The notes under the pieces: model-generated
What the model was told of the DNA's origin: nothing
Seen by the model: the letters and a program-made list of their open reading frames with translations, nothing else
Databases searched by the model: none
Made by a program: the position numbers and the translations under genes
Shown here: one piece after another, positions 1 to 64,000 of the stretch
Layout of the letters: every line of letters starts with the position of its first letter
Position numbering within the stretch: the first letter of the stretch is position 1
From: Burkholderia sp. USMB20
GTDB taxonomy: Bacteria > Pseudomonadota > Gammaproteobacteria > Burkholderiales > Burkholderiaceae
DNA length: 64,000 nt
Assembly: GCF_000949135.2 (NCBI RefSeq)
Contig: NZ_JTAN02000018.1
Location: 186,001 to 250,000, forward strand
Direction: 5' to 3'

Positions 1-190
1 CAGCTATCTCGAGGTGATCGACGCGGACCGCGATGCACTGAGCGCGCAACGCCAGCTGATTCACAGCCGCCAGTCGCTCGCCATCGCGACGATCGGCCTG
101 GTGCGCGCGCTGGGCGGCGGATGGACGCCGCCGGCGTCGGCGCCGGTGTCGGCGTCGTCCGGCGACGCACGTCGCGCCGGACGCTTGTGA
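1..190 (+). CDS. RND efflux outer-membrane lipoprotein, NodT family (3' end only)
   Basis: Only the last 62 codons are in the window; the frame enters at base 2 and stops with TGA at 188-190. The visible peptide begins SYLEVIDADRDALSAQRQLI, which is the typical last periplasmic helix of TolC/NodT-type channels, where the helical barrel ends before a short polar tail. The tail here is Ala/Pro/Ser rich. In this family the protein is the outer-membrane exit duct of a tripartite RND pump, so the membrane-fusion and pump genes should lie upstream, outside the window. It converges on the response-regulator gene that follows. Confidence 0.8.
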   Translation, partial: SYLEVIDADRDALSAQRQLIHSRQSLAIATIGLVRALGGGWTPPASAPVSASSGDARRAGRL

Positions 191-293
191 CGCTGCACGA
201 ACGCGCGCCGCGCGTTCGCTGGAACGGCGTCAGACGTTTTCATGCCGCTCTTAAGCTTACCTAACGTTTTTGCGTTGTTGCACGGTCACCTGC

Positions 294-980
294 TCAGTCA
301 CCCGCTCTGCCACCCGCCCCCGCCGGGCGCACGCCGAGCGCTTCGGCCTGGCGCACGAGATCCGGCAGCGTGCGGACCTGCATCTTCTTCATCACCTGCG
401 CACGATGCACCTTCACCGTGATTTCCTGCAGCCCGAGATTCGACGCGATCTGCTTGTTCATCAGGCCCGCGATCACCTGGCTCATCACTTCGCGTTCGCG
501 CGGCGTCAACGACGCATAGGCCTGCCGCACCGCATCCAGCGCACGCTCGCGCGCGAGGCGTTCGCCGTCGCGGGCCAGCGCGCGGCCGACGGCATCGAGC
601 ATCGTGTCGTCGTCGAACGGCTTGGTCAGGAAATCGAGCGCGCCGCCCTTCATGGCCTTGACGGTGGTGGCCACGTCGCCGTAACCCGTCATGAACAGGA
701 TCGGCACGTTCAGGCCCGCGCGCACCGCTTCCTCCTGGACGGCAAGTCCGCTCTCGTCGGCCAGGCGCACGTCGAGGATCAGGCAGCTCGGCACGTCGGG
801 CCGCTCGAATGCGAGGAACGCGCGCGACGACGCGAACGTCTCGACGCGAAACCCGGCCGAACGCAACAGTGCGCTCAGCGCGCGCCGCAGCGTTTCGTCG
901 TCGTCGACCACATAGACGATCGGCGCGGGATCGCCCGCGCCCTGGTGACGGTTCGAAGTCATATCCGGCGTGCTCGCCAT
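294..980 (-). CDS. FixJ/NarL-type response regulator (receiver + LuxR HTH)
   Basis: A 228-residue DNA-binding response regulator. The receiver domain (about residues 20-135) shows the acidic pocket DDD at 26-28, the phospho-acceptor D70 in LILDV, T98 and the conserved K120 in TKPF. A LuxR-type helix-turn-helix follows at about 157-215 (LTPREREV, then KQIASNLGL). I start it at the ATG at 980 because GGGGA sits a few bases upstream; an upstream in-frame start at 1046 is less likely because the palindrome at 1009-1022 lies between. It is the last of three minus-strand regulatory genes divergent from the giant sensor kinase at 3380. That kinase is its most likely phosphodonor (inference from proximity). 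The palindrome directly upstream suggests autoregulation or control by another regulator. Confidence 0.93.
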   Translation of the reverse strand: MASTPDMTSNRHQGAGDPAPIVYVVDDDETLRRALSALLRSAGFRVETFASSRAFLAFERPDVPSCLILDVRLADESGLAVQEEAVRAGLNVPILFMTGYGDVATTVKAMKGGALDFLTKPFDDDTMLDAVGRALARDGERLARERALDAVRQAYASLTPREREVMSQVIAGLMNKQIASNLGLQEITVKVHRAQVMKKMQVRTLPDLVRQAEALGVRPAGAGGRAGD

Positions 981-1008
981 CGCATTCCCCGTGTAGGCAT
1001 CCGCTTCA

Positions 1009-1022
1009 TTATCGAATGATAA
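1009..1022. promoter_or_regulatory. Palindromic operator candidate TTATC-N4-GATAA
   Basis: The sequence TTATCGAATGATAA has 5-bp inverted arms around four bases and sits 29 bases before the ATG at 980 of the FixJ-type regulator. The same arms and spacing occur twice in tandem at 10374-10402, before the VOC/monooxygenase operon. That makes it a candidate binding site for a regulator shared by both, possibly the FixJ-type protein itself. The binding protein is not known from the sequence. Confidence 0.5.
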
Positions 1023-1080
1023 ACCGAGAAAAGTCCGGGCGGACACGCCGGCGCGCGCGGCATGACGGCGGACGCGCCGC

Positions 1081-1452
1081 TCACGCGGGCGGTGTGCCGG
1101 ATGCGACCTGATCGATCAGGTCGAGCAGGTCGTCCGATGGAAACGGCTTGCGCAGGAACGCGACCGCGCCTTGCGCGAGCGCCCGGCGGACCGACTCGTC
1201 GTCGCCGTGCGCCGACATCAGGATGACCGGCAGCGCCGCGTTGCGCTGCACCAGCAGGCGCTGGACGTCGAGACCGCCCATCCCTTTCATCTTCAGGTCG
1301 AGCAGCACGCACGCCGCGTCGTCCAGCGGGCCGGTCGCGAGAAATTCCTCGCCCGACTCAAACGGCAATGCGGTATGGCCCGCCGATTTCAGCAGGCTGG
1401 CAAGACTCTTTCGGACCGACGCATCGTCATCGATGATGCAAACAAGGGCCAT
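1081..1452 (-). CDS. Stand-alone receiver-domain response regulator
   Basis: A 123-residue CheY-like protein made of a receiver domain and nothing else. The acidic residues DDD (8-10), phospho-acceptor D52 in LLDLKM, S80 and K102 in RKPF are all present, so it should accept phosphate. It has no output domain; such proteins act in phosphorelays, as phosphate sinks or by binding a partner. It lies about 100 bases from each neighbour, between the winged-helix/ATPase regulator and the FixJ-type regulator. With that FixJ protein it gives the single nearby sensor two possible receivers. The stretch before the ATG is AT-rich with a weak ribosome-binding site, so it may have its own promoter. Confidence 0.9.
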   Translation of the reverse strand: MALVCIIDDDASVRKSLASLLKSAGHTALPFESGEEFLATGPLDDAACVLLDLKMKGMGGLDVQRLLVQRNAALPVILMSAHGDDESVRRALAQGAVAFLRKPFPSDDLLDLIDQVASGTPPA

Positions 1453-1553
1453 GAAATAAAAACCTAAATGGTGTCAATCGAGGTGAGCGCCGTGCGGTTC
1501 ATGCCGCATCGACAGGCGCCGCCGCTGCGCGCCAGGTCCGCGCAGCCCGGCAG

Positions 1554-3023
1554 TCACGCCCACGATCCGGCGACCGGCGCGGCCGGCCCCGGCTGCAGCG
1601 CGTCCGCGTGCGGGTCGGCCGCAAACGACGCGCGGCGCGCGTGGAGACGCCCGGCTTCGCCCGATTCCGCCAGCTTCTCGAGCGCATACGCGCGCACGAC
1701 CTCGAGCAGCGAGTAGCGCTTCGACAGTCCGACCGAATGAACGACCAGCAGCGATTTCGACGCCAGGCTGACGAGACAGTCCAGCACCTCGTCCGCACCC
1801 AGTTCGGTGCAGGCGGCCAGCGCGCAGGCCGCGTCGAGCCGGAACGCATCCGGAAACACCGCGAGACGGCACAGCACGGTGCGCTCCATCTCGTCGAGCA
1901 GCCGATAGCTCCACTCGATGGTGGCCCTGAGCGTCTGCTGGCGCGGGTGCGCCGTGCGCAGGCCGCCGGACAGCGACAGCACCGACTTGTCGAGATCCGC
2001 CGCCAGCCCCTGGATGCCGAGCGACGCGACACGGGCCGCGCCGAGCTCGAGCGCGAGCGGCAGGCCGCTCAGGCGGCGGCAGAGGGTTGCGATCGCGTCG
2101 AGCGTCTTCGCGTCCGCCGGAAGATCCGTACCCATCGCGCGCGCGCGCGCCAGGAACATCCGGACCGCGCCGCTCGCGACGATGTCGTCGGCGTTCGCGC
2201 CGGCCGGCGGCAACGACAGCGGCCCGACGCGATAGACCCGCTCGCCCGCCACCCGCAACGGCTCCCGGCTCGTCACGACGAGTATCGCGCCCGGGTTCGC
2301 GTCCGCGATCGCTTCGCTCAGGTCGGCCAGTTCGTCGACGTACTGCTCGGCGTTGTCGAACACGAGCACGACGCGCTGCTCGCCGATCGCCCGGACGACG
2401 TCGGCGGGCCCCGCGCCCGGGCCGCCCGGCAGGTCGAACGCGTCCAGCACCGCGCACGCCAGGGTCGCGTCGGCCCGCAGGCCGGCCAGGTCGACCCGGA
2501 CCATCTCGATCCCGTGCGCCGCCGACCAGGCCGTCGCGACCTCCAGCGCCAGATGCGTCTTGCCGACGCCGCCGGGGCCGACCAGCGTGACGAGCGCCTC
2601 GCGATCGAGCAGCCCGTGCAGCTCGGCCGCTTCCGGCTCCCGGCCAATCATCGGACATTTGCGCGGCGTAGCACTCGCGCGGACACTGCCTGCCGAGTCG
2701 AACGCGAGCGGCGGGCGATCGCCGTGCGCATGGTCGGCCGGCGGCGCGAGCCGGTAGCCGCGGCCCGATTCGGTCCGGATCCATCCGTGCTTGCCGCCGA
2801 ACAGCTTGCGCAGCGTCGAGACGTGGACCTGGATGTTGTTCTCGACCACGATCGTGTTCGGCCACACGGCCTGCATGATCTCGTCCTTCGACACGAGCCG
2901 GCCGGCCGCCTTCACCAGCAGTTCGAGGATCTCGAACGCCCGGGCGCCGATATACCGGGGCTGCCCGTCGACACAGACTTCGCGGCATTCAAGGGAAACC
3001 GTCACCCGTCCGAACGTGTACAT
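1554..3023 (-). CDS. Winged-helix/NB-ARC-type ATPase transcriptional regulator, short form
   Basis: A 489-residue regulator. Residues 1-92 form an OmpR/CadC-type winged helix, ending in the usual GRGYRL. An ATPase of the AfsR/MalT-like P-loop class follows, with Walker A GPGGVGKT at about 149-156, a Walker B-like LVFDNAEQ, and the late motif GLPLALELGAAR. It is closely related to the product of 29173-32076, which has the same two domains plus about 450 more residues of helical repeats. This copy stops soon after the ATPase, with a loose Ala/Pro-rich tail, so it lacks the usual sensor half. The ATG at 3023 is preferred over a GTG at 3032. It is divergent from the giant sensor gene, and the shared gap probably holds both promoters. 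The ligand and targets cannot be told from sequence. Confidence 0.85.
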   Translation of the reverse strand: MYTFGRVTVSLECREVCVDGQPRYIGARAFEILELLVKAAGRLVSKDEIMQAVWPNTIVVENNIQVHVSTLRKLFGGKHGWIRTESGRGYRLAPPADHAHGDRPPLAFDSAGSVRASATPRKCPMIGREPEAAELHGLLDREALVTLVGPGGVGKTHLALEVATAWSAAHGIEMVRVDLAGLRADATLACAVLDAFDLPGGPGAGPADVVRAIGEQRVVLVFDNAEQYVDELADLSEAIADANPGAILVVTSREPLRVAGERVYRVGPLSLPPAGANADDIVASGAVRMFLARARAMGTDLPADAKTLDAIATLCRRLSGLPLALELGAARVASLGIQGLAADLDKSVLSLSGGLRTAHPRQQTLRATIEWSYRLLDEMERTVLCRLAVFPDAFRLDAACALAACTELGADEVLDCLVSLASKSLLVVHSVGLSKRYSLLEVVRAYALEKLAESGEAGRLHARRASFAADPHADALQPGPAAPVAGSWA

Positions 3024-3379
3024 GATCCGCACTCGCTTATGCTGCCTGCCACCTCGCGCCGCCTCGCGAGGCGACGCGCTCCTGGGTTGCCCGTCCGGCC
3101 ATGCCGATGCATGCCGGGAGGCGTGACCGTATCGTAGGTCTCAACCGGCGCCGCGAATATTATCCATAGGTTTAAGTCCGGCCCCGACTTCCGCCGGGGC
3201 GCGAGGGCGCAGAGGTACTGCAAAATCCCGCGGGCTGTCGGACAATGCACGGGTCGCGGCCCGAACGCGCGCGACCGAGCCCGGCCGATCCCGCATCGCG
3301 AGCCGCTTCCACCCTCCTCCACCCAGCCCGCCGCCCCACCGTGAATCAGCCCTTGCGTAACCCGGACGACACGAACCGA
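3024..3379. other. Divergent intergenic region between regulator and sensor
   Basis: About 350 bases separate the two divergent starts. An AT-rich patch at roughly 3152-3176 (around ATATTATCCATAGG) is the best place for promoters. The rest could code for an Arg/Pro-rich extension of the sensor, if translation began at the ATG at 3245 or the GTG at 3341. Nothing else is recognised. Confidence 0.4.
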
Positions 3380-6300
3380 ATGGATGCCGAATGGCTCGCG
3401 CGTGCCCGCCTGTCGAACGTGGTGCGTTCGGGCGACGTCCTGACATTCGACCTGACCGACCGCGCGACGGGGCGCGTGTGGCCGGCGTGCCAGACCGGCT
3501 GGGAATTCGACCAGCGCTGCCGGCAGTTCGAGCAGGAACATGCGTTGAACGGGATCCTGGACCCGGCCTGGGCGCTCTTGCCGGTGGCGCTGATCCGCGC
3601 GGCCGACGGCCCGGTGCTCGTTCATCCGCGCGTGGACGTGCGTGCGTTCGACACGCTGACCGACGGCCGGCTGCCGCTTGACGCCTTTCTCGAAACGGCG
3701 ATCGGCGCCGCCCGCACGCTCGGAGAACTGCATCGGCGCGGCTGGCTGCATGGCGATCTCCAGCCGGCCAGTTTCGTCATCGCACCGGACGGCACCGTCA
3801 TGCTCCGCTCGTTCGCCCATGCCCGGGAGCGCGCGACGAAACAGGCGGCGGACCGCACGATGCGCACGGATTTCGCCGCGTACGCCGCGCCGGAAGTCTC
3901 GGCAGGCACGTGTGTCGACGAGCGCGCCGACCTGTACGCGTTCGGCATCACGCTGTTCCGCCTGCTGACGGGCGCGATGCCTTACAAGGCCGCGTCGACG
4001 TCCGACTGGGTCCACGCGCACGTCGCGATCAAACCGTCGCCGCCCGCGGCGTTTCGCGGCGACGTGCCCGCCATCCTGAACGATCTGATCCTGAAGCTGA
4101 TCGCCAAGGAACCCGCCGATCGCTACCCGTCCTGTGAAGCGGTGCAGCACGATCTCGAACGGATCCTGCACGACTGGCTCGCCGCGGGGCGCGTCGAGCC
4201 CTTCGCGCTCGGCGGCCGCGATCCGTTCGCCGGTCTGCACACGCTCGACCTGCCGGTCGGCCGCGACGCGGAAATTCATCTGCTCGAGGGGATCCTGGAG
4301 ACCGTCACGCGCACCGGCGAGTCGGCCGTCGTGCTGGTCGGCGGACCGGCAGGCGTCGGCAAGACCGCGCTCGCCGAACACTTCGTGCGTCATGCGCGCG
4401 CCGCGTCGCGCACCGCCTGGTTCGCGTCGGCCACGGTCGACCGGTTCCAGCCCGCGCGGCCGTATGCGGCCGTGCTGCAGGCGCTGCGCACGCTGTTCGG
4501 CAGCGCGCTGGCGAGGCGCGACGACGAAATCGCGGCGATCGCCGCGCGGCTGCGCGACTGCGTGGGCCGGCAGGCCAGTCTTCTTGCGGCGATCTTCCCG
4601 GAAACCGGGTGGCTGCTCGACGTCGAGCCCGTCGCGTTCGACCCGACCGATGCGATTCCCGAATTCCATCTGTGCCAGATCGTCGTGAATGCATTCCGCG
4701 CGTTCGCGGCGCCGGGCGAGCCGCTCGTCATGACTCTGGACGACATCCAGTGGGCCGACGACGCGACGCTCGCGTTCCTCGCATCGATCGCGCTCGATCC
4801 GCCGGCCCATGTCTGCATCGTCGCCAGCTATCGGAGCGGGCCGCCGCATGACGACGCGCCGGCGTTCCGGCGCCTGCGCGAGCAGCTCGATCGCGCCCGC
4901 GTCGCGTCGCTGACGCTGGCACCGCTCGACACGCCCGACGTCACGCGCATGCTCGCCGGCATGCTCGGCGAGGCGCCGGCCCGCTTGTCCGGGCTCGGCG
5001 ACATCGTTCATCGCAGGACGGGCGGCAATCCGTTCTACATCCAGCAGCTGCTGCGCACGCTGATCGACGAGCAGCTGCTCGGCTACGATCCGGTGCGGCA
5101 AGCGTGGCAATGGAATGCGGACGACATCGAGGCGCGCCACGAGACCGAGAACGTCGTGAGCCTGCTCGCGGTCCGGATGCAGCGCTTGCCGCACGAAACG
5201 CGAACGCTGCTGGCGCTGATGGCCTGTATCGGCATCGACATCGACGAAGCGCTGTTGCGCGCGGCCGCCGACAAAACGCTGGCCGAACTCCGCTTCTGGC
5301 TGGACCCGGCGCGCCGGATGGGTCTCGTGTCGCTCTCCGGCGACCGCTGGCGCTTCGCTCACGACCGCATCCTCGAGGCCGTCTACGCACTCACGGGGCG
5401 CCCGGAGCGCGCGCTGCGCCACGCCCGGATCGCCGCCGCGATGCTCGCGCGCGTGAACCCGCCGTCACCCGAATCCTTGCTGGCGCTCGCCGCCCAGATC
5501 GAACTGGCGCAAGGCGTGCCGCTCGACGACACGCTCGCGCTCGCATACGCGGGTGCGCTCGCCGACGCCGCGGAGGCCGCGGCCACGGCCGCCGCGCGCG
5601 ATCGTGCGTTGTCGTTTCTTGCGTCGGCACAATCGCTGCTCGGCCCGCATGCGTGGTCGCAACACTACGGCCTCGCCAGCCGGATCGGCATCCTGCGCAG
5701 CGGCCTGCTGCTCGCGACCGGCGAAACCGCACAGGCGTCCGACGCAATCGACACGCTCATGGCGCGTACGCGCACGCCCGCCGACCGCGCCGAGGCGCAT
5801 CGGCTGAAGGCCGCGCAGCTCACGGTGGAGGCGCACTACCGGCAAGCCATCGACGTCGCGCTGGCCGGGCTGGCGCTGCTCGGCGTCGAACTGCCGGCCG
5901 AGCCGTCCGAAGCCGATCTCGAGGCGGCCTGCGATGCGGTGCGCGCGGCGCTCGATGGCCGCGCCATCGCCGACCTGGTCGACCTGCCCGTGATGACCGA
6001 CACGCGCGTCGAAGCCACGATGGCGCTGCTGACCGCGCTCGAGGCCGCGATGTTCTATCCGAGCGGTGGGCTGATGCTGCTCCATTTCGCGACGATGGTG
6101 CGGCTGACGCTGCGCCACGGTGTCACTGCCGCGTCGGTACAGGGGCTCGCGTGGTACGGCGTCAGCATCGCCGAGCACCACGACGCGTATGAAGACGGCT
6201 TCGAATTCGCGAAGGTCGCGCTCGCGCTGGTCGATCGCCACGGCTTCGAACGCTATCGCTCCGCCACGCTGATCGCGCTCGACCAGGTGAGCGTCTGGAC

Positions 6301-8464
6301 CCAGCCGCTCACCTATGCACTCGAACGCGCGCGCGAGGCGAAAGCGGCGGGCAATGCGAGCGCCGAGCTGCGCTGGATGTGCTACAGCTGCAACCACATC
6401 GTCAGCGATCTGTTGTCGATGGGCGAGGCGCTGCCCGCGATTCGCGACGAAATCGACCCACTGCTGGAGATCGCGCGCGGCGCACGCTACGACGACATCG
6501 TCGATCTCGTCTCCACCCAGTCGGAATTCATCGACGCGCTGCAGTTCGGCCAGGACCGGATGATCGGCACGTGGCGTGCGCGTGCCTCGACCCGGACCCC
6601 GATGTCGGTCCTGGCGTTCTGGACCGACGTGCTCGCCGGCCGGGCGGCCTTCATCTTCGGCGACGCGGCGACGGCGCGCGCATCGCTCGATGCGGCCGCG
6701 TCGAGCGCATGGTCGACGCCCGCGCACATCATGCTTGCCGATTTCCACCTGTTCAGCGTGCTGGCCGGGATCGCGTGCGACGACGGCGCAACGCCGCCCG
6801 AACGCATGCTCGAACGCTTCGCGCCCCAGCGCGCCCGCTTCGCGGTGTGGAGCGAGCGAAATCCCGGAACGTTTCTCAACAAGCTCGCGCTGATCGATGC
6901 CGAGTTCGCGCGCGTGCGCGGCGAGCACGTGGTCGCGATGCAGCAGTACGAAACGTCGGCCAGCCTCGCGGCGGAACACGGCTTTGTGCACGAACAGGCG
7001 CTCGCGCACGAGCGGGCCGCGCAGCATGCCGCGTCGCTCGGGCTCGCCGGCCAGGCCCGTCATCAGTTGCGGCTCGCCCATGCGTGCTACCGGCGCTGGG
7101 GCGCGACCGGCAAGACGCGGGCGATGGAAGCGCAGCATCCGTTCCTCGTGATGGATCCGTCGCCGGGCGGCCCGGCCGCGCCCGCGCGCGAGGATCTCGA
7201 TTTCGCGCTCGCGATGCGTGCCGCCCATTCGTTGTCCGAAGAAATCGTGCTCGAGCGCCTGATCCAGACGCTGATGCGCAACATGCTCGTGTACGCCGGC
7301 GCCCGCTATGGCCTGCTGCTGCTCAACCGGCGCGACCGGCTGACCATCGAAGCGGTGGCGCGCATCGCGGGCAGCGACGTGATCGTCGACATCGCGCGCA
7401 GCGAACCCACCGAACAGGATGTGCCGCTGTCGATCCTGAACACCGTCGCGCGCACGCGCAAGCCGATCGTGCTCGAGAATGCGCAGCGCGACGGCGTTCC
7501 CGATCACGTCGACAGCCTGCGCGCGCACCCGACGCGCTCGCTGTTCTGCCTGCCGCTGTTGAAACAGGGCGCGCTGGTCGGCGTGCTGTATCTCGAGAAT
7601 GCGCTGAGCAACGGCGTGTTCTCGCCGCGGCGCATCGCGATGCTGGAAGTGCTCGCGCCGCAGGCGGCCAACGCGCTCGAATCCGCGCGGCTTTACGCGG
7701 AGCTGATCGACGAGAACGCGCGCCGGGTCGAGACCGAGGCCGCGCTGCGGCACGCGCGCACCGAGCTCGCGCGCACCGCGCACATGACGGTGATGGGTGA
7801 ACTCGCCGCGTCGATCGCGCACGAGATCAATCAGCCGCTGACGAGCATCGTGTCGAGCGCCGGCGCGGGCATGCGCTGGTTGCGCGGCCCGCAACCCGAT
7901 CTCGGCGAGGCGCTCGCGAGCCTGGACGACATCCGTGCATCCGGCGTGCGCGCGGCCGACATCGTCCGCGCGTTGCGATCGCTCGCGCGCCAAACGCCGC
8001 CCGCGCTGGCGCCGGTCGCGATCGACGACCTGATTCGCGACATGCTGCGTCTCACCGAAACGGAAATCGACGCGAAGCAGGTGGTGCTGCGCGTCGACCT
8101 GCACTGCGACGGCGTGCGCGCGATGGCCGACCGCACCCAGATCCAGCAGGTGATCCTCAACCTCGTCACCAATGCACTCGACGCGATGGACGGACTCGTC
8201 GCGCCGCGCGAGCTCGAGATCGCCTCGCAGGTCGAGGACGGCCATGCGGTCGTCCGCATCGCCGACCGCGGCGCCGGCATCGATGCGGACATCGCGAATC
8301 GCATCTTCGATCCGTTCTTCACGACGAAGTCGCACGGCATGGGGATGGGCCTCGCGATCTGCCGTTCGATCATCGAGGCGCATGGCGGCACGCTCGAAGC
8401 GGCGCCGCGCGACGGGCACGGTACCGTGATGACGTTCCGGCTGCCGGTTTCGGCGCCCCGTTGA
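3380..8464 (+). CDS. Hybrid sensor: (pseudo)kinase + AAA ATPase + GAF + histidine kinase
   Basis: A giant sensor of about 1694 residues, of the type annotated as trifunctional Ser/Thr kinase/ATPase/sensor histidine kinase. Residues 1-280 have a protein-kinase fold, but the Gly-rich loop and ion-pair Lys are not visible, HRD is HGD (about 124-126), and DFG is replaced by SFA, so phosphotransfer there is doubtful. The APE motif survives. An AAA/STAND ATPase follows, with Walker A GGPAGVGKT near 321 and Walker B LDDIQWADD near 451. A long helical-repeat region leads to a GAF domain (about 1280-1440). The histidine-kinase core has its phospho-His in AHEINQPL near 1480 and N-box and G-box motifs at 1587-1680 (NLVTNALDAM, DPFFTTK). 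There is no clear membrane segment, so it is probably cytosolic. The start is uncertain: the ATG at 3380 begins conserved-looking protein, but no strong ribosome-binding site is seen. The two receivers at 294 and 1081 are its likely partners. Confidence 0.88.
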   Translation: MDAEWLARARLSNVVRSGDVLTFDLTDRATGRVWPACQTGWEFDQRCRQFEQEHALNGILDPAWALLPVALIRAADGPVLVHPRVDVRAFDTLTDGRLPLDAFLETAIGAARTLGELHRRGWLHGDLQPASFVIAPDGTVMLRSFAHARERATKQAADRTMRTDFAAYAAPEVSAGTCVDERADLYAFGITLFRLLTGAMPYKAASTSDWVHAHVAIKPSPPAAFRGDVPAILNDLILKLIAKEPADRYPSCEAVQHDLERILHDWLAAGRVEPFALGGRDPFAGLHTLDLPVGRDAEIHLLEGILETVTRTGESAVVLVGGPAGVGKTALAEHFVRHARAASRTAWFASATVDRFQPARPYAAVLQALRTLFGSALARRDDEIAAIAARLRDCVGRQASLLAAIFPETGWLLDVEPVAFDPTDAIPEFHLCQIVVNAFRAFAAPGEPLVMTLDDIQWADDATLAFLASIALDPPAHVCIVASYRSGPPHDDAPAFRRLREQLDRARVASLTLAPLDTPDVTRMLAGMLGEAPARLSGLGDIVHRRTGGNPFYIQQLLRTLIDEQLLGYDPVRQAWQWNADDIEARHETENVVSLLAVRMQRLPHETRTLLALMACIGIDIDEALLRAAADKTLAELRFWLDPARRMGLVSLSGDRWRFAHDRILEAVYALTGRPERALRHARIAAAMLARVNPPSPESLLALAAQIELAQGVPLDDTLALAYAGALADAAEAAATAAARDRALSFLASAQSLLGPHAWSQHYGLASRIGILRSGLLLATGETAQASDAIDTLMARTRTPADRAEAHRLKAAQLTVEAHYRQAIDVALAGLALLGVELPAEPSEADLEAACDAVRAALDGRAIADLVDLPVMTDTRVEATMALLTALEAAMFYPSGGLMLLHFATMVRLTLRHGVTAASVQGLAWYGVSIAEHHDAYEDGFEFAKVALALVDRHGFERYRSATLIALDQVSVWTQPLTYALERAREAKAAGNASAELRWMCYSCNHIVSDLLSMGEALPAIRDEIDPLLEIARGARYDDIVDLVSTQSEFIDALQFGQDRMIGTWRARASTRTPMSVLAFWTDVLAGRAAFIFGDAATARASLDAAASSAWSTPAHIMLADFHLFSVLAGIACDDGATPPERMLERFAPQRARFAVWSERNPGTFLNKLALIDAEFARVRGEHVVAMQQYETSASLAAEHGFVHEQALAHERAAQHAASLGLAGQARHQLRLAHACYRRWGATGKTRAMEAQHPFLVMDPSPGGPAAPAREDLDFALAMRAAHSLSEEIVLERLIQTLMRNMLVYAGARYGLLLLNRRDRLTIEAVARIAGSDVIVDIARSEPTEQDVPLSILNTVARTRKPIVLENAQRDGVPDHVDSLRAHPTRSLFCLPLLKQGALVGVLYLENALSNGVFSPRRIAMLEVLAPQAANALESARLYAELIDENARRVETEAALRHARTELARTAHMTVMGELAASIAHEINQPLTSIVSSAGAGMRWLRGPQPDLGEALASLDDIRASGVRAADIVRALRSLARQTPPALAPVAIDDLIRDMLRLTETEIDAKQVVLRVDLHCDGVRAMADRTQIQQVILNLVTNALDAMDGLVAPRELEIASQVEDGHAVVRIADRGAGIDADIANRIFDPFFTTKSHGMGMGLAICRSIIEAHGGTLEAAPRDGHGTVMTFRLPVSAPR

Positions 8465-8480
8465 TACCGGCCGATGCGTG

Positions 8481-8516
8481 GCAGCGGCTGCGGCTGCGGC
8501 AGCGGCAGCGGCTGCG
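8481..8516. repeat. GCAGCG/GCTGCG short tandem repeat
   Basis: Six copies of a hexamer alternating between GCAGCG and GCTGCG fill the gap between the convergent ends of the sensor gene and the FAD reductase gene. The two variants are complementary to each other, so the tract can also fold back on itself and might serve as a weak bidirectional terminator. No T-run follows. Confidence 0.5.
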
Positions 8517-8531
8517 CCGGCATCGCACGGC

Positions 8532-9803
8532 TCAGGTTGCGCGCGGCCGGTGCGCGTCCTCGCCGAGGAACCGGTGCACGAAGGTCACGGCCATCGCGCC
8601 TTCGCCGACCGCCGACGCCACCCGCTTGACCGACCCCGACCGGACGTCGCCCGCCGCGAACGAACCGGGCACGCTCGTTTCCAGATGGTAGGGCCGGCGC
8701 TCGAGCGGCCACACGCGCTCGAACCCGGGACAGTCGTACAGGTCGCTGCCGGTGACCAGGTAGCCGCCCGCGTTGCGGATGATGTCCGTGTCCCTCGCCC
8801 ATTCGGTGTTCGGCGCACCGCCGATGCAGACGAACAGGTGCGTGGCCGGCAGCACCTCGCGCGCGCCGTCGTCCGAGCGCAGCACGATCGCTTCGAGGCG
8901 GCCGTCGCCGTGGAGCGCGTCGACATTCGAGCGGTACCGGACCGTCACGTTCGGCGTGCGCTCGATCCGGTCGACCAGGTAATGCGACAGCGTTGCCGCC
9001 AGCGATGCGCCGCGCACGATCATCGTGACTTCGCGTGCGTGCCGCGCGAAATTCATCACGGCCTGGCCCGCCGAGTTGCCGCCGCCGACGATGAACACGT
9101 GCTTGCCTTCGCACATCGGCGCCTCGCTCGAACCCGCGCCGTAGAACAGGCCGGCGTTGAGAAACCGCTGTTCGTCGGGCAGGCCGAGGCTGCGATATTC
9201 GATCCCGGTCGCGCAGATGTTCGTGCGCGCGGTCAGGATCGATCCGTCGGCCAGGTCGACGCGAATCTTGCCGTCGACGAACGTCGCGTGCACGCCCTCG
9301 CGCATCATCAGCAGCTCGACGCCGAATTTCACGGCCTGCTGGCGCGCCCGCTCGGCCAGCTCGGCCCCCGGAATGCCGTCCGGAAACCCCATGTAGTTCT
9401 CGATCATCGAACTCGTTCCCGCCTGCCCGCCGATCGCGTCGCGCTCGATCACGACGGCGCGCAGCCCTTCCGACGCCGCATAGACGGCCGCCGACAGGCC
9501 GGCCGGACCGGCGCCGTAGATCGACACGTCGTACTCGACGAAGCGCGGCCGGGCGACCCAGCCGAGCTTCGCGGCGATCTCCGGCAGCGTCGGCTGGTAG
9601 AGGCACGTGCCGTCCGGGAAGACCACGGCCGGCAGCCGGAGGTCGGCGAGCGGCGCGATGCCCAGTTCGCGCATGCAGTCGGTGTCGGACCTCAGTTCGC
9701 ACCACGCGTACTCGACCACGCCGCGCTTCAGGAAATCGCGAATTGCATAGGCTTCCTTGCTGTTCGGCAAGCCGATGACCTTGACATGCTGAGACTGCGT
9801 CAT
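8532..9803 (-). CDS. Glutaredoxin-like / thioredoxin-reductase-like FAD protein without CxxC
   Basis: A 423-residue fusion. Residues 1-82 resemble a thioredoxin/glutaredoxin fold: an LPAVVFPDG cis-Pro-like stretch is present, but GLPNSKE stands where CPYC would be. Residues 91-415 are an FAD/NAD(P)H pyridine-nucleotide oxidoreductase, with FAD-binding YGAGPAGLSAA at 96-106, NAD(P)H-binding VGGGNSAGQA and the final GSFAAGDVR. The redox-active CATC of thioredoxin reductases is replaced by GTSS (129-132). It therefore cannot act as a normal dithiol reductase; a ferredoxin/flavodoxin-reductase-like or FAD-only oxidoreductase role is more likely. I start at the ATG at 9803, which follows GGGAGGG; the upstream in-frame stretch to 9929 looks non-coding. 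It is divergent from the zinc-finger gene at 10010. Confidence 0.87.
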   Translation of the reverse strand: MTQSQHVKVIGLPNSKEAYAIRDFLKRGVVEYAWCELRSDTDCMRELGIAPLADLRLPAVVFPDGTCLYQPTLPEIAAKLGWVARPRFVEYDVSIYGAGPAGLSAAVYAASEGLRAVVIERDAIGGQAGTSSMIENYMGFPDGIPGAELAERARQQAVKFGVELLMMREGVHATFVDGKIRVDLADGSILTARTNICATGIEYRSLGLPDEQRFLNAGLFYGAGSSEAPMCEGKHVFIVGGGNSAGQAVMNFARHAREVTMIVRGASLAATLSHYLVDRIERTPNVTVRYRSNVDALHGDGRLEAIVLRSDDGAREVLPATHLFVCIGGAPNTEWARDTDIIRNAGGYLVTGSDLYDCPGFERVWPLERRPYHLETSVPGSFAAGDVRSGSVKRVASAVGEGAMAVTFVHRFLGEDAHRPRAT

Positions 9804-10009
9804 GAATCCCTCCCGGTAAGCGCACTGCCGCGTTTCGTGTCGGCCGCACTGGCGACTGTACGTCCTCGTCGCCTTCGCGCTGCCGCGGTTAACAAGAATT
9901 AAGGTCGGCGCGCGCCGTGTGCCGTCCACAATGAAGCCCGTTCACCTCCGCTTGCAGCGTCGTGCCGGCCGCGCTGCGAGCACCTGCGGCGCCGGCATCG
10001 GAGCGAAAG

Positions 10010-10282
10010 ATGACTACCACCTGCAGTCACCTCGGCGAAGCGCGCGTCCTGGATACCGACAAGGACTACTGCGAGGAGTGCGTGAAGTCCGGCAGCCGGT
10101 GGGTGCATCTGCGCCTGTGCCTGAGCTGCGGGCAAGTCGGTTGTTGCGACTCGTCGCCGAATCGCCACGCGAGCCGGCATTTCCACGAAACCGGCCATCC
10201 GCTCGCCCGTTCGATCGAGCCGGGCGAGCGCTGGGTATGGTGCTACGCGGACGAAGTCATGGCCGGCGAAATCGCGTCGTAG
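10010..10282 (+). CDS. UBP-type zinc-finger protein
   Basis: A 90-residue protein made almost entirely of a UBP (BUZ/PAZ-like) zinc finger. Candidate zinc ligands are C5, H7, C21, C24, C37, C40, C45, H53, H57, H59 and H63, which fits the family pattern of a compact finger with several metal sites. In eukaryotes this domain binds the free C-terminus of ubiquitin. Bacterial stand-alone versions are widespread but their role is not established, and no ubiquitin system is seen here. The ATG at 10010 is chosen because GGAGCG lies just upstream. It is divergent from the FAD reductase gene with about 200 bases between, so the two may be co-controlled. Confidence 0.85.
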   Translation: MTTTCSHLGEARVLDTDKDYCEECVKSGSRWVHLRLCLSCGQVGCCDSSPNRHASRHFHETGHPLARSIEPGERWVWCYADEVMAGEIAS

Positions 10283-10373
10283 CGCATCGCGCGCCGGCAT
10301 CCGGCACCCATTTCCACTGCGGGTAAACACCGCTCGATCGCGGCTTTGTCCTGCCGATCTTTTCCACTAGAAT

Positions 10374-10402
10374 TTATCGAACGATAACTTATCGACTGAT
10401 AA
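10374..10402. promoter_or_regulatory. Tandem palindromes TTATC-N4-GATAA before the catabolic operon
   Basis: Two copies, TTATCGAACGATAA (10374-10387) and TTATCGACTGATAA (10389-10402), lie head to tail with centres 15 bases apart, just before the ribosome-binding site GAGGTG and the ATG at 10417. The first copy is a perfect palindrome apart from its two central bases. A third copy lies at 1009-1022, before the FixJ-type regulator. The position, close to the start codon, suggests an operator overlapping the promoter. The binding protein is unknown. Confidence 0.6.
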
Positions 10403-10416
10403 ACACGAGGTGTCCC

Positions 10417-10899
10417 ATGCCTGTATCCAGACTTGCGCACTACTCGATCCGCACGCTCGATCTCGAGAAATCGTGCCGGTTCTATGAACGCGTGCTCGGC
10501 TTCAAACGCGGCTATCGTCCGCCGTTCGACTTTCCGGGCGCATGGCTCTACAAGGGCGGCGACGAAGCCGATTACGGCACCGTGCACATCATCGGCGTCG
10601 ATCCGTCCAATCCGGACGGCCTTGCCGCCTATCTCGGCGACAAGGCGCTGCCGGCCACCGGCACGGGCACCGTCGACCACATCGCGTTCCTCGCGACCGG
10701 CGTCGAAGCCATGTGGGGCACGCTGCGCGCCGAGAACGTGCCGTGGCGCGACCGCACGGTGCCGAGCCTCGGGCTGCATCAGATCTTCATCGAGGATCCG
10801 TCCGGCGTGACGATCGAACTCAACTTCCCTGCCGCCGAGGTCGAGGGCCTCGCGCTTCCCGACGCGGCCGCATCGGCCGGCGCATCCACCGGAGACTGA
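10417..10899 (+). CDS. VOC (glyoxalase/dioxygenase fold) protein
   Basis: A 160-residue vicinal-oxygen-chelate protein with the two expected beta-alpha-beta-beta-beta halves: RLAHYSIRTLDLEKS and YERVLGF at the start, VDHIAFLA and IELNFP in the second half. Candidate metal ligands are H8, the His of VDHIAF and the Glu of IELNFP. The family includes glyoxalases, extradiol dioxygenases and isomerases, so a ring-cleavage or isomerase step is possible but not shown. Its stop is one base before the start of the monooxygenase at 10901, so the two are co-transcribed. The operon begins right after the tandem palindromes at 10374-10402. Confidence 0.85.
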   Translation: MPVSRLAHYSIRTLDLEKSCRFYERVLGFKRGYRPPFDFPGAWLYKGGDEADYGTVHIIGVDPSNPDGLAAYLGDKALPATGTGTVDHIAFLATGVEAMWGTLRAENVPWRDRTVPSLGLHQIFIEDPSGVTIELNFPAAEVEGLALPDAAASAGASTGD

Positions 10900-10900
10900 C

Positions 10901-12127
10901 ATGAACAACATCACTGCAAGCAAACGCAAGGCCGCGATCGTCGGCGGCTCGCTGGGCGGCCTGTTCGCCGCCAACCTCCTGCTGCGCAACGGCTGGGACG
11001 TGGACGTCTACGAGCGGGTGCCCGAGGCGCTGTCGGGCCGTGGTGCCGGCATCGTCACGCATCCGGAACTGTTCGACGTGATGCTCGCCGCGGGCGTGCG
11101 CATCGACGCGTCGATCGGCGTCAAGGTCGAGTCGCGCATCACGCTGTCGCAGGACGGCGCCGTGGAATCGGAACGGCGCTTGCCGCAGACGCTCACCGCG
11201 TGGAGCAAGATGTACCACGTGCTGCGTGCGGCGCTGCCCGATCAGCACTATCACGCGGGCGCCGTCGTGACCGACGTCGCGGACGGGCCGGAGCACGCGT
11301 CTATCACGCTGTCCGACGGCTCGGTCGTGCATGCCGATCTCGTCATTGCCGCCGACGGGTTCCGTTCCGCGATTCGCGAGCGGCTGCTGCCGGACGCGCA
11401 GTTGCAATACGCGGGCTATGTCGCATGGCGCGGGCTGGTCGACGAAGCCGCGCTGTCGGAAGCGACCCACGCGAGCCTGTTCGACAAGTTCGCGTTCGGC
11501 TTGCCGCCGCACGAACAGATCCTCGGCTACCCGGTCGCCGGCCAGGGCAACAGCACGCAACCCGGCGAGCGCCGCTACAACTTCGTCTGGTATCGCGCGA
11601 CGCGCGAAGACACCGACCTGCCGAACCTGCTGACCGACGAGACCGGCAAGCTGTGGGCCGGCGGCATTCCGCCGACGCTGATCCGGCGCGACGTCCTCGC
11701 CGATCTCGAGGACGCGGCCCACGCGCTGCTCGCGCCGCAGTTCGCGGAAGTCGTCGCACGCGCGACGCAGCCGCTGTTCCAGCCGATCTACGACCTCGAA
11801 GTGCCGCGCATGGCGTTCGGCCGGATCGCGCTGCTCGGCGACGCCGCATTCGTCGCGCGGCCGCATTGCGGAATGGGCGTCACGAAGGCGGCCGGCGATG
11901 CGCTCGCGCTCGTCGCGTCGCTCGCCACGCGCGCCGACACGCTCGACGCGCTGTGCGAATACAGCGAGACGCGCACCGCCTTCGGCGTCGCGATCGTGCA
12001 GCACGCGCGCCATCTCGGCGCGTACATGCAGGCACAACTGAAAAACGACACCGAGCGCGAAATGGCCGAGCGCTATCGCACGCCGGAAGTCGTGATGCGG
12101 GAAACCGCGGTGCCGCCGCATTTCTGA
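10901..12127 (+). CDS. FAD-dependent aromatic hydroxylase, 2,6-dihydroxypyridine-monooxygenase-like (paralogue A)
   Basis: A 408-residue class A flavin monooxygenase. The FAD-binding start reads VGGSLGGL, followed by the DG motif in IAADGFRSAIRERL and the GD motif in IALLGDAAF. The GGS variant of GxGxxG and the stretch YVAWRGLVDE resemble 2,6-dihydroxypyridine 3-monooxygenase and related pyridine hydroxylases. Such enzymes use NAD(P)H and O2 to hydroxylate an activated aromatic ring in the cytosol. It is the second gene of the operon that starts at 10417 and precedes the DUF485/symporter pair. Two shorter paralogues lie at 15556 and 22521. The exact substrate cannot be read from the sequence; a hydroxylated N-heteroaromatic is the best guess. 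Confidence 0.87.
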   Translation: MNNITASKRKAAIVGGSLGGLFAANLLLRNGWDVDVYERVPEALSGRGAGIVTHPELFDVMLAAGVRIDASIGVKVESRITLSQDGAVESERRLPQTLTAWSKMYHVLRAALPDQHYHAGAVVTDVADGPEHASITLSDGSVVHADLVIAADGFRSAIRERLLPDAQLQYAGYVAWRGLVDEAALSEATHASLFDKFAFGLPPHEQILGYPVAGQGNSTQPGERRYNFVWYRATREDTDLPNLLTDETGKLWAGGIPPTLIRRDVLADLEDAAHALLAPQFAEVVARATQPLFQPIYDLEVPRMAFGRIALLGDAAFVARPHCGMGVTKAAGDALALVASLATRADTLDALCEYSETRTAFGVAIVQHARHLGAYMQAQLKNDTEREMAERYRTPEVVMRETAVPPHF

Positions 12128-12221
12128 GCCGCATTTCCGAGCCGGGCACGGGCGGGCGCCGCGCACGAGACGCGCGACGCCCGACGCCCGGCCGTGACAT
12201 TCGATCCATCGAGGAGACACC

Positions 12222-12581
12222 GTGAACCACCCGCTTCCGGCCACCGCCGGCACCGCGCCCGACCTGGATTCGCCGCCGCAGGCCATGCATCCGCTGCTGC
12301 GCGACGCCCGTTTTCGCACGCTCGTCAGGCGCAGAAGGCTGCTCGCCTGGTCGCTGACGCTCGTCATGCTCACCCTCTATTTCGCGTTCATCCTGACGCT
12401 CGCGTTTTCGCCGGCGCTGCTCGGCCAGCCGATCGTGCCGGGCCGGCCGACGCCATGGGGCATCCCGGTCGGCTTCGGCATGTTCGTCGTCACGTTCGCG
12501 CTCGTCGCGCTGTACGTATTCCAGGCCAATTCGGTCCACGACGCGCTCGTCGCGTCCCTTCGTCACGGAGACACGCCATGA
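12222..12581 (+). CDS. DUF485 small membrane protein, symporter partner
   Basis: A 119-residue inner-membrane protein with two hydrophobic segments (about residues 45-70 and 85-108) after a Pro/Ala-rich start. DUF485 proteins are usually encoded just before ActP-type solute:sodium symporters and are thought to help them. Here the stop overlaps the symporter ATG in an ATGA junction (12578-12581), which implies translational coupling. A ribosome-binding site GAGGAG lies before its ATG. Confidence 0.88.
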
Positions 12582-14224
12582 AACGCCTGCTCCTCGCCGC
12601 GATCGCCGCCGCTGGGACGGCACCGGCGTTCGCGGCCGGCCCCGCGGCGATCGCACACGGGCACAACCCGGTCGCGATCGGCATGTTCCTGCTGTTCGTC
12701 GCGTCGACGCTCGTCATCACGCGCTGGGCCGCGCGCAAGAATCACAGCGTGGCCGACCACTATGCGGCCGGCGGCCGGATCACCGCGTTCCAGAACGGCT
12801 GGGCGATCGCCGGCGACTACATGTCCGCGGCATCGCTGCTCGGCATTTCCGCGCTGGTGTTCACGAGCGGCTACGACGGCCTGATCTATTCGGTCGGCTT
12901 TCTCGCGAGCTGGCCGATCATCCTGTTCCTGATCGCCGAGCCGCTGCGCAACCTCGGCAAGTACACGCTCGCCGACGTCGTGTCCTATCGCCTGCGGCAA
13001 CGGCCGATCCGCGCGTTCGCGGCGTCGAGCTCGATCGTCATCGTGCTGCTGTATCTCGTGTCGCAGATGGTCGGCGCGGGCAAGCTCGTCGAACTGCTGT
13101 TCGGTCTCGACTACACGGTCGCGGTGCTCGTCGTCGGCGTGCTGATGGTCGTCTACGTATTCTTCGGCGGGATGCTCGCGACCACCTGGATCCAGATCAT
13201 CAAGGCCGTGCTGCTGCTCGCCGGCGCGGCGTTCATGGCGTTCATGGTGCTCGGCCGTTTCGGATTCAGCCTCGACGCACTGTTCGCGCAGGCAGTCAGC
13301 GTGCATCCGAAGCATGCGGCGATCCTGCGTCCGGGCGGCCTGGTCTCCGATCCGGTCTCCGCCGTGTCGCTCGGCCTCGCGCTGATCTTCGGCACGGCGG
13401 GCCTTCCGCACATCCTGATGCGCTTCTTCACGGTCGGCGACGTCAAGGCTGCCCGCAAGAGCATCCTCCATGCGACCGGCATCGTCGGCGTCGGCTACGT
13501 GCTGATCGTGATCATCGGCTTCGGCACCATCGCGCTCGTCGCGCCGGACCCGCAATACCACGACGCGTCCGGCGCCGTGACGGGCGGCGCGAACATGGTG
13601 GCGATCCACCTCGCGCACGCGGTCGGCGGCAACGTGTTCCTCGGCTTCATCTGCGCGGTCGCGTTCTCGACCATCCTCGCCGTGGTCGCCGGACTCACGC
13701 TCGCGGGCTCGTCGGCGATCTCGCACGATCTCTACGCGAACGTGCTGCGCCGCGGACGCGCATCCGACCAGGAGGAAATGCGCGTGGCGCGCGCGACGAC
13801 CGTGGTGCTCGGCGTGCTCGCGATCCTGCTCGGCATCGCGTTCGAGAAGCAGAACATCGCGTTCATCGTCAGCCTCACGTTCTCGATCGCGGCGAGCTCG
13901 AACTTTCCGGTGCTGCTGCTCTCGATCTACTGGCGCGGGCTCACGACGCGCGGCGCGGTGCTCGGCGGCCTGCTCGGGCTCGCCACCGCCGTCACGCTCA
14001 CGGTGCTGAGCCCGACGGTGTGGGTGACGGTGCTCGGTCATGCGCATGCGGTCTATCCGTACGAATACCCGGCACTGTTCTCGATGGCGGCGGCGTTCGC
14101 CGGCGTCGTCCTGTTCTCCGTCACCGATCGCTCGGCCCGCGCGCGACACGAGCGTGCGCAGTTCGACACCCAGCTCGTCGCGTGCGAAATGGGCACCACA
14201 ACGGGCACCACACAACGCGGCTGA
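12578..14224 (+). CDS. ActP-like solute:sodium (monocarboxylate) symporter
   Basis: A 548-residue SSS-family transporter with a cleavable-looking signal ([19 protein letters not shown]) and about 13 membrane segments. Typical features are [32 protein letters not shown] and [13 protein letters not shown], all close to acetate/glycolate permease ActP. In this family Na+ drives uptake of short carboxylates. In this setting, between ring hydroxylases and an ACMSD-like amidohydrolase, it more likely imports the aromatic acid or a breakdown product (inference). It is translationally coupled to the DUF485 gene. The next gene starts about 30 bases later. Confidence 0.88.
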
Positions 14225-14253
14225 GCCGCACGATTCGAAGAGCCGACATCCTC

Positions 14254-15399
14254 ATGAGACATCCCACGTTGACCTGCACCTGCTGCCCGTCGCCGGCCCG
14301 GCGACGCCTGCTCGGCACGTTCGCCGCGCTCGCCGGCACGGCCTTGGCCGGCCGTTCGGCACCGGCTGCCGCAACCGCGAGCACGCCGGCCGCATCGGCC
14401 ACCGCGCCGCTGCAGCGGCCGCGCGCGATCGACATCCACGCGCACTACTACCCGGAAAGCTTTTGCAATCTGGTCGGCGGCGAAGGCAAGCGCTTCGGCG
14501 GGTCGTTCACGTGCGACGACGCGTCGTTCACGTTCCGCACGCCCGCCGGCGGCCTCGGGCCGCTGCCGATGAAGTTCATCGACGTCGACGCGCGGCTGCG
14601 GGACATGGATGCGTCCGGTGTCGACGTCCAGGCGCTGTCGCTCAGCGTGCCGATGGCGTACTGGGCCGACCGGCCGTTCAATGCGAAGCTCGCGCGCGAC
14701 TGGAACTCGGCCGCGTCGCGCGTCTACGAGCGGCATCCGACGCGCTTCGTCGTACTCGCGACGCTGCCGATGCTGAACGCGACCGACGCGATCGACGAAC
14801 TCGAGCGCGCCGCGCAGCTGCCGGGCGTGCGCGGCGTGTACATGGGCACCAACATCGACAATCGCGATCTCGACGACCCGTCGTTCGCACCGGTCTTCGC
14901 GCGCATCGAGCAACTGAACCTGCCCGTGTTCCTGCATCCGCAGCAAACGGTCGGCGGCGCACGGCTCGGCGATTTCTACCTGAGCAACCTGCTCGGCAAT
15001 CCGTTCGACACGGCGATCGCGGCCGCGCACCTGATCCTCGGTGGCGTGCTCGACCGCCATCCGGACCTGCACTTCACGCTGCCGCATGCCGGCGGCGCGT
15101 TGCCGATCGTCGCGGGGCGCCTCGACGCGGGCTGGACCGTGCGCCCCGAAACGCGCCGGCTCGCGCAGAAGCCCAGCAGCTATCTGCGGCGCTTCAGCTA
15201 CGACACGGTGTCCCACTCCGGGCCGGTGCTGGACTTCCTGATCGCGAACGTCGGCATCGACCGGCTCGTGCTCGGCAGCGACTACTGCTTCGACATGGGT
15301 TACGAACAACCGGTCCGCTTTCTCGACCGGCTCGACCTGAGCGCGGCCCAGCGCGCGCAGATACTCGGCGGCAATGCGGGGAAGCTGCTGCGGATCTAG
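14254..15399 (+). CDS. Tat-exported amidohydrolase 2 (ACMSD-like decarboxylase/hydrolase)
   Basis: A 381-residue metal-dependent TIM-barrel enzyme of the amidohydrolase 2 family. Metal-binding motifs are visible: IDIHAHYYPESF (HxH near residue 60), FLHPQQ, LPHAGGALP and the late Asp in VLGSDYCF. The family holds decarboxylases such as ACMSD, gamma-resorcylate decarboxylase and the 3,6-dihydroxypicolinate decarboxylase PicC, as well as hydrolases. The N-terminus has ARRRLLGTFAALAGTALAG, a twin-arginine signal, so the enzyme probably works folded in the periplasm or is membrane-anchored, which is uncommon for decarboxylases of this group. It sits between the symporter and monooxygenase B. The start at 14254 gives the complete signal. 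Confidence 0.83.
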   Translation: MRHPTLTCTCCPSPARRRLLGTFAALAGTALAGRSAPAAATASTPAASATAPLQRPRAIDIHAHYYPESFCNLVGGEGKRFGGSFTCDDASFTFRTPAGGLGPLPMKFIDVDARLRDMDASGVDVQALSLSVPMAYWADRPFNAKLARDWNSAASRVYERHPTRFVVLATLPMLNATDAIDELERAAQLPGVRGVYMGTNIDNRDLDDPSFAPVFARIEQLNLPVFLHPQQTVGGARLGDFYLSNLLGNPFDTAIAAAHLILGGVLDRHPDLHFTLPHAGGALPIVAGRLDAGWTVRPETRRLAQKPSSYLRRFSYDTVSHSGPVLDFLIANVGIDRLVLGSDYCFDMGYEQPVRFLDRLDLSAAQRAQILGGNAGKLLRI

Positions 15400-15555
15400 C
15401 GCGATCGGGCCGCCATGTCGCGCTCGCGCGACGACGCTTGCACGATCGGCGCAGCCCGCCGGCCGACATGCCATCATCCGGCGAGCCGTCGGCCCGGCAC
15501 ATGTCGCCGCGCAGCCGGGCCGCCATGCCGCTTTTCCAACAAGGAACCACGCAGG

Positions 15556-16680
15556 ATGAAGATAGCCATTGCCGGCGGGTCGATCGCCGGTCTCGCAACC
15601 GCGTTGACGCTCGATTGCATCGGGCACGACGTGACGGTCTACGAGCGCTCGCCGTCGCCGCTGCGTGGCCAGGGCGGCGGCGTGGCCGTGCTGCGCCGGA
15701 TGATGGCGTTTCTCGAACAGCATGGCCGTCATTGCCGGCAGGCGCTCAGCGTGCCGACCCGTCGGCGACGCTGGATCGACCGCGCCGGCATCGTCACGCG
15801 CGACGAACCCGAAATGCTGCCGTTCTCGTCGTGGGACGCCGTCTACCGCTCGCTGTGCGAGACGCTGCCGCACGGACGCATCCGTTATGGCCGCGCGGTC
15901 AGCGGCTTCGAGCAGGATGCCGACGGGGTCGACGTGCACCTGGGCGACGAGCGCATCCGCGCGGACGTGCTGATCGCCGCCGACGGCGCGGGCTCGAGCC
16001 TGCGCACGCGCCTGTTTCCCGACCATGCGCCGTCGTTCGCCGGCTACCTCGCGTGGCGCGGCATCGTCGACGAAGCCGGCTTCGAGCCCGCCGCGATCGC
16101 GCCTCTGGTCGAGAACATGACGCTACACAAGGCGCCGGGCGAACTGTTCATGGCGTTCCTGATTCCGGCGCTCGACGGCTCGCTCGCGCCGGGCACGCGC
16201 CGCTTCAACTGGCTCTGGTATCGCAACGAAGCCAATCGCGCCGCGCTGCGCCGCCACCTGACCGACCGGAACGGCAACGTCCATCATGCGTCCGTGCACC
16301 CCGGCATGCTTGCCGACGAGACCGTTGCGTCGCTGCGGCAACTGGCGCAAGAACGCTTGCCGGCATCGCTGTCGCAGCTGGTGCTCGCGACACGCGCGCC
16401 GTTCAACCAGGCGATCTTCGACGTGCTGAGCCCCAACTTCGCCGACGGTCGCGTCGCACTGGTCGGCGATGCGGCCTGCACCGTGCGCCCGCATACGGCG
16501 TCCGGCACATCGAAGGCGGCGGCCGATGCCGTGTCGCTCGCGCAAGCGCTGCCGGCAGACGCGGCCGATGTCGTCGCGCGCCTCGCGCAATGGTCGGCGC
16601 GGCGGCGCGAGGACGTGACCGCGTTGCTCGAGAAAGGGCCGCAACTCGCCGCATCGTTCGGCCTCGGCTCGCCGCGCTGA
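15556..16680 (+). CDS. FAD-dependent aromatic hydroxylase (paralogue B)
   Basis: A 374-residue flavin monooxygenase starting MKIAIAGGSIAGLA, with the DG motif in IAADGAGSSLRTRLF and GD in VALVGDAACTVRPH. The GGSIAGL signature and YLAWRGIVDE place it with the dihydroxypyridine-monooxygenase-like group. It is strikingly similar to paralogue C at 22521 (shared RRRRWIDRAG, LPFSSWD, GELFMAF), so one is a duplicate of the other, while paralogue A is more distant. A ribosome-binding site GCAGG is only a few bases from the ATG at 15556. A cytosolic NAD(P)H/O2-dependent ring hydroxylation is expected. The substrate is unknown. Confidence 0.87.
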   Translation: MKIAIAGGSIAGLATALTLDCIGHDVTVYERSPSPLRGQGGGVAVLRRMMAFLEQHGRHCRQALSVPTRRRRWIDRAGIVTRDEPEMLPFSSWDAVYRSLCETLPHGRIRYGRAVSGFEQDADGVDVHLGDERIRADVLIAADGAGSSLRTRLFPDHAPSFAGYLAWRGIVDEAGFEPAAIAPLVENMTLHKAPGELFMAFLIPALDGSLAPGTRRFNWLWYRNEANRAALRRHLTDRNGNVHHASVHPGMLADETVASLRQLAQERLPASLSQLVLATRAPFNQAIFDVLSPNFADGRVALVGDAACTVRPHTASGTSKAAADAVSLAQALPADAADVVARLAQWSARRREDVTALLEKGPQLAASFGLGSPR

Positions 16681-17097
16681 GGCCATTGCATGATGTTCTG
16701 CGCTCGCCCTCTGCTTCGTTATCCTTACCTTATCGCATCGGCGGGCACGTTCTTCGACGGAACCCGCCCGGTCGACTCCGCACGGCGCGGCCATTCCTGC
16801 GCCGACCTGTTTTGCCACGCGAATCATTCGACCCGCGCACGGCCGCAAGAAAGTGATCGCCGCCAACCGGTGGACGAACGTGTGCAACTTCACGTTCGTG
16901 CTGCTCGCGCCGGTGCCGGCGCCGCTCGCGCGCAAGTCACGGCCGGCGTGTGCGTGTGCGTGTGCGCGTGCGCCGCCCGTCACCGTTCAGAACGATTCAG
17001 CGCGGCTTCAGGAATTGCCGCCGACGCCAGCGTAGACTGCCTCCATCAATCGCCGCGCGGCCTCTGGCCCGCGCGCCCCCACCCCAGGAGTGACGAC
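16681..17097. other. Intergenic stretch before the molybdenum hydroxylase operon
   Basis: About 400 bases with no convincing gene. It contains a moderately AT-rich patch near 16717-16741 (TTATCCTTACCTTATCGC), the best promoter candidate for the cytochrome/Fe-S/Mo operon, and a short GTGTGC repeat at 16948. Open frames here have irregular codon use. Confidence 0.4.
16948..16965. repeat. GTGTGC hexamer x3
   Basis: Three perfect copies of GTGTGC in tandem, followed by GCGTGCG. The tract is intergenic. Its purine-pyrimidine alternation could favour Z-form DNA or copy-number slippage. Confidence 0.7.
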
Positions 17098-17352
17098 ATG
17101 ATTTCCGCCGCGAATCGCTGCGGCCGGACAGGCCTCGCATGGCCGGATCGATCGGCCATGCCGCATCGCCATCCGGCGGCCCCGGCTGCGACATCCGCCG
17201 CCGGCACGCGCTGTCCAGGCCGCGCACATCGGCCCGCGCGCCGCGCCACACCGGTGCGCGCCGCAGCGGGCAACCGGCCTGGCCGGCGTCCGTTCCCGTG
17301 CCACGCCAATTGCATGACGCCGGACGAACCGGTTCGCGTGGAGCGCGCATGA
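17098..17352 (+). CDS. Doubtful small ORF coupled to the cytochrome c gene
   Basis: An 84-codon frame from an ATG preceded by a good ribosome-binding site (CCAGGAGTGACGAC). Its stop overlaps the cytochrome start in an ATGA junction, just as the next two genes overlap. The peptide (starting MISAANRCGRTGLAW) is Arg/Pro/Ala rich with four Cys, has no signal or membrane segment and matches nothing I know. It may be a leader that sets up translation of the cytochrome gene, or chance. Confidence 0.3.
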   Translation: MISAANRCGRTGLAWPDRSAMPHRHPAAPAATSAAGTRCPGRAHRPARRATPVRAAAGNRPGRRPFPCHANCMTPDEPVRVERA

Positions 17353-18632
17353 AGCACAAACGACTCTGGTTCGGCGCGGCGGTTGTCGCGGTCGTCGGTC
17401 TCGCGGTCGCGATCGGCATCATGGTCCGGCCGTCGATCGCGCCGGTTGATCCGCCCGCGCGCACGTCTTTCGATCCGCAACTCGTGCGCGCGGGCGCACG
17501 CGTCGTCGCGCTCGGCGACTGCGTCGTGTGCCACACCGCGAAGGACGGCAAGCCGTTCGCCGGTGGCCTGCCGCTCGCGACACCGTTCGGCACGATCTAC
17601 GCGACCAACATCACGCCGGATGCCGACACGGGCATCGGCCGCTGGTCGCAGGCCGCGTTCGCGCGGGCGCTGCGCAGCGGCATCGCCCGCGACGGCCATC
17701 CGCTCTACCCGGCGTTTCCGTACATCCATTTCACGCGGATGTCCGACCAGGACATCGAGGCCGCATACGCGTACCTGATGACGCGCGAACCGGTGCAGAC
17801 GAAGACGCCGGCGAACGACCTGATCTTCCCGCTCAACTTCCGGCCGCTGGTCGCGTTCTGGAACGTGCTGTTCCTGCGCGAGGGCGCGTACCAGCCCGAT
17901 CCGTCGCAATCCGCGCAATGGAATCGCGGCAAGATGCTCGTCGACGGCCTCGGGCACTGCGCGTCCTGCCATTCGCCGCTGAACGCGATCGGCGGCGAAC
18001 AGGCCGGCAAGGCGTTCGACGGCGGCATCGTCGACGGCTGGGACGCGCCGCCGCTCAACACGCTCGGCAACGCGGCCCGGCCGTGGACGCAAGCGCAACT
18101 GGTCACGTACCTGCGCACCGGCCGCGCGAGCGAGCACGGCGCGGCTGCCGGACCGATGCTGCCGGTCACGCGCGATCTCGCGACGGTGCCGGCGGAAGAC
18201 GTCGAGGCGATCGCCGCGTACATCCTGTCCATCCAGAAGCCGGCCGCCGCGCGTCCCGCAACGACGGCCGCCGCGGAACACGGCCCGACGACGCCGGCCG
18301 CGCAGCGCGGCGCCGTACTGTTCCAGGCGTCGTGCGCGCAGTGTCACGGGCCGGTCTCGCCGATGCAGTCGATCGGCGAGCGGCCGACGCTCGCGTTCAG
18401 CACGGCCATCCATGCCGACACGCCGCGCAACGCGATCCAGATGATGTTCAACGGCATCGGCTGGCACGGCGAGGACACGCTGAACTACATGCCGTCCTAC
18501 CTCGACCAGTACGACGACGCGCAGATCGCGGATCTCGCCGCCTACCTGCGCGAGACGTATTCCGATCGCCCCGCATGGAGCGGCATCGACACCCTAGCCG
18601 CGAAGCTCAGAAAGGAGGACCGCGCACCATGA
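17349..18632 (+). CDS. Triheme membrane cytochrome c, electron acceptor of the Mo hydroxylase
   Basis: A 427-residue protein with an N-terminal membrane anchor (about residues 6-26) and three c-type heme sites: CVVCH near 58, CASCH near 204 and CAQCH near 329. This three-domain layout is that of the cytochrome subunits that accompany aldehyde, gluconate or nicotinate/isoquinoline-type dehydrogenases. Its stop overlaps the start of the 2Fe-2S subunit (ATGA at 18629-18632), and the ribosome-binding site AAAGGAGG of that gene lies inside it. It should take electrons from the Mo/Fe-S enzyme on the periplasmic side and pass them to the respiratory chain. Confidence 0.9.
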   Translation: MKHKRLWFGAAVVAVVGLAVAIGIMVRPSIAPVDPPARTSFDPQLVRAGARVVALGDCVVCHTAKDGKPFAGGLPLATPFGTIYATNITPDADTGIGRWSQAAFARALRSGIARDGHPLYPAFPYIHFTRMSDQDIEAAYAYLMTREPVQTKTPANDLIFPLNFRPLVAFWNVLFLREGAYQPDPSQSAQWNRGKMLVDGLGHCASCHSPLNAIGGEQAGKAFDGGIVDGWDAPPLNTLGNAARPWTQAQLVTYLRTGRASEHGAAAGPMLPVTRDLATVPAEDVEAIAAYILSIQKPAAARPATTAAAEHGPTTPAAQRGAVLFQASCAQCHGPVSPMQSIGERPTLAFSTAIHADTPRNAIQMMFNGIGWHGEDTLNYMPSYLDQYDDAQIADLAAYLRETYSDRPAWSGIDTLAAKLRKEDRAP

Positions 18633-19129
18633 TCGCCCTCACCGTGAATGGCGTGCGGCACACGCTCGACATCGATCCGTCGACGCCGCTGCTGTACGCG
18701 CTGCGCAACGACCTGCACCTGCACGGCGCGAAATTCGGCTGCGGCCTCGGGCAATGCGGCGCATGTACCGTGATCGTCGACGACAAGCCGATGTTCTCGT
18801 GCCTGATTCCGGTCGCCGCGCTCGGCGAGCGCCGCGTCAGAACCGTCGAAAGCCTCGGCACGGCCGACCATCCGGGCAAGCTTCAACAGGCGTTCATCGA
18901 CCATCAGGCGGCGCAGTGCGGCTACTGCATCGCGGGCATGATCATGCGTGCGCAGGCGCTGCTCGAACGCAACCCGAAACCGACCGAACGCGAGCTGCGC
19001 ACCCACATGGAACCGAACCTGTGCCGTTGCGGCACCCACATGCGGATCCTGGCCGCCGTGCGCCAGGTCGCGGGCCTGCCGGAGCCGGAACCGTCCGCCG
19101 CGCCGGTCATGATCAGCAAGGGAATCTGA
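18629..19129 (+). CDS. 2Fe-2S subunit of a molybdenum hydroxylase (IorA/NicA-like)
   Basis: A 166-residue small subunit with two iron-sulfur sites. The plant-type cluster uses C38, C43, C46 and C58 (FGCGLGQCGAC). The second uses C97, C100, C132 and C134 (CGYC and CRC). This is the standard small subunit of xanthine-oxidase-family enzymes that hydroxylate N-heterocycles or oxidise aldehydes, such as isoquinoline 1-oxidoreductase IorA or nicotinate hydroxylase NicA. The start has a near-perfect ribosome-binding site AAAGGAGG at 18611-18618. It overlaps its neighbours at both ends (ATGA upstream, TGATG downstream), so the three subunits are made together. Confidence 0.93.
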   Translation: MIALTVNGVRHTLDIDPSTPLLYALRNDLHLHGAKFGCGLGQCGACTVIVDDKPMFSCLIPVAALGERRVRTVESLGTADHPGKLQQAFIDHQAAQCGYCIAGMIMRAQALLERNPKPTERELRTHMEPNLCRCGTHMRILAAVRQVAGLPEPEPSAAPVMISKGI

Positions 19130-21390
19130 TGAACGCACCCGACGACATCGACGAAGGCCGCCGGCACTTCATGGTCTCCGGCGCGCTCTTCGTCGCGTTC
19201 AGCCTCGCGCCGGCCGCGCGCGCGGCCGCCGAAGTCGTGATCGCGGACGAAGGCGCCGCCGTCCACGTCGCCAAGGCCACCGAAACGCTGGCCGGCAGCC
19301 TCAAGACCAACCCGCTGCTCGACGCATGGATCAAGATCGCGCCCGACGGCAAGGTCACCGTGTTTACCGGCAAGGTCGAGCTCGGCACCGGCGTGCGCAC
19401 CGCGTTGCTGCAGGTAGCCGCCGAGGAGCTGAACATGAAGCCCTCGCTGATCACGTTCCTGACCGCCGACACCGGCGCGTCGCCGGACGAGGGCCTGACG
19501 GCCGGCAGCCACACGATGGCGGACAGCGGCTCCGCGCTGCTGAACGCCGCCGCGCAGGTGCGCGGGCTGCTGGTCGACGGCGCGGCGAAGCAGTTCGGCG
19601 TCGATCCGCGCACGCTCACCGTCGCCGATGCCGTCATCAAGGCGCCGGACGGCCGCACGATGCGCTACGGCGACGCGGTGCGCACCGTCGACCTGCACCG
19701 CAACGCGACGCCGACCTCGCCGCTGAAGCCCCCAGCCACGTTCACCGTGATCGGCACGTCGCTGCCGCGCGTCGACATCCCGAACAAGGTCACGGGCGGC
19801 GTCAGCTACGTGCAGGACATGGAACTGCCGGGCATGCTGCACGCGCGCGTCGTGATGCCGCCGGTGTACGACGCGGCACTGCAGTCGTTCGACGAAGCCG
19901 CGATCCTGAAGATGCCGGGCGTCGTGCGGATCGTGCGCAACGGCAGCATGCTCGCGGTCGTCGCGCACGGCGAATGGCAGGCGGTCGTCGCGCAGCGCGC
20001 GCTGGCCGCAAGCTGCCGCTGGTCCGGCGGCCGCACGCTGCCCGATCGCGCGACGGTCCACACGGAGCTGAAGCGAATCGCGACCCAGCGCATCGAAATC
20101 GCCAACACGCATGCGCCCACCGCGCCTGCGACGAAGACGCTGTCCGCCACGTTCCTGAAGAACTACCTGCTGCACGGCTCGATCGGGCCGTCGTGTTCGG
20201 TCGCGCATCTCGAGAACGGCACGCTGACGGTGTGGACCCACTCGCAGGGCGTCTACCCGCTGCGCGACGCCCTCGCCGAGATGCTGTCGCTGCCGAAGGC
20301 GAGCGTGCGCTGCATCCACACCGAGGGCTCCGGCTGCTACGGGCACAACGGCGCGGACGACGCGGCCGCGCATGCGGCGCTGATCGCGGCGGCGATGCCC
20401 GGCAAGCCGATCCGCGTGCAATGGATGCGCGAGCAGGAACATACGTGGGACCACTTCACGCCGGCGATGGTCACCGAGCTCAGCGCGTCGCTCGACGCGG
20501 GCGGCCGCATCGTCGACTGGAACTATGCGCTGTGGAGCAGTTCGCACAACGAGCGCATCGTCAACGCCGGCCGGCTGCTGCCCGCGCGGATGCTCGAGCC
20601 GCCGTTCGTGTCCGCGCCATCGACGCCGATGCTGCAGCCCGAGGGCGGCGGCGATCGCAACGCGATCCCGCTGTACGCGCTGCCCAACATGCACATCGTC
20701 AACAACTTCTCGCCGACGATGCCGCTGCAGACTTCCGCGATGCGCTCGCTCGGCGCGCACACCAACGTGTGGGCCATCGAGAGCTTCATGGACGAGCTCG
20801 CGCACGCGGCCGGCGTCGATCCGGTCGAATTCCGCCTGCGCCACATGCAGGACCCTCGCGCGCGGCAGGTGATCCAGCTCGCCGCGGCCCGGTTCGGCTG
20901 GCCGCGGCCGCCGCGCGCGCGCAATCGCGGCGTCGGCTTCGCGTTCGGCAAGTACAAGAACCTGATGGCCTACGTCGCGATCGCGATCGAGATCACGGTC
21001 GAGCCGGAGACGGGCCACGTGACGCTCGATCGCGCGGAAGTCGCGGTTGACGCCGGCCAGGTCGTGTCGCCGGACGGCATCCGCAACCAGATCGAGGGCG
21101 GCATCGTGCAGGCCGCCAGCTGGACACTGTACGAGGCGCTGAAATACGATACGCAGCGCATTCGCAGTTTCGACTGGAGCAGCTATCCGATCCTGCGGTT
21201 CGGCTCGGCCCCGCAAAGCATCAAGGTGCATCTGATCAATCGCCCCGGTGCGCCGTTCCTCGGCGCGGCCGAGGCGTCGATGGGGCCGACCGCGGGCGCG
21301 CTGGCCAACGCGATCTTCGACGCGACCGGCCAGCGCATGCGCGAAATGCCGTTCGCCGGCGATTCGCTCAGGAAACGGATCGACGCATAG
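19129..21390 (+). CDS. Molybdopterin large subunit, Tat-exported (IorB-like)
   Basis: A 753-residue molybdopterin-binding subunit. The start MNAPDDIDEGRRHFMVSGAL is a twin-arginine signal, and a hydrophobic Ala-rich stretch follows, so the enzyme is exported folded to the periplasm. The domain begins near residue 60 (WIKIAPDGKVTVFTGKVELG). Later motifs such as GSGCYGHNGADD, QTSAMRSLGAHTN and the terminal GAAEASMGPTAGALANAIFD are typical of the IorB/aldehyde-dehydrogenase branch. The catalytic Glu is probably the one in GAAEASMGP. The family inserts oxygen from water into an electrophilic ring carbon or oxidises an aldehyde. No FAD subunit is encoded, which matches the cytochrome c acceptor next door. 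Confidence 0.92.
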   Translation: MNAPDDIDEGRRHFMVSGALFVAFSLAPAARAAAEVVIADEGAAVHVAKATETLAGSLKTNPLLDAWIKIAPDGKVTVFTGKVELGTGVRTALLQVAAEELNMKPSLITFLTADTGASPDEGLTAGSHTMADSGSALLNAAAQVRGLLVDGAAKQFGVDPRTLTVADAVIKAPDGRTMRYGDAVRTVDLHRNATPTSPLKPPATFTVIGTSLPRVDIPNKVTGGVSYVQDMELPGMLHARVVMPPVYDAALQSFDEAAILKMPGVVRIVRNGSMLAVVAHGEWQAVVAQRALAASCRWSGGRTLPDRATVHTELKRIATQRIEIANTHAPTAPATKTLSATFLKNYLLHGSIGPSCSVAHLENGTLTVWTHSQGVYPLRDALAEMLSLPKASVRCIHTEGSGCYGHNGADDAAAHAALIAAAMPGKPIRVQWMREQEHTWDHFTPAMVTELSASLDAGGRIVDWNYALWSSSHNERIVNAGRLLPARMLEPPFVSAPSTPMLQPEGGGDRNAIPLYALPNMHIVNNFSPTMPLQTSAMRSLGAHTNVWAIESFMDELAHAAGVDPVEFRLRHMQDPRARQVIQLAAARFGWPRPPRARNRGVGFAFGKYKNLMAYVAIAIEITVEPETGHVTLDRAEVAVDAGQVVSPDGIRNQIEGGIVQAASWTLYEALKYDTQRIRSFDWSSYPILRFGSAPQSIKVHLINRPGAPFLGAAEASMGPTAGALANAIFDATGQRMREMPFAGDSLRKRIDA

Positions 21391-21461
21391 CCGCACCTCA
21401 CAACCGACCGCGCCGGCACGGACCGGCGCCGGCAACCCGACAGGCTGGAGATTTCTGAACG

Positions 21462-22379
21462 ATGGATACCTTGCTTTCGATGCGCGTGTTCACGCGCATC
21501 GTCGAGACGGGCAGTTTCACGCGCGCGTCGGACACCACCGGGCTCACGACGCCGCGCGTGTCCGCGCTGCTGAGCACGCTCGAACAGCATCTCGGCTGCC
21601 GGCTGCTGAACCGCACGACGCGCCGCATCTCGCTGACCGAGGACGGGCAGGCCTATTACGAACGCTGCGTCGGCGTGCTGCGCGAGATCGACGACATGGA
21701 AGCGGCCGTCTCGCAGGCGCGCAACGTGCCGCGCGGCCGCCTGAAGGTGAACCTGCCGCCGGCGATGGCGAAACAGATCATGGTGCCCGCGCTGCCCGAA
21801 TTCCTCGCCGCCCACCCGGGCATCTCGGTCGAACTCGGCGTGACGGACCGGCAGATCGACCTCGTCGGCGAGGGGGTCGATTGCGTCGTGCGCATCGGCG
21901 CGCTCGACGACTCGGGGCTGGTCGCGAAACGGATCGGCAGCCTCACCACCTGCACCTGCGCGGCCCCCGCGTATCTCGAGCGCTGCGGCGCACCCGACAC
22001 GGTGGACGACCTCGCGCAGCACATCGCGGTCAGCCACATGTCGGCCGATACGGGCCGGCCGCGGCCGTGGGACTACGTCGTCGACGGCGAAACGCGCATC
22101 ATCCAGATGTGCGGCACGGTCGCGGTCAACGACGCCGACACCTACATCGCATGCGGCGTTGCGGGGATCGGCCTGATCAAGACCTCGCTGTACCTGGTCG
22201 AGCCGTACCTGAAATCGGGACGCCTGCGCGAGGTGCTGACCGATTTCAACACGCCGCCGCGGCCGATCTCGATCCTGTATCCGCCCAACCGGCACACGCC
22301 CGTCAAGCTCAAGGTCTTCGTCGACTGGCTCGCCGGCCTGTTCGCGCAGATCCCGACGCTGCAGGGCCAGCGAGGCTGA
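21462..22379 (+). CDS. LysR-family transcriptional regulator
   Basis: A 305-residue LysR protein: an N-terminal winged HTH (about 1-60, FTRIVETGSFTRASDTTGL) and a two-lobed ligand-binding domain (about 90-295). It lies 71 bases after the Mo subunit and 140 bases before monooxygenase C, on the same strand, so it is not in the usual divergent position. It probably controls monooxygenase C and/or the hydroxylase operon in response to the aromatic substrate (inference). GGAG sits about 13 bases before the ATG. Confidence 0.9.
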   Translation: MDTLLSMRVFTRIVETGSFTRASDTTGLTTPRVSALLSTLEQHLGCRLLNRTTRRISLTEDGQAYYERCVGVLREIDDMEAAVSQARNVPRGRLKVNLPPAMAKQIMVPALPEFLAAHPGISVELGVTDRQIDLVGEGVDCVVRIGALDDSGLVAKRIGSLTTCTCAAPAYLERCGAPDTVDDLAQHIAVSHMSADTGRPRPWDYVVDGETRIIQMCGTVAVNDADTYIACGVAGIGLIKTSLYLVEPYLKSGRLREVLTDFNTPPRPISILYPPNRHTPVKLKVFVDWLAGLFAQIPTLQGQRG

Positions 22380-22520
22380 AGGCCGCCCGCATCGCGCAGC
22401 GCATGAATCAAGTGATTTAAGGCGGCGTTTTAGGACAATTCAGCCCGCGCGATCCAGACTGGTTTCATGGGCTTCGCGATCCGCGATATCCGCGCCGGAG
22501 GCCCGCGACGAGAGGCCATC

Positions 22521-23648
22521 ATGAAGATCGCGATCGCCGGCGGCTCCATCGCGGGCCTGGCTGCCGCCGTCACGCTGAATTGCATCGGCCACGAAGTCCG
22601 CGTCTACGAGCGACGCGACCGGCCGTTTCCCGATCACGGCGGCGGCGTCGCGGTACTGCGCCGCATGACCGCCTTTCTCGACGCACACGGCGGCGGCTAC
22701 CGGCTCGCGATCGCGACGGTGCCGACGCGCCGCCGGCGCTGGATCGACCGTGCCGGCCGGATCGTCGACGACGCCTGCCAGTGGCTGCCGTTCTCGTCGT
22801 GGGACATCGTGTACCGGGCACTGTGCGCGATGCTGCCGGAAGACATGATCCGCCACGACAGCCCGGTCACCGTGGAAAGCCGCGACCCGGACGGCGTCGA
22901 CTTGCGGATCGGCGACGCGCGCGAACGGGTGGACCTGCTGGTCGCGGCGGAAGGCACGGGCTCGCGCGTGCGCACCGCGCTGTTTCCCGACTACGCGCCG
23001 CGCTATGCCGGCTATTTCGCATGGCGCGGCGTCGTCGACGAAGCCTCGTTCGATGCGCCGGGCATCGAACTGCTCGTCGAGAACCTGACGCTCCATCGCC
23101 AGCCCGGCGAACTGTTCATGGCATTCCAGATTCCCGCAGCCGACGGCAGGCCGGGCGCGCGCACGCGACGCTTCAACTGGATCTGGTATCGCAGCGAAGC
23201 GGATCTCGAACAGTTGCGCGGCCATCTGGCCGGGATCGGCGAGCGCCCGCCCGGCACCTCGGCCGAACCGGGGCGGTTGTCGACGCGCTCGCACACCGCG
23301 CTCGGCGTGCTGGCACGCGAGCGACTGCCGGCGGTGCTGTCGCAACTGGTCGACGCGACCGCCGCACCGACCGTCCAGGCGGTGTTCGACGTGCTGAGCC
23401 CCGCGTTCGCCGGCGGCCGCATCGCGCTGGTCGGCGACGCGGCGTGCACGCTGCGGCCCCACTCGGCATCCGGCATGTCGCAGGCGCTCGCCGACGCCGT
23501 CACGCTCGCGCAGACGCTGCCGCCCGACGCGCACGACGTCTCGGCGCGGACCGCATCGTGGGCGGCCACGCGCCGCGTCGCGCTGGCCGGCCTCGCCGAC
23601 GCCGGCATGCGGCGCGCGGCCGAATTCGGCCTCGGTGCCCGCGCATGA
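22521..23648 (+). CDS. FAD-dependent aromatic hydroxylase (paralogue C)
   Basis: A 375-residue flavin monooxygenase, a close paralogue of the protein at 15556 and of near-identical length. It shares MKIAIAGGSIAGLA at the start, RRRRWIDRAG, LPFSSWD and the late GD motif VGDAACTLRPHSASG. The dihydroxypyridine-monooxygenase-like GGSIAGL is kept, and a DG-like motif occurs as AAEGTGSRVRTALF, where the Asp of DG is Glu, unlike paralogues A and B. GAGAGG lies before the ATG at 22521. It follows the LysR gene and may form its own transcription unit. Confidence 0.87.
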   Translation: MKIAIAGGSIAGLAAAVTLNCIGHEVRVYERRDRPFPDHGGGVAVLRRMTAFLDAHGGGYRLAIATVPTRRRRWIDRAGRIVDDACQWLPFSSWDIVYRALCAMLPEDMIRHDSPVTVESRDPDGVDLRIGDARERVDLLVAAEGTGSRVRTALFPDYAPRYAGYFAWRGVVDEASFDAPGIELLVENLTLHRQPGELFMAFQIPAADGRPGARTRRFNWIWYRSEADLEQLRGHLAGIGERPPGTSAEPGRLSTRSHTALGVLARERLPAVLSQLVDATAAPTVQAVFDVLSPAFAGGRIALVGDAACTLRPHSASGMSQALADAVTLAQTLPPDAHDVSARTASWAATRRVALAGLADAGMRRAAEFGLGARA

Positions 23649-23716
23649 ACCCGCACGTGCTCCGGCCCCTTTGCGCGCCGCGCAATGCTCGATTGCGCAG
23701 CGGGCGTATTCCCTTG

Positions 23717-23734
23717 TTATCGATCGATCAATAA
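23717..23734. promoter_or_regulatory. Degenerate relative of the TTATC-N4-GATAA palindrome
   Basis: TTATCGATCGATCAATAA lies about 100 bases before the MFS gene. Its left arm matches the operator candidates at 1009 and 10374, but the right arm reads GATCA at the expected spacing. It may be a weak site or chance, since ATCGAT is itself self-complementary. Confidence 0.25.
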
Positions 23735-23830
23735 TCTTGACGGCAATGCGGCGGCTTCCTGTTCGCCGCGACGCATCCCGAAACGCCCGACGGACAAACG
23801 GGCCCGACCGCTCTCTTCAAGGAGTCGACC

Positions 23831-25048
23831 ATGTCAGCAGAATCCACCCCGCTCGCGCCCCAGGGGCACGCGGCCAAGCTCACGCAGGGCCTCATCCTGC
23901 TGTTCGCGTTCAGTTGCGGCGCGATCGTCGCGAACCTGTACTACGCGCAGCCGATCACCGAACTCATCGCACCCAGCCTGCACATGTCGGGCGAAACCGC
24001 GAGCCTCATCGTGTCGCTGACGCAGATCGGCTACGCGCTCGGCCTATTCTTCATCGTGCCGCTCGGCGACCTGCTCGAAAACCGCAAGCTGATGATCACG
24101 ACCGCCGTCGTGTCGATCGCGAGCCTTGCGGCGGCGGCGATGGTGCATACGCCCGGGCCGTTCCTCGCGATCTCGCTGCTGATCGGCTTCAGCTCGGTCG
24201 CCGTGCAGATCCTGGTGCCGCTTGCCGCGCACCTCGCGCCCGATCATTCCCGCGGCCGCGTGGTCGGCACGATCATGAGCGGGCTGCTGCTCGGCATCCT
24301 GCTCGCGCGCCCGCTGTCGAGCGTGGTGGCCGACGCGTTCGGCTGGCGCTTCGTGTTCGCCGCCGCCGCCGTGCTGATGACGCTCGTGACGGCCGTGCTC
24401 GCGCTGACGATCCCGTCGCGCCAGCCCGATCACCGCGCGACCTATTTCGAACTGATCGGCTCGCTGCTGCATCTGGTCCGCACGATGCCGGTGCTGCGCC
24501 ATCGCGCGTTCTACCAGGGCCTGATGTTCGCGTCGTTCAGCCTGTTCTGGACCGCCGTGCCGGTCGAGCTCACGCGTCACTACGGCCTGTCGCAATCGGC
24601 CATCGGCCTGTTCGCGCTGGTCGGCGCGATCGGCGCGACGTCGGCGCCCGTCGCCGGCCGTCTCGCGGATGCCGGGCACACGGTGCGGGCGACGCTGATC
24701 GCGCTGGTCGCCGGCGCACTGTCGTATGCGGTCGCACTGGTCCACGGTGCCGGGCTGTACGGCCTCGTCGTCACCGGCATCGTGCTCGACTTCGCGGTGC
24801 AGATGAACATGGTGCTCGGCCAGCGCGAGATCTACGCGCTGCATGCGGCGAGCCGCAACCGCCTGAACGCGCTGTACATGACCAGCATCTTCGTCGGCGG
24901 CGCCGTCGGCTCCGCGCTCGCGAGCCCGCTGTACGAGCATGGCGGCTGGCCGCTCGTCGCGGCCGTCGCCGGCGCGTTCCCGATCGTCGCGCTCGCCCAC
25001 TACCTCGTGATCGGGCGGCCGCACGCGCAACGCCACGCCCAGGCTTGA
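23831..25048 (+). CDS. MFS transporter (DHA1-type, 12 membrane segments)
   Basis: A 405-residue major-facilitator protein with about 12 membrane helices. The loop 2-3 signature appears as VPLGDLLENRKLMI, and helix 4-5 features are kept (RGRVVGTIMSGLLLGILLARPLS). The overall look, with VANLYYAQPI near the start, is that of the drug:H+ antiporter 1 group. AAGGAG sits 7 bases before the ATG. It follows monooxygenase C and precedes the Old Yellow Enzyme homologue, so it may export toxic hydroxylated intermediates or move the substrate (inference). Confidence 0.88.
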   Translation: MSAESTPLAPQGHAAKLTQGLILLFAFSCGAIVANLYYAQPITELIAPSLHMSGETASLIVSLTQIGYALGLFFIVPLGDLLENRKLMITTAVVSIASLAAAAMVHTPGPFLAISLLIGFSSVAVQILVPLAAHLAPDHSRGRVVGTIMSGLLLGILLARPLSSVVADAFGWRFVFAAAAVLMTLVTAVLALTIPSRQPDHRATYFELIGSLLHLVRTMPVLRHRAFYQGLMFASFSLFWTAVPVELTRHYGLSQSAIGLFALVGAIGATSAPVAGRLADAGHTVRATLIALVAGALSYAVALVHGAGLYGLVVTGIVLDFAVQMNMVLGQREIYALHAASRNRLNALYMTSIFVGGAVGSALASPLYEHGGWPLVAAVAGAFPIVALAHYLVIGRPHAQRHAQA

Positions 25049-25069
25049 ACCGGCGCCGGCACCGGTTCA
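25046..25069. terminator. Hairpin after the MFS gene
   Basis: TGAACCGG and CCGGTTCA form an 8-bp stem around an 8-base loop. The stem begins at the stop codon of the MFS gene. No T-run follows, so it is a weak or Rho-assisted terminator candidate. Confidence 0.4.
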
Positions 25070-25210
25070 CGCGCGAACGCCGCTCGGGTCGCTCGCGCCA
25101 TTGGAACGCTGCCGGCACGTCACCTCCGACTTTCCGCAGGGCCCGCCGCGACACCGGCCACGGCCGCACGATCCGCGGCGCCGCCCTGCTCCACGCAAAA
25201 GGAATTCATC

Positions 25211-26323
25211 ATGTCTACCCTGCTCGGTAACTACGATCTGCGCGGCCTGCCGCTTCCCAACCGTATCGTGATGGGGCCGATGACGCGTTCTCGCGCGCCT
25301 TCGCGCGGCCAGCCGACCGCGCTCATGGCCGAGTACTACGCCCAGCGCGCATCCGCCGGCCTGATCGTCACCGAAGCGACCAACGTCAGCCCGGCCTCCG
25401 CGGCGTTCGAACTGACGCCCGGGCTCGTCACCGACGAGCAGGCGGCCGGCTGGAAACAGGTCACCGACGCAGTTCATGCGAACGGCGGGCGCATCTTCGC
25501 GCAGCTCTGGCACGGCGGCCGGGTCAGCTCGCTGACGCTGCTCGGCGGCGAAGCGCCGCTGTCGCCGTCCGGCGTCAACGACGATCTCGAACAGCTGCAG
25601 GTGTGGGCGCAGTTGCAGAACGGCTACTACACGAAGATTCACGCGACGCCGTCGCGCGCGATGACGACCGACGAGGTCGCCGCGACGGTCGAGGAATTCC
25701 GCCAGGCGACGCTGCGCGCGAAGGCGGCCGGCTTCGACGGCGTCGAGATTCACGCGGCCAACGGCTACCTGCCGCACCAGTTCCTGTCGTCGACGCTGAA
25801 CCGCCGCGACGACCGCTACGGCGGCTCGGTCGCGAACCGCGCGCGCTTTCTCGAGGAAATCGTCGACGCGGTGGGCGGCGTGCTGCCGCTCGATCGCGTG
25901 GGCGTGCGCATCTCGCCGTACGCGAAGTACAACAACGTGCGCGACGCGGATCCGGATGCGACGTACGCCTACGTCGGGCGCATGCTCGACGAAGCCGGCG
26001 TCGCCTATGTACACGCGGCGGACACCAACGGCTGGAGCGGCGAACCCGACCTGCCGCGCATCGTCGCGAACACGCGCAACGCGTATCGCGGCACGCTGAT
26101 CGTCAACGGCGGCATCGCGCCGGAGGCCGCGAATGCGCTGATCGACGCGGGCGACGCCGATCTCGTCGCGTTCGCGCGCGCCTACATCGCGAACCCCGAT
26201 CTCGTCGAGCGCATCGCGGCGAAGGCGCCGCTCGCCGCACCGAAGACGGTCGGCTGGTATGGCGGCGACCGCGCGGGTTATGTCGACTATGCGCGTCATG
26301 ACGCGGCGGGCGTGAACGTTTGA
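25211..26323 (+). CDS. Old Yellow Enzyme family NAD(P)H:flavin oxidoreductase
   Basis: A 370-residue FMN-binding TIM-barrel ene-reductase. The start (LPNRIVMGPMTRSRA) and the substrate-binding pair H/N in EIHAANGYLPHQF are typical, followed by the catalytic-Tyr-bearing NGYL and the phosphate-binding GGI and AFARAYIANP. Such enzymes reduce activated C=C bonds of enones, maleimides or nitro-compounds. In this region it could reduce an unsaturated ring-opened intermediate or detoxify an electrophile. AAAGGAA precedes the ATG. It is the last plus-strand gene of the catabolic region and converges on the HD-fold gene. Confidence 0.92.
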   Translation: MSTLLGNYDLRGLPLPNRIVMGPMTRSRAPSRGQPTALMAEYYAQRASAGLIVTEATNVSPASAAFELTPGLVTDEQAAGWKQVTDAVHANGGRIFAQLWHGGRVSSLTLLGGEAPLSPSGVNDDLEQLQVWAQLQNGYYTKIHATPSRAMTTDEVAATVEEFRQATLRAKAAGFDGVEIHAANGYLPHQFLSSTLNRRDDRYGGSVANRARFLEEIVDAVGGVLPLDRVGVRISPYAKYNNVRDADPDATYAYVGRMLDEAGVAYVHAADTNGWSGEPDLPRIVANTRNAYRGTLIVNGGIAPEAANALIDAGDADLVAFARAYIANPDLVERIAAKAPLAAPKTVGWYGGDRAGYVDYARHDAAGVNV

Positions 26324-26339
26324 ACGCCCGAGCACCGCA

Positions 26340-26361
26340 GCGGCGGCCAAACTGCCGCCGC
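26340..26361. terminator. Bidirectional hairpin between convergent genes
   Basis: GCGGCGGC and GCCGCCGC form an 8-bp stem around the loop CAAACT, midway between the convergent ends at 26323 and 26397. There is no strong T-run. Confidence 0.45.
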
Positions 26362-26396
26362 GGCAAGCTCGCGCCACCGGCCCCGAAACGACGCCG

Positions 26397-27068
26397 TCAA
26401 ACGTCCTTCCAGCGCGCACCCAGCACGCGCCCGCAGAAATTCGGCCGCTGAAAATCCGGGTCGGCACGCTCGAGCACATCGGCGCTCCACGTGCCGAACG
26501 TCGACGCCGGCCGGTGCGCGACGCCACGTGCGACCGCATCGAGGAACGCGTCGCCGAACCCTTCGTCGCGCGGGTACGCGGCGAGCAGCGCCCGACGCTC
26601 GTCCGCCGAATACGCGTTGAAGCCGCTCGCCATCAGGTCCGCCGCCACAGCCTCGGCCAGCGCGCAAGCCAGCGGCGAGACGCGCGCGGCCACACCGGGC
26701 GTCGTATGCAGCGCGATCGCGCGCCACACGTCGTCGCACTGACGCTGCGACGTGTGATGCCGCAGCAGGAACGCGTGCGCGGCATCGGCGCTGTCGACCT
26801 CGTAGCGCGCGCTCGAGCGGCAATAGGCGGGGCTCAGTCCCATGTTCGCGTACATCGCGGCCACGTACAGCGCATCGGCATCGAGCGTCTCGCCGGCACG
26901 GCGCGCGGCAAGCGACGCCAGGACGAACACCCGGCATGCGTGACCGGTCAGCACCGGCGGCAACGATGCACACGCCGCTTCGGCCGCTTCGATCGCCATC
27001 GGCGTCCGCGGAATGCGAACGCCGGCGACTTCGTCATCGGCGGGTGCGCACGTCGGCGCTCCACTCAT
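26397..27068 (-). CDS. HD-fold protein with lost HD doublet (cyanamide-hydratase-like)
   Basis: A 223-residue alpha-helical protein of the HD superfamily, close to small bacterial HD proteins that resemble cyanamide hydratase. The first His is kept (H43 in TGHACRVF), as is the later IALHTTPG. The metal-binding HD pair expected in the motif AxFHDLGL is replaced by AN (residues 74-75, in AAMYANMGLS). The codons are clean, so this is not a frameshift. Without HD the metal site is probably lost, leaving a binding rather than catalytic role. AAGGAGA lies just before the ATG at 27068. It is on the same strand as the amidohydrolase upstream, 79 bases away, and may share its transcript. Confidence 0.8.
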   Translation of the reverse strand: MSGAPTCAPADDEVAGVRIPRTPMAIEAAEAACASLPPVLTGHACRVFVLASLAARRAGETLDADALYVAAMYANMGLSPAYCRSSARYEVDSADAAHAFLLRHHTSQRQCDDVWRAIALHTTPGVAARVSPLACALAEAVAADLMASGFNAYSADERRALLAAYPRDEGFGDAFLDAVARGVAHRPASTFGTWSADVLERADPDFQRPNFCGRVLGARWKDV

Positions 27069-27147
27069 CTCGTCTCCTTCTGCCCCGCGCCGGGGCGGAA
27101 AATTGTCTGTTCATCGGGCCGCACGCGCCGGCCCGCCGACCTGCCGC

Positions 27148-29007
27148 CTACGAGGCGACGCCGGGATAACCGAATGCTTCGCACTGCTCGACGACTTCCC
27201 GCGCAGCCACCTGCAGGCGCCGCGCGAAACGCGCCGCTGGGCCGCGCACGGCACCGGCATCCGCGCCGCCGCCGCCCGCCGCGGGACGACGCCGGCCGAA
27301 ACCGCCGAATTCGACCACCGGCGACCACGCGGGGCTGACCGGCAACGGCGGCGGCGCCAGCGGCGCGAACTCGTCGTCCGCATGCACGACCTTGCCGCCG
27401 ACGACCGTCAGCACCGAGGAGAGCGTCTTGATCTGCGCCTCGTCGATCGTGAAGTAGTCGTCCGTCAGCACGGCGAAATCCGCATACTGGCCGGGCACCA
27501 GCGCGCCCTTGCGATCGTCTTCGTTCGAAAACCACGCGCTGCCGACCGTATAGCGGCGCAGCGCTTCCATCCGGCCGAGCCGGTTCCATTCGGGGTAAAG
27601 CGCCGTGCCGCCGACGGTGCGCCCGGACACCATCCAGTACAGCGACAGGAACGGGTTGTAGCTCGCGATGCGCGTCGCATCGGTACCTGCGCCGACCGGC
27701 AGCCCGGCCGCCAGCATCGCGCGGATCGGCGGCGTGCGCGCGGCCGCTTCCGCGCCGTAACGCGCGATGAAGTACTCGCCCTGGAACGCCATCCGGTGCT
27801 GGACCGTCACGCCGCCGCCGAGCGCGGCGATGCGCGCGATGTTCGCATCCGAGATCGTCTCGCAATGATCGAAGAACCAGCGCAGCCCGTCGAACGGCAG
27901 CTCGCGGTTCACGGCTTCCAGCACGTTCAGGAAGCGGCCGATCGATTCGTCGTAGGTCGCGTGCAGCCGGAACGGCCAGCGGTGCCGCACCAGCAGCCGG
28001 ACCACGGCGGCCAGTTCCGCCTCGAGCGCGTCGGGCAGGTCGGGGCGTGGTTCGAGAAAATTGCCGAAATCGGCCGCGGAATACACCAGCAGTTCGCCGG
28101 CGCCGTTCATCCGCAGGAACGCGTCGCCGTCGCCGGGCTTGGCCAGCGTCACCCACCGCGCGTAGTCGTCGAGCTCGCGCCCCGCCTGCTGCACGAACAG
28201 GCTGTACGCGATGCGCACCGTCAGTTCGCCGCGCTTCGCGAGCGCCATGACCGCCGCGTAGTCGTCCGGATAGGCCTGGAAATCGCCACCCGCGTCGATC
28301 GTGCTCGTCACGCCGAAACGGTTCAGTTCGCGCATGAAATGCCGCGTCGAATTGATCTGGTCGTCGTGGCCGAGCTTCGGGGCGCGCTCGAGCACCGCAT
28401 GCAGGATCCCCATGTCCGGGCGCGCGATCAGCATGCCGGTCGGCCGGCCGAGGCGATCGCGCTGGATCTCGCCGCCGGGCGGATCGGACGTGTCGCGGCC
28501 GTAGCCGATCGCGCGCAGCGCGGCCGCGTTCAGCAGCGCGCTGTCGCCCAAGTGCAGGATGAAGACCGGCGTGTCGGGCGCGATCGCGTTGAGCTCGGCC
28601 ACCGTCGGCCCGCGCTTTTCCGCGAACTGGAATTCGGTCCAGCCGCCGACCACGCGCACCCAGTGCGGCGCGGGCGTGCGCAGCACCTGGCGGCGCAGCA
28701 TGCCGAGCGCGTCGGCCAACGTCGGCACGCCGTCCCAGCGCAGCTCCAGGTTGAAGTTCAGGCCGCCGCGGATCATGTGCAGGTGCGAATCGTTCAGGCC
28801 CGGGATCACGGTGCGGCCGTTCAGGTCGATGCGCGGCGTGCCGTCGCGCGCATGGCGCAGCACGTCGCGGCCGCTGCCGCTCGCGAGGATCCGGCCGTCC
28901 TTCACCGCGAGCGCGGTCACGAACGATTGCCGCGCGTCCTGCGTCGCGATCTTGCCGTTGTAGACGATGAGGTCCGCCGCTTCGGCGAATGCCGTCGTGT
29001 CGAGCAC
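27148..29007 (-). CDS. YtcJ-type amidohydrolase (amidohydrolase 3 family)
   Basis: About 619 residues of the amidohydrolase 3 / YtcJ group. The N-terminal strand domain reads ADLIVYNGKIATQDARQSF and VKDGRILASG; it is followed by the metal-binding HLH in NDSHLHMIRGG and later His/Asp residues of the barrel (FDHCETISD, GAGTDATRI). The family hydrolyses amide or ester bonds of small molecules and its substrates are mostly unknown. I favour the GTG at 29007 because a run of seven G lies a few bases upstream as ribosome-binding site; a GTG at 29052 is the alternative. There is no signal peptide. It runs towards the HD-fold gene and away from the large regulator at 29173. Confidence 0.85.
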   Translation of the reverse strand: MLDTTAFAEAADLIVYNGKIATQDARQSFVTALAVKDGRILASGSGRDVLRHARDGTPRIDLNGRTVIPGLNDSHLHMIRGGLNFNLELRWDGVPTLADALGMLRRQVLRTPAPHWVRVVGGWTEFQFAEKRGPTVAELNAIAPDTPVFILHLGDSALLNAAALRAIGYGRDTSDPPGGEIQRDRLGRPTGMLIARPDMGILHAVLERAPKLGHDDQINSTRHFMRELNRFGVTSTIDAGGDFQAYPDDYAAVMALAKRGELTVRIAYSLFVQQAGRELDDYARWVTLAKPGDGDAFLRMNGAGELLVYSAADFGNFLEPRPDLPDALEAELAAVVRLLVRHRWPFRLHATYDESIGRFLNVLEAVNRELPFDGLRWFFDHCETISDANIARIAALGGGVTVQHRMAFQGEYFIARYGAEAAARTPPIRAMLAAGLPVGAGTDATRIASYNPFLSLYWMVSGRTVGGTALYPEWNRLGRMEALRRYTVGSAWFSNEDDRKGALVPGQYADFAVLTDDYFTIDEAQIKTLSSVLTVVGGKVVHADDEFAPLAPPPLPVSPAWSPVVEFGGFGRRRPAAGGGGADAGAVRGPAARFARRLQVAAREVVEQCEAFGYPGVAS

Positions 29008-29172
29008 CGTCAGCCCCCCCTGCTCGCGCCGAACGCCGGCATGCGGCCGCACGCGGCATGCACCCGGTTTGACGATACACCGACCATCCCTTCCCCCTTG
29101 AACATTGCACGATCAGGCCGCCGCGCCGCGGCGCGCGGACGCGACGGCGCCCGGCGCGGGCCCGGCACGCCG

Positions 29173-32076
29173 TTACGCCGCCGACTGCATCGCATCCGCC
29201 GCCTCGCGTCGCCTGCGCGTCAGGCCCGTCGACGCAGCCGTCTCCGGGCGAACGAAGTTCTGCAGGCGCGCCAGGCGGCGCACGTCGAACGCCCGCGATT
29301 GCGCGTCGACATGCCCGGACAGGTCGGCCACCAGCGACGACGCCTGCGCGGTGCGCCCGCGCTCGATCAGGTGATCGGCCAGGTCCAGCGTCGCGCGCAG
29401 CGCCCACATCGCGGCACCCTGGCCGTTCGCCGCATGAATCGCCATCAGCAGGTGACGGTGCCCGTCGGCTTCGCACGCGATCGCGAGATCCGGGTCGGCG
29501 GTGCGGGCCTGTTCGAGCATCGCCAGCCCCCTCGCGCGCAGCAGTTCCGGCACGAACAGATGCTCGCCGTGCGCGCGGCAGCGCGCGAGCGTCGCGTCGA
29601 GCTTCGTGCACGCGTCGGCCGCGCGGCCCGTGCGCGTCAACCCTTCCGCGTAGGCGACGACCAGCGGCGCGAGCAGGCGCCGGAAGCCGCTCGCTTCGAT
29701 GCGCCGCAGCGCGGGCTCGAGCCGCGCGAGCCCGGCGCCGGGATGGCCGGCCTGCATGTCGAACTGCCCGGCGAGACATTCGGCATGGCTGCGCCAGATG
29801 TCGAACCCGTGCGCATCGGCGGTCGAGCGCAGCGTCTCCAGATAATCGGAAATCGCGTCATGATCGCCGTAGGACAACGCCATCGGCACGGCCGCGGCGC
29901 CGAGCACGACGCACAATGCCGGCGCCGAGCCGCTGCGGCGCGCGGATTCGACCGCCTGCGCGGCCAGCCGCATCGCATATTCCGCATCGCCCTGCAGCCA
30001 GACGAGCCGCGTCAGCATCGTCCGGCCGAGCGTCGCGACGTCGATGCCCAGCGCCGCCTGAGCACAGGGCGGCTCGCCGGCGACGGCCAGCTCGGCCGTC
30101 GCCGCCTCCAGCCGCTCGCGCGCCTGCGCATGCTCGCCGAAGTAATGCAGCGAGGTCGCGACCATCGCGTCCGCCAGCAGCCGCTGCGGCCGGTCGCCGC
30201 GCCGCTCCGCGGCCCGCTCGAAGCGCGTCGCGTAGCGCAGCGATTCATGAATGTCGGAGCGCGTCAGCATCGTGTTCCACAGCCCGACCAGCGCGCGCGC
30301 GTCGAACGCCTCGTCGCCGATCCGGCCGGCGAGACCGAGCGTCCTGTCCCACGTCGCGGCGGCCGTGTGCGTATCGCCGTCGGTATGCAGCAGCGCCGCC
30401 GCGTAGGCCGCGCGCAGGCGCATCTCGCGTGCCGCGTCGACGGCGCCGTGGGCGCCGGCATCGAGCGTGTCGAGCGCGCGCCTCGCCGGGATCGAACTTT
30501 CGCGCATGCGCGCCGGCTCGAGCAACGCATGCGCCAGCGCGTCGATTTCCGCGGCCGGCGGCCCGGCCACCGCGAGTTCGCGCAGCGGCGCGATGCCCGC
30601 GCCGGCACCCAGGCTGGCCGCATGTGCGGCCTGGGCCTGGGCCGCCATCGCGGCATCCGCCTGCTCGCGTTCGTAGCGCGCATGACGTGCGGCGACCGTG
30701 TCGAACTCGCCTTCGTTGTGCAGTTTTTCGAGCGCGTACGCGCGGGTCGATTCGGTCAGCCGGTAGCGCGCCTGCGCGCCGTTGAACTCGACGGTCACCA
30801 GCGACTTCGCGACCAGCTCGCCGAGCAGCGCGATCATTTCGGCGGACGGCATGCCCGGGTCCATCGCGACATCACGCGCGGCATCGAACGTAAACGGGCC
30901 GACGAAGCAGGCCATCCGGCGAAACAGCGACCGCGCGGCCGCATCCAGCAGCACGTAGCTCCAGTCGAACGTGGCGCGCAGCGTCTGGTGGCGCGGCAAC
31001 GCCGAGCGCCGCCCGCCCGTCAGCAGGTTCAGCCGGTCGTCGAGACGCGCCGCGACGACCTCGAGCCCGAGCGTCGCGACCCGCGCGGCGGCCAGCTCGA
31101 TCGCGAGCGGCAGCCCGTCGAGGCGCCGGCAGATGTCGCCGATCAGCCGCATGCCGGCCGCATCGACCGCGCAATCGGGCGTGGCCGCGCGAACCCGCGC
31201 GAGGAACAGCTCGACGGCCGAATGGCGCGCGATCTCGTCGACGCCCGCATCGGCGTCCGGCACCGCCAGCGGACTCACGCGAAACACGGCCTCGACCGAG
31301 ATATGCAGCGGCTCGCGGCTCGTCACGAGCACGCGCAGCGGCGCGGCGTGCGACGTCAGCGTTTCGACGAGGTCGGCCGCCAGGTCGACGACGTGCTCGG
31401 CATTGTCGAGCACGAGCAGGCCGCGCGACGCGGCGAAGGCCTCGCCGATCCGTTCGACGGCCGGCACGCCATCCGCGTCGAGCCCGAGTTCCGCGCCGAT
31501 CGCGCGCAGCACGTCGTCGCGCGTCGCCGCGCGCGCCAGTTCCACGAACAGCACGCGCTCGCCGGCGCGGCCGCGCAGTTCATGCGCGACGCGCTCGGCC
31601 AGGCTCGTCTTGCCGATGCCGCCCGCGCCCACCAGCGTGACGACCGATGCCCGCTCGAGCATGTCGACGATCTGCCCGATCTCGGTCTGACGCCCGACGA
31701 GCGGCGCCGGATGGGGTGCCGCGGCCGGCTCGGGCCCAACCTCAGGCGCAACCTCGGATGCGCGCGGTGCCACCGCGTGCGCGACCGGCGGATGCGCGAT
31801 CAGCAGGTAGCCTCGGCCCGGCACCGTCTTGATCAGGTCGCGGTTCGGGCCCAGCGCCTTGCGCAACGTCGCGACGTGCACCTGCAGCCGGTTCTCCTCG
31901 ACGATCAGGCCCGGCCACACCGCGTCCATGATGTCGTCCTTCGATACGAGGGAGCCGTTCGCGCGATGCAATACTTCCAGTATGTCGAGCGCACGCGCGC
32001 CAATACGCAACGACGCACCGTGGTCGCGTATGTCGCGCTGCTCGAAATCCACCGACAAATTCCCGATCTGGATCAT
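29173..32076 (-). CDS. Winged-helix/ATPase transcriptional regulator, full length
   Basis: A 967-residue regulator: an OmpR/CadC-type winged helix (1-95, ending GRGYLL), a STAND-type ATPase (Walker A GAGGIGKTS near 153, LVLDNAEHV near 220, GLPLAIELAAAR near 320) and a long helical-repeat half (about 520-967) that in such proteins senses a ligand or partner. It is the complete version of the protein at 1554-3023. The ATG at 32076 is chosen because CTGGAGGCGGCC lies directly before it; the frame continues upstream without a stop but with unlikely protein. It is divergent from the AraC gene at 32473 and may control the amidohydrolase/HD pair downstream (inference). Confidence 0.88.
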   Translation of the reverse strand: MIQIGNLSVDFEQRDIRDHGASLRIGARALDILEVLHRANGSLVSKDDIMDAVWPGLIVEENRLQVHVATLRKALGPNRDLIKTVPGRGYLLIAHPPVAHAVAPRASEVAPEVGPEPAAAPHPAPLVGRQTEIGQIVDMLERASVVTLVGAGGIGKTSLAERVAHELRGRAGERVLFVELARAATRDDVLRAIGAELGLDADGVPAVERIGEAFAASRGLLVLDNAEHVVDLAADLVETLTSHAAPLRVLVTSREPLHISVEAVFRVSPLAVPDADAGVDEIARHSAVELFLARVRAATPDCAVDAAGMRLIGDICRRLDGLPLAIELAAARVATLGLEVVAARLDDRLNLLTGGRRSALPRHQTLRATFDWSYVLLDAAARSLFRRMACFVGPFTFDAARDVAMDPGMPSAEMIALLGELVAKSLVTVEFNGAQARYRLTESTRAYALEKLHNEGEFDTVAARHARYEREQADAAMAAQAQAAHAASLGAGAGIAPLRELAVAGPPAAEIDALAHALLEPARMRESSIPARRALDTLDAGAHGAVDAAREMRLRAAYAAALLHTDGDTHTAAATWDRTLGLAGRIGDEAFDARALVGLWNTMLTRSDIHESLRYATRFERAAERRGDRPQRLLADAMVATSLHYFGEHAQARERLEAATAELAVAGEPPCAQAALGIDVATLGRTMLTRLVWLQGDAEYAMRLAAQAVESARRSGSAPALCVVLGAAAVPMALSYGDHDAISDYLETLRSTADAHGFDIWRSHAECLAGQFDMQAGHPGAGLARLEPALRRIEASGFRRLLAPLVVAYAEGLTRTGRAADACTKLDATLARCRAHGEHLFVPELLRARGLAMLEQARTADPDLAIACEADGHRHLLMAIHAANGQGAAMWALRATLDLADHLIERGRTAQASSLVADLSGHVDAQSRAFDVRRLARLQNFVRPETAASTGLTRRRREAADAMQSAA

Positions 32077-32472
32077 GGCCGCCTCCAGGTTCCCCACGAT
32101 GACCGCCATGTGAACACGCGGTTCACCGGGGCGGGAGTCCGCGCCCGGCTGCACGGCAGGCGGGCGCAAAGTCTCAAAAAGTGGCCCGAGTCTAAACGCC
32201 ATATCAATAAAAATCTTGAACGAAAATGCACTGGCGCCCGCCGCCTCGGCCCGCGGCGGATACGCGGGCCGCGCGGATATAAATGGGGCGATATCGTTCG
32301 ACGTGTCGCTTCCGCCAGCAGGTCGAGCGTCGGCGCCGGCGCTCGGCCGGACGGCGATTTTTTCGTCAGCAAGCGGACATTTATTCAAGTTATGCTGAGC
32401 CGGATGTGTGTGCCGTATAAACTTGCACGTAAAACTGCTCGTATGCCGTACCCCATTGAAGGACGTTCCGTC
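32077..32472. other. Divergent intergenic region
   Basis: About 400 bases between the ATPase regulator and the AraC gene. The stretch 32185-32230 (GTCTAAACGCCATATCAATA onward) and another at 32390-32450 are clearly more AT-rich than the surroundings and are the best promoter sites. No small gene is convincing, although frames stay open on both strands. Confidence 0.4.
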
Positions 32473-33381
32473 ATGTCAGATCCTTTCGCCGCAGTGCCCG
32501 CGGCGGTGCCGAAAGATACGCTCGGATGCGTGTCGAGCCTGTTGTCCAAGGATATCGACCGGTCGGTCGGCGGCCTGACGCTCCACCGCAAATGCATGCG
32601 CGACGAGCACTTCGAGCGCATCGAGATGGCCGCCAGCGATCGCGGCTTCCTGATCGGCGTGTCGCTGAACGGCGGCCACCGGCGCACGATCTATGGCGGC
32701 GCCGGCAAATCCGAGCGGCGGTTCCAGCACGACTCGATCTACATTCGCGACTTTTCCCGGAATTTCCGCGCCGACCTGTACGGCAAGTTCGATTTCGTGC
32801 TGATCGAGCTGTCGCACAGCTATCTCGACCGCCTCGGCCGCGAACACGACGGCACGGCGATCGGCGGCCTGACCTGCGCGCCCGACGTGCAGGACCCGGT
32901 GCTCGGCCATCTCGCACACGCGGTCGCCGACAGCCTCGACGTGCCGGGCGCGCTGAACACGCTGTTCGTCGAGCAGATGGGAGTCGCGATCGGCGCGCAT
33001 CTCGCCAGCCGCTACGGCAATGCGCAGGCGCGCGACCTGCAGCGCAAGGGCCTGCTGTCGCCGGCCAAGACGGCACTCGCGAAGGAACTGCTGATGGAAA
33101 AGGCGAACCTCGGCGTATCGATCGAGGAAGTCGCGAGCGAATGCGATCTGTCGCGCGGCTATTTCATCCGCGCGTTCTCGCGCACGACGGGGCGCACGCC
33201 GCATCAGTGGCTGCTCGAGCAGCGCGTGATCCGCGCCCGCCAGCTGATCGAGACGACCGACATGACGCTCGCGGAAATCGCGGCCGTCTGCGGTTTCGCC
33301 GACCAGAGCCACCTGAACCGCATCTTCGCGCGCATCGTCGGCCATCCGCCCGGCGCATGGCGGCGCGGCATGACGCGCTGA
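32473..33381 (+). CDS. AraC-family transcriptional regulator
   Basis: A 302-residue regulator with an N-terminal sensing half and a C-terminal AraC double helix-turn-helix (about 205-300: VSIEEVASECDLSRGYFIRAFSR, then MTLAEIAAVCGFADQSHLNRIF). The N-terminal half resembles the cupin-like domains of AraC activators but has no motif that tells the ligand. AAGGACG lies before the ATG at 32473; an in-frame ATG at 32443 is possible. It is divergent from the ATPase regulator. Its stop is 22 bases before the end of the convergent metallo-beta-lactamase-fold gene. Confidence 0.9.
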   Translation: MSDPFAAVPAAVPKDTLGCVSSLLSKDIDRSVGGLTLHRKCMRDEHFERIEMAASDRGFLIGVSLNGGHRRTIYGGAGKSERRFQHDSIYIRDFSRNFRADLYGKFDFVLIELSHSYLDRLGREHDGTAIGGLTCAPDVQDPVLGHLAHAVADSLDVPGALNTLFVEQMGVAIGAHLASRYGNAQARDLQRKGLLSPAKTALAKELLMEKANLGVSIEEVASECDLSRGYFIRAFSRTTGRTPHQWLLEQRVIRARQLIETTDMTLAEIAAVCGFADQSHLNRIFARIVGHPPGAWRRGMTR

Positions 33382-33403
33382 CACCGTCGCGCACGTCATC
33401 CGG

Positions 33404-34390
33404 TCAGCGCAGCGGCGTCGCGTCGTAGTTGACCGGCACCCAGTCGTACCGCTCCCCGTCCCTGCGCAAGTGCCCGAGCCCGGGAAACGCGATGTGCGCG
33501 GCGCCGACCAGATAGCGCCGGCCGGCCACGCGCCCGAGCACGTCGTGCCGCGTGCGGCGCGCCGCATCGGCATCGCTGTCGTACTGGACGGTCGCATCCG
33601 GATCCTGCAGCTGGATCGCCGCGACGTGCACGATGTCGCCCCATGCGAGCAGTCCCGCATCGCCGCTCTCGATCAGATAGGCCGTATGGCCCGGCGTATG
33701 GCCGGGCATCGGCACCGCGCGGACGCCGGGCGCGAGCGTCGCTTCGCCACGAAACGTCCTGAAACGGCCGGCCGCGACATACGGCGCGACCGACGCGGCC
33801 GCCGCATCGAAAAACGACGCGAGGAACGCCGGCGCCCGCGCCTTGTGGTCCGGGTCGAGCCAGTAATCCGCCTCGATCTCGTTCACCCGGACGACCGCGT
33901 TCGGAAAGGTCATCCGCCCGTCCGTCACGATGCCGCCGACATGATCCTTGTGCAGGTGCGTGAGCAGCACCTCGTCGATCTGCTCCGGCGCGTAGCCTGC
34001 CGCGCGCAGGTTGTCGAGCAGCTTGCCGCAGCAGTCGCCGTACAGCACGCCGGCGCCCGTATCGACCAGAATCCGCCGCGATCCCGTGTCGACCAGGAAC
34101 GCATTGATCGACCCTTGTACCGGCGGCTCGAGAAAGGCGCGGTCGAGATCGCGCCGGATCTCGTCCTTCGACACATCGCGAAAAACCGTATCGACCGGAA
34201 ACGGATGCGTGCCGTCGGACAGCGCGACGATCGTCAGGTCGCCGAGCTTCTGCCGGTAGAAGCCCGGCGGCTGAGTGCCGCCGCCCGACTCGGCGGCGAA
34301 CGCGGCCGATGCGAGAAGGCCGACGCACCATGCGACGAGCAGCATGGCGCCCGCGCGCAGCGCATGCATGCGCCGGTTGAGCCTGTTCAT
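33404..34390 (-). CDS. Exported metallo-beta-lactamase-fold hydrolase
   Basis: A 328-residue MBL-fold protein with an N-terminal signal (hydrophobic LRAGAMLLVAWCVGLLASAAFA). The metal motif HLHKDH is complete (LLTHLHKDHVGG), followed by PGHTPGHTAYL, the bridging Asp in AWGDIVH and the last His in AAHIAFPG. The layout resembles AHL-lactonase-like and related MBL hydrolases, which are usually cytosolic, so an exported esterase or lactonase is the safer reading. I start at the ATG at 34390, which gives the complete signal. The gene stands alone, between convergent AraC and the FrnE-type DsbA gene on the same strand. Confidence 0.85.
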   Translation of the reverse strand: MNRLNRRMHALRAGAMLLVAWCVGLLASAAFAAESGGGTQPPGFYRQKLGDLTIVALSDGTHPFPVDTVFRDVSKDEIRRDLDRAFLEPPVQGSINAFLVDTGSRRILVDTGAGVLYGDCCGKLLDNLRAAGYAPEQIDEVLLTHLHKDHVGGIVTDGRMTFPNAVVRVNEIEADYWLDPDHKARAPAFLASFFDAAAASVAPYVAAGRFRTFRGEATLAPGVRAVPMPGHTPGHTAYLIESGDAGLLAWGDIVHVAAIQLQDPDATVQYDSDADAARRTRHDVLGRVAGRRYLVGAAHIAFPGLGHLRRDGERYDWVPVNYDATPLR

Positions 34391-34555
34391 GTCCGATTTC
34401 CCCGGTTGCGTATCGACGTCGCGCGGCGCCTGCCGGTCCGGCAAGCGACATCCGCACGACGTCGAGCGTACCGGCCGCCCGCGCAATAATCCTGAGCCGG
34501 ACATGAAACGTTCTGAAGACCGGGGCGCGACGGCCCCGGCGGCGGCGGCCGCAGG

Positions 34556-35197
34556 TCAGGCGGCCGCGTGATGCGCGGCGAGCAACGCCTCGAGAAACAC
34601 GGCGGCCGGTTGCGCGCCGCTGATGACGGTGGATCCGATGCGCGTCGACGGCACCGACGCAATGCCTGCGCGCACCGCATCGGTCTCGAGCGCGATCACC
34701 GCGTCAAGCCCCTCGCCGGATGCGAGGAACGCCCGCACCGTATCGCCCGGCAAGCCGGCGCCGGCCGCGATCTCCACGAGCACGTCCGCATCGCCGATGT
34801 CGCGGCCGTCGCGGAAGTATGCGGCGAACAATGCATCGACGAGCGCCGCCGCACTGCCGCGCTGCTGCGCGAACCAGACGAGCCGGTGCGCGAGCCGGGT
34901 GTTCGGCGTACGCGCGATCCGCGCGTGATCGAACACCAGGCCCGCCGCGCGGCCGGCCTCGGCCACCTGCGCGTCGAGTGCCTGCGAGCGCGCCCAGCTG
35001 CCGAATTTCGCGCTGCGGTATGCCTTGCGATCGATGCCTGCGGCCGGCATCGCCGGGTTCAGTTCGAACGGCACGAACCTGACCTTCACGTCACCGGTCA
35101 GCCCCGCTGCGTCGATCGCCTCCGCGAGCCTGCGCTCGGCGATCCAGCACCACGGGCAGATGAGGTCGTAGGTGACCGTGACTTCGACGGAATTCAT
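34556..35197 (-). CDS. DsbA-family oxidoreductase, FrnE type
   Basis: A 213-residue cytosolic thioredoxin-fold protein of the FrnE/2-hydroxychromene-isomerase-like group. The active site is CPWC near residue 16 (DLICPWCWIAERRL), followed by the helical insert and the cis-Pro stretch SVPSTRIG. Such proteins act as disulfide oxidoreductases or isomerases in polyketide and aromatic metabolism. There is no signal peptide. It is divergent from the LysR gene at 35302 with 104 bases between, the classic arrangement for LysR control. Confidence 0.9.
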   Translation of the reverse strand: MNSVEVTVTYDLICPWCWIAERRLAEAIDAAGLTGDVKVRFVPFELNPAMPAAGIDRKAYRSAKFGSWARSQALDAQVAEAGRAAGLVFDHARIARTPNTRLAHRLVWFAQQRGSAAALVDALFAAYFRDGRDIGDADVLVEIAAGAGLPGDTVRAFLASGEGLDAVIALETDAVRAGIASVPSTRIGSTVISGAQPAAVFLEALLAAHHAAA

Positions 35198-35301
35198 TGC
35201 GCTCTCCTGTTGATTGCAGTTTCAACGATAGCGCTTGCCGGCCGGCGATAGAATGCGAACGGCGCGCAACGGATCGTTGCGGCATGCACAAAGGCGACGA
35301 C

Positions 35302-36207
35302 ATGGACAAATTCTCCGCGCTGCGCGCGTTCGTGGAAGTGGCGGAAGCCGGCGGCTTCTCGAGCGCGGGACGCCGTCTCGATCTCGCGGCCTCGTCGGTC
35401 GTGCGCGCGGTGGATGCGCTCGAGGCATCGCTCGGCACCGCGCTGCTGAACCGCACGACGCGCCAGGTAACGCTGTCCGATGCCGGCTCCATGTACTACG
35501 CGCGCGCGAAGCGGCTGCTCGAGGAACTCGCGGAAGCGGACGCGCTCGTCTCCGATCGCGGCGACGAGCCGTCCGGGCCGCTACGCGTGTCGGTGCCGGT
35601 CGCGTACGGCGTGCGACGCATCGCGCCGCATGTCGCGGCCTTCCTCGCGCGCCATCCGAAACTCGATCTCGACCTGCAGCTCACCGACGAACGCGTCGAT
35701 CTCGTCGCCGGCCGGATCGACGTCGCGATCCGGCTCGGCGAAGCGGCGCCTTCCGCGGAGGTCGTCGCACGGCAGCTCGCGACGTTCCAGCGCTATGTCG
35801 TCGCGAGCCACGACTATCTCGACGCGCACGGCACGCCGGCAACGCCGGGCGAACTGGTCGATCACGCGTGCGTGCGCTTTCACTTCGGCGGCGACCAGCA
35901 GGCGTGGTCGTTCGCCGATGCGCACGGCACGACGCGGGTGCTGGTCGCCGGGCGCCTGAAATCGAATCACAGTGAAGTGTTGCGCGAGGCCGTGCTCGAC
36001 GGCGCCGGCATCGCGCTGCTGCCCGACTGGCTCGTCGATGCCGATGTCCAGTCGGGCCGCCTGCGCAGGCTGTTCGAAGCGTACGACGTCACGCCCGATG
36101 CGGCGCGCTCGGTCGTGACCGCGCTGTACCTGCCGAATCAGCGCGGCTCGAAGCGCGTCACCGCGTTCATCGATTTCGTCGAGGCGCTCGCACGCGCGCA
36201 GCCGTGA
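35302..36207 (+). CDS. LysR-family transcriptional regulator
   Basis: A 301-residue LysR protein with an N-terminal HTH (FVEVAEAGGFSSAGRRLDLA, 1-60) and the CrgA-like ligand-binding domain (about 90-295). The start MDKFSALRAF at 35302 fits the family length; an ATG at 35284 in frame is possible. It is divergent from the FrnE-type gene, which is its likely target. It converges on the porin gene, whose end is 28 bases away. Confidence 0.9.
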   Translation: MDKFSALRAFVEVAEAGGFSSAGRRLDLAASSVVRAVDALEASLGTALLNRTTRQVTLSDAGSMYYARAKRLLEELAEADALVSDRGDEPSGPLRVSVPVAYGVRRIAPHVAAFLARHPKLDLDLQLTDERVDLVAGRIDVAIRLGEAAPSAEVVARQLATFQRYVVASHDYLDAHGTPATPGELVDHACVRFHFGGDQQAWSFADAHGTTRVLVAGRLKSNHSEVLREAVLDGAGIALLPDWLVDADVQSGRLRRLFEAYDVTPDAARSVVTALYLPNQRGSKRVTAFIDFVEALARAQP

Positions 36208-36235
36208 GCCGCGCGACGCGGTGCGGCTTGCCGCG

Positions 36236-37705
36236 TTACCAGCCGAACTTCGCCTCCATGCCGACGTAGTCGGCATTGCGCGCGCCGAGCGCGCGAATCG
36301 AATCGGCGACCTGGAAATGCACGGCCTCGACCGCCAGCGCCACGTTCGCATTGAGGAGCCAGTCGACGCGCGCCTGCGCATACATGCCCGTGCGCGCGCC
36401 GCCCTTGCCGGCCGTGCCGGGCACCGCCTGCATCCCCTGCCCGTAGATCGCGTCGGCGGTCGTCTGGCGCCACTGGAAACCGACCGCGGTCAGCACGGTC
36501 ACGTTGCCGGCCGGCTTGAACGTCAGCGACGGCTTCACGTGAATCAGGTTGCTGTAGCCGGTGTAGCCGGCGAGCGTGAAGTAATAGCCGTTCGGGAACA
36601 GCGGATTGAACGTGCCCATGCGCCCGTCGCCGGGATGCTTGTCGCCCGACGCGCCGTCGACCTGGATGCCGATGCGCGGCGTGCCCGGCGCTGTCGCGAA
36701 CGTGTAGCCGCCGAGCGCGCCAAAGGCCCATGCGCCGATCGTGTCCTGGCCGATGTGGCCGGTCTGCAGCATCGCTTCGGCGTCCCAGTCGAACCCGGAA
36801 GACTTGCCCGCGTAGCGCATGTCGAACACATCGCGCCGCTCGGTGCCGGCGCCGGCGAGATAGCGCGCGTTGTCGCGCGTATAGCGTGACCAGTAGGCCG
36901 ACAGTTCGCCGGGTCCCACGCCGCTGTGCTCGACGCGCACGCCGTCGAATCTCAGGTGACGGTTCGACACGTCGTCGAACACCGCGTCGTTGCGATATTG
37001 CACCGGGCGCGTCACATAGCCGATCAGCCGCCACTTGCCGATTTCGTAATCCGCCCACAGCGCGTCGAATGCCTGGCGCACGTTCGGGCCGTCCCGCACC
37101 GACACGAACCGCTGCAGGTCGAACGCCATCTCCTGCCGGCCGACACGCGCCTTGAACGTGCCGCCGCCCAATTGGTCGACATACGCGACGAACGCCTGCT
37201 CGATGTCGAGCTGATCCTTGTCCACCGTACCGACCGTGTCCTTGCCGAACGGCCGCGCATCGACGAACTGGACGAACGCCTGGAAATGCCCGGCATAGCG
37301 CAGGTCCGCGTGCACCGTCGCGCGCTGGATCACGTAGTTGTCGTCGTGCGCGGCGCCGAGCCCGAACAGCGGCGCGTTGTTCAGCTCGAAACGCTCGCGC
37401 AGGTTCGCGCCGAGCGACAGGTAGGTCGACGGGTCGCCGCCGAGCGGGATGTACTTCAGCCCGTCGAGCGGCTTGCGCGGCACGCACGGATTCGCGAGCA
37501 CCGACCAGTCTTCCTGCCAGCGGTTGAACAGCACCGCGGGCCGCTTCGCGGTGCACGTCGTGCCGGCGGCCGAGGCCGGCGCCGGCACCGGCGCCGCGGT
37601 GTCCTCGGCGGCGGCCGCCGTCCCGGCGTACGTCGCGACGCCGCCCGCCAGCACGGCGGCCGGCAGCACGCCCCGCCACGCTCGCCTCATCGCCCGATGC
37701 GCCAT
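36236..37705 (-). CDS. Alginate-export-type outer-membrane porin
   Basis: A 489-residue protein with a signal peptide (GVLPAAVLAGGVATYAGTAAAA) and a beta-rich barrel of the alginate-export family. Regular alternating strands end in the outer-membrane signature VGMEAKFGW with a terminal aromatic. The family forms large channels for organic substrates in the outer membrane. The start ATG overlaps the stop of the upstream VOC gene by one base (TAATG at 37703-37707), so it is translationally coupled. It is the last gene of the XapX-VOC-porin operon. Confidence 0.85.
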   Translation of the reverse strand: MAHRAMRRAWRGVLPAAVLAGGVATYAGTAAAAEDTAAPVPAPASAAGTTCTAKRPAVLFNRWQEDWSVLANPCVPRKPLDGLKYIPLGGDPSTYLSLGANLRERFELNNAPLFGLGAAHDDNYVIQRATVHADLRYAGHFQAFVQFVDARPFGKDTVGTVDKDQLDIEQAFVAYVDQLGGGTFKARVGRQEMAFDLQRFVSVRDGPNVRQAFDALWADYEIGKWRLIGYVTRPVQYRNDAVFDDVSNRHLRFDGVRVEHSGVGPGELSAYWSRYTRDNARYLAGAGTERRDVFDMRYAGKSSGFDWDAEAMLQTGHIGQDTIGAWAFGALGGYTFATAPGTPRIGIQVDGASGDKHPGDGRMGTFNPLFPNGYYFTLAGYTGYSNLIHVKPSLTFKPAGNVTVLTAVGFQWRQTTADAIYGQGMQAVPGTAGKGGARTGMYAQARVDWLLNANVALAVEAVHFQVADSIRALGARNADYVGMEAKFGW

Positions 37706-38508
37706 TATTTCGACCGCGCGTGGATCTCGGCGACGTAGCCGCCCGGGAACTGCACGAGCGCCGCATCGCGCCCGTCCGACGTGAAGGGCGGCACCAGCAC
37801 GGTCACGCCGGCGGCCTTGGCCTTCTCCAGCGTGGCGGCGAGGTCCGGCACTTCGTAGCCGGTCATTTCGCGCCCGAACGGATACGGCAAACGGCCGTCG
37901 GTCGCCAGCACCGTCATCTTGCCGAAGCCCGACTCGATGCGGATGCGGCGATACGTGTCGTCCGGCCGGCCGATCTCGATGCCCGGCGCCTTGCGCACGT
38001 CGGACACGACCTTGCCGCGCGAGAACGCGACGAAGTCGTGCACCAGCTTGCTCGCGCTTTCCGGCGACACGTACACGCGGTTCTCCGGCACCGTCTGCAG
38101 CGGGTCGTAGTGCGGCGCCTGGGTGTGCCAGTACAGCTGCATGTTCACGCCGCCCGGCCAGCGGATGATCGCGTCGCGGCCGATCGGATCGGGGAACGTA
38201 TCGACGACCACGTCCGCGCCGTGCGCACGCGCCGATTTCATCGCGACGTCCATGTCGGTGACGAGATAGCCGGTGCGCTCCGCGCAGAACGGATACGGGA
38301 TCGGCGTCTTGAAGCCGAACACCGAGATCGTGCCGACCGGCGTCAGCACGAGCTGCGACATCGTCTGGCTCGGCGTCGGCGTGACCTGGAACACGACGAA
38401 GCGGCCGTCCTTGATCGCGACGGAGGTCGCGACGGGGTTCGCGCGGTCGAGGGTCGTGAATCGTCCGTTGTGGAGGATCAGATCCGGTTGAGTGTCGGGT
38501 ACGCTCAT
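37705..38508 (-). CDS. Chimeric protein: amidohydrolase N-terminus joined to a VOC domain protein
   Basis: A 267-residue protein with two unlike parts. Residues 1-37 (DLILHNGRFTTLDRANP, then AIKDGRF) are the first beta strands of a YtcJ-type amidohydrolase, comparable to ADLIVYNGKIATQ and VKDGRI at 27148-29007. From about residue 50 it is a two-module VOC protein, with TPVGTISVFGFKTP, GRDAIIRWPGGVNMQLYWHT, DDTYRRIRIESGF and FPGGYVAEIHA. VOC proteins of this kind usually start with a signal peptide, which is missing here. The simplest reading is an in-frame deletion that joined an amidohydrolase gene to the VOC gene behind it. GAGGA lies 8 bases before the ATG at 38508, so it is translated. 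Function after fusion is unknown. Confidence 0.8.
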   Translation of the reverse strand: MSVPDTQPDLILHNGRFTTLDRANPVATSVAIKDGRFVVFQVTPTPSQTMSQLVLTPVGTISVFGFKTPIPYPFCAERTGYLVTDMDVAMKSARAHGADVVVDTFPDPIGRDAIIRWPGGVNMQLYWHTQAPHYDPLQTVPENRVYVSPESASKLVHDFVAFSRGKVVSDVRKAPGIEIGRPDDTYRRIRIESGFGKMTVLATDGRLPYPFGREMTGYEVPDLAATLEKAKAAGVTVLVPPFTSDGRDAALVQFPGGYVAEIHARSK

Positions 38509-38527
38509 CAATATGTCCTCGATGCAA

Positions 38528-38695
38528 TCAGAAACCGAGCCAGTGACGGACCGGTGCAACGGCCGCCACGCCGATCAGCATGCCGGCCAGCCCGACCAGC
38601 GCAATCAGCGGCGGTGCGGGCGAGCGCACCTTGATCACGCTGTACACGACGCCGACCAGCACGCCGGCGCCCAATGAAACCAGATACGATTCCAT
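38528..38695 (-). CDS. XapX-family small membrane protein (55 residues)
   Basis: A 55-residue protein starting MESYLVSLGAGVLVGVVYSV, with RSPAPPLIALVGLAGML in the middle. Two hydrophobic helices are joined by the conserved SPAPP-ALVGLxGML core, which is the signature of the XapX/DUF1427 domain. A longer paralogue lies at 40729. XapX proteins are predicted inner-membrane partners of transport or hydrolase operons and are not well characterised. The gene is 19 bases before the chimeric VOC gene on the same strand, and opens the XapX-VOC-porin operon divergent from the LysR gene at 38816. Confidence 0.88.
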   Translation of the reverse strand: MESYLVSLGAGVLVGVVYSVIKVRSPAPPLIALVGLAGMLIGVAAVAPVRHWLGF

Positions 38696-38815
38696 ACGTC
38701 CCTCCCGACTGAATTAGAATGTGCCGCATTACCGCCCGGGCGCCGGGCGCCGTGCGCCTGCGGCCCGATCCGCTGCCGTCCCGTCCGCTTCACTTCGCCG
38801 CCACGCTTTCCAGCC

Positions 38816-39739
38816 ATGCAACATCTGCCCGACCTCGAAGCCTGGGCCATCTTCGCGCGGGTCGCGGAGACCGGTTCGTTCGCCAAGGCCGCCGACCTGC
38901 TCGGCATCACGCAACCGACCGTGTCGAAGGCGATCGCGCGACTCGAAAAGCGCCTCGGCGCGATGCTGCTGTACCGTACGTCGCGCAAGCTGTCGCTCAC
39001 ACCAACCGGCGAACTGCTGCGCGATCGTGCGATCCGGCTGCTCGCCGACGCCGAACTGATCGAGGACGAGGCATCCGCACACGCGCTCGAACCGCACGGC
39101 CTCGTGCGCGTGAACGCACCGATGTCCTACGGCCTGTGCAATCTCGCGCCGCTGCTGCCCGCGTTTCTCGAACGCTATCCGCGCGTCGACGTCGACCTCG
39201 TGCTCACCGACAACTTCGTCGACATCGTGTCCGGCGGCTTCGACGTCGCGATCCGGATCGCCGAACTGAGCGATTCGTCGCTGCGCGCACGCCGCCTGTG
39301 CGCGGTACGCCGGCCGCTCGTCGCGTCGCCCGCGTATCTGGACCGGCACGGCCGGCCGACCCATCCGAGCGAACTCGACCAGCACGTGTGCCTGACCTAC
39401 ACGAACATCCCGACGCCCGAATACTGGCGCTTTCGCCATACGACGTCGGGCGACGAATTCGGCGTGCCGGTGCGCGGGCGCATCCGTGCGAACAACGCCG
39501 ACGTCCTCTGTCCCGCGCTGATCGCCGGCCACGGTATCGCACTGCAGCCGGCGTTCCTGGTATGGAATGAACTGCAAAGCGGTGCGCTCGAGGAAGTGAT
39601 GCACGACTGGAAAATCCCGGACCTCAACGTCAACCTCGTCACACCGCCCGGCATGCTGCGTGCCGCGCGCGTGACGGCGCTGCTCGCGTTCCTCGTCGAA
39701 CATCTGTCGCACGCGCCGTGGGCACTGCCGCCCGTCTGA
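38816..39739 (+). CDS. LysR-family transcriptional regulator
   Basis: A 307-residue LysR protein: HTH at 1-62 (FARVAETGSFAKAADLLGITQ) and a CrgA-like effector domain (about 92-300). It is divergent from the XapX-VOC-porin operon (120 bases between starts) and converges on the isochorismatase gene (19 bases between ends). It is the likely regulator of the XapX operon. Confidence 0.92.
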   Translation: MQHLPDLEAWAIFARVAETGSFAKAADLLGITQPTVSKAIARLEKRLGAMLLYRTSRKLSLTPTGELLRDRAIRLLADAELIEDEASAHALEPHGLVRVNAPMSYGLCNLAPLLPAFLERYPRVDVDLVLTDNFVDIVSGGFDVAIRIAELSDSSLRARRLCAVRRPLVASPAYLDRHGRPTHPSELDQHVCLTYTNIPTPEYWRFRHTTSGDEFGVPVRGRIRANNADVLCPALIAGHGIALQPAFLVWNELQSGALEEVMHDWKIPDLNVNLVTPPGMLRAARVTALLAFLVEHLSHAPWALPPV

Positions 39740-39758
39740 GCGGGCGGCCCGCGACCCG

Positions 39759-40445
<687 letters not shown>

Positions 40446-40728
40446 GGCGCGTATCATCCTTTGGACAGGAAACGTTTAAGGCTTGCCTCGATCGGAAACC
40501 GAGAGGAGCCGACTGTGCGTTACCCCGGATCTGCGTCTTCCGGTTGCAGCCATTTAATCGGAAAAGCCGCGGCTCGAACATCCAAGAAATGGAATCGATC
40601 GAATTCCGAAAGAGGGGGCTCTCCAACGGCTGTCCGCCCTTTTGTTCCACACGTAAACCCGATACGCTTCCAGCACGTTGAAGGCGAGCCCTTCGCCCCC
40701 GATCAGCCTATCACGAGAGGTTTTCATC

Positions 40729-40989
40729 ATGAAGCCGTATTTTCTGTCGCTGTTCGCAGGCATCCTCGCCGGCGTCATCTACGGTGCGCTCGGCGTGAAT
40801 TCGCCGGCACCGCCGATCATCGCGCTCGTCGGCCTGCTCGGCATGCTGGCCGGCGAACAGATCCTGCCGCTCGCGCGCCGGATGCTGGCCGGCTATCGGC
40901 TGAATACCGCGTGGCGCGATGCACAATGCAGCCAGCACATGTTCGGCGCGCTGCCGGGCGCCGCCGCGAACGATCGCAAGCCGTCGTGA
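40729..40989 (+). CDS. XapX-family membrane protein (86 residues)
   Basis: An 86-residue paralogue of the protein at 38528. It starts MKPYFLSLFAGILAGVIYGA and carries SPAPPIIALVGLLGMLAGEQ, then adds a 30-residue polar tail with CSQHMFG. Two membrane helices are predicted. GAGAGG lies before the ATG. The antiporter gene starts 10 bases after its stop, so the two are probably one transcript. Confidence 0.88.
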   Translation: MKPYFLSLFAGILAGVIYGALGVNSPAPPIIALVGLLGMLAGEQILPLARRMLAGYRLNTAWRDAQCSQHMFGALPGAAANDRKPS

Positions 40990-40999
40990 TGCAAGACTC

Positions 41000-42580
41000 A
41001 TGACCAACGTCGAGCTGTTCCACTACCTGCTGCTGTTGATCTGCGGCGCGGGCGCGCTCACCTGGCTCGCGGAGCGCGTGTCGATCCCGCCGGCCGTCGT
41101 GCTGCTGCTCGGCGGCTGCGTGGTGGCCATCGCCGGCAAGCGCACGCCCGACATGGATCCGGCGCTGCTGCTCGTGGCCGTGCTGCCGCCGCTGCTGATG
41201 TCGAGCGGCTTCTATACGGCGTGGAAGGAATTCCGCCACGAGCTCGCGTCGATCGCGTCGCTCGCGCTCGGCGCGGTGGTGTTCACGACGGTTGCGGTCG
41301 CGCTCGCCGTGCATGCGGCCAATCCGGCGCTGCCGTGGGCCGCGTGCTTCACGCTCGGCGCGATCGTGTCGCCGCCCGACGCGGTCGCCGCGAAGGCGAT
41401 CCTGCAGCGCCATCCGCTGCCCGCGCGGCTCGTCGCGGTGCTCGAAGGCGAAAGCCTCGTCAACGATGCATCGGGCCTGCTGCTGTACCAGATGGCCGTC
41501 TCGGCCGCGCTCGCCGTCACGATCACGACCGCGAGCGCCACCGGCCTGTTCTTCTCGCTCACGCTGATCGGCATCGCGGTCGGCCTCGCGTGCGGCCATG
41601 CGATGTGCTGGGTGCTGCAGCGCCTGCGCGAGCCGATGCTCGGGATCGTCGTGACCTTCGCGATGGCGTGGGGCAGCTACGGCATCGCGGAAGCCGTGCA
41701 CGGTTCGGGCGTGCTGTCGGTCGTGACCTGCGGCCTCGTGCTCGGCGTGCGCCAGCATCGCGTGTTCGGCGCCGACATGCGGATCAAGGCGAAGGCGACC
41801 TGGGAAGCGATCGTGTTCGTGCTCGACGCGCTCGTGTTCATCCTGATCGGCCTCGCGCTGCACGCGATCCTCGCCGGCGTGAACCACGAAGGCGCGGTGC
41901 TGATGGCCGGCCTGCGCGTCGCGCTGCCGGCCACCGCCGCCGCGATCGCCGCGCGCGTCGTGTGGGTGTTCGTCGCGATGTGGCTGCCGGGCCGCCTGCG
42001 CGCGCCGCGCGCGGGCCATGCGCGGTGGTCGTGGCGCGAGGCCGTCGTGCTCGGCTGGTCCGGCATGCGCGGCGTCGTGAGCCTCGCGGCCGCGATCGCG
42101 CTGCCGGGCAACTTCCCCGGGCGCGACCTGATCCTGTTCAGCACGTTCCTGCTGATCATCGCGACGCTGGTCGTGCAAGGCGGCACGCTCGCGCCGCTGA
42201 TCCGCGTGCTGAAGCTGCGCCCGGCCGCGCGGCACACGATGTCCGAGCATGCCGTGCGCGCCCACACGTTCGGCGCGGCGCTCGCCGAACTCGATGCACG
42301 CGAGCAGCGCGGCACGCACCTCGAACGCGCATCGCTCGACCGGCTGCTGACCGAATACCGCAGCCGTGTCGCGTTCAACGAACGCGCGCACCGCGACGGC
42401 GCGGAACCGGCGGACGTGCGCGCGCGGATGCTGCGCGTCGAGCTCGAGCTGGTCGGCGTGTCGCGCGATGCGCTGCTCGAGCTGCATCGCGACGGCCGGG
42501 TCGACGACGCGGTGCTGCACCGCATAGAATCCGAGCTGGATTTCGAGGAACTGCGGCTGCAGCGCCTGCTCGAACCGTAA
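41000..42580 (+). CDS. Na+/H+ antiporter, CPA1 (NhaP/NHE-like) family
   Basis: A 526-residue transporter with about 12 membrane helices in the first 400 residues and a polar cytoplasmic tail of about 110 residues. Family features are AAVLPPLLMSSGFYTAWKEF-like helix ends (here VLPPLLMSSGFY), GAIVSPPDAVAAKAIL, EGESLVNDASGLL with the transport Asp, and GWSGMRGVVSLAAAIALP. These fit bacterial CPA1 exchangers that swap Na+ for H+ to keep pH and salt balance. It follows the XapX gene closely and precedes an OsmC gene, so the group may serve general stress. Confidence 0.92.
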   Translation: MTNVELFHYLLLLICGAGALTWLAERVSIPPAVVLLLGGCVVAIAGKRTPDMDPALLLVAVLPPLLMSSGFYTAWKEFRHELASIASLALGAVVFTTVAVALAVHAANPALPWAACFTLGAIVSPPDAVAAKAILQRHPLPARLVAVLEGESLVNDASGLLLYQMAVSAALAVTITTASATGLFFSLTLIGIAVGLACGHAMCWVLQRLREPMLGIVVTFAMAWGSYGIAEAVHGSGVLSVVTCGLVLGVRQHRVFGADMRIKAKATWEAIVFVLDALVFILIGLALHAILAGVNHEGAVLMAGLRVALPATAAAIAARVVWVFVAMWLPGRLRAPRAGHARWSWREAVVLGWSGMRGVVSLAAAIALPGNFPGRDLILFSTFLLIIATLVVQGGTLAPLIRVLKLRPAARHTMSEHAVRAHTFGAALAELDAREQRGTHLERASLDRLLTEYRSRVAFNERAHRDGAEPADVRARMLRVELELVGVSRDALLELHRDGRVDDAVLHRIESELDFEELRLQRLLEP

Positions 42581-42640
42581 CGTCCGGCCTGCCCGGCCCT
42601 CCCCGGCCGGCCCGTCTCCCCTTCCCCACATGGAATTGCA

Positions 42641-43033
42641 ATGAGCGAACTGTCCGTCGAAGCGAGCATCGGCTCGGTCGATTACCTGGTCCATTTCACC
42701 GACGGCGTCCATCAGTGGCGCGCCGACGAACCGGCGTCGCTCGGCGGCGGCGATACCGCACCGACGCCGGTCGCGCTGCTGCTGTCGAGCCTCGGCGCGT
42801 GCACCGCGATCACGCTGAAGATGTACGCGCAACGCAAGGGCTGGCCGCTCGCCGAAGTGCACGTGAAGCTCGCGCACGAATCGGGCAGCGCGGGCAGCAC
42901 GATCGTGCGCCGCATCACGCTCGACGGCGACCTGACCGACGAGCAGCGCGAGCGCCTGCTGCAGATCGCGAATGCGTGCCCGGTGCACAAGATCCTCACG
43001 CACCCGATCGCGATCGATACGGCCATCGCCTGA
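42641..43033 (+). CDS. OsmC-family peroxide reductase-like protein
   Basis: A 130-residue OsmC-fold protein. The two redox Cys are in place: one in [19 protein letters not shown] near residue 54, one in [10 protein letters not shown] near 113. Family members reduce organic hydroperoxides in the cytosol. The spacing to pirin downstream is 24 bases, which suggests one transcript. The ribosome-binding site is not strong. Confidence 0.9.
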
Positions 43034-43057
43034 CCCACCGGATACGAGAGACCCACC

Positions 43058-43942
43058 ATGTCCGCATCGATCAAGACCCTGCTCACGCCGCGCGAGAGCG
43101 ACATCGGCAACCTCGTCGTGCGCCGCGTGCTGCCCGCGCGCGCCGCGCGCCTCGTCGGCCCGTTCATCTTCTTCGACGAGATGGGGCCGGCCGTGCTGCC
43201 GGCCGGCAGCGGCATCGACGTGCTGCCGCATCCGCACATCGGCCTCGCGACCGTCACCTACCTGTTCGACGGCACGCTGATGCATCACGACAGCCTCGGC
43301 TTCCGGCAGAAGATCGTGCCCGGCGACGTGAACTGGATGACGGCCGGGCGCGGCATCGTCCACTCGGAGCGTTCGCCCGACGAGGACCGCCCGCATGAAC
43401 AACCGGTGCACGGGATCCAGACCTGGGTCGCGCTGCCGGTCGAGCACGAGGACACCGCGCCCGCGTTCGTGCATCACGCGGCCGACACGCTGCCGTCGTT
43501 CACGCGCGACGGCGCGCACGTGCGCGTGATCGCGGGCACCGCGTTCGGGCTCACGTCGCCGGTCGCGGTGTTCTCGCCGACGCTCTATGCGTATGTGGAA
43601 TTCGCCGCGGGCGGGCAGCTCGCGCTCGACGCGGAACACGACGAGCGCGGCGTGTATCTCGTCGACGGCGACCTCACGATCGACGGCACGCCGCTCGCCC
43701 CCGCGACGATGGCCGTGCTCGAACCCGGCACGAACGTCGCGCTCGCCAGCGCGAACGGCGCGCGCGTGATGCTGCTCGGCGGTGCGCACCTGCCGGGCGA
43801 GCGGTTCATCGAATGGAATTTCGTGTCGAGCGAGCGCGCGAAAATCGAGGCGGCCCGCCACGCGTGGGCGGAGCAGACCTTCGGCAAGGTGCCGGGCGAG
43901 GAAAACGAATGGACGCGCCAGCCGGAGCGCCGCGCGCAGTGA
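43058..43942 (+). CDS. Pirin-family protein
   Basis: A 294-residue bicupin of the pirin family. The N-terminal cupin shows the metal ligands in PHPHIGLATVTYLFDG (two His), HHDS, and Glu in HSERSP; the C-terminal pirin_C domain follows from about residue 170. Bacterial pirins include quercetin-2,3-dioxygenase-like and redox-sensing proteins. The end of the gene has a small direct repeat: AGTGAGCCCGC occurs twice in tandem across the stop. It converges on the bcs operon. Confidence 0.92.
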   Translation: MSASIKTLLTPRESDIGNLVVRRVLPARAARLVGPFIFFDEMGPAVLPAGSGIDVLPHPHIGLATVTYLFDGTLMHHDSLGFRQKIVPGDVNWMTAGRGIVHSERSPDEDRPHEQPVHGIQTWVALPVEHEDTAPAFVHHAADTLPSFTRDGAHVRVIAGTAFGLTSPVAVFSPTLYAYVEFAAGGQLALDAEHDERGVYLVDGDLTIDGTPLAPATMAVLEPGTNVALASANGARVMLLGGAHLPGERFIEWNFVSSERAKIEAARHAWAEQTFGKVPGEENEWTRQPERRAQ

Positions 43943-43993
43943 GCCCGCAGTGAGCCCGCGGTGAGCAGATAGCGGTCGGCGCATCGATGCAGC

Positions 43994-44017
43994 GCGGCCG
44001 GCATTCACGCCGGCCGC
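43994..44017. terminator. Hairpin between pirin and bcsR
   Basis: GCGGCCGGC and GCCGGCCGC form a 9-bp stem around the loop ATTCAC, followed on the plus strand by CTTGCGTTT. It lies between two convergent gene ends and can serve both. Confidence 0.55.
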
Positions 44018-44024
44018 CTTGCGT

Positions 44025-44219
44025 TTACGGCTTCAATCCCATCAGCTTCGCGAGCACGGGCCAGCGCTCGAGCGATTCGACGAATGCGCGCCGCGCCTGC
44101 TCGTCGACGTAGCGGGCCGGATCCAGCGCGGGCAGGTGCCGCGCGAGGCCGAGCACGTCGTTCGGTTGCGACAGGCGATCGTCGTCGCCTTCGCCGATGT
44201 TTACTGTTCGTCGATCCAT
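44025..44219 (-). CDS. bcsR: BcsR-like cellulose biosynthesis protein
   Basis: A 64-residue polar protein. Its C-terminal half (RRAFVESLERWPVLAKLM) matches the small BcsR/YhjR family, whose hallmark is a helix ending RWPLL; in E. coli BcsR works with BcsQ to build the cellulose synthase complex at the pole. The first 19 bases overlap the end of bcsG in another frame, so translation is coupled. It is the last gene of the operon, whereas in enterics bcsR comes first. Confidence 0.75.
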   Translation of the reverse strand: MDRRTVNIGEGDDDRLSQPNDVLGLARHLPALDPARYVDEQARRAFVESLERWPVLAKLMGLKP

Positions 44220-45754
44220 ACGCCGTCCGGAGTCTTCACCGCATAGCCGGTGCTCGTCTGCAGCGTCACCGTGCCTTCGTTCTCGCCGACCATCCGCGTG
44301 CGCGGCAGGTCGGCCGAATATTGCGCAAGCGTCGCGCCCGGCTTGAACGGGCTGTTCGACACGAGGTTCGACAGCAGCTGCGCGAGCGCGAGGAAGCTCG
44401 TCGGCTGGTCGATCACGGTCGTCGTGCCGTGATTGCCGGTGAAGCCGACGAGCCGCACGCCGACCGGCCCGTGGACGACGCTCGGCGTCGGGATCTCGCG
44501 CAGGCCGGCCACCTGGTTCTTGTCGCCGCGCAGCGCGGCGCCGTGCTCGGGCACGAACACGATCACCGCGCGCCGTCCCGACTGCGCGATCAGGTCGGCG
44601 AGCCGGTCGAAGTCGTTCATCATCCGGGTCACGCGCTGCGGATACGAATCGATGCTGGTGAGCGAGCTGCCCACCACGCGGTTGCCGTCGTGCAGGCTGA
44701 TCGTGTTGTAGTACAGCGCGACCGGGCCCGGCACCGACGCGCGCTGCGCGTACCAGTTCGCGAGCGTGCCGTAGTCGTCCTTGATCGCCGAGCCGTCGAA
44801 CGCATGCATCGCGACCGGGGCGGCGGCGTTCGAGATCATCGGCGCGTCGGGCACGCCGATGTTGTCGTGAACGACCTGCAGGAAGTTGTCGAAGTGCCCG
44901 TCGTGGTTCAGCAGCGACTGCACCGTGTAGCCGGCGGACGCGAGTTGCGAAAACAGGTGGCACTGCTGCGGCGCGGGCTTGTACAGGTCCGCGTGCGCTT
45001 CCTGCCCGCAACTCGCGCGCAGCACGCGGATCGCGGCCGGGCCGCTGTAGCTCGCAGCCGTGCTGAAGTTGTTGAACAGGTAGTCGAAGTGGCTCAGCAT
45101 CGGGTGATTGCGCACCTTCGCGGCATCGAGGTCGTCCCACGACAGCGAGCACACGTGCAGCACGATCACGTCGAACTGCGCGGCCGGATCGTTGCCGAGG
45201 TGGCCGAACGCGACCTGCCGCTGCGACTCCTGCGCGCGGAACGTCGCGAGCGCCGCGTTGTGGTCCTCGGGCTGGCCGGCCCGCCCGCCCGTCGCGTCGG
45301 CCTGCTGCGGGAGCGGCGCGACGACGCGCGCCATCAGCCCGTTGCCGGCCTGCCACAGCGGCATCACGACCAGCGCGGCGAGCACGAAGGTCGCGACGCG
45401 CACCCAGCGGTTGACGATGAAATAGACGATCAGCACACCCGCCACGGTCAGCACCAGCAGCGGCGGCAACAGGCGCGGCAGCAGCTCCATCCAGTAGTCG
45501 AGGCGGAACGTGCTGACCTCGCGCGCGGCATCGACAAGGCGCGCGAGCGGCGGCGCATGCAGCTCGCGCGCAAGGAGCGGCACCGCGATCGCGAGCGCGG
45601 CGAGCTGCCGCACGATGCGCCACACGCGCGCGCGGATCGGCGCGCTCGCCGCGAGGGCCAGCGCGAACGCGAGGTTCGCGAGCCACAGCGGCTGCAGGTG
45701 GCCGGTCGCGAACAGCGCGAACTTCAGGATGAAATACAGATTCCAGAACGTCAT
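44201..45754 (-). CDS. bcsG: Cellulose phosphoethanolamine transferase BcsG
   Basis: A 517-residue inner-membrane protein: four to five membrane helices in the first 135 residues and a periplasmic alkaline-phosphatase-fold domain. The nucleophile motif SYSGPAAIR is at 235-243, the conserved Cys in RASCGQ at 249, and zinc-ligand stretches LNHDGHF and VPEHGAA follow. BcsG moves phosphoethanolamine from phospholipid to cellulose during secretion. Its presence with BcsE and BcsF predicts phosphoethanolamine cellulose. It starts 27 bases after the bcsA stop. Confidence 0.93.
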   Translation of the reverse strand: MTFWNLYFILKFALFATGHLQPLWLANLAFALALAASAPIRARVWRIVRQLAALAIAVPLLARELHAPPLARLVDAAREVSTFRLDYWMELLPRLLPPLLVLTVAGVLIVYFIVNRWVRVATFVLAALVVMPLWQAGNGLMARVVAPLPQQADATGGRAGQPEDHNAALATFRAQESQRQVAFGHLGNDPAAQFDVIVLHVCSLSWDDLDAAKVRNHPMLSHFDYLFNNFSTAASYSGPAAIRVLRASCGQEAHADLYKPAPQQCHLFSQLASAGYTVQSLLNHDGHFDNFLQVVHDNIGVPDAPMISNAAAPVAMHAFDGSAIKDDYGTLANWYAQRASVPGPVALYYNTISLHDGNRVVGSSLTSIDSYPQRVTRMMNDFDRLADLIAQSGRRAVIVFVPEHGAALRGDKNQVAGLREIPTPSVVHGPVGVRLVGFTGNHGTTTVIDQPTSFLALAQLLSNLVSNSPFKPGATLAQYSADLPRTRMVGENEGTVTLQTSTGYAVKTPDGVWIDEQ

Positions 45755-45781
45755 CTAAACCACTCCGTGATGGGCGCCGCG

Positions 45782-47824
45782 TCAGTCGCGCGCCCGATCG
45801 AGCTTCGGTGCCAGCATCGACTGCACGCCGCGCGCCGCACCTTTCCACATCCGTACGTAACCGTCCAGGCCCACGCGCAGCACTTCCTTCAGCCCGCGCA
45901 GCGGCGTGTCCGCGCGCGCGCTCGCGTGCCAGTCGAGCCACGCGTCCGCGCGGCCGAACGTGCACTGCACGAGCTGGCGCTCCTGCTCGAGCGTCAGCGC
46001 CTCGAAGCTCACGCCGACGTGGGTCGGCGTCACGCGGCTCACGCGCACCGGGAACGGGAACGGCCGGTCGCCGCGCGTCACGCACACCGTCAGCGTGTCG
46101 CCGACCGCGAGCGGCAGCCCCGGCACCGCTTCGAGGCCGAGGCCGCCGGTCGAGTAGTCGCTCGTGAAGCATGCGGCCGTCGAGCCGTCGGCGAGCAGCA
46201 GCGTCGCCGGCACGCGCATCGCGATCCGGTGCGTGACGCGCACCTGCTTGGTCTCGCGCGCGACGGCCATGGCCGCGCCGAGCATCGCGAGGTTGTAGAC
46301 GGTCCAGCCGAGCGTGATCAGGATCGTCGACGCCTCGTCGCCCTGGTCGGCCACGAGCCGCCACAGGCCGGCCGCGATCGCGAGCACGTTCAGCGCGAAC
46401 AGCACGAGGTACGGCTTCGAGGTCGACCAGTCGACGTAGCCTTCGTCGATCTTGCCGCCCTTGTCGGTCACGTTGAACTTGCCGTGCTGCGGGCTGAAGA
46501 ACGCGACGGTGGTCGGCAGCGCGATGTACCACGCGAGCACCGATTCGTAGACCTCGGCCCAGAACGAGTGGCGATAGCGCCCCTGCATCCGCGAGTTCGC
46601 GACGTTCGCGAGCACCAGGTACGGGATCACGTAGCTCGCGAGCGCGACCGACGACGCATTGATGAAGTACAGGTGGAAGAACAGGTACGCGAGCGGGATC
46701 GTCAGGAACACGAGCCGCGGGATCCCGTAGAAGAAATGCAGCATCGCGTTGCCGTAGCAGATCCGCTGGATGAAGCCGAGCCCGCGCCCGAGGAACGGAT
46801 TGTCGATGCGGAAGATCTGCGCCATCCCGCGCGCCCAGCGCGTGCGCTGCTTCACGTGGCCGGCGAGGCTCTCGGTCGCGAGGCCGGCCGCCTGCACGGT
46901 CGGCAGGTACGCCGACGTGTAGCCGCGGCGGTGCAGCTTGAGCGCGGTGTGCGCGTCCTCGGTCACGGTCTCGACCGCGACGCCGCCCACCTCCTCCAGC
47001 GCGGTGCGCTTGAGCACCGCGCACGACCCGCAGAAGAACGTCGCGTTCCACAGGTCGTTGCCCGACTGCACGAGCCCGTAGAACAGGTTGCCCTCGTTCG
47101 GGATCTCGCGGAACGTGCCGAGGTTGCGCTCGAACGGATCGGGCGAGAAGAAATGGTGCGGCGTCTGCACCAGCGCGCATTTCGGGTCGCGCAGGAACAC
47201 GCCCATCGAGGTCTGCAGGAACGAGCGCGTCGGCACGTGATCGCAGTCGAAGATCGCGATGTATTCGCCGTGCGTCTTCGGCAGCGCGCGGTTGATGTTG
47301 CCGGCCTTCGCGTGGCGGTTGTCGTCGCGCGTCAGGTAGCCGATCCCCGCCTCGCGCGCGAACGCCTCGAACTCGGGGCGCCGGCCGTCGTCGAGCAGGT
47401 ACACGCGCAGCTTGGCCGCCGGCCAGTCGATGCTCTGCGACGCGAAGACGGTCGGCTTCACGACCGACAGCGGTTCGTTGTAGGTCGGGATGTAGACGTC
47501 GACGCTCGGCCAGGTGTCCGGGTCGTCGGGCAGCGGCACGATCGGCCGGTCGAGCGGCCACGCGGTCTGGACGAAGCCGAGCAGCAGGATCATCCACGTA
47601 TAGGCTTCGGCGCCGTACAGCAGGTAGCCGGCGAACGCCTCGACGGGGCTGCGGAAATCTAGTGTCTGGGTCGTGCGCCACCACACGTAGCGGACGGTGG
47701 CGAGCAGCGCGAGCGACGCGAGCGCGAGGGTCGGCAGATGGCCCGGCAGGCGGCGCAGCGCGAGCGCCAGCACCGCGACGATCGCGAAGAACGCGAACTG
47801 CGCGCCGGGCATCAGCGGCGACAT
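45782..47824 (-). CDS. bcsA: Cellulose synthase catalytic subunit BcsA (intact catalytic part)
   Basis: The frame open from the ATG at 47824 gives 680 residues and holds the whole catalytic machine: membrane helices, a family 2 glycosyltransferase with LLDDGRRPEF, the DCDH motif, VTEDAHT and QRTRW, and a C-terminal PilZ domain with RVTHR and DYSTGG, the c-di-GMP-binding pair. UDP-glucose is polymerised in the cytosol and the chain is pushed through the membrane channel to BcsB. E. coli-type BcsA has about 150 more N-terminal residues; these are encoded just upstream but in broken frames (see 47812-48312). Whether this shorter frame is made on its own is unknown. GG-rich sequence upstream of 47824 is a poor ribosome-binding site. 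Confidence 0.92.
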   Translation of the reverse strand: MSPLMPGAQFAFFAIVAVLALALRRLPGHLPTLALASLALLATVRYVWWRTTQTLDFRSPVEAFAGYLLYGAEAYTWMILLLGFVQTAWPLDRPIVPLPDDPDTWPSVDVYIPTYNEPLSVVKPTVFASQSIDWPAAKLRVYLLDDGRRPEFEAFAREAGIGYLTRDDNRHAKAGNINRALPKTHGEYIAIFDCDHVPTRSFLQTSMGVFLRDPKCALVQTPHHFFSPDPFERNLGTFREIPNEGNLFYGLVQSGNDLWNATFFCGSCAVLKRTALEEVGGVAVETVTEDAHTALKLHRRGYTSAYLPTVQAAGLATESLAGHVKQRTRWARGMAQIFRIDNPFLGRGLGFIQRICYGNAMLHFFYGIPRLVFLTIPLAYLFFHLYFINASSVALASYVIPYLVLANVANSRMQGRYRHSFWAEVYESVLAWYIALPTTVAFFSPQHGKFNVTDKGGKIDEGYVDWSTSKPYLVLFALNVLAIAAGLWRLVADQGDEASTILITLGWTVYNLAMLGAAMAVARETKQVRVTHRIAMRVPATLLLADGSTAACFTSDYSTGGLGLEAVPGLPLAVGDTLTVCVTRGDRPFPFPVRVSRVTPTHVGVSFEALTLEQERQLVQCTFGRADAWLDWHASARADTPLRGLKEVLRVGLDGYVRMWKGAARGVQSMLAPKLDRARD

Positions 47825-48312
47825 CCCGGCGCGGCCCACATCAGCGCGCCGGCGATCAGCAGCACGGCGCGAGCCAGCGGTGCCGGCCGACGCCGTGCGC
47901 GCGCGCGTCGAGCCAGCCGCCCCAGCGCGCCCACGGCAGACGCGCGAGCAACGCGTCGAGGCGCCGGCCGAGCGCGCGCGCCGCGGACGTAGGCCGGCAC
48001 GACGAACGTGTCGAACCACGCGAGCGGATCGCGCGCGGCCGGCCATCGGCTGCGCGCGGCGCGCGCACGATCGCGCGCCACAGCCATTCCGCGGGCTCAG
48101 CGGCTGCAGCACGCCCACTCCCGCGCGAGCCACAGGAAGGCGATGCGTGCCGGCGGCGCACGGATCGGCCGGCCGGGCGGCGGCGCGTGGAAGAACAGCC
48201 GCACGAGCCAGTCGAGCAGCGTGCGCTCGGCCGGCAGCCCGATCCCGCGCGCGCACCAGTCGGTCGCGCGCTGGGCCGCGGCACGCCAGCGCGACGCGAA
48301 CCCGGCCTTCAT
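47812..48312 (-). pseudogene. bcsA: Frameshift-broken 5' part of bcsA
   Basis: The ATG at 48312 overlaps the bcsQ stop (ATGA) and opens a sensible BcsA N-terminus (MKAGFASRWRAAAQRATDW, later LDWLVRLFFHAPPPG and LWLAREW), then hits a stop at 48097. The protein goes on in other frames: GVLQPLSP, AEWLWRAIVRAPRAADGRP, DPLAWFDTFVVPAYVRGA, ALGRRLDALLARLPWARWG, RAVLLIAGALM and finally SPLMPGAQ. About six frame changes occur in 300 bases, nearly all explained by one lost base in a G or CG run. The residues between are intact, so this is either a sequencing/assembly fault or very recent decay. Confidence 0.8.
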
Positions 48313-49097
48313 CGCCGCGCTCCCGTGCGGCCGGCCGCGGCCGCCGCGAGCCACGCGTCGACCCAGTTCGCGACGCCGTTCAGGTCGTGCGACGCCTGCG
48401 AATACGGCGCGTCGTCGAAGATCCAGCTGCCGCGCGCGAGCGTTTCGGGCACGGCCGCATCGACGTGAATCCGCTGCTCGAGCATCGACGCCGGTCCCGC
48501 GACCGCGCGCAGCATCGCGAGCGCATCGCGCTGCATGTCGCGCGCCGGGTTCAGCCGGTTCACGACGATCTGCAGGTCGCCGCCGCCGGCCCGCAGCGCG
48601 TCGAGGCGCGCGGCAACGGTCGCGCACGCGGCCGGTTCGGGCGGCACGACGACGAGCGTCAGGTCCGCGCGGCGAATCGCCTGCTCGGCCTGCGGCGACG
48701 GATAGCGCGCGGTGTCGACCAGCACGACGCCGTCAGGCGGCAGCGCGATCTCGTCGAGCGCGCGCGACAGCCAGGCCGGATCGGCCGCGAGCCGCGCATC
48801 GCAGGCGGCGGCGCCCGCCGCGTCGACCTGCCCGTACGGGACGAACAGCACGCCGTCGGCATTGCGCCACGTATGCGCGTGCCACGGCGCGGCGTTACCC
48901 GGGTCACCGAGCAGGCTGTGCGCGAGCCCGTGCTCGGCCAGCGTGTCGAGACCGAGCGTCGCGCCCATCAGGTTCTGCGCGTCGAACTCGACCGCGACGA
49001 CCGGCCGGCCGCGACGGGCGAGCAGCACCGCGAGCGCGCCGGCGAGCGTCGTGCGGCCCGCGCCGCCGGTCGTCGACGTGACGGCGATCGTCTTCAT
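48309..49097 (-). CDS. bcsQ: BcsQ/YhjQ MinD-like ATPase
   Basis: A 262-residue ParA/MinD-family protein that places the cellulose synthase in the cell. The P-loop reads STTGGAGRTTLAGAL (residues 7-21). The deviant Walker A signature KGGxGKT is thus altered at both lysines (T and R), so ATP hydrolysis may be impaired; E. coli BcsQ is also atypical here. Later motifs (VEFDAQNLMG, VVLVDTARYPS) are in place. It overlaps bcsF upstream and bcsA downstream in ATGA junctions. The long upstream extension of the frame is shadow. Confidence 0.88.
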   Translation of the reverse strand: MKTIAVTSTTGGAGRTTLAGALAVLLARRGRPVVAVEFDAQNLMGATLGLDTLAEHGLAHSLLGDPGNAAPWHAHTWRNADGVLFVPYGQVDAAGAAACDARLAADPAWLSRALDEIALPPDGVVLVDTARYPSPQAEQAIRRADLTLVVVPPEPAACATVAARLDALRAGGGDLQIVVNRLNPARDMQRDALAMLRAVAGPASMLEQRIHVDAAVPETLARGSWIFDDAPYSQASHDLNGVANWVDAWLAAAAAGRTGARR

Positions 49098-49303
49098 GGC
49101 GCGGCCTCGCCGGCGTGGTCGGCATCGGGCAGCAGGCGCCCGCGCAGCGCGACCGGCACGAGTTCGCACGGCACCGCGTCGCGCCGCTGCAGCCCGCGCG
49201 GCGCATGAAAGCCGCGGCCGAGGCCCAGGTGCTGCGCGACGAGCCACACCGGCACCGCGATCGCGATGCCGACGATGAATCCGATGACGAGTTCGGCGAT
49301 CAT
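49094..49303 (-). CDS. bcsF: BcsF-like small membrane protein
   Basis: A 69-residue protein with one N-terminal membrane helix (MIAELVIGFIVGIAIAVPVW) and a polar Arg-rich tail. Size, topology and position between bcsE and bcsQ fit BcsF, which in E. coli anchors BcsE to the membrane and works with BcsG. Sequence likeness to enteric BcsF is low, so the call rests largely on context. ATGA overlaps join it to both neighbours. Confidence 0.7.
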   Translation of the reverse strand: MIAELVIGFIVGIAIAVPVWLVAQHLGLGRGFHAPRGLQRRDAVPCELVPVALRGRLLPDADHAGEAAP

Positions 49304-50826
49304 GCGCCCTCCGGCTTGCGCAGCGGCATCGCGCTGCGGATGGCGCCGCGCGTGTGCGCGACGGGAAATGCAGGAAATGCCGGCGCATCGCCCGGCATGT
49401 CGGCGGCCGGCGTCGCATCGTCGGCGTGAACCGCGTGCGGCGGCGCATCGACGTGCCGGTCGGCCACACCGCCCGCGGCGCCCGCGCCGCCCTCGCCGCC
49501 CACGGCGCCGTCGGCGCCCGGTTCGGCACGCGCCGCGGCATCCGCCGCGCGTTCGCCCGGCGCGCGTGCCGCATCCGCCGGCTGCGCCGTCGCGAACAGG
49601 TCGCTGTAGTCGGCGATCGGCGCGCGCCGGTTCTCGGCCTTCAGCGCATCGAGCTCGGTGTCGATGCTGCCCTGCCCGAGACACACGACGCGATCGGACA
49701 GCGTCTCGACCGGCACGTCGAAGATACGCGCGAGCGCATCCTCGGCATCGGCCGGCTCGCACGCGAACAGGAACACGTACAGGTGCCCGGCATCGGCCGT
49801 CACGACGTCGCCCGCGCGGCGCGGCCGGCAATGCCGCAGCGCATCGACGTGCGACACGCCGGGCAGCAGCGCGATCTTCGCGAGCGTATGCGGCAGCGCG
49901 AGCACGGCGCCGCGATCGAGCACCGCGCGAATCCGCAGGCAGAACGCGCCGACCGGCAGGTAGCCGAGCACCGAATCGCCGAGTGCGGCCGCGAGCGCCG
50001 CGCGATAGTCGGGCGCGACGGGCCGCGCATAGAGCTGCCCGCGCAGCGCGTGCACGGCCGCGTGCATCCGCGTCACCGGCAGGTCGCGCGCGACGACGCG
50101 GTTCGCGCCGACGCTCAGCACCAGCATCTCGAACTGCTGGCGCAGCACCTCGCCGCGCTCGACCACGGCGATCTTCAACGCGCCGCCGCACTGCCGGCGC
50201 AGCGTGTGAACGGCCGCGCACAGCGCCTCGAGCTGGGCATGCGAGCGGAACGCCAGCACCGCGGTCGCGGCCTGCGCGCGTGCGCAGGCGGCGACGACCG
50301 CCGCGTTGTCGTCGACGATTTCCCAGTCGGCCGGCACGCGTCCGCCTTCGTCGAGCACCGCGCGGCTGACGACGACGCGATCCTCGTCGGTCGCGAGCTT
50401 CATCCGGCGCAGCGGTTCGGCGGCGGCGCCGTCGACGATCGCCGCGAGCCGGCCGCCCGGCGCGAAGCGCAGCGGCCGCACTTCGCCGGCCGCGAGCGTC
50501 TCGCCCGCGCGCCAGAAATCGACGACCCACAGCAGCTCGCCGTGCGTGCGCTGCAGCTGCGCGACGCCCGCGCACACGCCGTGAAAGCCGCTGCGCGGCG
50601 CGCGATTCGCGTCGCGCACGAGCGGCGGATCATCGGTGTCCGGATCGGCGCCGGTGCGCACGATCTCGGGATCGACCAGCAGCACCAGCGCGATCCGGTG
50701 CGTGCGGCACCAGTCGGCGAGCGCGTGCGCTTCTTCCGCGAGCGCCGTCGGATCGTCCCAGCTGAACCAGCGTTGCGCGCCTTCGATGAAATACAGCGAG
50801 CGCGCGCGAAAGCCGTAGCGCTTCAT
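49300..50826 (-). CDS. bcsE: c-di-GMP-binding BcsE (intact main part)
   Basis: The intact frame from the ATG at 50826 gives 508 residues. It carries the regions shared with enteric BcsE: SLYFIEGAQRW, LLWVVDFWRAG, FRSHAQLEALCAAVHTLRRQCGGALKIAV, and the degenerate GGDEF domain with RPRRAGD, whose RxGD is the c-di-GMP site, and TADAGHLYVFLF. The C-terminal 110 residues are Ala/Asp rich and extra. BcsE senses c-di-GMP and boosts cellulose output together with BcsR and BcsQ. About 150 N-terminal residues are encoded upstream in broken frames (50823-51279). Confidence 0.85.
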   Translation of the reverse strand: MKRYGFRARSLYFIEGAQRWFSWDDPTALAEEAHALADWCRTHRIALVLLVDPEIVRTGADPDTDDPPLVRDANRAPRSGFHGVCAGVAQLQRTHGELLWVVDFWRAGETLAAGEVRPLRFAPGGRLAAIVDGAAAEPLRRMKLATDEDRVVVSRAVLDEGGRVPADWEIVDDNAAVVAACARAQAATAVLAFRSHAQLEALCAAVHTLRRQCGGALKIAVVERGEVLRQQFEMLVLSVGANRVVARDLPVTRMHAAVHALRGQLYARPVAPDYRAALAAALGDSVLGYLPVGAFCLRIRAVLDRGAVLALPHTLAKIALLPGVSHVDALRHCRPRRAGDVVTADAGHLYVFLFACEPADAEDALARIFDVPVETLSDRVVCLGQGSIDTELDALKAENRRAPIADYSDLFATAQPADAARAPGERAADAAARAEPGADGAVGGEGGAGAAGGVADRHVDAPPHAVHADDATPAADMPGDAPAFPAFPVAHTRGAIRSAMPLRKPEGA

Positions 50827-51279
50827 CGCGCGCAAGCGCCGTGAGCCGCGCGAACGCCGGGGCGCGGCACGGCGCGGCGCACGGGTTCCGCGCCGCATCG
50901 CCGTCCCGCCGCGGCGCGGGCGCCATCGCCAGCAGTTGATGGCGCGGCCAGCCGCCCGCTGGCGCCGCCCAGAACCGCGCGCCTGCAGCTGCGCGCAACG
51001 CGGCGCGGGGCGCGCCGACAGCACGACGTCACGTCGCGCGTGCGCGACTGCCGCGCGCTTTCCCACACCAGCGCGTCGCACGCGGCGTGCCGGCGGCGGC
51101 ATCGTCGCGTACAGCCGCCGCTTCCAGCTGCGTCCACGTGTCGGGCAGCCCGTCGATCGCGAGCCGGCTCAGCGGGCCGGCGCGACCGCCGGCCGGCCCG
51201 GTGCGCAGCAGCGCGCGCAGGCGGCCCAGCAGGCCGGCGGCGCCGAGCGCGGGACGGTTGCATCGAGTTCCGTATTCAC
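50823..51279 (-). pseudogene. bcsE: Frameshift-broken 5' part of bcsE
   Basis: A GTG at 51279, 17 bases after the bcsC stop and preceded by GGGAG, opens VNTELDATVPRS. Sensible protein then moves through other frames: AGLLGRLRALLRTGPAGG and PLSRLAIDGLPDTWTQLEAA, ACDALVWESARQSRTRDVT, VLSARPA, ARFWAAPAGGWPRHQLLAMA, RLTALARD, and joins MKRYGFRARS at 50826. At least five single-base frame changes fall in 460 bases, again in G or CG runs. It is the same kind of damage as in bcsA. Confidence 0.72.
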
Positions 51280-51295
51280 GCGTTCTCCCAGTCCC

Positions 51296-54200
51296 CTAGT
51301 AATCCGAATAAAGCCGCACCGGCGTCGGCGTGACGAGCCAGCTGCGCGCCGCGCGTGCGTCGAACGCATAGCGCAGGTACACGAGCGCCGAACTCGGCGC
51401 GTAGTCGTGCGACCGGTCGACGTGCAGTTGCGCGCCGACGCTCAGGTGCGGATTCACGCGATACTCGACGATGCCGTTCACGCCATACGAAAACGACACG
51501 CCGCGCGTCGAACTGCCCGCGTAGACGAGCCCCGCCGCCTCCTGCGCGGCGCGCTGGTCCGCGAAGGTCGGGTAGAACAGCGAGTCCTTCTCGTAGCTGT
51601 TCGAGATCCCGCCCGTGACGGTCAGGTCCCACGACAGCGCGTCGCGCCGCCCCGCCCACTCGAGCGGCACGCCGAGCGACAGGTAGCGCTGCGGGCTGTA
51701 GTAGCCGCCCTGCCCGTACGTGTAGTAACGCAGGTTCTGCGCGTAGTGCCACGCATTGCCGACGAGCCCCGTGCTCACCTTCATCGTCGCGCGTTCGTAC
51801 ACGGGCACCGTGAAGCCCGAGCGCAGCGTGAGCTCCGCGTTGCGCTCGACGTTGCGGCCGGACAGCACGCCCGCGCCGAGCTCCGCGAACAGGTTCACGC
51901 GGCCGACGTCGAGCGCCGCGCGCAGGTTCACGCCGTCGCGGCGCACGCCGCCCCACACCGCGCCCGTCCACGGATCGCGCATCCCCGCATACGACAGCAC
52001 GCTGCTCGTTTCCGGCCGGCGCGACGCGTTCACGGTAAAGCTCGCCGGGCCCGCGTCGAAGCGGTAGCGCACGCCGCCGACCAGGTAATGCACCGGGAAG
52101 CCCAGCGGCGACGTGCCGAGATCGACGCGCCACGCATCCGTGCGATAGCCGGCGCCGAGCGCGACGCCCGTCATCGGCTGGTGCAGGTCGCCCTGCGGAT
52201 GCGCGATCAACGCGGCGGCCTGCTGGTTCAACGGCGCCAGCGACGAGCCGGCCAGCGCGTTGAGCGCGCCGTAGGTGCCGAAGGTCTTCAGCGAATACGC
52301 GTTCGGCACGCTCGTATCGAGCGTGCCGGCGTCCAGATGCACGGTGTCGAGCTGCAGGAACGCGTGCCCGTCGTAACGCACCGGCATCTGCGCGTAGATC
52401 GGCACCTGCTGCGCGCGGTACGCGGAAATCCCTTCGTCGCCCGACTTGTACGCGGGCAGCCAGCCGATCTCGATCTCCGGATCGCGCCGCTGTTCGAGAT
52501 CCGCGAACGCGGCCTGCGCGGGCGTGCGGCCGTCGCGGCCCGGGCTCACGCCGCTCGTGCGTTCCTGCGACAGCGACAGCCGGTACAGCGACGCGGCATC
52601 GTCGTAGCGGCCCTGCGCCTCGGCCACGCGCCCGGCGGCAACCGTCACGTCGGCGCGGGCCGGATACGCGGCCTGCAGCGGGTCGATCACCTGCGCGGCT
52701 TCGTCCGGGCGGCGCAGCGCGTTCAGCCGGCGCACGACCGACAGCCGCGTATCGACGTCGTCGTCCGGCGTGCGCGCCAGCACGGCCTGCACGCGCGCGA
52801 GCGCGGCCGCGCGCTGGCCGCTGTCCTCGTCGATGCGCGCGAGCGCGAGCTGCGTGTCGGCATCGTCCGGCGTGCGCGCGATAACGGGCGCGAGCGCGTC
52901 GCGTGCCGCGTCGTAGTGACCTTGCGCGCGTTCGAGATCGGCCAGCTCGAGTGCGTAGCGCTTGTCCGCGCGACCGGCCGGGCTCGCGCGATCGAGCAGC
53001 GTGCGCGCGCGCGCATAGTCCTGCTGCGCGATCGCGTCGTCCGTCCGGCGCAGCACGAGCCGCAGCGACTGATCCTCGATGCGCGCGGTCTGTGCCGGCG
53101 TCAGCGCCGGTTCGCGGCGCAGCGTGTCGAGCCACGCGGCGAGCGCGTCGTCGCGCCCCGCGCTGCCGAGCAGGTCGCCGTAGCGCAGCCGCACGTCGGG
53201 ATCGGCCTCGCGCGGATGCGCGGCGATCCAGTCGCGCAACGGCGCGAGGCCGCGCTCGGGCTCGCCCGCGTCGATCCACTGCGCGCCGATCGCGGCCAGC
53301 ATGTCGGGATCGTCCGGCGCGCTCGCCTGCGCATGCGCAAGCGACGCGGCAAACGCCGCGCGATCGCCGCGGCCGAGCGCGCCGCGCGCGTCGGCCAGCG
53401 CGCTTTGCGCGTCGAGCTTGCGGGCGAGCGCACGCATGCCGTCCGAGCGCCGCGCATCGTCGACACCCGCGAGCGCGGCCTGCGCGCCGGCGACGTCGTC
53501 GAGCGAGTTGCGATACAGCGCGGTCGCATAGCGCATCTCGGGCGTATCGCTTTGCGCGAGCCCCTCATCCATCACCGTGCGGCCGAGCTGCGGCAGCCCC
53601 ATGTCGCGATACAGCCGCGCGAGCGCGAAACGCGTCCACGGTGCGTCGGGCGCCGCGCGCACGGCCGCTTCGTAGCGTTGCACGGCCGGCCCGCGTTCGC
53701 CCTTGTCGGCGAGCGCGCGCGCCTGGCTCGCGAGCAGGTCGGCGCGCAGCCCGTCGAGTGCGCGGCGATCGTCGCTGCCCGTCACGCGGCCTTGCAGCGC
53801 GTCGAGCAGCGGGCCGACGCGGTCCGCGCGGCCGGTGTTCTCGTACAGCATCGCCGTGCCGCGCACCGCCGACACGTTCGGCGAACGTGCGGCCAGCAGT
53901 TCGCGCAGCAACGGCTCCGCGCGCGCCCAGTCGCGCTGCGCGAGCAGCGCGTCGGCGAGCTGCAGCTTCGCGTCCGGGCTGTCGGGCTGCATCGCGAGTG
54001 CGGCGCGCGCCGCGCGCTCGGCATCCTGCGGCCGCCCGGCCGACGCCGCCGCGCGGCCTTGCGCGAGCAGCCCCCAGAACTGCGCGGTACGCGCGAGGCT
54101 CTGCCACTTGCCGCGCTGGTCGGTCGACAGCGCCGCGGCGCGCGTGAACAGCGCACGCGCTTCGTCGTGCCGGCCTTCGCGCAAGCGCAGCAGGCCGAGC

Positions 54201-55225
54201 CCGCCGAGCGCATCGGCGTCGCCGGCGCGCGCCTGCGCGGCGCGCGCGAGCAGCGGATCGGCACCGGCCAGGTCGCCGCGCGCGAGCGCCTGCAAGCCGC
54301 GCTGCTGCGCGATGTAGTCAGGGTCGCGTTCGAGCCGGCGCTGCGCGTCGCGCTGCCGGTCGAGTTCGGCGCTGCGATCGCGGAATTCGGTGTCGTCCGG
54401 CACCAGCGCGAGATACGCGTGCAGCGCATCGAGATACGCGGGATCGCTGCCGGCAGACTGCAGCACGCGCCGCCACACGGCCATCGCTTCCGTGTGATCG
54501 GCGTCGGCGCGCTTCGCGAGCGACCAGGCGATGCGGTTCGCTTCCGCGCGCGTGTCGGCGCGCTGGTTCAGCAGCCGCGCGAGCGCGAGCGCCGCGCTCG
54601 TGTCCTGCGGGTCGGCCGCGACCGCGCGGCGCAACGCGGCGAGCGCCGATTCTCGGCCACCAGGCGCATTCGCGACGATCTGGTAATACTCGGCGCCGAG
54701 CGCGCCGGACGGCGCGCCGTTCGGGAACAGCGCGACGATCCGCCGGGCCGCTTCGTCGGCGCGGCCGCTGCGCGCGAGCAGCCGGATCTGCGCCATCTCG
54801 CCGCGCCCGCTCGTCGCGACGCGGTATTCGTCGGCCGCGCGCCGCGTGCCGGGCGCCGCGGGCGCGCGGGCCTGCAGGCGTGCCAGCGCGGCCTGCGCGC
54901 CTTGCGCGTCGCCGAGCCGCAGCAGCACCCGCATCTGTTCCGCGAGCAGTTCGGGATCGTCCGGCGCGATCAGGAGCCCCTTGCGCAGCGCGTCGCGCGC
55001 GAGGTCGTCGCGATGCTTCGCGCCCCACATGCGGGCGGTCGCGAGCTGACGCTGCGCATCGGGCAGGTCGGTCGTGGCCGGCGCCGAGATGGCCTTCGGC
55101 GCGACGGTTTTCGGCAACGCGGGCGCGGGTGTGGCGACGGCGGCCGGCGCCGCCGCCGTGACCGACGACGCGAGCCACGCGAACCCCGCGACGCGCGGTG
55201 CGGTGCGCTTCATCGGGCCGCGCAT
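51296..55225 (-). CDS. bcsC: BcsC: TPR periplasmic scaffold and outer-membrane porin for cellulose
   Basis: A 1309-residue protein: a signal peptide (residues 10-30), about 19 tetratricopeptide repeats (about 40-900) and the C-terminal BCSC_C beta barrel (about 960-1309) that ends LYSDY. It forms the outer-membrane exit for cellulose and, through the repeats, contacts the periplasmic peptidoglycan and BcsB. I choose the ATG at 55225 because GGAGGA lies 8 bases before it; this start overlaps bcsZ by 16 bases. An ATG at 55213 would give an ATGA overlap but lacks spacing. bcsE begins about 17 bases after the stop. Confidence 0.93.
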   Translation of the reverse strand: MRGPMKRTAPRVAGFAWLASSVTAAAPAAVATPAPALPKTVAPKAISAPATTDLPDAQRQLATARMWGAKHRDDLARDALRKGLLIAPDDPELLAEQMRVLLRLGDAQGAQAALARLQARAPAAPGTRRAADEYRVATSGRGEMAQIRLLARSGRADEAARRIVALFPNGAPSGALGAEYYQIVANAPGGRESALAALRRAVAADPQDTSAALALARLLNQRADTRAEANRIAWSLAKRADADHTEAMAVWRRVLQSAGSDPAYLDALHAYLALVPDDTEFRDRSAELDRQRDAQRRLERDPDYIAQQRGLQALARGDLAGADPLLARAAQARAGDADALGGLGLLRLREGRHDEARALFTRAAALSTDQRGKWQSLARTAQFWGLLAQGRAAASAGRPQDAERAARAALAMQPDSPDAKLQLADALLAQRDWARAEPLLRELLAARSPNVSAVRGTAMLYENTGRADRVGPLLDALQGRVTGSDDRRALDGLRADLLASQARALADKGERGPAVQRYEAAVRAAPDAPWTRFALARLYRDMGLPQLGRTVMDEGLAQSDTPEMRYATALYRNSLDDVAGAQAALAGVDDARRSDGMRALARKLDAQSALADARGALGRGDRAAFAASLAHAQASAPDDPDMLAAIGAQWIDAGEPERGLAPLRDWIAAHPREADPDVRLRYGDLLGSAGRDDALAAWLDTLRREPALTPAQTARIEDQSLRLVLRRTDDAIAQQDYARARTLLDRASPAGRADKRYALELADLERAQGHYDAARDALAPVIARTPDDADTQLALARIDEDSGQRAAALARVQAVLARTPDDDVDTRLSVVRRLNALRRPDEAAQVIDPLQAAYPARADVTVAAGRVAEAQGRYDDAASLYRLSLSQERTSGVSPGRDGRTPAQAAFADLEQRRDPEIEIGWLPAYKSGDEGISAYRAQQVPIYAQMPVRYDGHAFLQLDTVHLDAGTLDTSVPNAYSLKTFGTYGALNALAGSSLAPLNQQAAALIAHPQGDLHQPMTGVALGAGYRTDAWRVDLGTSPLGFPVHYLVGGVRYRFDAGPASFTVNASRRPETSSVLSYAGMRDPWTGAVWGGVRRDGVNLRAALDVGRVNLFAELGAGVLSGRNVERNAELTLRSGFTVPVYERATMKVSTGLVGNAWHYAQNLRYYTYGQGGYYSPQRYLSLGVPLEWAGRRDALSWDLTVTGGISNSYEKDSLFYPTFADQRAAQEAAGLVYAGSSTRGVSFSYGVNGIVEYRVNPHLSVGAQLHVDRSHDYAPSSALVYLRYAFDARAARSWLVTPTPVRLYSDY

Positions 55226-56442
55226 GAACGGTCCTCCCAGCGCGCAGCGAGCGACCCGTCCGCGCCGAACCGGTAGCGGCCGTCGCGCCAGCCGAGGCCG
55301 AACAGCGTCAGCACGCTCGTGTAGTAGCCGGGCGCCGCCTGGCGCGCGAGCGCATCGACACGGGCCGCCTGCGCATCGGCGAGCGCATGCTGGCCGCGCG
55401 CGTCGAGGAACGGCACGGCCGCCGCGGAGAAGCCGCCATTGCCGTCGTTCGGCCCCGCGACGCCGGTCGTCGTGTCGACCTTCTCCGGCGGCGCGCCATG
55501 CGCGGCGATATGGTCGGCGAACGGCGCGAAGCGCGCGAGCAGCGGTGCGGCGAGCGGATCGGCGCGATCGAGCATGCCGGCCCACAGGTACACGCGGATC
55601 GCGTTGTACGCGCTTTCCGCATGGGTCTGGGGATCGGGGCCGAAGCCCGCGCCCGCGCGATACAACGCCCAGTCCGGCGAGAAGCCCTTCGGCGCGGTGT
55701 CGAGCAGCACGCGGCCGGTACTGGCCGCGAGCGCGGCCCAGCGGCGCTCGTCGGGCAGGCGGGCGGCGAGCCCGCGGATCACCTGCGGCGGCGAATAGCT
55801 CGGGTTCACGCGCCATTGGCCATCGGCCAGCTTGAACCCGGTCGGCCCGGGCAGCAGCGTGAGGCCGAGGCCCGGCACGCTGGCCGTCTCGTCGTCGAGC
55901 ACGCGCTTCGCGAGCAGCGCGCCGCGCGCGGTGTAGCTGCGCTCGTGCCACAGCCGCCCGGCTTCGACGAGCGTGTAGGCAATCCAGAGATCGGCATCCG
56001 ACGCCGCGTTCGCATCGAGCACGCGCCACGTGCCGTCCGGCGCGCGGCCCCACAACCACGCCGGCAGCCGGGCGCTCAGGTCGCCCTGTGCGAGGTTGTT
56101 CTCGGTCCATGCGAGGATCGTGTCGAACGTGCGCCGGTCGTTCGCGACGAGCGCGAAGAACAGTCCATACGCCTGCCCCTCCGATACCGTGCGCGAATCG
56201 GCCGAGCCGACGTCGATCACGCGGCCGTCGGCCGACACGAAATCGCGCTTGAACGCGTCCCAGCGCGGCCACGCCGCGCCGCACCGCACGTCGGCCGCAC
56301 CGCCTTGCGCCGCCTGCGCGCGCCCGGCCGTCCCGGCTACCCCGGCCGCTGCGCACGCCGCCGCGACGGCCAGCACGAGCGTCGTGCCGCCCCGCCGGGC
56401 CGGCCGCGCTGCCCGTCGCCTTGCGAATGCCCAAGCCATCAT
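55210..56442 (-). CDS. bcsZ: BcsZ: periplasmic endo-beta-1,4-glucanase (GH8)
   Basis: A 410-residue glycoside hydrolase family 8 enzyme with a signal peptide (LVLAVAAACAAAGVAGTAG). The catalytic acid Glu lies in SEGQAYGLFFAL and the base Asp in FSPDWALYRAG; AESAYNAIRVYLWAG and GYYTSVLTLFGLGW complete the (alpha/alpha)6 barrel. BcsZ trims cellulose during secretion. It starts four bases after bcsB, whose end supplies GGGGGA as ribosome-binding site. Confidence 0.94.
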   Translation of the reverse strand: MMAWAFARRRAARPARRGGTTLVLAVAAACAAAGVAGTAGRAQAAQGGAADVRCGAAWPRWDAFKRDFVSADGRVIDVGSADSRTVSEGQAYGLFFALVANDRRTFDTILAWTENNLAQGDLSARLPAWLWGRAPDGTWRVLDANAASDADLWIAYTLVEAGRLWHERSYTARGALLAKRVLDDETASVPGLGLTLLPGPTGFKLADGQWRVNPSYSPPQVIRGLAARLPDERRWAALAASTGRVLLDTAPKGFSPDWALYRAGAGFGPDPQTHAESAYNAIRVYLWAGMLDRADPLAAPLLARFAPFADHIAAHGAPPEKVDTTTGVAGPNDGNGGFSAAAVPFLDARGQHALADAQAARVDALARQAAPGYYTSVLTLFGLGWRDGRYRFGADGSLAARWEDRSCAAR

Positions 56443-56445
56443 CCG

Positions 56446-58791
56446 TTACATCCCCCGGCGGCGCGCGGCGATTTTCTGCAGCACGCTGAACACGCCGAGC
56501 GCGAGCAACAGCCCCGCGACGACGCCGACCACGCCGAGCGCCACCGGGTACCGCGCCGCCTGCGTCCAGACGCGCGCATACCACGGCACGAAACCGACCA
56601 CGTACGGATCGCCGACGCGCAGGCTGTCGACCTGTCCCGGCCGCACCAGCGCGAGGTCGCCCTGCAGTTGCGACACGAGGCCCGGCTTCTCGAAGACGTC
56701 GAGCAGGTCGGCCAGGCGCGTCTGGTCGGTCGCGGTCAGCGCGACGACGCTGCGGCCGTGGCTGCCAGGCAGTTCGAACCCGGCGAGCGCGGCGAGCGCG
56801 CCCGTCTGTTCGATATGCGCGCCACCGTCGGCCATGCCGACGCCATTGCGCCAGCGCTCCTTCACCGAGAACGCGACACGCGTCGCGCCCGTGCCGGCCT
56901 GCTGGTCGATCGCCAGCGGCAGCGCCGCGCGCCAGTGCGACAGCAGCGGCGACGCGGGCGAGCCGTCGATCACGAGCAGGTCCTTGCGGCCCGCCAGCGC
57001 GGCGACGTCGCCGGGCCGCGCGACCTGCACGCGCAGCGCCGGGAAGCCGGTCCACTGCCCCATGTGGCCGAGCATCGTCAGATAGGCTTCCAGCTCCTGC
57101 GGCGACGGCCGGTCCGGGATCACGACCGCCGTCTGCGACAGGTCGGCGAAGCGCGTGAACGGGAAGCCGCTGTTCGCGAAGAATGCGAGGTTCGGCAACT
57201 GCGCGTAGTGGACGAAGTGCGAGAAGTCGATCGTCGAATCGGGATCGATCGCCGCGCGCTGCGGCTCGGTCGCGGTGCTCGAGCAGAGCCCCGTCTTCTG
57301 CGAGTCGAGCGTGAAGCGGAACTGCAGCTGGTTGCCGCTGCCGACGCGGAACGCCGGGATGTCGACATCGCTCGTCACGCGCCCTTCCGGCACCGCCAGC
57401 AGCGGCAGCTGCATGCGCCCGCGCGCGTCTTCGGCATGGGCCGGCCCGAGGCGGTACGACTTCACGAGCTGTTCGTTGATCTCGACGGCAAGCGTCGAGT
57501 TGTCCTGCACGGTCGGCGCCGTGTAGCGGTAGCGCAGCGTGATCGGCACACCCGAGCCGTTCCACGAATGCAGGTCGGCCGGCACCCGCAGGTTCAGCCG
57601 GATCGCGTCCGGCGACGTGCCGCGCACTTCGAGTTCGCGCGGGTCCGACACCAGTTCGCGGAACGCGATCGGCCGGTTCACCGGCAGCCAGCGCGGAGCG
57701 TCGTACGGCTTGCGCGGCGCGCCGAGATCGACGTGCGCGACCGTCGCCGCCGGGCCCGACAGCGCCGCGCGGCCGAGCACGAGCGCCGCGACCGCATCGT
57801 CGACCTCGGCTGCCGTGCGGCCCGTCACGACCAGCAGCTTGCGGCCCGGCGCGGCCGGGTTGTCGGCGACGGCGAGCAGCGGGCCGTTGACCGACGGCAG
57901 CGCGAGGCCGGCCGGCAAGGTCGCGGCCGTGCCGACCACCACCGCCTGGTCGTCGGCCGGCAGCGTCGCCGCGACCGGGAAGCGCGCCTGCCGGTAGTCG
58001 GCCTGCGCGCCGAACCACGACGCGAGCACGCCGGCACTGCGCAGCGTCGCCGAGTCGGGCGACGCCGGCAGCACGAACGGCAGCCGCAAGCGCCCGTTGT
58101 CGCGCCGGTCGAAGAACGGCGCGGGCAGCAGCGCGAGATCGTTCGGCAGGCGCACCGGCGACTCGTCGAGGATCAGCTCGCTCGTCGGGCTCACGTCGGC
58201 CCACAGCGCCGAGCTCGACGGGTCCTCGCAGTGATCGAGCGAGTAGTGCGCGATCAGGCGCAGGCCGATCTGGTTGAAATCGGAGAAGTAGCGCGGATCG
58301 ATCGGGATGTCCTGCGTGACCGTGCGGCCCGCGCGCGTCGCGTCGAACGGGACGGTCGCGACCACCTCGTCGTTCACCGAAACCTTCAGGTGCGACATCG
58401 GGAACACGAGCGACGGCGAATACGCATAGGTCAGGCGCAGCCGCGCGCCGGTGACCACGCGGTCGAGCCGCACGCCCGCATGGATCGTGCGTGCATCGTC
58501 GGCGCCGCGCAGGTGCACCGGATCGAACGCGCCGAGCGACGCGAACGGCAGGTGCACGGTCGTCGCCGGCAGGCCAGCGGGTGCCGCGCCGGCGGCGCTC
58601 GATGCGGCCGATGCGCTCGATACGGCCGCGCCGTTGGCGAGCGCCGGCGTGGCCGGGCTGCCGGCGGACGCCGAAGCGGCCGCCGAAACGGATGCCGACG
58701 CGACCGGCATCGGCGCGGCCGACAACGCGGCCGCATGAAACGCGCCGAACGTGGCGAGCGACAGGACGAACAGCGACACGGCCGGCTTCAT
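56446..58791 (-). CDS. bcsB: BcsB: periplasmic cellulose-guiding subunit
   Basis: A 781-residue protein with a signal peptide, an Ala/Ser-rich linker (about 28-75), carbohydrate-binding and flavodoxin-like periplasmic domains, and a C-terminal membrane anchor (VALGVVGVVAGLLLALGVF) that pairs with BcsA. Characteristic stretches include LKVSVNDEVV, YSLDHCEDPSSSALW and FHFTLDSQKTG-like RFTLDSQKTGLC. It is the first gene of the operon, ahead of Z and C, while bcsA comes seventh; in most operons bcsA directly precedes bcsB. GGAG lies 8 bases before the ATG. Confidence 0.94.
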   Translation of the reverse strand: MKPAVSLFVLSLATFGAFHAAALSAAPMPVASASVSAAASASAGSPATPALANGAAVSSASAASSAAGAAPAGLPATTVHLPFASLGAFDPVHLRGADDARTIHAGVRLDRVVTGARLRLTYAYSPSLVFPMSHLKVSVNDEVVATVPFDATRAGRTVTQDIPIDPRYFSDFNQIGLRLIAHYSLDHCEDPSSSALWADVSPTSELILDESPVRLPNDLALLPAPFFDRRDNGRLRLPFVLPASPDSATLRSAGVLASWFGAQADYRQARFPVAATLPADDQAVVVGTAATLPAGLALPSVNGPLLAVADNPAAPGRKLLVVTGRTAAEVDDAVAALVLGRAALSGPAATVAHVDLGAPRKPYDAPRWLPVNRPIAFRELVSDPRELEVRGTSPDAIRLNLRVPADLHSWNGSGVPITLRYRYTAPTVQDNSTLAVEINEQLVKSYRLGPAHAEDARGRMQLPLLAVPEGRVTSDVDIPAFRVGSGNQLQFRFTLDSQKTGLCSSTATEPQRAAIDPDSTIDFSHFVHYAQLPNLAFFANSGFPFTRFADLSQTAVVIPDRPSPQELEAYLTMLGHMGQWTGFPALRVQVARPGDVAALAGRKDLLVIDGSPASPLLSHWRAALPLAIDQQAGTGATRVAFSVKERWRNGVGMADGGAHIEQTGALAALAGFELPGSHGRSVVALTATDQTRLADLLDVFEKPGLVSQLQGDLALVRPGQVDSLRVGDPYVVGFVPWYARVWTQAARYPVALGVVGVVAGLLLALGVFSVLQKIAARRRGM

Positions 58792-59302
58792 GCGCGGCTC
58801 CGCATCGTCGTGGTCGTCCGGTGATCAAGCGCGCCGCAATCGACGCGCCCAAAGCAGCTATGCCCGTGAGTGCACATCCCCACTGCTTCCCCTCAAAGTC
58901 TGGCCTGAATGCATGTATCGAAACGACGCGGCGCATTCTTCCGCTGCCGGTCCATCGGACGGTGCGCGCCTGGCACCGGCGCTCGCACATTCGTCACACT
59001 ATCTCAAAATCAGGACAAAACTCACCCTGATTCGCGCTGACGAAGCGAAAAACAACTCAATACGGTCGGAAATGCTGCGTGCGGCGACTGAATGGCAAGA
59101 ATTACGCCGTTGCTGCCGGCCGGACCGATCGGCATACTGCCGACGCTGCCGGATCGGCGAACCGTCGCGCCGGCGAACCGTCCGGATACCGGATGCCGGA
59201 TGCGACCCCTTGCGGGCCGCCCGGAACGCGCTGCCGCGTGGGCGGCGCGTATGCTACCGCAAGCCGGCGCCGCGTGCCGGGCTTTCTTCATGGAAAACTG
59301 AC
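58792..59302. promoter_or_regulatory. Divergent promoter region of the bcs operon and the diguanylate cyclase
   Basis: About 510 bases between divergent starts. The stretch 58985-59100 is distinctly AT-rich for this genome (CACTATCTCAAAATCAGGAC; AAACAACTCAATACGG) and most likely holds the bcs promoter. No gene is evident; frames that stay open show irregular codon use. Confidence 0.5.
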
Positions 59303-60325
59303 TTGGATCAAATCGTCGACACCGCCACCCCGTCCCCCGACACGCTGTTGCGCATCATCGCCACGCAGACCGAGATCGCGAAACTCGGCCTCGACCTCGG
59401 CAGCGTGATGGCTTATGTGACCGAGCAGGTGCCGCAACTCACGGGCGCGAGCGGCGCGGCGGTCGAATTCGCCGAAGGCGACGACATGGTGTACCGCGCC
59501 GCGTCGGGCTCCGCCGCCGGGATGCTCGGGCTGCGGTTGCGTCGCTCAGGCAGCCTGTCGGGCCTGTGCGTGACGCGCGGGGAATTGCTGCGCTGCACGG
59601 ATTCGGAAACCGACCCGCGCGTCGATCGCGATGCCTGCCGCCGCGTCGGGCTGCGCTCGATGCTGGTGATGCCGCTCACCCATGCGGACACGACGGTCGG
59701 CGTGCTGAAGGTGATGTCGCCGGAGGTCGACGGCTTCTCGGCCGCCGACGCCGGCACGCTGCGGCTCACGGCCGACCTGATCGCCGCCGCGATGTTCCAC
59801 GCGGCGCGCAACGAGGCGAACGAGCTGTACCTGCGCGCAACGCACGACGCGCTCACCGGCCTGCCGAACCGCGCGCTGTTCTACGACCGCCTGCGCCAGT
59901 CGATGCACACGGCGCTGCGCGCGAACGGCCGGCTCGGCATCCTCAACATCGACATGGACGGGCTCAAGCCGATCAACGACGGCTACGGCCACCGCGCGGG
60001 CGACGCGGCGCTGCGCGAGGCCGCCACGCGGATGCTGGGCGCCGTGCGGCGCTCGGATACGGTCGCGCGGGTGGGCGGCGACGAGTTCGCGGTGATCCTG
60101 CCGAACGTCGGCAGCCGCGACGACATCGACGCACAACGCGCACGGCTCGCCCGGCAGGTCGCCGAACCGTTCGAGTTCGAGGGGCAGCCGCTGCGGCTCG
60201 GCGTCAGTGTCGGCGTCGCGATGCTGCCCGAAGACGGCACCGACATGAACGCGCTGATCGAGCATGCGGACCAGGCGATGTACGAGGTGAAGCGCACGCG
60301 GACGCAGCGAGCGTGCCACGCGTGA
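59303..60325 (+). CDS. Diguanylate cyclase (GAF-GGDEF)
   Basis: A 340-residue protein: a GAF domain (about 30-175) followed by a GGDEF domain (about 180-335). The active site GGDEF is intact in VGGDEFAVIL. The inhibitory I-site RRSD lies five residues before it, so product inhibition is expected. It makes c-di-GMP, which is read by the PilZ domain of BcsA and by BcsE across the divergent promoter. I place the start at a TTG at 59303 (LDQIVDTATPSPD), since no ATG fits the GAF boundary better; an ATG at 59408 would cut into the domain. There is no membrane segment, so the signal is sensed in the cytosol. Confidence 0.88.
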   Translation: MDQIVDTATPSPDTLLRIIATQTEIAKLGLDLGSVMAYVTEQVPQLTGASGAAVEFAEGDDMVYRAASGSAAGMLGLRLRRSGSLSGLCVTRGELLRCTDSETDPRVDRDACRRVGLRSMLVMPLTHADTTVGVLKVMSPEVDGFSAADAGTLRLTADLIAAAMFHAARNEANELYLRATHDALTGLPNRALFYDRLRQSMHTALRANGRLGILNIDMDGLKPINDGYGHRAGDAALREAATRMLGAVRRSDTVARVGGDEFAVILPNVGSRDDIDAQRARLARQVAEPFEFEGQPLRLGVSVGVAMLPEDGTDMNALIEHADQAMYEVKRTRTQRACHA

Positions 60326-60371
60326 CGTGCGACGCCCGGCCCGTTCGGCCAGCCGGGCCGCTCGCGCACGG

Positions 60372-60467
60372 CTAACCGGACTGCGGCACCGCGATCGCCA
60401 CCCCGACCACGATCCACTGCACGATCGCGACCAGCACGCCGGCGCGGCACAACGCGAGCGCGCTCAT
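60372..60467 (-). CDS. Tiny membrane peptide or gene remnant (31 residues)
   Basis: The ATG at 60467 overlaps the stop of the methyltransferase remnant (ATGA) and opens MSALALCRAGVLVAIVQWIV, a single hydrophobic helix, ending PQSG after 31 residues. The overlap suggests a real start in the old operon. It may be the stub of a larger membrane enzyme lost together with the body of the methyltransferase gene. I do not recognise it. Confidence 0.4.
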   Translation of the reverse strand: MSALALCRAGVLVAIVQWIVVGVAIAVPQSG

Positions 60468-60927
60468 GACGCGTCGACCCGCTGCGCGAGGCCGACCGTG
60501 AAGATGCCCAACTCGTCGATCCCCTGGTCGAGCTTGCGAAAGCCCGCGCGCGCGACGAGTTCGTCCATCTCGGCCTGCGAGCGGCGGCGCATCACCCAGG
60601 TCGCCTCGCCGCGATGATTGTTCAGCGCACGCGCGATGAATTCCAGCTGCGGATGCCACGGCTGTCCGGTGCAGACGAGATAGCCGCCGGGCGGCACCGC
60701 CTGTGCGAGCCCGCGCAGCTCGAACGCACGCAGCGGCGCGAGCGCCTGCGCGCGGTCACGCTCGCCGAGTCGACGAGGTGCGCGACGCGCGCCGAATGTT
60801 CGTGACCGCGATGCAGCAGCACGATCGCGTCGCGGCAGCGCGGGCCCGTCGCGGGCCGGTGACGCTAGAACAGCGTGTCGCCGTCGCGCGTGACGAAGCC
60901 GGCCTCGCGGGCCGTGCGTGCGCTCAT
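60464..60927 (-). pseudogene. Remnant of a bifunctional alpha/beta-hydrolase/methyltransferase gene
   Basis: From the ATG at 60927 (ribosome-binding GAGAGA) the frame reads MSARTAREAGFVTRDGDTLF, then a TAG where the family has Tyr, then AIVLLHRGHEHSARVAHLVD. This is the N-terminus of the alpha/beta-hydrolase half of bifunctional hydrolase/SAM-methyltransferases. Directly after the GTCGAC at about 60768 the sequence jumps, in another frame, to VPPGGYLVCTGQPWHPQ, WVMRRRSQAEMDELV and GIFTVGLAQRV, the C-terminus of the methyltransferase half. Some 400 residues between are missing. The gene normally belongs to the same operon type as the CDP-alcohol, acyltransferase and CdsA-like genes here. Confidence 0.75.
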
Positions 60928-61005
60928 GCGATCTCTCTCGTTTCGTTATTCGAATCATGCGGCGCCGCCCTCCGGCGCCGGTCCCGCTGCGGCCGCCAGC
61001 CGCCG

Positions 61006-61611
61006 TCAGCCGCCCGCTTCGGCAACGCCCGCCTGCACGCGCCGCACCACCGTCACGATCGACAGCACGATCAGCACGCGCCACAGCCATGCGGCGACGC
61101 CGCCGACCGGCAGGCCGAAGCCGATCCACAGCGCGAACGCGCCGAGCGCGAGCGCGCGGTCGCTCTTGCCGAATGGGCCGTCGTAGCGGCGCGTCGCGCC
61201 GGCGAGCGGGCCGATCAGCCCCGCGCATTCGACGATGATCGCCGTCAGCGCGAACAGCCAGACGTCGGCCGGTGCGAACGCGGGAATCGCGAGAAACGGC
61301 AGCACGAGTGCGACATCCGACACGATGTCGCCGAGCTCGTTCAGGTACGCGCCGAGCGTGCTCTTCTGCCCGTGCTCGCGGGCAAGCATGCCGTCGATCG
61401 CGTTGAGCGCCATCCGCACGAACAGCCAGATCGGAATCAGCAGGAACAGCACGCGGGCGAACACGCCGAGCCCCGCGAGCGCGCCGACGACGATCGAGCC
61501 GCCGGCCGCGAACAGCGTGACCTGGTTGGCCGTGACGCCGCGTTCGGCAAGCGAATCCGCGAACGGACGCAGACGGTTCTGGAATTTCGGTTTGAGTGCG
61601 TAGAGGCTCAT
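61006..61611 (-). CDS. CDP-alcohol phosphatidyltransferase family protein
   Basis: A 201-residue inner-membrane enzyme with six predicted helices. The CDP-alcohol motif reads NAIDGMLAREHG, then GAYLNELGDIVSD: the four acidic positions are N, D, D, D rather than D, D, D, D, with the first Asp replaced by Asn. This subgroup often shows such a change (from memory). The family joins a CDP-activated diacylglycerol or alcohol to a second alcohol in phospholipid synthesis. I start at the ATG at 61611, since the upstream residues look non-coding. It is divergent from the acyltransferase at 62051 and 79 bases before the methyltransferase remnant. Confidence 0.88.
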   Translation of the reverse strand: MSLYALKPKFQNRLRPFADSLAERGVTANQVTLFAAGGSIVVGALAGLGVFARVLFLLIPIWLFVRMALNAIDGMLAREHGQKSTLGAYLNELGDIVSDVALVLPFLAIPAFAPADVWLFALTAIIVECAGLIGPLAGATRRYDGPFGKSDRALALGAFALWIGFGLPVGGVAAWLWRVLIVLSIVTVVRRVQAGVAEAGG

Positions 61612-62050
61612 CGTTTTATGGTTTCGGCACGTTCGGATACGTTCGTCGCCGCCATGCCCCGGGCGGCGCAACCGCCGGCGGCGGCTTTCGACAGGTGGTC
61701 GTAATCGTCGCCGAGCGGCCCCGACGCGTCAAGCCGCGCCCCCGCGCCCGGCAATCTGGCGTTTTCGACGGAAACTCGCGATAATCCGCTGGCCCGTGAG
61801 CGCAGCAATTCACTCGAACTGTCGCCGGGCGCTCGTGCAACAGCCGATTATCACGCCGTCGAACGGCGCATTCGCCGCAGCGCAACGTCTGCCGGCGCAT
61901 CGTCCGATGATCGCGGCCCTGCGACAGGCAGCCACGAATTTGAAAAAACTTGAACAATGGCCGTCCGCGCGCATCCTGCCGCGCCGGCATTCCGGATTCC
62001 GCCCGCCGCGCCCGCGCGCCGCGGGCATGCACGCAGGAGGCGCGGCGCCG
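61612..62050. other. Divergent intergenic region of the lipid genes
   Basis: About 440 bases with two AT-richer patches, near 61767-61787 and 61935-61957 (GAATTTGAAAAAACTTGAAC), fit for divergent promoters. AGGAGG at 62036-62040 is the ribosome-binding site of the acyltransferase gene. No gene is seen. Confidence 0.4.
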
Positions 62051-62682
62051 ATGAACATCCTGAACATCTGGCAGCGCGATTTCCTGCTGTCGATCGTGCG
62101 CTCGTCGCCGGCGCGTATCCGGTCTGGCATCAGGCGCCGCCTTCCCCGACGCAGAAGATCTACTTCTCGAACCACACGAGCCACATCGACACGCTCGCGA
62201 TCCTTGCCGCGCTGCCGCGCGACGTGCGCGCGGTCGTGCGGCCCGTCGCCGCGCGCGACTACTGGGACAGCGGCGACCTGAAGCGCCACATCGCGCAGAA
62301 GCTGCTGAACGTCGTGCTGATCGACCGTCACCGCGAGAGCGGCGGCGACCCGTTGGACCCGGTGCGCGATGCGTTGCGGCAAGGCCACTCGATCATCATC
62401 TTCCCGGAAGGCACGCGCGGCGCCGACGTGTTGCCGCAGCCGTTCAAGAGCGGCCTGTTCCATCTCGCGACCGAGTTTCCGAACGTCGCGCTCGCGCCGG
62501 TCTATCTGGAGAACCTGCAGCGCATCATGCCGAAGGGCGCGATCTGGCCCGTGCCGCTGATCTGCAAGGTGCACTTCGGCGCGAACGACGCGCTCGGCGC
62601 CGGCGAAGACAAGCCGACCTTCCTCGCCCGCATGCGCAACGCGATCGTCGCACTCGCGCCGCCGCAGCGGCCGGCCGGCTGA
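62051..62682 (+). pseudogene. Lysophospholipid acyltransferase (PlsC-like), frameshifted near its start
   Basis: The ATG at 62051, behind AGGAGG, opens MNILNIWQRDFLLSIVR, the expected N-terminus. At about 62100 the protein continues one frame over as ALVAGAYPVWHQAPPSP and then carries the whole catalytic domain: NHTSHID (the HX4D-like acyl-transfer motif), LIDRHRES, and FPEGTRG, to a stop at 62682. The break lies in GTGCGCTC and is explained by loss of one or four bases from a CG run. Without the frameshift it would be an ordinary 210-residue acyltransferase working just before the CdsA-like enzyme. Sequencing error is a fair alternative. Confidence 0.78.
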
Positions 62683-62718
62683 ACGCGGCGCCCTCCTCTC
62701 CCTTTTCCGGACCTCTTC

Positions 62719-63648
62719 ATGCGAACTCTCTTCTGGGAACTGGTCGCGGGCGTCACCGGCGTGCTGGTGCTCGCGACCGTGATCGGCGCGATCCTCGGCG
62801 CGCGCAGCGGCGGCGCGAGCGCGACCATCGTCAACCTGAACCAGCGCATCCGCGCGTGGTGGGCGATGATCGCGATCATGGTCATCGCGATCAGCCTCGG
62901 CAACAACGTCACGTATCTGGTGTTCGCACTGCTGTCGTACCTGACGCTGCGCGAGTTCATCACGCTCACGCCGACGACCGCGAGCGACCATACGACGCTC
63001 TTCATCGCGTTCTTCGTCGCGATTCCGGTGCAGTACCTGCTGCTCGGGATCAACTGGTACGGGATGTATTCGATCTTCGTGCCGGTGCACCTGTTCTTCG
63101 CGATGTCGCTGGTGTCGGCGCTCACGCAGGACACGCGCGAATTCCTGAGCCGCAACGCGAAGATCAACTGGGCGCTGATGGTATGCGTGTACGGGCTGAG
63201 CCACGCGCCGGCCGTGCTGATCCTCGACATTCCGCGCTACGCCGGGCAGAACGCGCTGCTGCTGTTCTTCTTCCTGTTCGTCGTGCAGATCAGCGACGTG
63301 CTGCAGTACGTGGTCGGCAAGCTGTGCGGGCGCCGCAAGATCGCGCCGCAGCTGTCGCCGTCGAAGACGGTCGAAGGCTTCGTCGGCGGCGGCCTGCTCG
63401 CGACGCTGTGCGGTGCGTCGCTGTATCGCGTGACGCCGTTCAGCTTCGGCGCGGCGTTCGGGATCTCGCTCGCGATCGTGATCGCGGGCTTCGTCGGCGG
63501 CCTCGTGCTGTCGGCGGTGAAGCGCTCGCTCGGCACCAAGGACTGGGGTTCGATGATCGCGGGCCACGGCGGGATGCTCGATCGCGTCGACTCGGTCTGC
63601 TTCGCGGCGCCGGTGTTCTTCCACCTCGTGCGCTACCTGTACGTGTGA
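62719..63648 (+). CDS. CdsA-like phosphatidate cytidylyltransferase
   Basis: A 309-residue membrane enzyme with about eight helices. The CDP-diglyceride synthase signature is complete: SAVKRSLGTKDWGSMIAGHG, then GMLDRVDS. It makes CDP-diacylglycerol from phosphatidate and CTP. It follows the acyltransferase by 36 bases and complements the CDP-alcohol transferase across the promoter, so together they look like a self-contained phospholipid module, probably a second copy next to the housekeeping cdsA (inference). Confidence 0.92.
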   Translation: MRTLFWELVAGVTGVLVLATVIGAILGARSGGASATIVNLNQRIRAWWAMIAIMVIAISLGNNVTYLVFALLSYLTLREFITLTPTTASDHTTLFIAFFVAIPVQYLLLGINWYGMYSIFVPVHLFFAMSLVSALTQDTREFLSRNAKINWALMVCVYGLSHAPAVLILDIPRYAGQNALLLFFFLFVVQISDVLQYVVGKLCGRRKIAPQLSPSKTVEGFVGGGLLATLCGASLYRVTPFSFGAAFGISLAIVIAGFVGGLVLSAVKRSLGTKDWGSMIAGHGGMLDRVDSVCFAAPVFFHLVRYLYV

Positions 63649-63677
63649 TGCGCGGGCGGCGCGGCATCGCAAGCGCT

Positions 63678-63709
63678 AACGCGTCGGCGGGATGGGAAAC
63701 CGACGCGTT
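63678..63709. terminator. Hairpin after the CdsA-like gene
   Basis: AACGCGTCGG and CCGACGCGTT form a perfect 10-bp stem around a 12-base loop, 29 bases after the stop codon. There is no T-run, but the length of the stem makes a terminator likely. Confidence 0.55.
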
Positions 63710-63780
63710 CGGCGCATACTGACGCTCATCCCCACCCTTGCGCCGCATCGCGCGACGAGCCACTGCCACCGAACCCGCCC

Positions 63781-64000
63781 ATGAAACTGAAGCTCGACAT
63801 CGTGCAGCTCGCCGGCCGCGACGGCGACACACCGTACAACCTGCGGCGCACGCTCGACGCCATCGCGAGCTGCGCGCCCGGCACCGACATCGTGATGTTT
63901 CCGGAAGCGCAGCTCACCGGCTTTCTCGATCCGTCGAATCTCGCGCGCGTGGCCGAGCCGCTCGACGGTCCGAGCATCGGCGCGGTGATCGCGGCCGCGC
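63781..64000 (+). CDS. Carbon-nitrogen hydrolase (nitrilase superfamily), 5' part
   Basis: The first 73 codons of a gene that runs out of the window, starting MKLKLDIVQLAGRDGDTPYN. The motif VMFPEAQLTGF carries the catalytic Glu of the nitrilase superfamily, and the spacing from the start is normal. Family members hydrolyse amides, ureas or nitriles in the cytosol. The Lys and Cys of the triad lie beyond the window, so the activity cannot be checked here. Confidence 0.85.
   Translation, partial: MKLKLDIVQLAGRDGDTPYNLRRTLDAIASCAPGTDIVMFPEAQLTGFLDPSNLARVAEPLDGPSIGAVIAAA

Follow-up and report, generated by a model that had tools for sequence, protein, structure and literature searches.

The 14-base palindrome that recurs in this stretch of DNA (the window, analysed at its full length of 64 kb) is a real control site, and its copies are predicted to be operators of one subfamily of ligand-released TetR/AcrR repressors acting on an operon headed by a VOC-family gene, on an MFS transporter and Old-yellow-enzyme (OYE) gene pair and on the gene for a FixJ-type response regulator. 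We put the probability of this reading at roughly 0.87. A single TetR-type repressor would probably switch the breakdown operon, the transporter and the FixJ-type gene together; we infer its binding, repression and ligand from the observed position of the sites, their conservation and their co-occurrence with TetR. The analysis assigns an operator sequence and a predicted regulon to this TetR subfamily from sequence alone, backed by a natural deletion experiment, and corrects a plausible but wrong guess, that the FixJ-type regulator controls its own gene through these sites.

The palindrome is rare and non-random

A scan of the window found exact copies of TTATCN4GATAA at 1009-1022, 10374-10387 and 10389-10402 and no others, confirming the three copies, including a tandem pair with 15-base centre spacing, that the first-pass annotation had reported. 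Its expectation that such palindromes are scarce by chance was borne out as well: 100 dinucleotide shuffles of the window yielded no exact copy versus three in the real sequence, and 12 related genomes of 5.8-11.1 Mb hold only 0-5 copies each, 32 overall, versus 8 for a reversed-pattern control across the same genomes. By our own assignment, 20 of these 32 copies belong to VOC-type (17), FixJ (2) or transporter (1) loci, the other 12 carrying no assignment. With so few copies per genome and 20 of 32 assigned, these 12 genomes therefore do not contain the many unrelated copies that would speak against a shared regulator. A chance origin was rejected on the shuffle test and on rarity in the 12 related genomes, and a terminator or RNA hairpin was rejected since no terminator-like site was found at 10200-10500 or 900-1200. 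The family operator consensus is TTATCNNNNGAT(A/C)A. Keyword and text searches of the open-licence literature returned no paper on this operator or operon, none on a matching TetR/VOC operon, and none in which TTATCNNNNGATAA or TTATCGATCGATAA appears as printed text.

Tandem operators occupy a repressor position

The predicted controlled operon and its promoter comprise the following features.

10346..10373, + strand: TTGTCC-16-TAGAAT, a sigma-70-like promoter that directly adjoins the tandem operator
10374..10387: first operator of the pair, TTATCGAACGATAA, exact palindrome
10389..10402: second operator of the pair, TTATCGACTGATAA, exact palindrome, centres 15 bases apart
10417..10899, + strand: VOC-family protein (glyoxalase/dioxygenase superfamily), heading the predicted controlled operon
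10901..12127, + strand: FAD monooxygenase of PRK07236 type; the solved structure nearest to it is that of 2,6-dihydroxypyridine hydroxylase (2vou, E 4e-52)
12578..14224, + strand: ActP-type cation/acetate symporter; in relatives a DUF485 gene precedes it
14254..15399, + strand: Amidohydrolase_2 protein

The tandem pair lies directly 3' of the -10-like box and ends 14 bases upstream of the VOC start codon, and the -10-like hexamer recurs at the same position in related VOC loci. At VOC the palindromic operators thus follow the core promoter closely, and placement after the -10-like box is the position of a repressor, unlike that of an activating response regulator. In this model TetR dimers would occupy the neighbouring pair of sites that follows the -10 box, shutting off transcription of the operon made up of the VOC, FAD monooxygenase, DUF485/ActP and amidohydrolase genes. 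Single sites upstream of the MFS/OYE genes and of the FixJ-type gene would be bound by the same protein, which would leave the DNA on meeting a catabolic ligand, possibly an N-heterocycle. The VOC protein itself had no PDB sequence match at E 0.01.

Sites track the TetR subfamily

As the subfamily reference we used a TetR from Paraburkholderia largidicola (L002:11204-11929), to which a copy from Burkholderia pyrrocinia LWK2 corresponds (L086:13521-14240). Three subfamily members carry the TetR_N helix-turn-helix (PF00440, E 1e-12, 3.9e-11 and 1.5e-13), and the subfamily ranges over beta-, gamma- and alphaproteobacteria; no characterised member was found in the open-licence literature.

Among 85 VOC loci (L005 and L086, which have no VOC, were excluded), 68 have a site with a score of at least 15 in the 80 bases preceding VOC, and tandem operators are present in 58 loci. 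A TetR gene (E 1e-15 or better) is present in the same locus for 54 of the 68. For the other 14, genome searches found TetR in 11 of 12, with at most 44 candidates scored per genome, such that missed copies are conceivable; the LWK2 plasmid carries TetR, and the remaining locus is the window. In total, 66 of the 68 site-bearing loci have a TetR match, be it in the locus itself, elsewhere in the genome or on a plasmid, the exceptions being the window and G003, a fragmented assembly with VOC and intact sites in which no TetR matched. Two loci (L062 and L064) have TetR and no site upstream of VOC, and two VOC genomes (G074 and G075) have neither a site nor a TetR match. Across 65 Burkholderia genomes, 19 have both VOC and TetR, one VOC alone, two TetR alone and 43 neither (VOC 20, TetR 21; Fisher 3e-13 with phylogeny ignored). 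The sites track TetR, not FixJ.

A TetR of this subfamily encoded in the window was considered and rejected, the best matches there spanning 13-57 residues at E 0.9 or worse. Synteny between the window and a relative ends just short of the place expected for the TetR gene, and we infer that the window's genome carries it outside the 64 kb.

Sites near the TetR gene itself are variable. Most Burkholderia have imperfect ones (scores 11.9-18.8) at about -45, absent in L162, and several Cupriavidus have them at about -60 (10.4-17.2), while many Paraburkholderia have none. Among 11 distant plasmid homologues, picked for spread from 59 matching records and including two of the same cluster kind that are not independent (L206 and L212), a site lies within 300 bases upstream in 7 of 8 with a TQP recognition helix and in 0 of 3 with altered helices. 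A fresh set of 26 loci was reduced to 22 by dropping four relatives already used (L215-L218), and it includes neighbouring genes (L227/L239) and pairs sharing genomes (L233/L238 and L234/L237); a p value pooled over differing criteria is given no weight here. Under the narrower near-TetR criterion, which was tallied first, a site occurs in 4 of 11 TQP loci versus 1 of 11 others (p 0.31; 6 of 15 versus 1 of 11 over all 26), and with any site in the locus of about 3.6 kb, counted after that tally, in 8 of 11 versus 1 of 11 (p 0.008).

A third operator precedes the MFS and OYE genes

23717..23730: third operator, TTATCGATCGATCA, starting 114 bases upstream of the MFS start codon
23831..25048, + strand: MFS transporter, predicted regulon member
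25211..26323, + strand: Old-yellow-enzyme (alkene reductase), directly after the MFS gene

This site had been described as a degenerate copy. It does have one mismatch to TTATCN4GATAA, but it fits the family consensus and is a conserved site before the MFS transporter. Under a model built from VOC operators only, it scores 24.6 versus 24.8 for the top operator in the window. Of the 21 TetR-positive Burkholderia genomes, 19 were examined, G057 and G015 being left out; the 18 of these that have the MFS gene all carry the site, and in G068, whose stretch yielded no MFS gene, a site precedes OYE instead. One genome without a TetR match (G053) nevertheless has a good MFS site (20.0).

The FixJ-side site decays with TetR loss

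294..980, - strand: FixJ-type response regulator (receiver and LuxR helix-turn-helix), predicted TetR regulon member
1009..1022: single operator, TTATCGAATGATAA, separated by 28 bases from the FixJ-type ATG (980, minus strand)
1081..1452, - strand: stand-alone receiver-domain response regulator
1554..3023, - strand: winged-helix (Trans_reg_C) and ATPase regulator
3380..8464, + strand: giant sensor with protein kinase-like, AAA_16, GAF and HisKA/HATPase domains, 1694 aa with the start codon adopted in this analysis

The palindrome on the FixJ side survives intact in 9 of 9 records that have an intact TetR and is damaged in 6 of 6 in which TetR is broken or was not found, a comparison that leaves out the window and G003 on account of their TetR status. 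The six damaged records, with at least three different lesions, retain FixJ (86-89% identical), LysR and the giant sensor. They form two weakly joined clades, and two of them (G064 and B. stagnalis YJ-2) hardly differ in the tree, therefore one or two losses lie behind the 9-versus-6 contrast. G064 was searched for TetR as a genome and YJ-2 in plasmid-collection records only, its plasmid not being among the 59 matches. Two records without the VOC block (G041 and BX1) keep both TetR and an intact FixJ-side site. Conservation of the sites in relatives that keep both gene blocks, as anticipated from the first-pass annotation, was also observed.

The likeliest of the alternatives grants TetR the VOC and MFS sites and takes the FixJ-side palindrome as merely a look-alike within a conserved promoter element. 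The entire -46..-1 region of FixJ is indeed conserved in the site-bearing set, within the palindrome and beyond it, and the hexamers TATCAT/GATAAT that the palindrome contains might serve as a -10 box; a search of 900-1200 gave no sigma-70-like promoter match for this gene. However, the palindrome is damaged by different lesions along with TetR loss while FixJ persists, remains intact in the two VOC-less, TetR-bearing records, and scores 23.3-24.0 under a model built without FixJ sites. We consider this alternative unlikely.

The idea of one regulator shared by the FixJ-type gene and the catabolic operon is probably right, but its identification with the FixJ-type protein is not supported. On that view the FixJ-type protein would bind the palindromes, autoregulate and activate the VOC operon, in the manner of TodT or StyR in aromatic catabolism. 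Its gene adjoins one palindrome, the motif is common to the window, LWK2 and other FixJ- and VOC-bearing genomes, and there is precedent for FixJ-type regulators of catabolic operons with defined sites, such as StyR (PMC2442086). Yet a FixJ relative at 60% or more is present in only 3 of the 58 tandem-operator loci, 13 of 20 VOC-bearing Burkholderia genomes yielded no close FixJ, and the VOC sites lie downstream of a -10-like box, versus about -40 for the activating StyR site according to the abstract of that paper. A FixJ- or TodT-type activator should have its site wherever the regulator occurs, the regulator wherever the site occurs, and the site upstream of -35/-10; none of these patterns was found. 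Because the FixJ-side site decays with TetR loss while FixJ persists (damaged or absent in all six FixJ-bearing records without an intact TetR found), we reject FixJ as the binder, a role we regard as highly improbable. Nothing in our analysis points to the giant sensor as detector of a catabolic signal, as had been suggested.

The LysR regulator of the cluster (21462-22379) is a candidate of still more negligible probability. It is encoded among the same genes, several Burkholderia loci conserve it, and TTATCN4GATAA also matches a T-N11-A LysR box. It was rejected: just 10 of the 58 tandem-operator loci have it at 60% or more, and all six TetR-lacking records with a damaged FixJ-side site retain it at 90-96% identity. 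Sites downstream of the -10 are unusual for LysR activators, which makes the tandem pair oddly placed for one.

Control by the TetR-type repressor at the FixJ-type gene may add a regulatory layer. We lean towards a scheme in which the ligand-released TetR sets the supply of the FixJ-type regulator, with the giant kinase-AAA-GAF-histidine kinase sensor of that regulator acting nearby. A catabolic metabolite would then gate the two-component output, placing a one-component switch above a two-component system, an arrangement gained or lost with TetR.

Comparison with known systems

Among the closest known systems is NicR2 of Pseudomonas putida, a TetR-type repressor of nicotine catabolism which binds inverted repeats that overlap the -35/-10 motifs at two promoters of one cluster; its effector, the pathway intermediate HSP, stops free NicR2 from binding, whereas NicR2 already bound was not released by HSP in vitro (PMC6550519). 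The systems share inverted repeats at promoters and a TetR-type repressor, predicted here, of a catabolic cluster that is N-heteroaromatic in NicR2 and perhaps so in the present case. They differ in that NicR2 sites are 20-bp repeats of other sequence (CTATATGTACAGCCATATAA) while those described here are 14 bp, arranged in tandem at the main promoter and downstream of a -10-like box, and the regulon predicted here includes a response-regulator gene.

TodS/TodT and StyS/StyR pair a large sensor kinase with a FixJ/LuxR-type regulator of aromatic catabolism, and in the window, too, genes for a large sensor kinase and for a FixJ-type regulator neighbour catabolic genes. Here, on the other hand, the evidence is against FixJ acting on the shared palindrome, and site position and phylogenetic pattern fit a repressor.

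By sequence, the closest DNA-binding domains in the PDB to that of the TetR protein are those of the Vibrio regulators LuxR/HapR/SmcR (best E 1.8e-8), although the match covers only about 120 N-terminal residues and these proteins are quorum-sensing master regulators with another regulon. Operators of SmcR/LuxR contain TTATC/GATAA-like half-sites.

Palindromes in the window

Three exact copies of TTATC-N4-GATAA, an occurrence far beyond chance, were found where the first-pass annotation had placed them: one on the FixJ side (1009-1022) and two in tandem before the VOC operon (10374-10387 and 10389-10402). A fourth, 'degenerate' copy at the MFS gene (23717-23730) was borne out, with one mismatch to that pattern. 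The genes concerned are as follows:

294-980, minus strand: FixJ-type regulator (left block)
left block, beside the FixJ-type regulator: receiver protein, winged-helix ATPase, giant sensor
right block, first part: VOC protein, PRK07236-type FAD monooxygenase, ActP symporter, amidohydrolase
right block, 3' of the amidohydrolase: second FAD monooxygenase, cytochrome c and Mo-enzyme genes, LysR, MFS, OYE (old-yellow-enzyme gene)

The tandem pair lies directly against a promoter-like sequence, TTGTCC-16-TAGAAT; 14 bases separate the pair from the VOC ATG, and the FixJ-side site lies 28 bases from the FixJ start. The order of -10-like hexamer followed by operator was found again in related site-bearing loci. 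The FAD monooxygenase at 15556-16680 is PRK07236-type, of the same family as that at 10901-12127 in the same cluster.

A TetR-type regulator accompanies the operator

Operators were scored with a model trained on VOC operators only, across 85 VOC loci: the window, four plasmid loci and the 80 best places that a scan for VOC relatives kept out of 112 confirmed. The tandem pair, allowing at most 4 mismatches of 20, is present in 58 of these. In 68, one or more sites within 80 bases score 15 or higher. A single palindrome replaces the pair in six Pseudomonas loci, Azohydromonas, Stella and two Rhodospirillales; in the Pseudomonas loci (L054, L056-L058, L060, L069) a conserved A-rich stretch follows in the second site's place.

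A TetR/AcrR-type gene (TetR) lies within 44 of the 58 tandem loci, compared with 10 for LysR and 3 for a FixJ relative (at least 60% identity). When genomes whose VOC locus has no nearby TetR were searched (9 Burkholderia, 3 others), 11 of 12 encoded it elsewhere; the one without a match, G003, has a fragmented assembly. Five Burkholderia genomes have both on a single contig, with TetR 20-38 kb from the VOC operator. Among 65 Burkholderia genomes, 20 have VOC (E 1e-60), 21 have TetR (E 1e-50) and 19 have both. Of the 17 site-less VOC loci, 15 also lack TetR within the locus, and both whole genomes searched among these gave no TetR match; the other two (L062, L064) have TetR, with a site at its start instead. 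In these alphaproteobacterial loci, where the VOC promoter has no site, a further site (L064:13235, score 17.1; 11.7 at the same position in L062) lies directly 5' of a gene that by eye resembles ureidoglycolate lyase.

Site presence was compared with the recognition helix of TetR homologues. Among distant plasmid-borne homologues, a site scoring at least 14 occurs in the 300 bases upstream for 7 of 8 with a TQP helix versus 0 of 3 with other helices; the eighth, from Vibrio, has sites inside the TetR gene and just 5' of a RidA gene. On this Vibrio tubiashii plasmid (L210:5524 and 6592) the two sites read TTATCATTTGATAA, one of them just 5' of the RidA-family gene near the TetR homologue. In a fresh set drawn from 385 genomes of the class of Stella and 369 of that of Pseudomonas veronii (four already used loci removed), a site anywhere was found for 8 of 11 TQP homologues versus 1 of 11 others (p 0.008), but one within -320 to +100 of TetR for only 4 of 11 versus 1 of 11 (p 0.31).

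The window is probably DNA of Burkholderia cepacia complex type. The plasmid pBPJTT of B. pyrrocinia LWK2 is largely colinear with the window up to 38395 and carries TetR about 28 kb downstream of VOC; the match ends about 1.4 kb short of the place of that gene. In the segment from 38395 to 64000, part of the window DNA matches bcs gene clusters (cellulose synthesis) from Caballeronia and Burkholderia.

The FixJ-side site is damaged where no intact TetR was found

A close FixJ (86-93%) is present in 13 of 65 Burkholderia genomes, seven of which also have VOC, and the winged-helix protein and giant sensor accompany it in all 11 genomes fetched. We compared FixJ-side sites in Burkholderia genomes plus LWK2, BX1 and B. 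stagnalis YJ-2. The palindrome is intact in all nine records with intact TetR (G001, G019, G041-G044, G061, LWK2, BX1), whereas it is damaged or gone in all six without (G040, G052, G053, G064, G015, YJ-2). TetR had no match in genome searches of G040, G052, G053 and G064, is broken by a frame-shifting deletion in G015, and the YJ-2 plasmid falls outside the full list of 59 TetR-matching plasmid records. The giant-sensor tree places the TetR-lacking records in two weakly joined clades, with G064 and YJ-2 nearly identical, so the number of losses is one or two; at least three different lesions occur in their FixJ-side sites. The window and G003, both outside this comparison, keep the site.

G041 and BX1 lack the VOC block, with TetR and the FixJ-side site retained. 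On the BX1 plasmid (L201:23952-24019; TetR on L203) the zinc-finger gene leads to the next monooxygenase without the intervening VOC-FAD-DUF485-ActP-amidohydrolase block.

FixJ is retained at 86-89% identity in all six records without intact TetR, as are the giant sensor at 81-83% and the cluster LysR at 90-96%. The proposal that one regulator links the FixJ block to the catabolic operon is probably right, but FixJ, which had been suggested for that role, is the wrong protein. TodT/StyR-type control fails on site and regulator, with FixJ in 3 of 58 tandem loci and kept where the site is damaged (6 of 6). That the cluster LysR binds the palindromes was improbable from the start, and its persistence beside damaged FixJ-side sites makes this slightly more so.

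Proposed TetR control

Most likely, two TetR dimers would cover the VOC transcript start until freed by ligand, and single sites would give equivalent control of MFS/OYE and the FixJ-type gene. Among the systems compared, NicR2 (PMC6550519) is the closest working analogue of this putative repressor system. The putative repressor is of an ordinary kind; one member of its predicted regulon is uncommon. Literature searches of open-licence papers found nothing on point for the operator or operon. Family neighbours include Mo-hydroxylases, a relative of 2,6-dihydroxypyridine hydroxylase and urate genes beside a Methylobacterium homologue (L209), a weak hint at N-heterocycles as the ligand class.

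Sites at MFS, OYE and other genes

Scanning 19 stretches (13.9-19.0 kb) from TetR-positive genomes at a cut-off of 13 gave an MFS site in all 18 with an MFS gene; in G068, where MFS was not found in the stretch, the one site is 5' of OYE. Two additional matches were L241:13134 (15.0), just before OYE, and L252:3073 (23.3). Three TetR-lacking genomes have MFS in the fetched stretch: G053 retains a site (20.0), and the other two have none. The MFS site is weakened (15.3) in L005, a B. cenocepacia plasmid outside the TetR-match records. Two extra operator-like sites (17.3, 16.5) in Cupriavidus (L004:11633 and 11668; L020:9643 and 9678) precede a divergent branched-chain-type ABC transporter operon.
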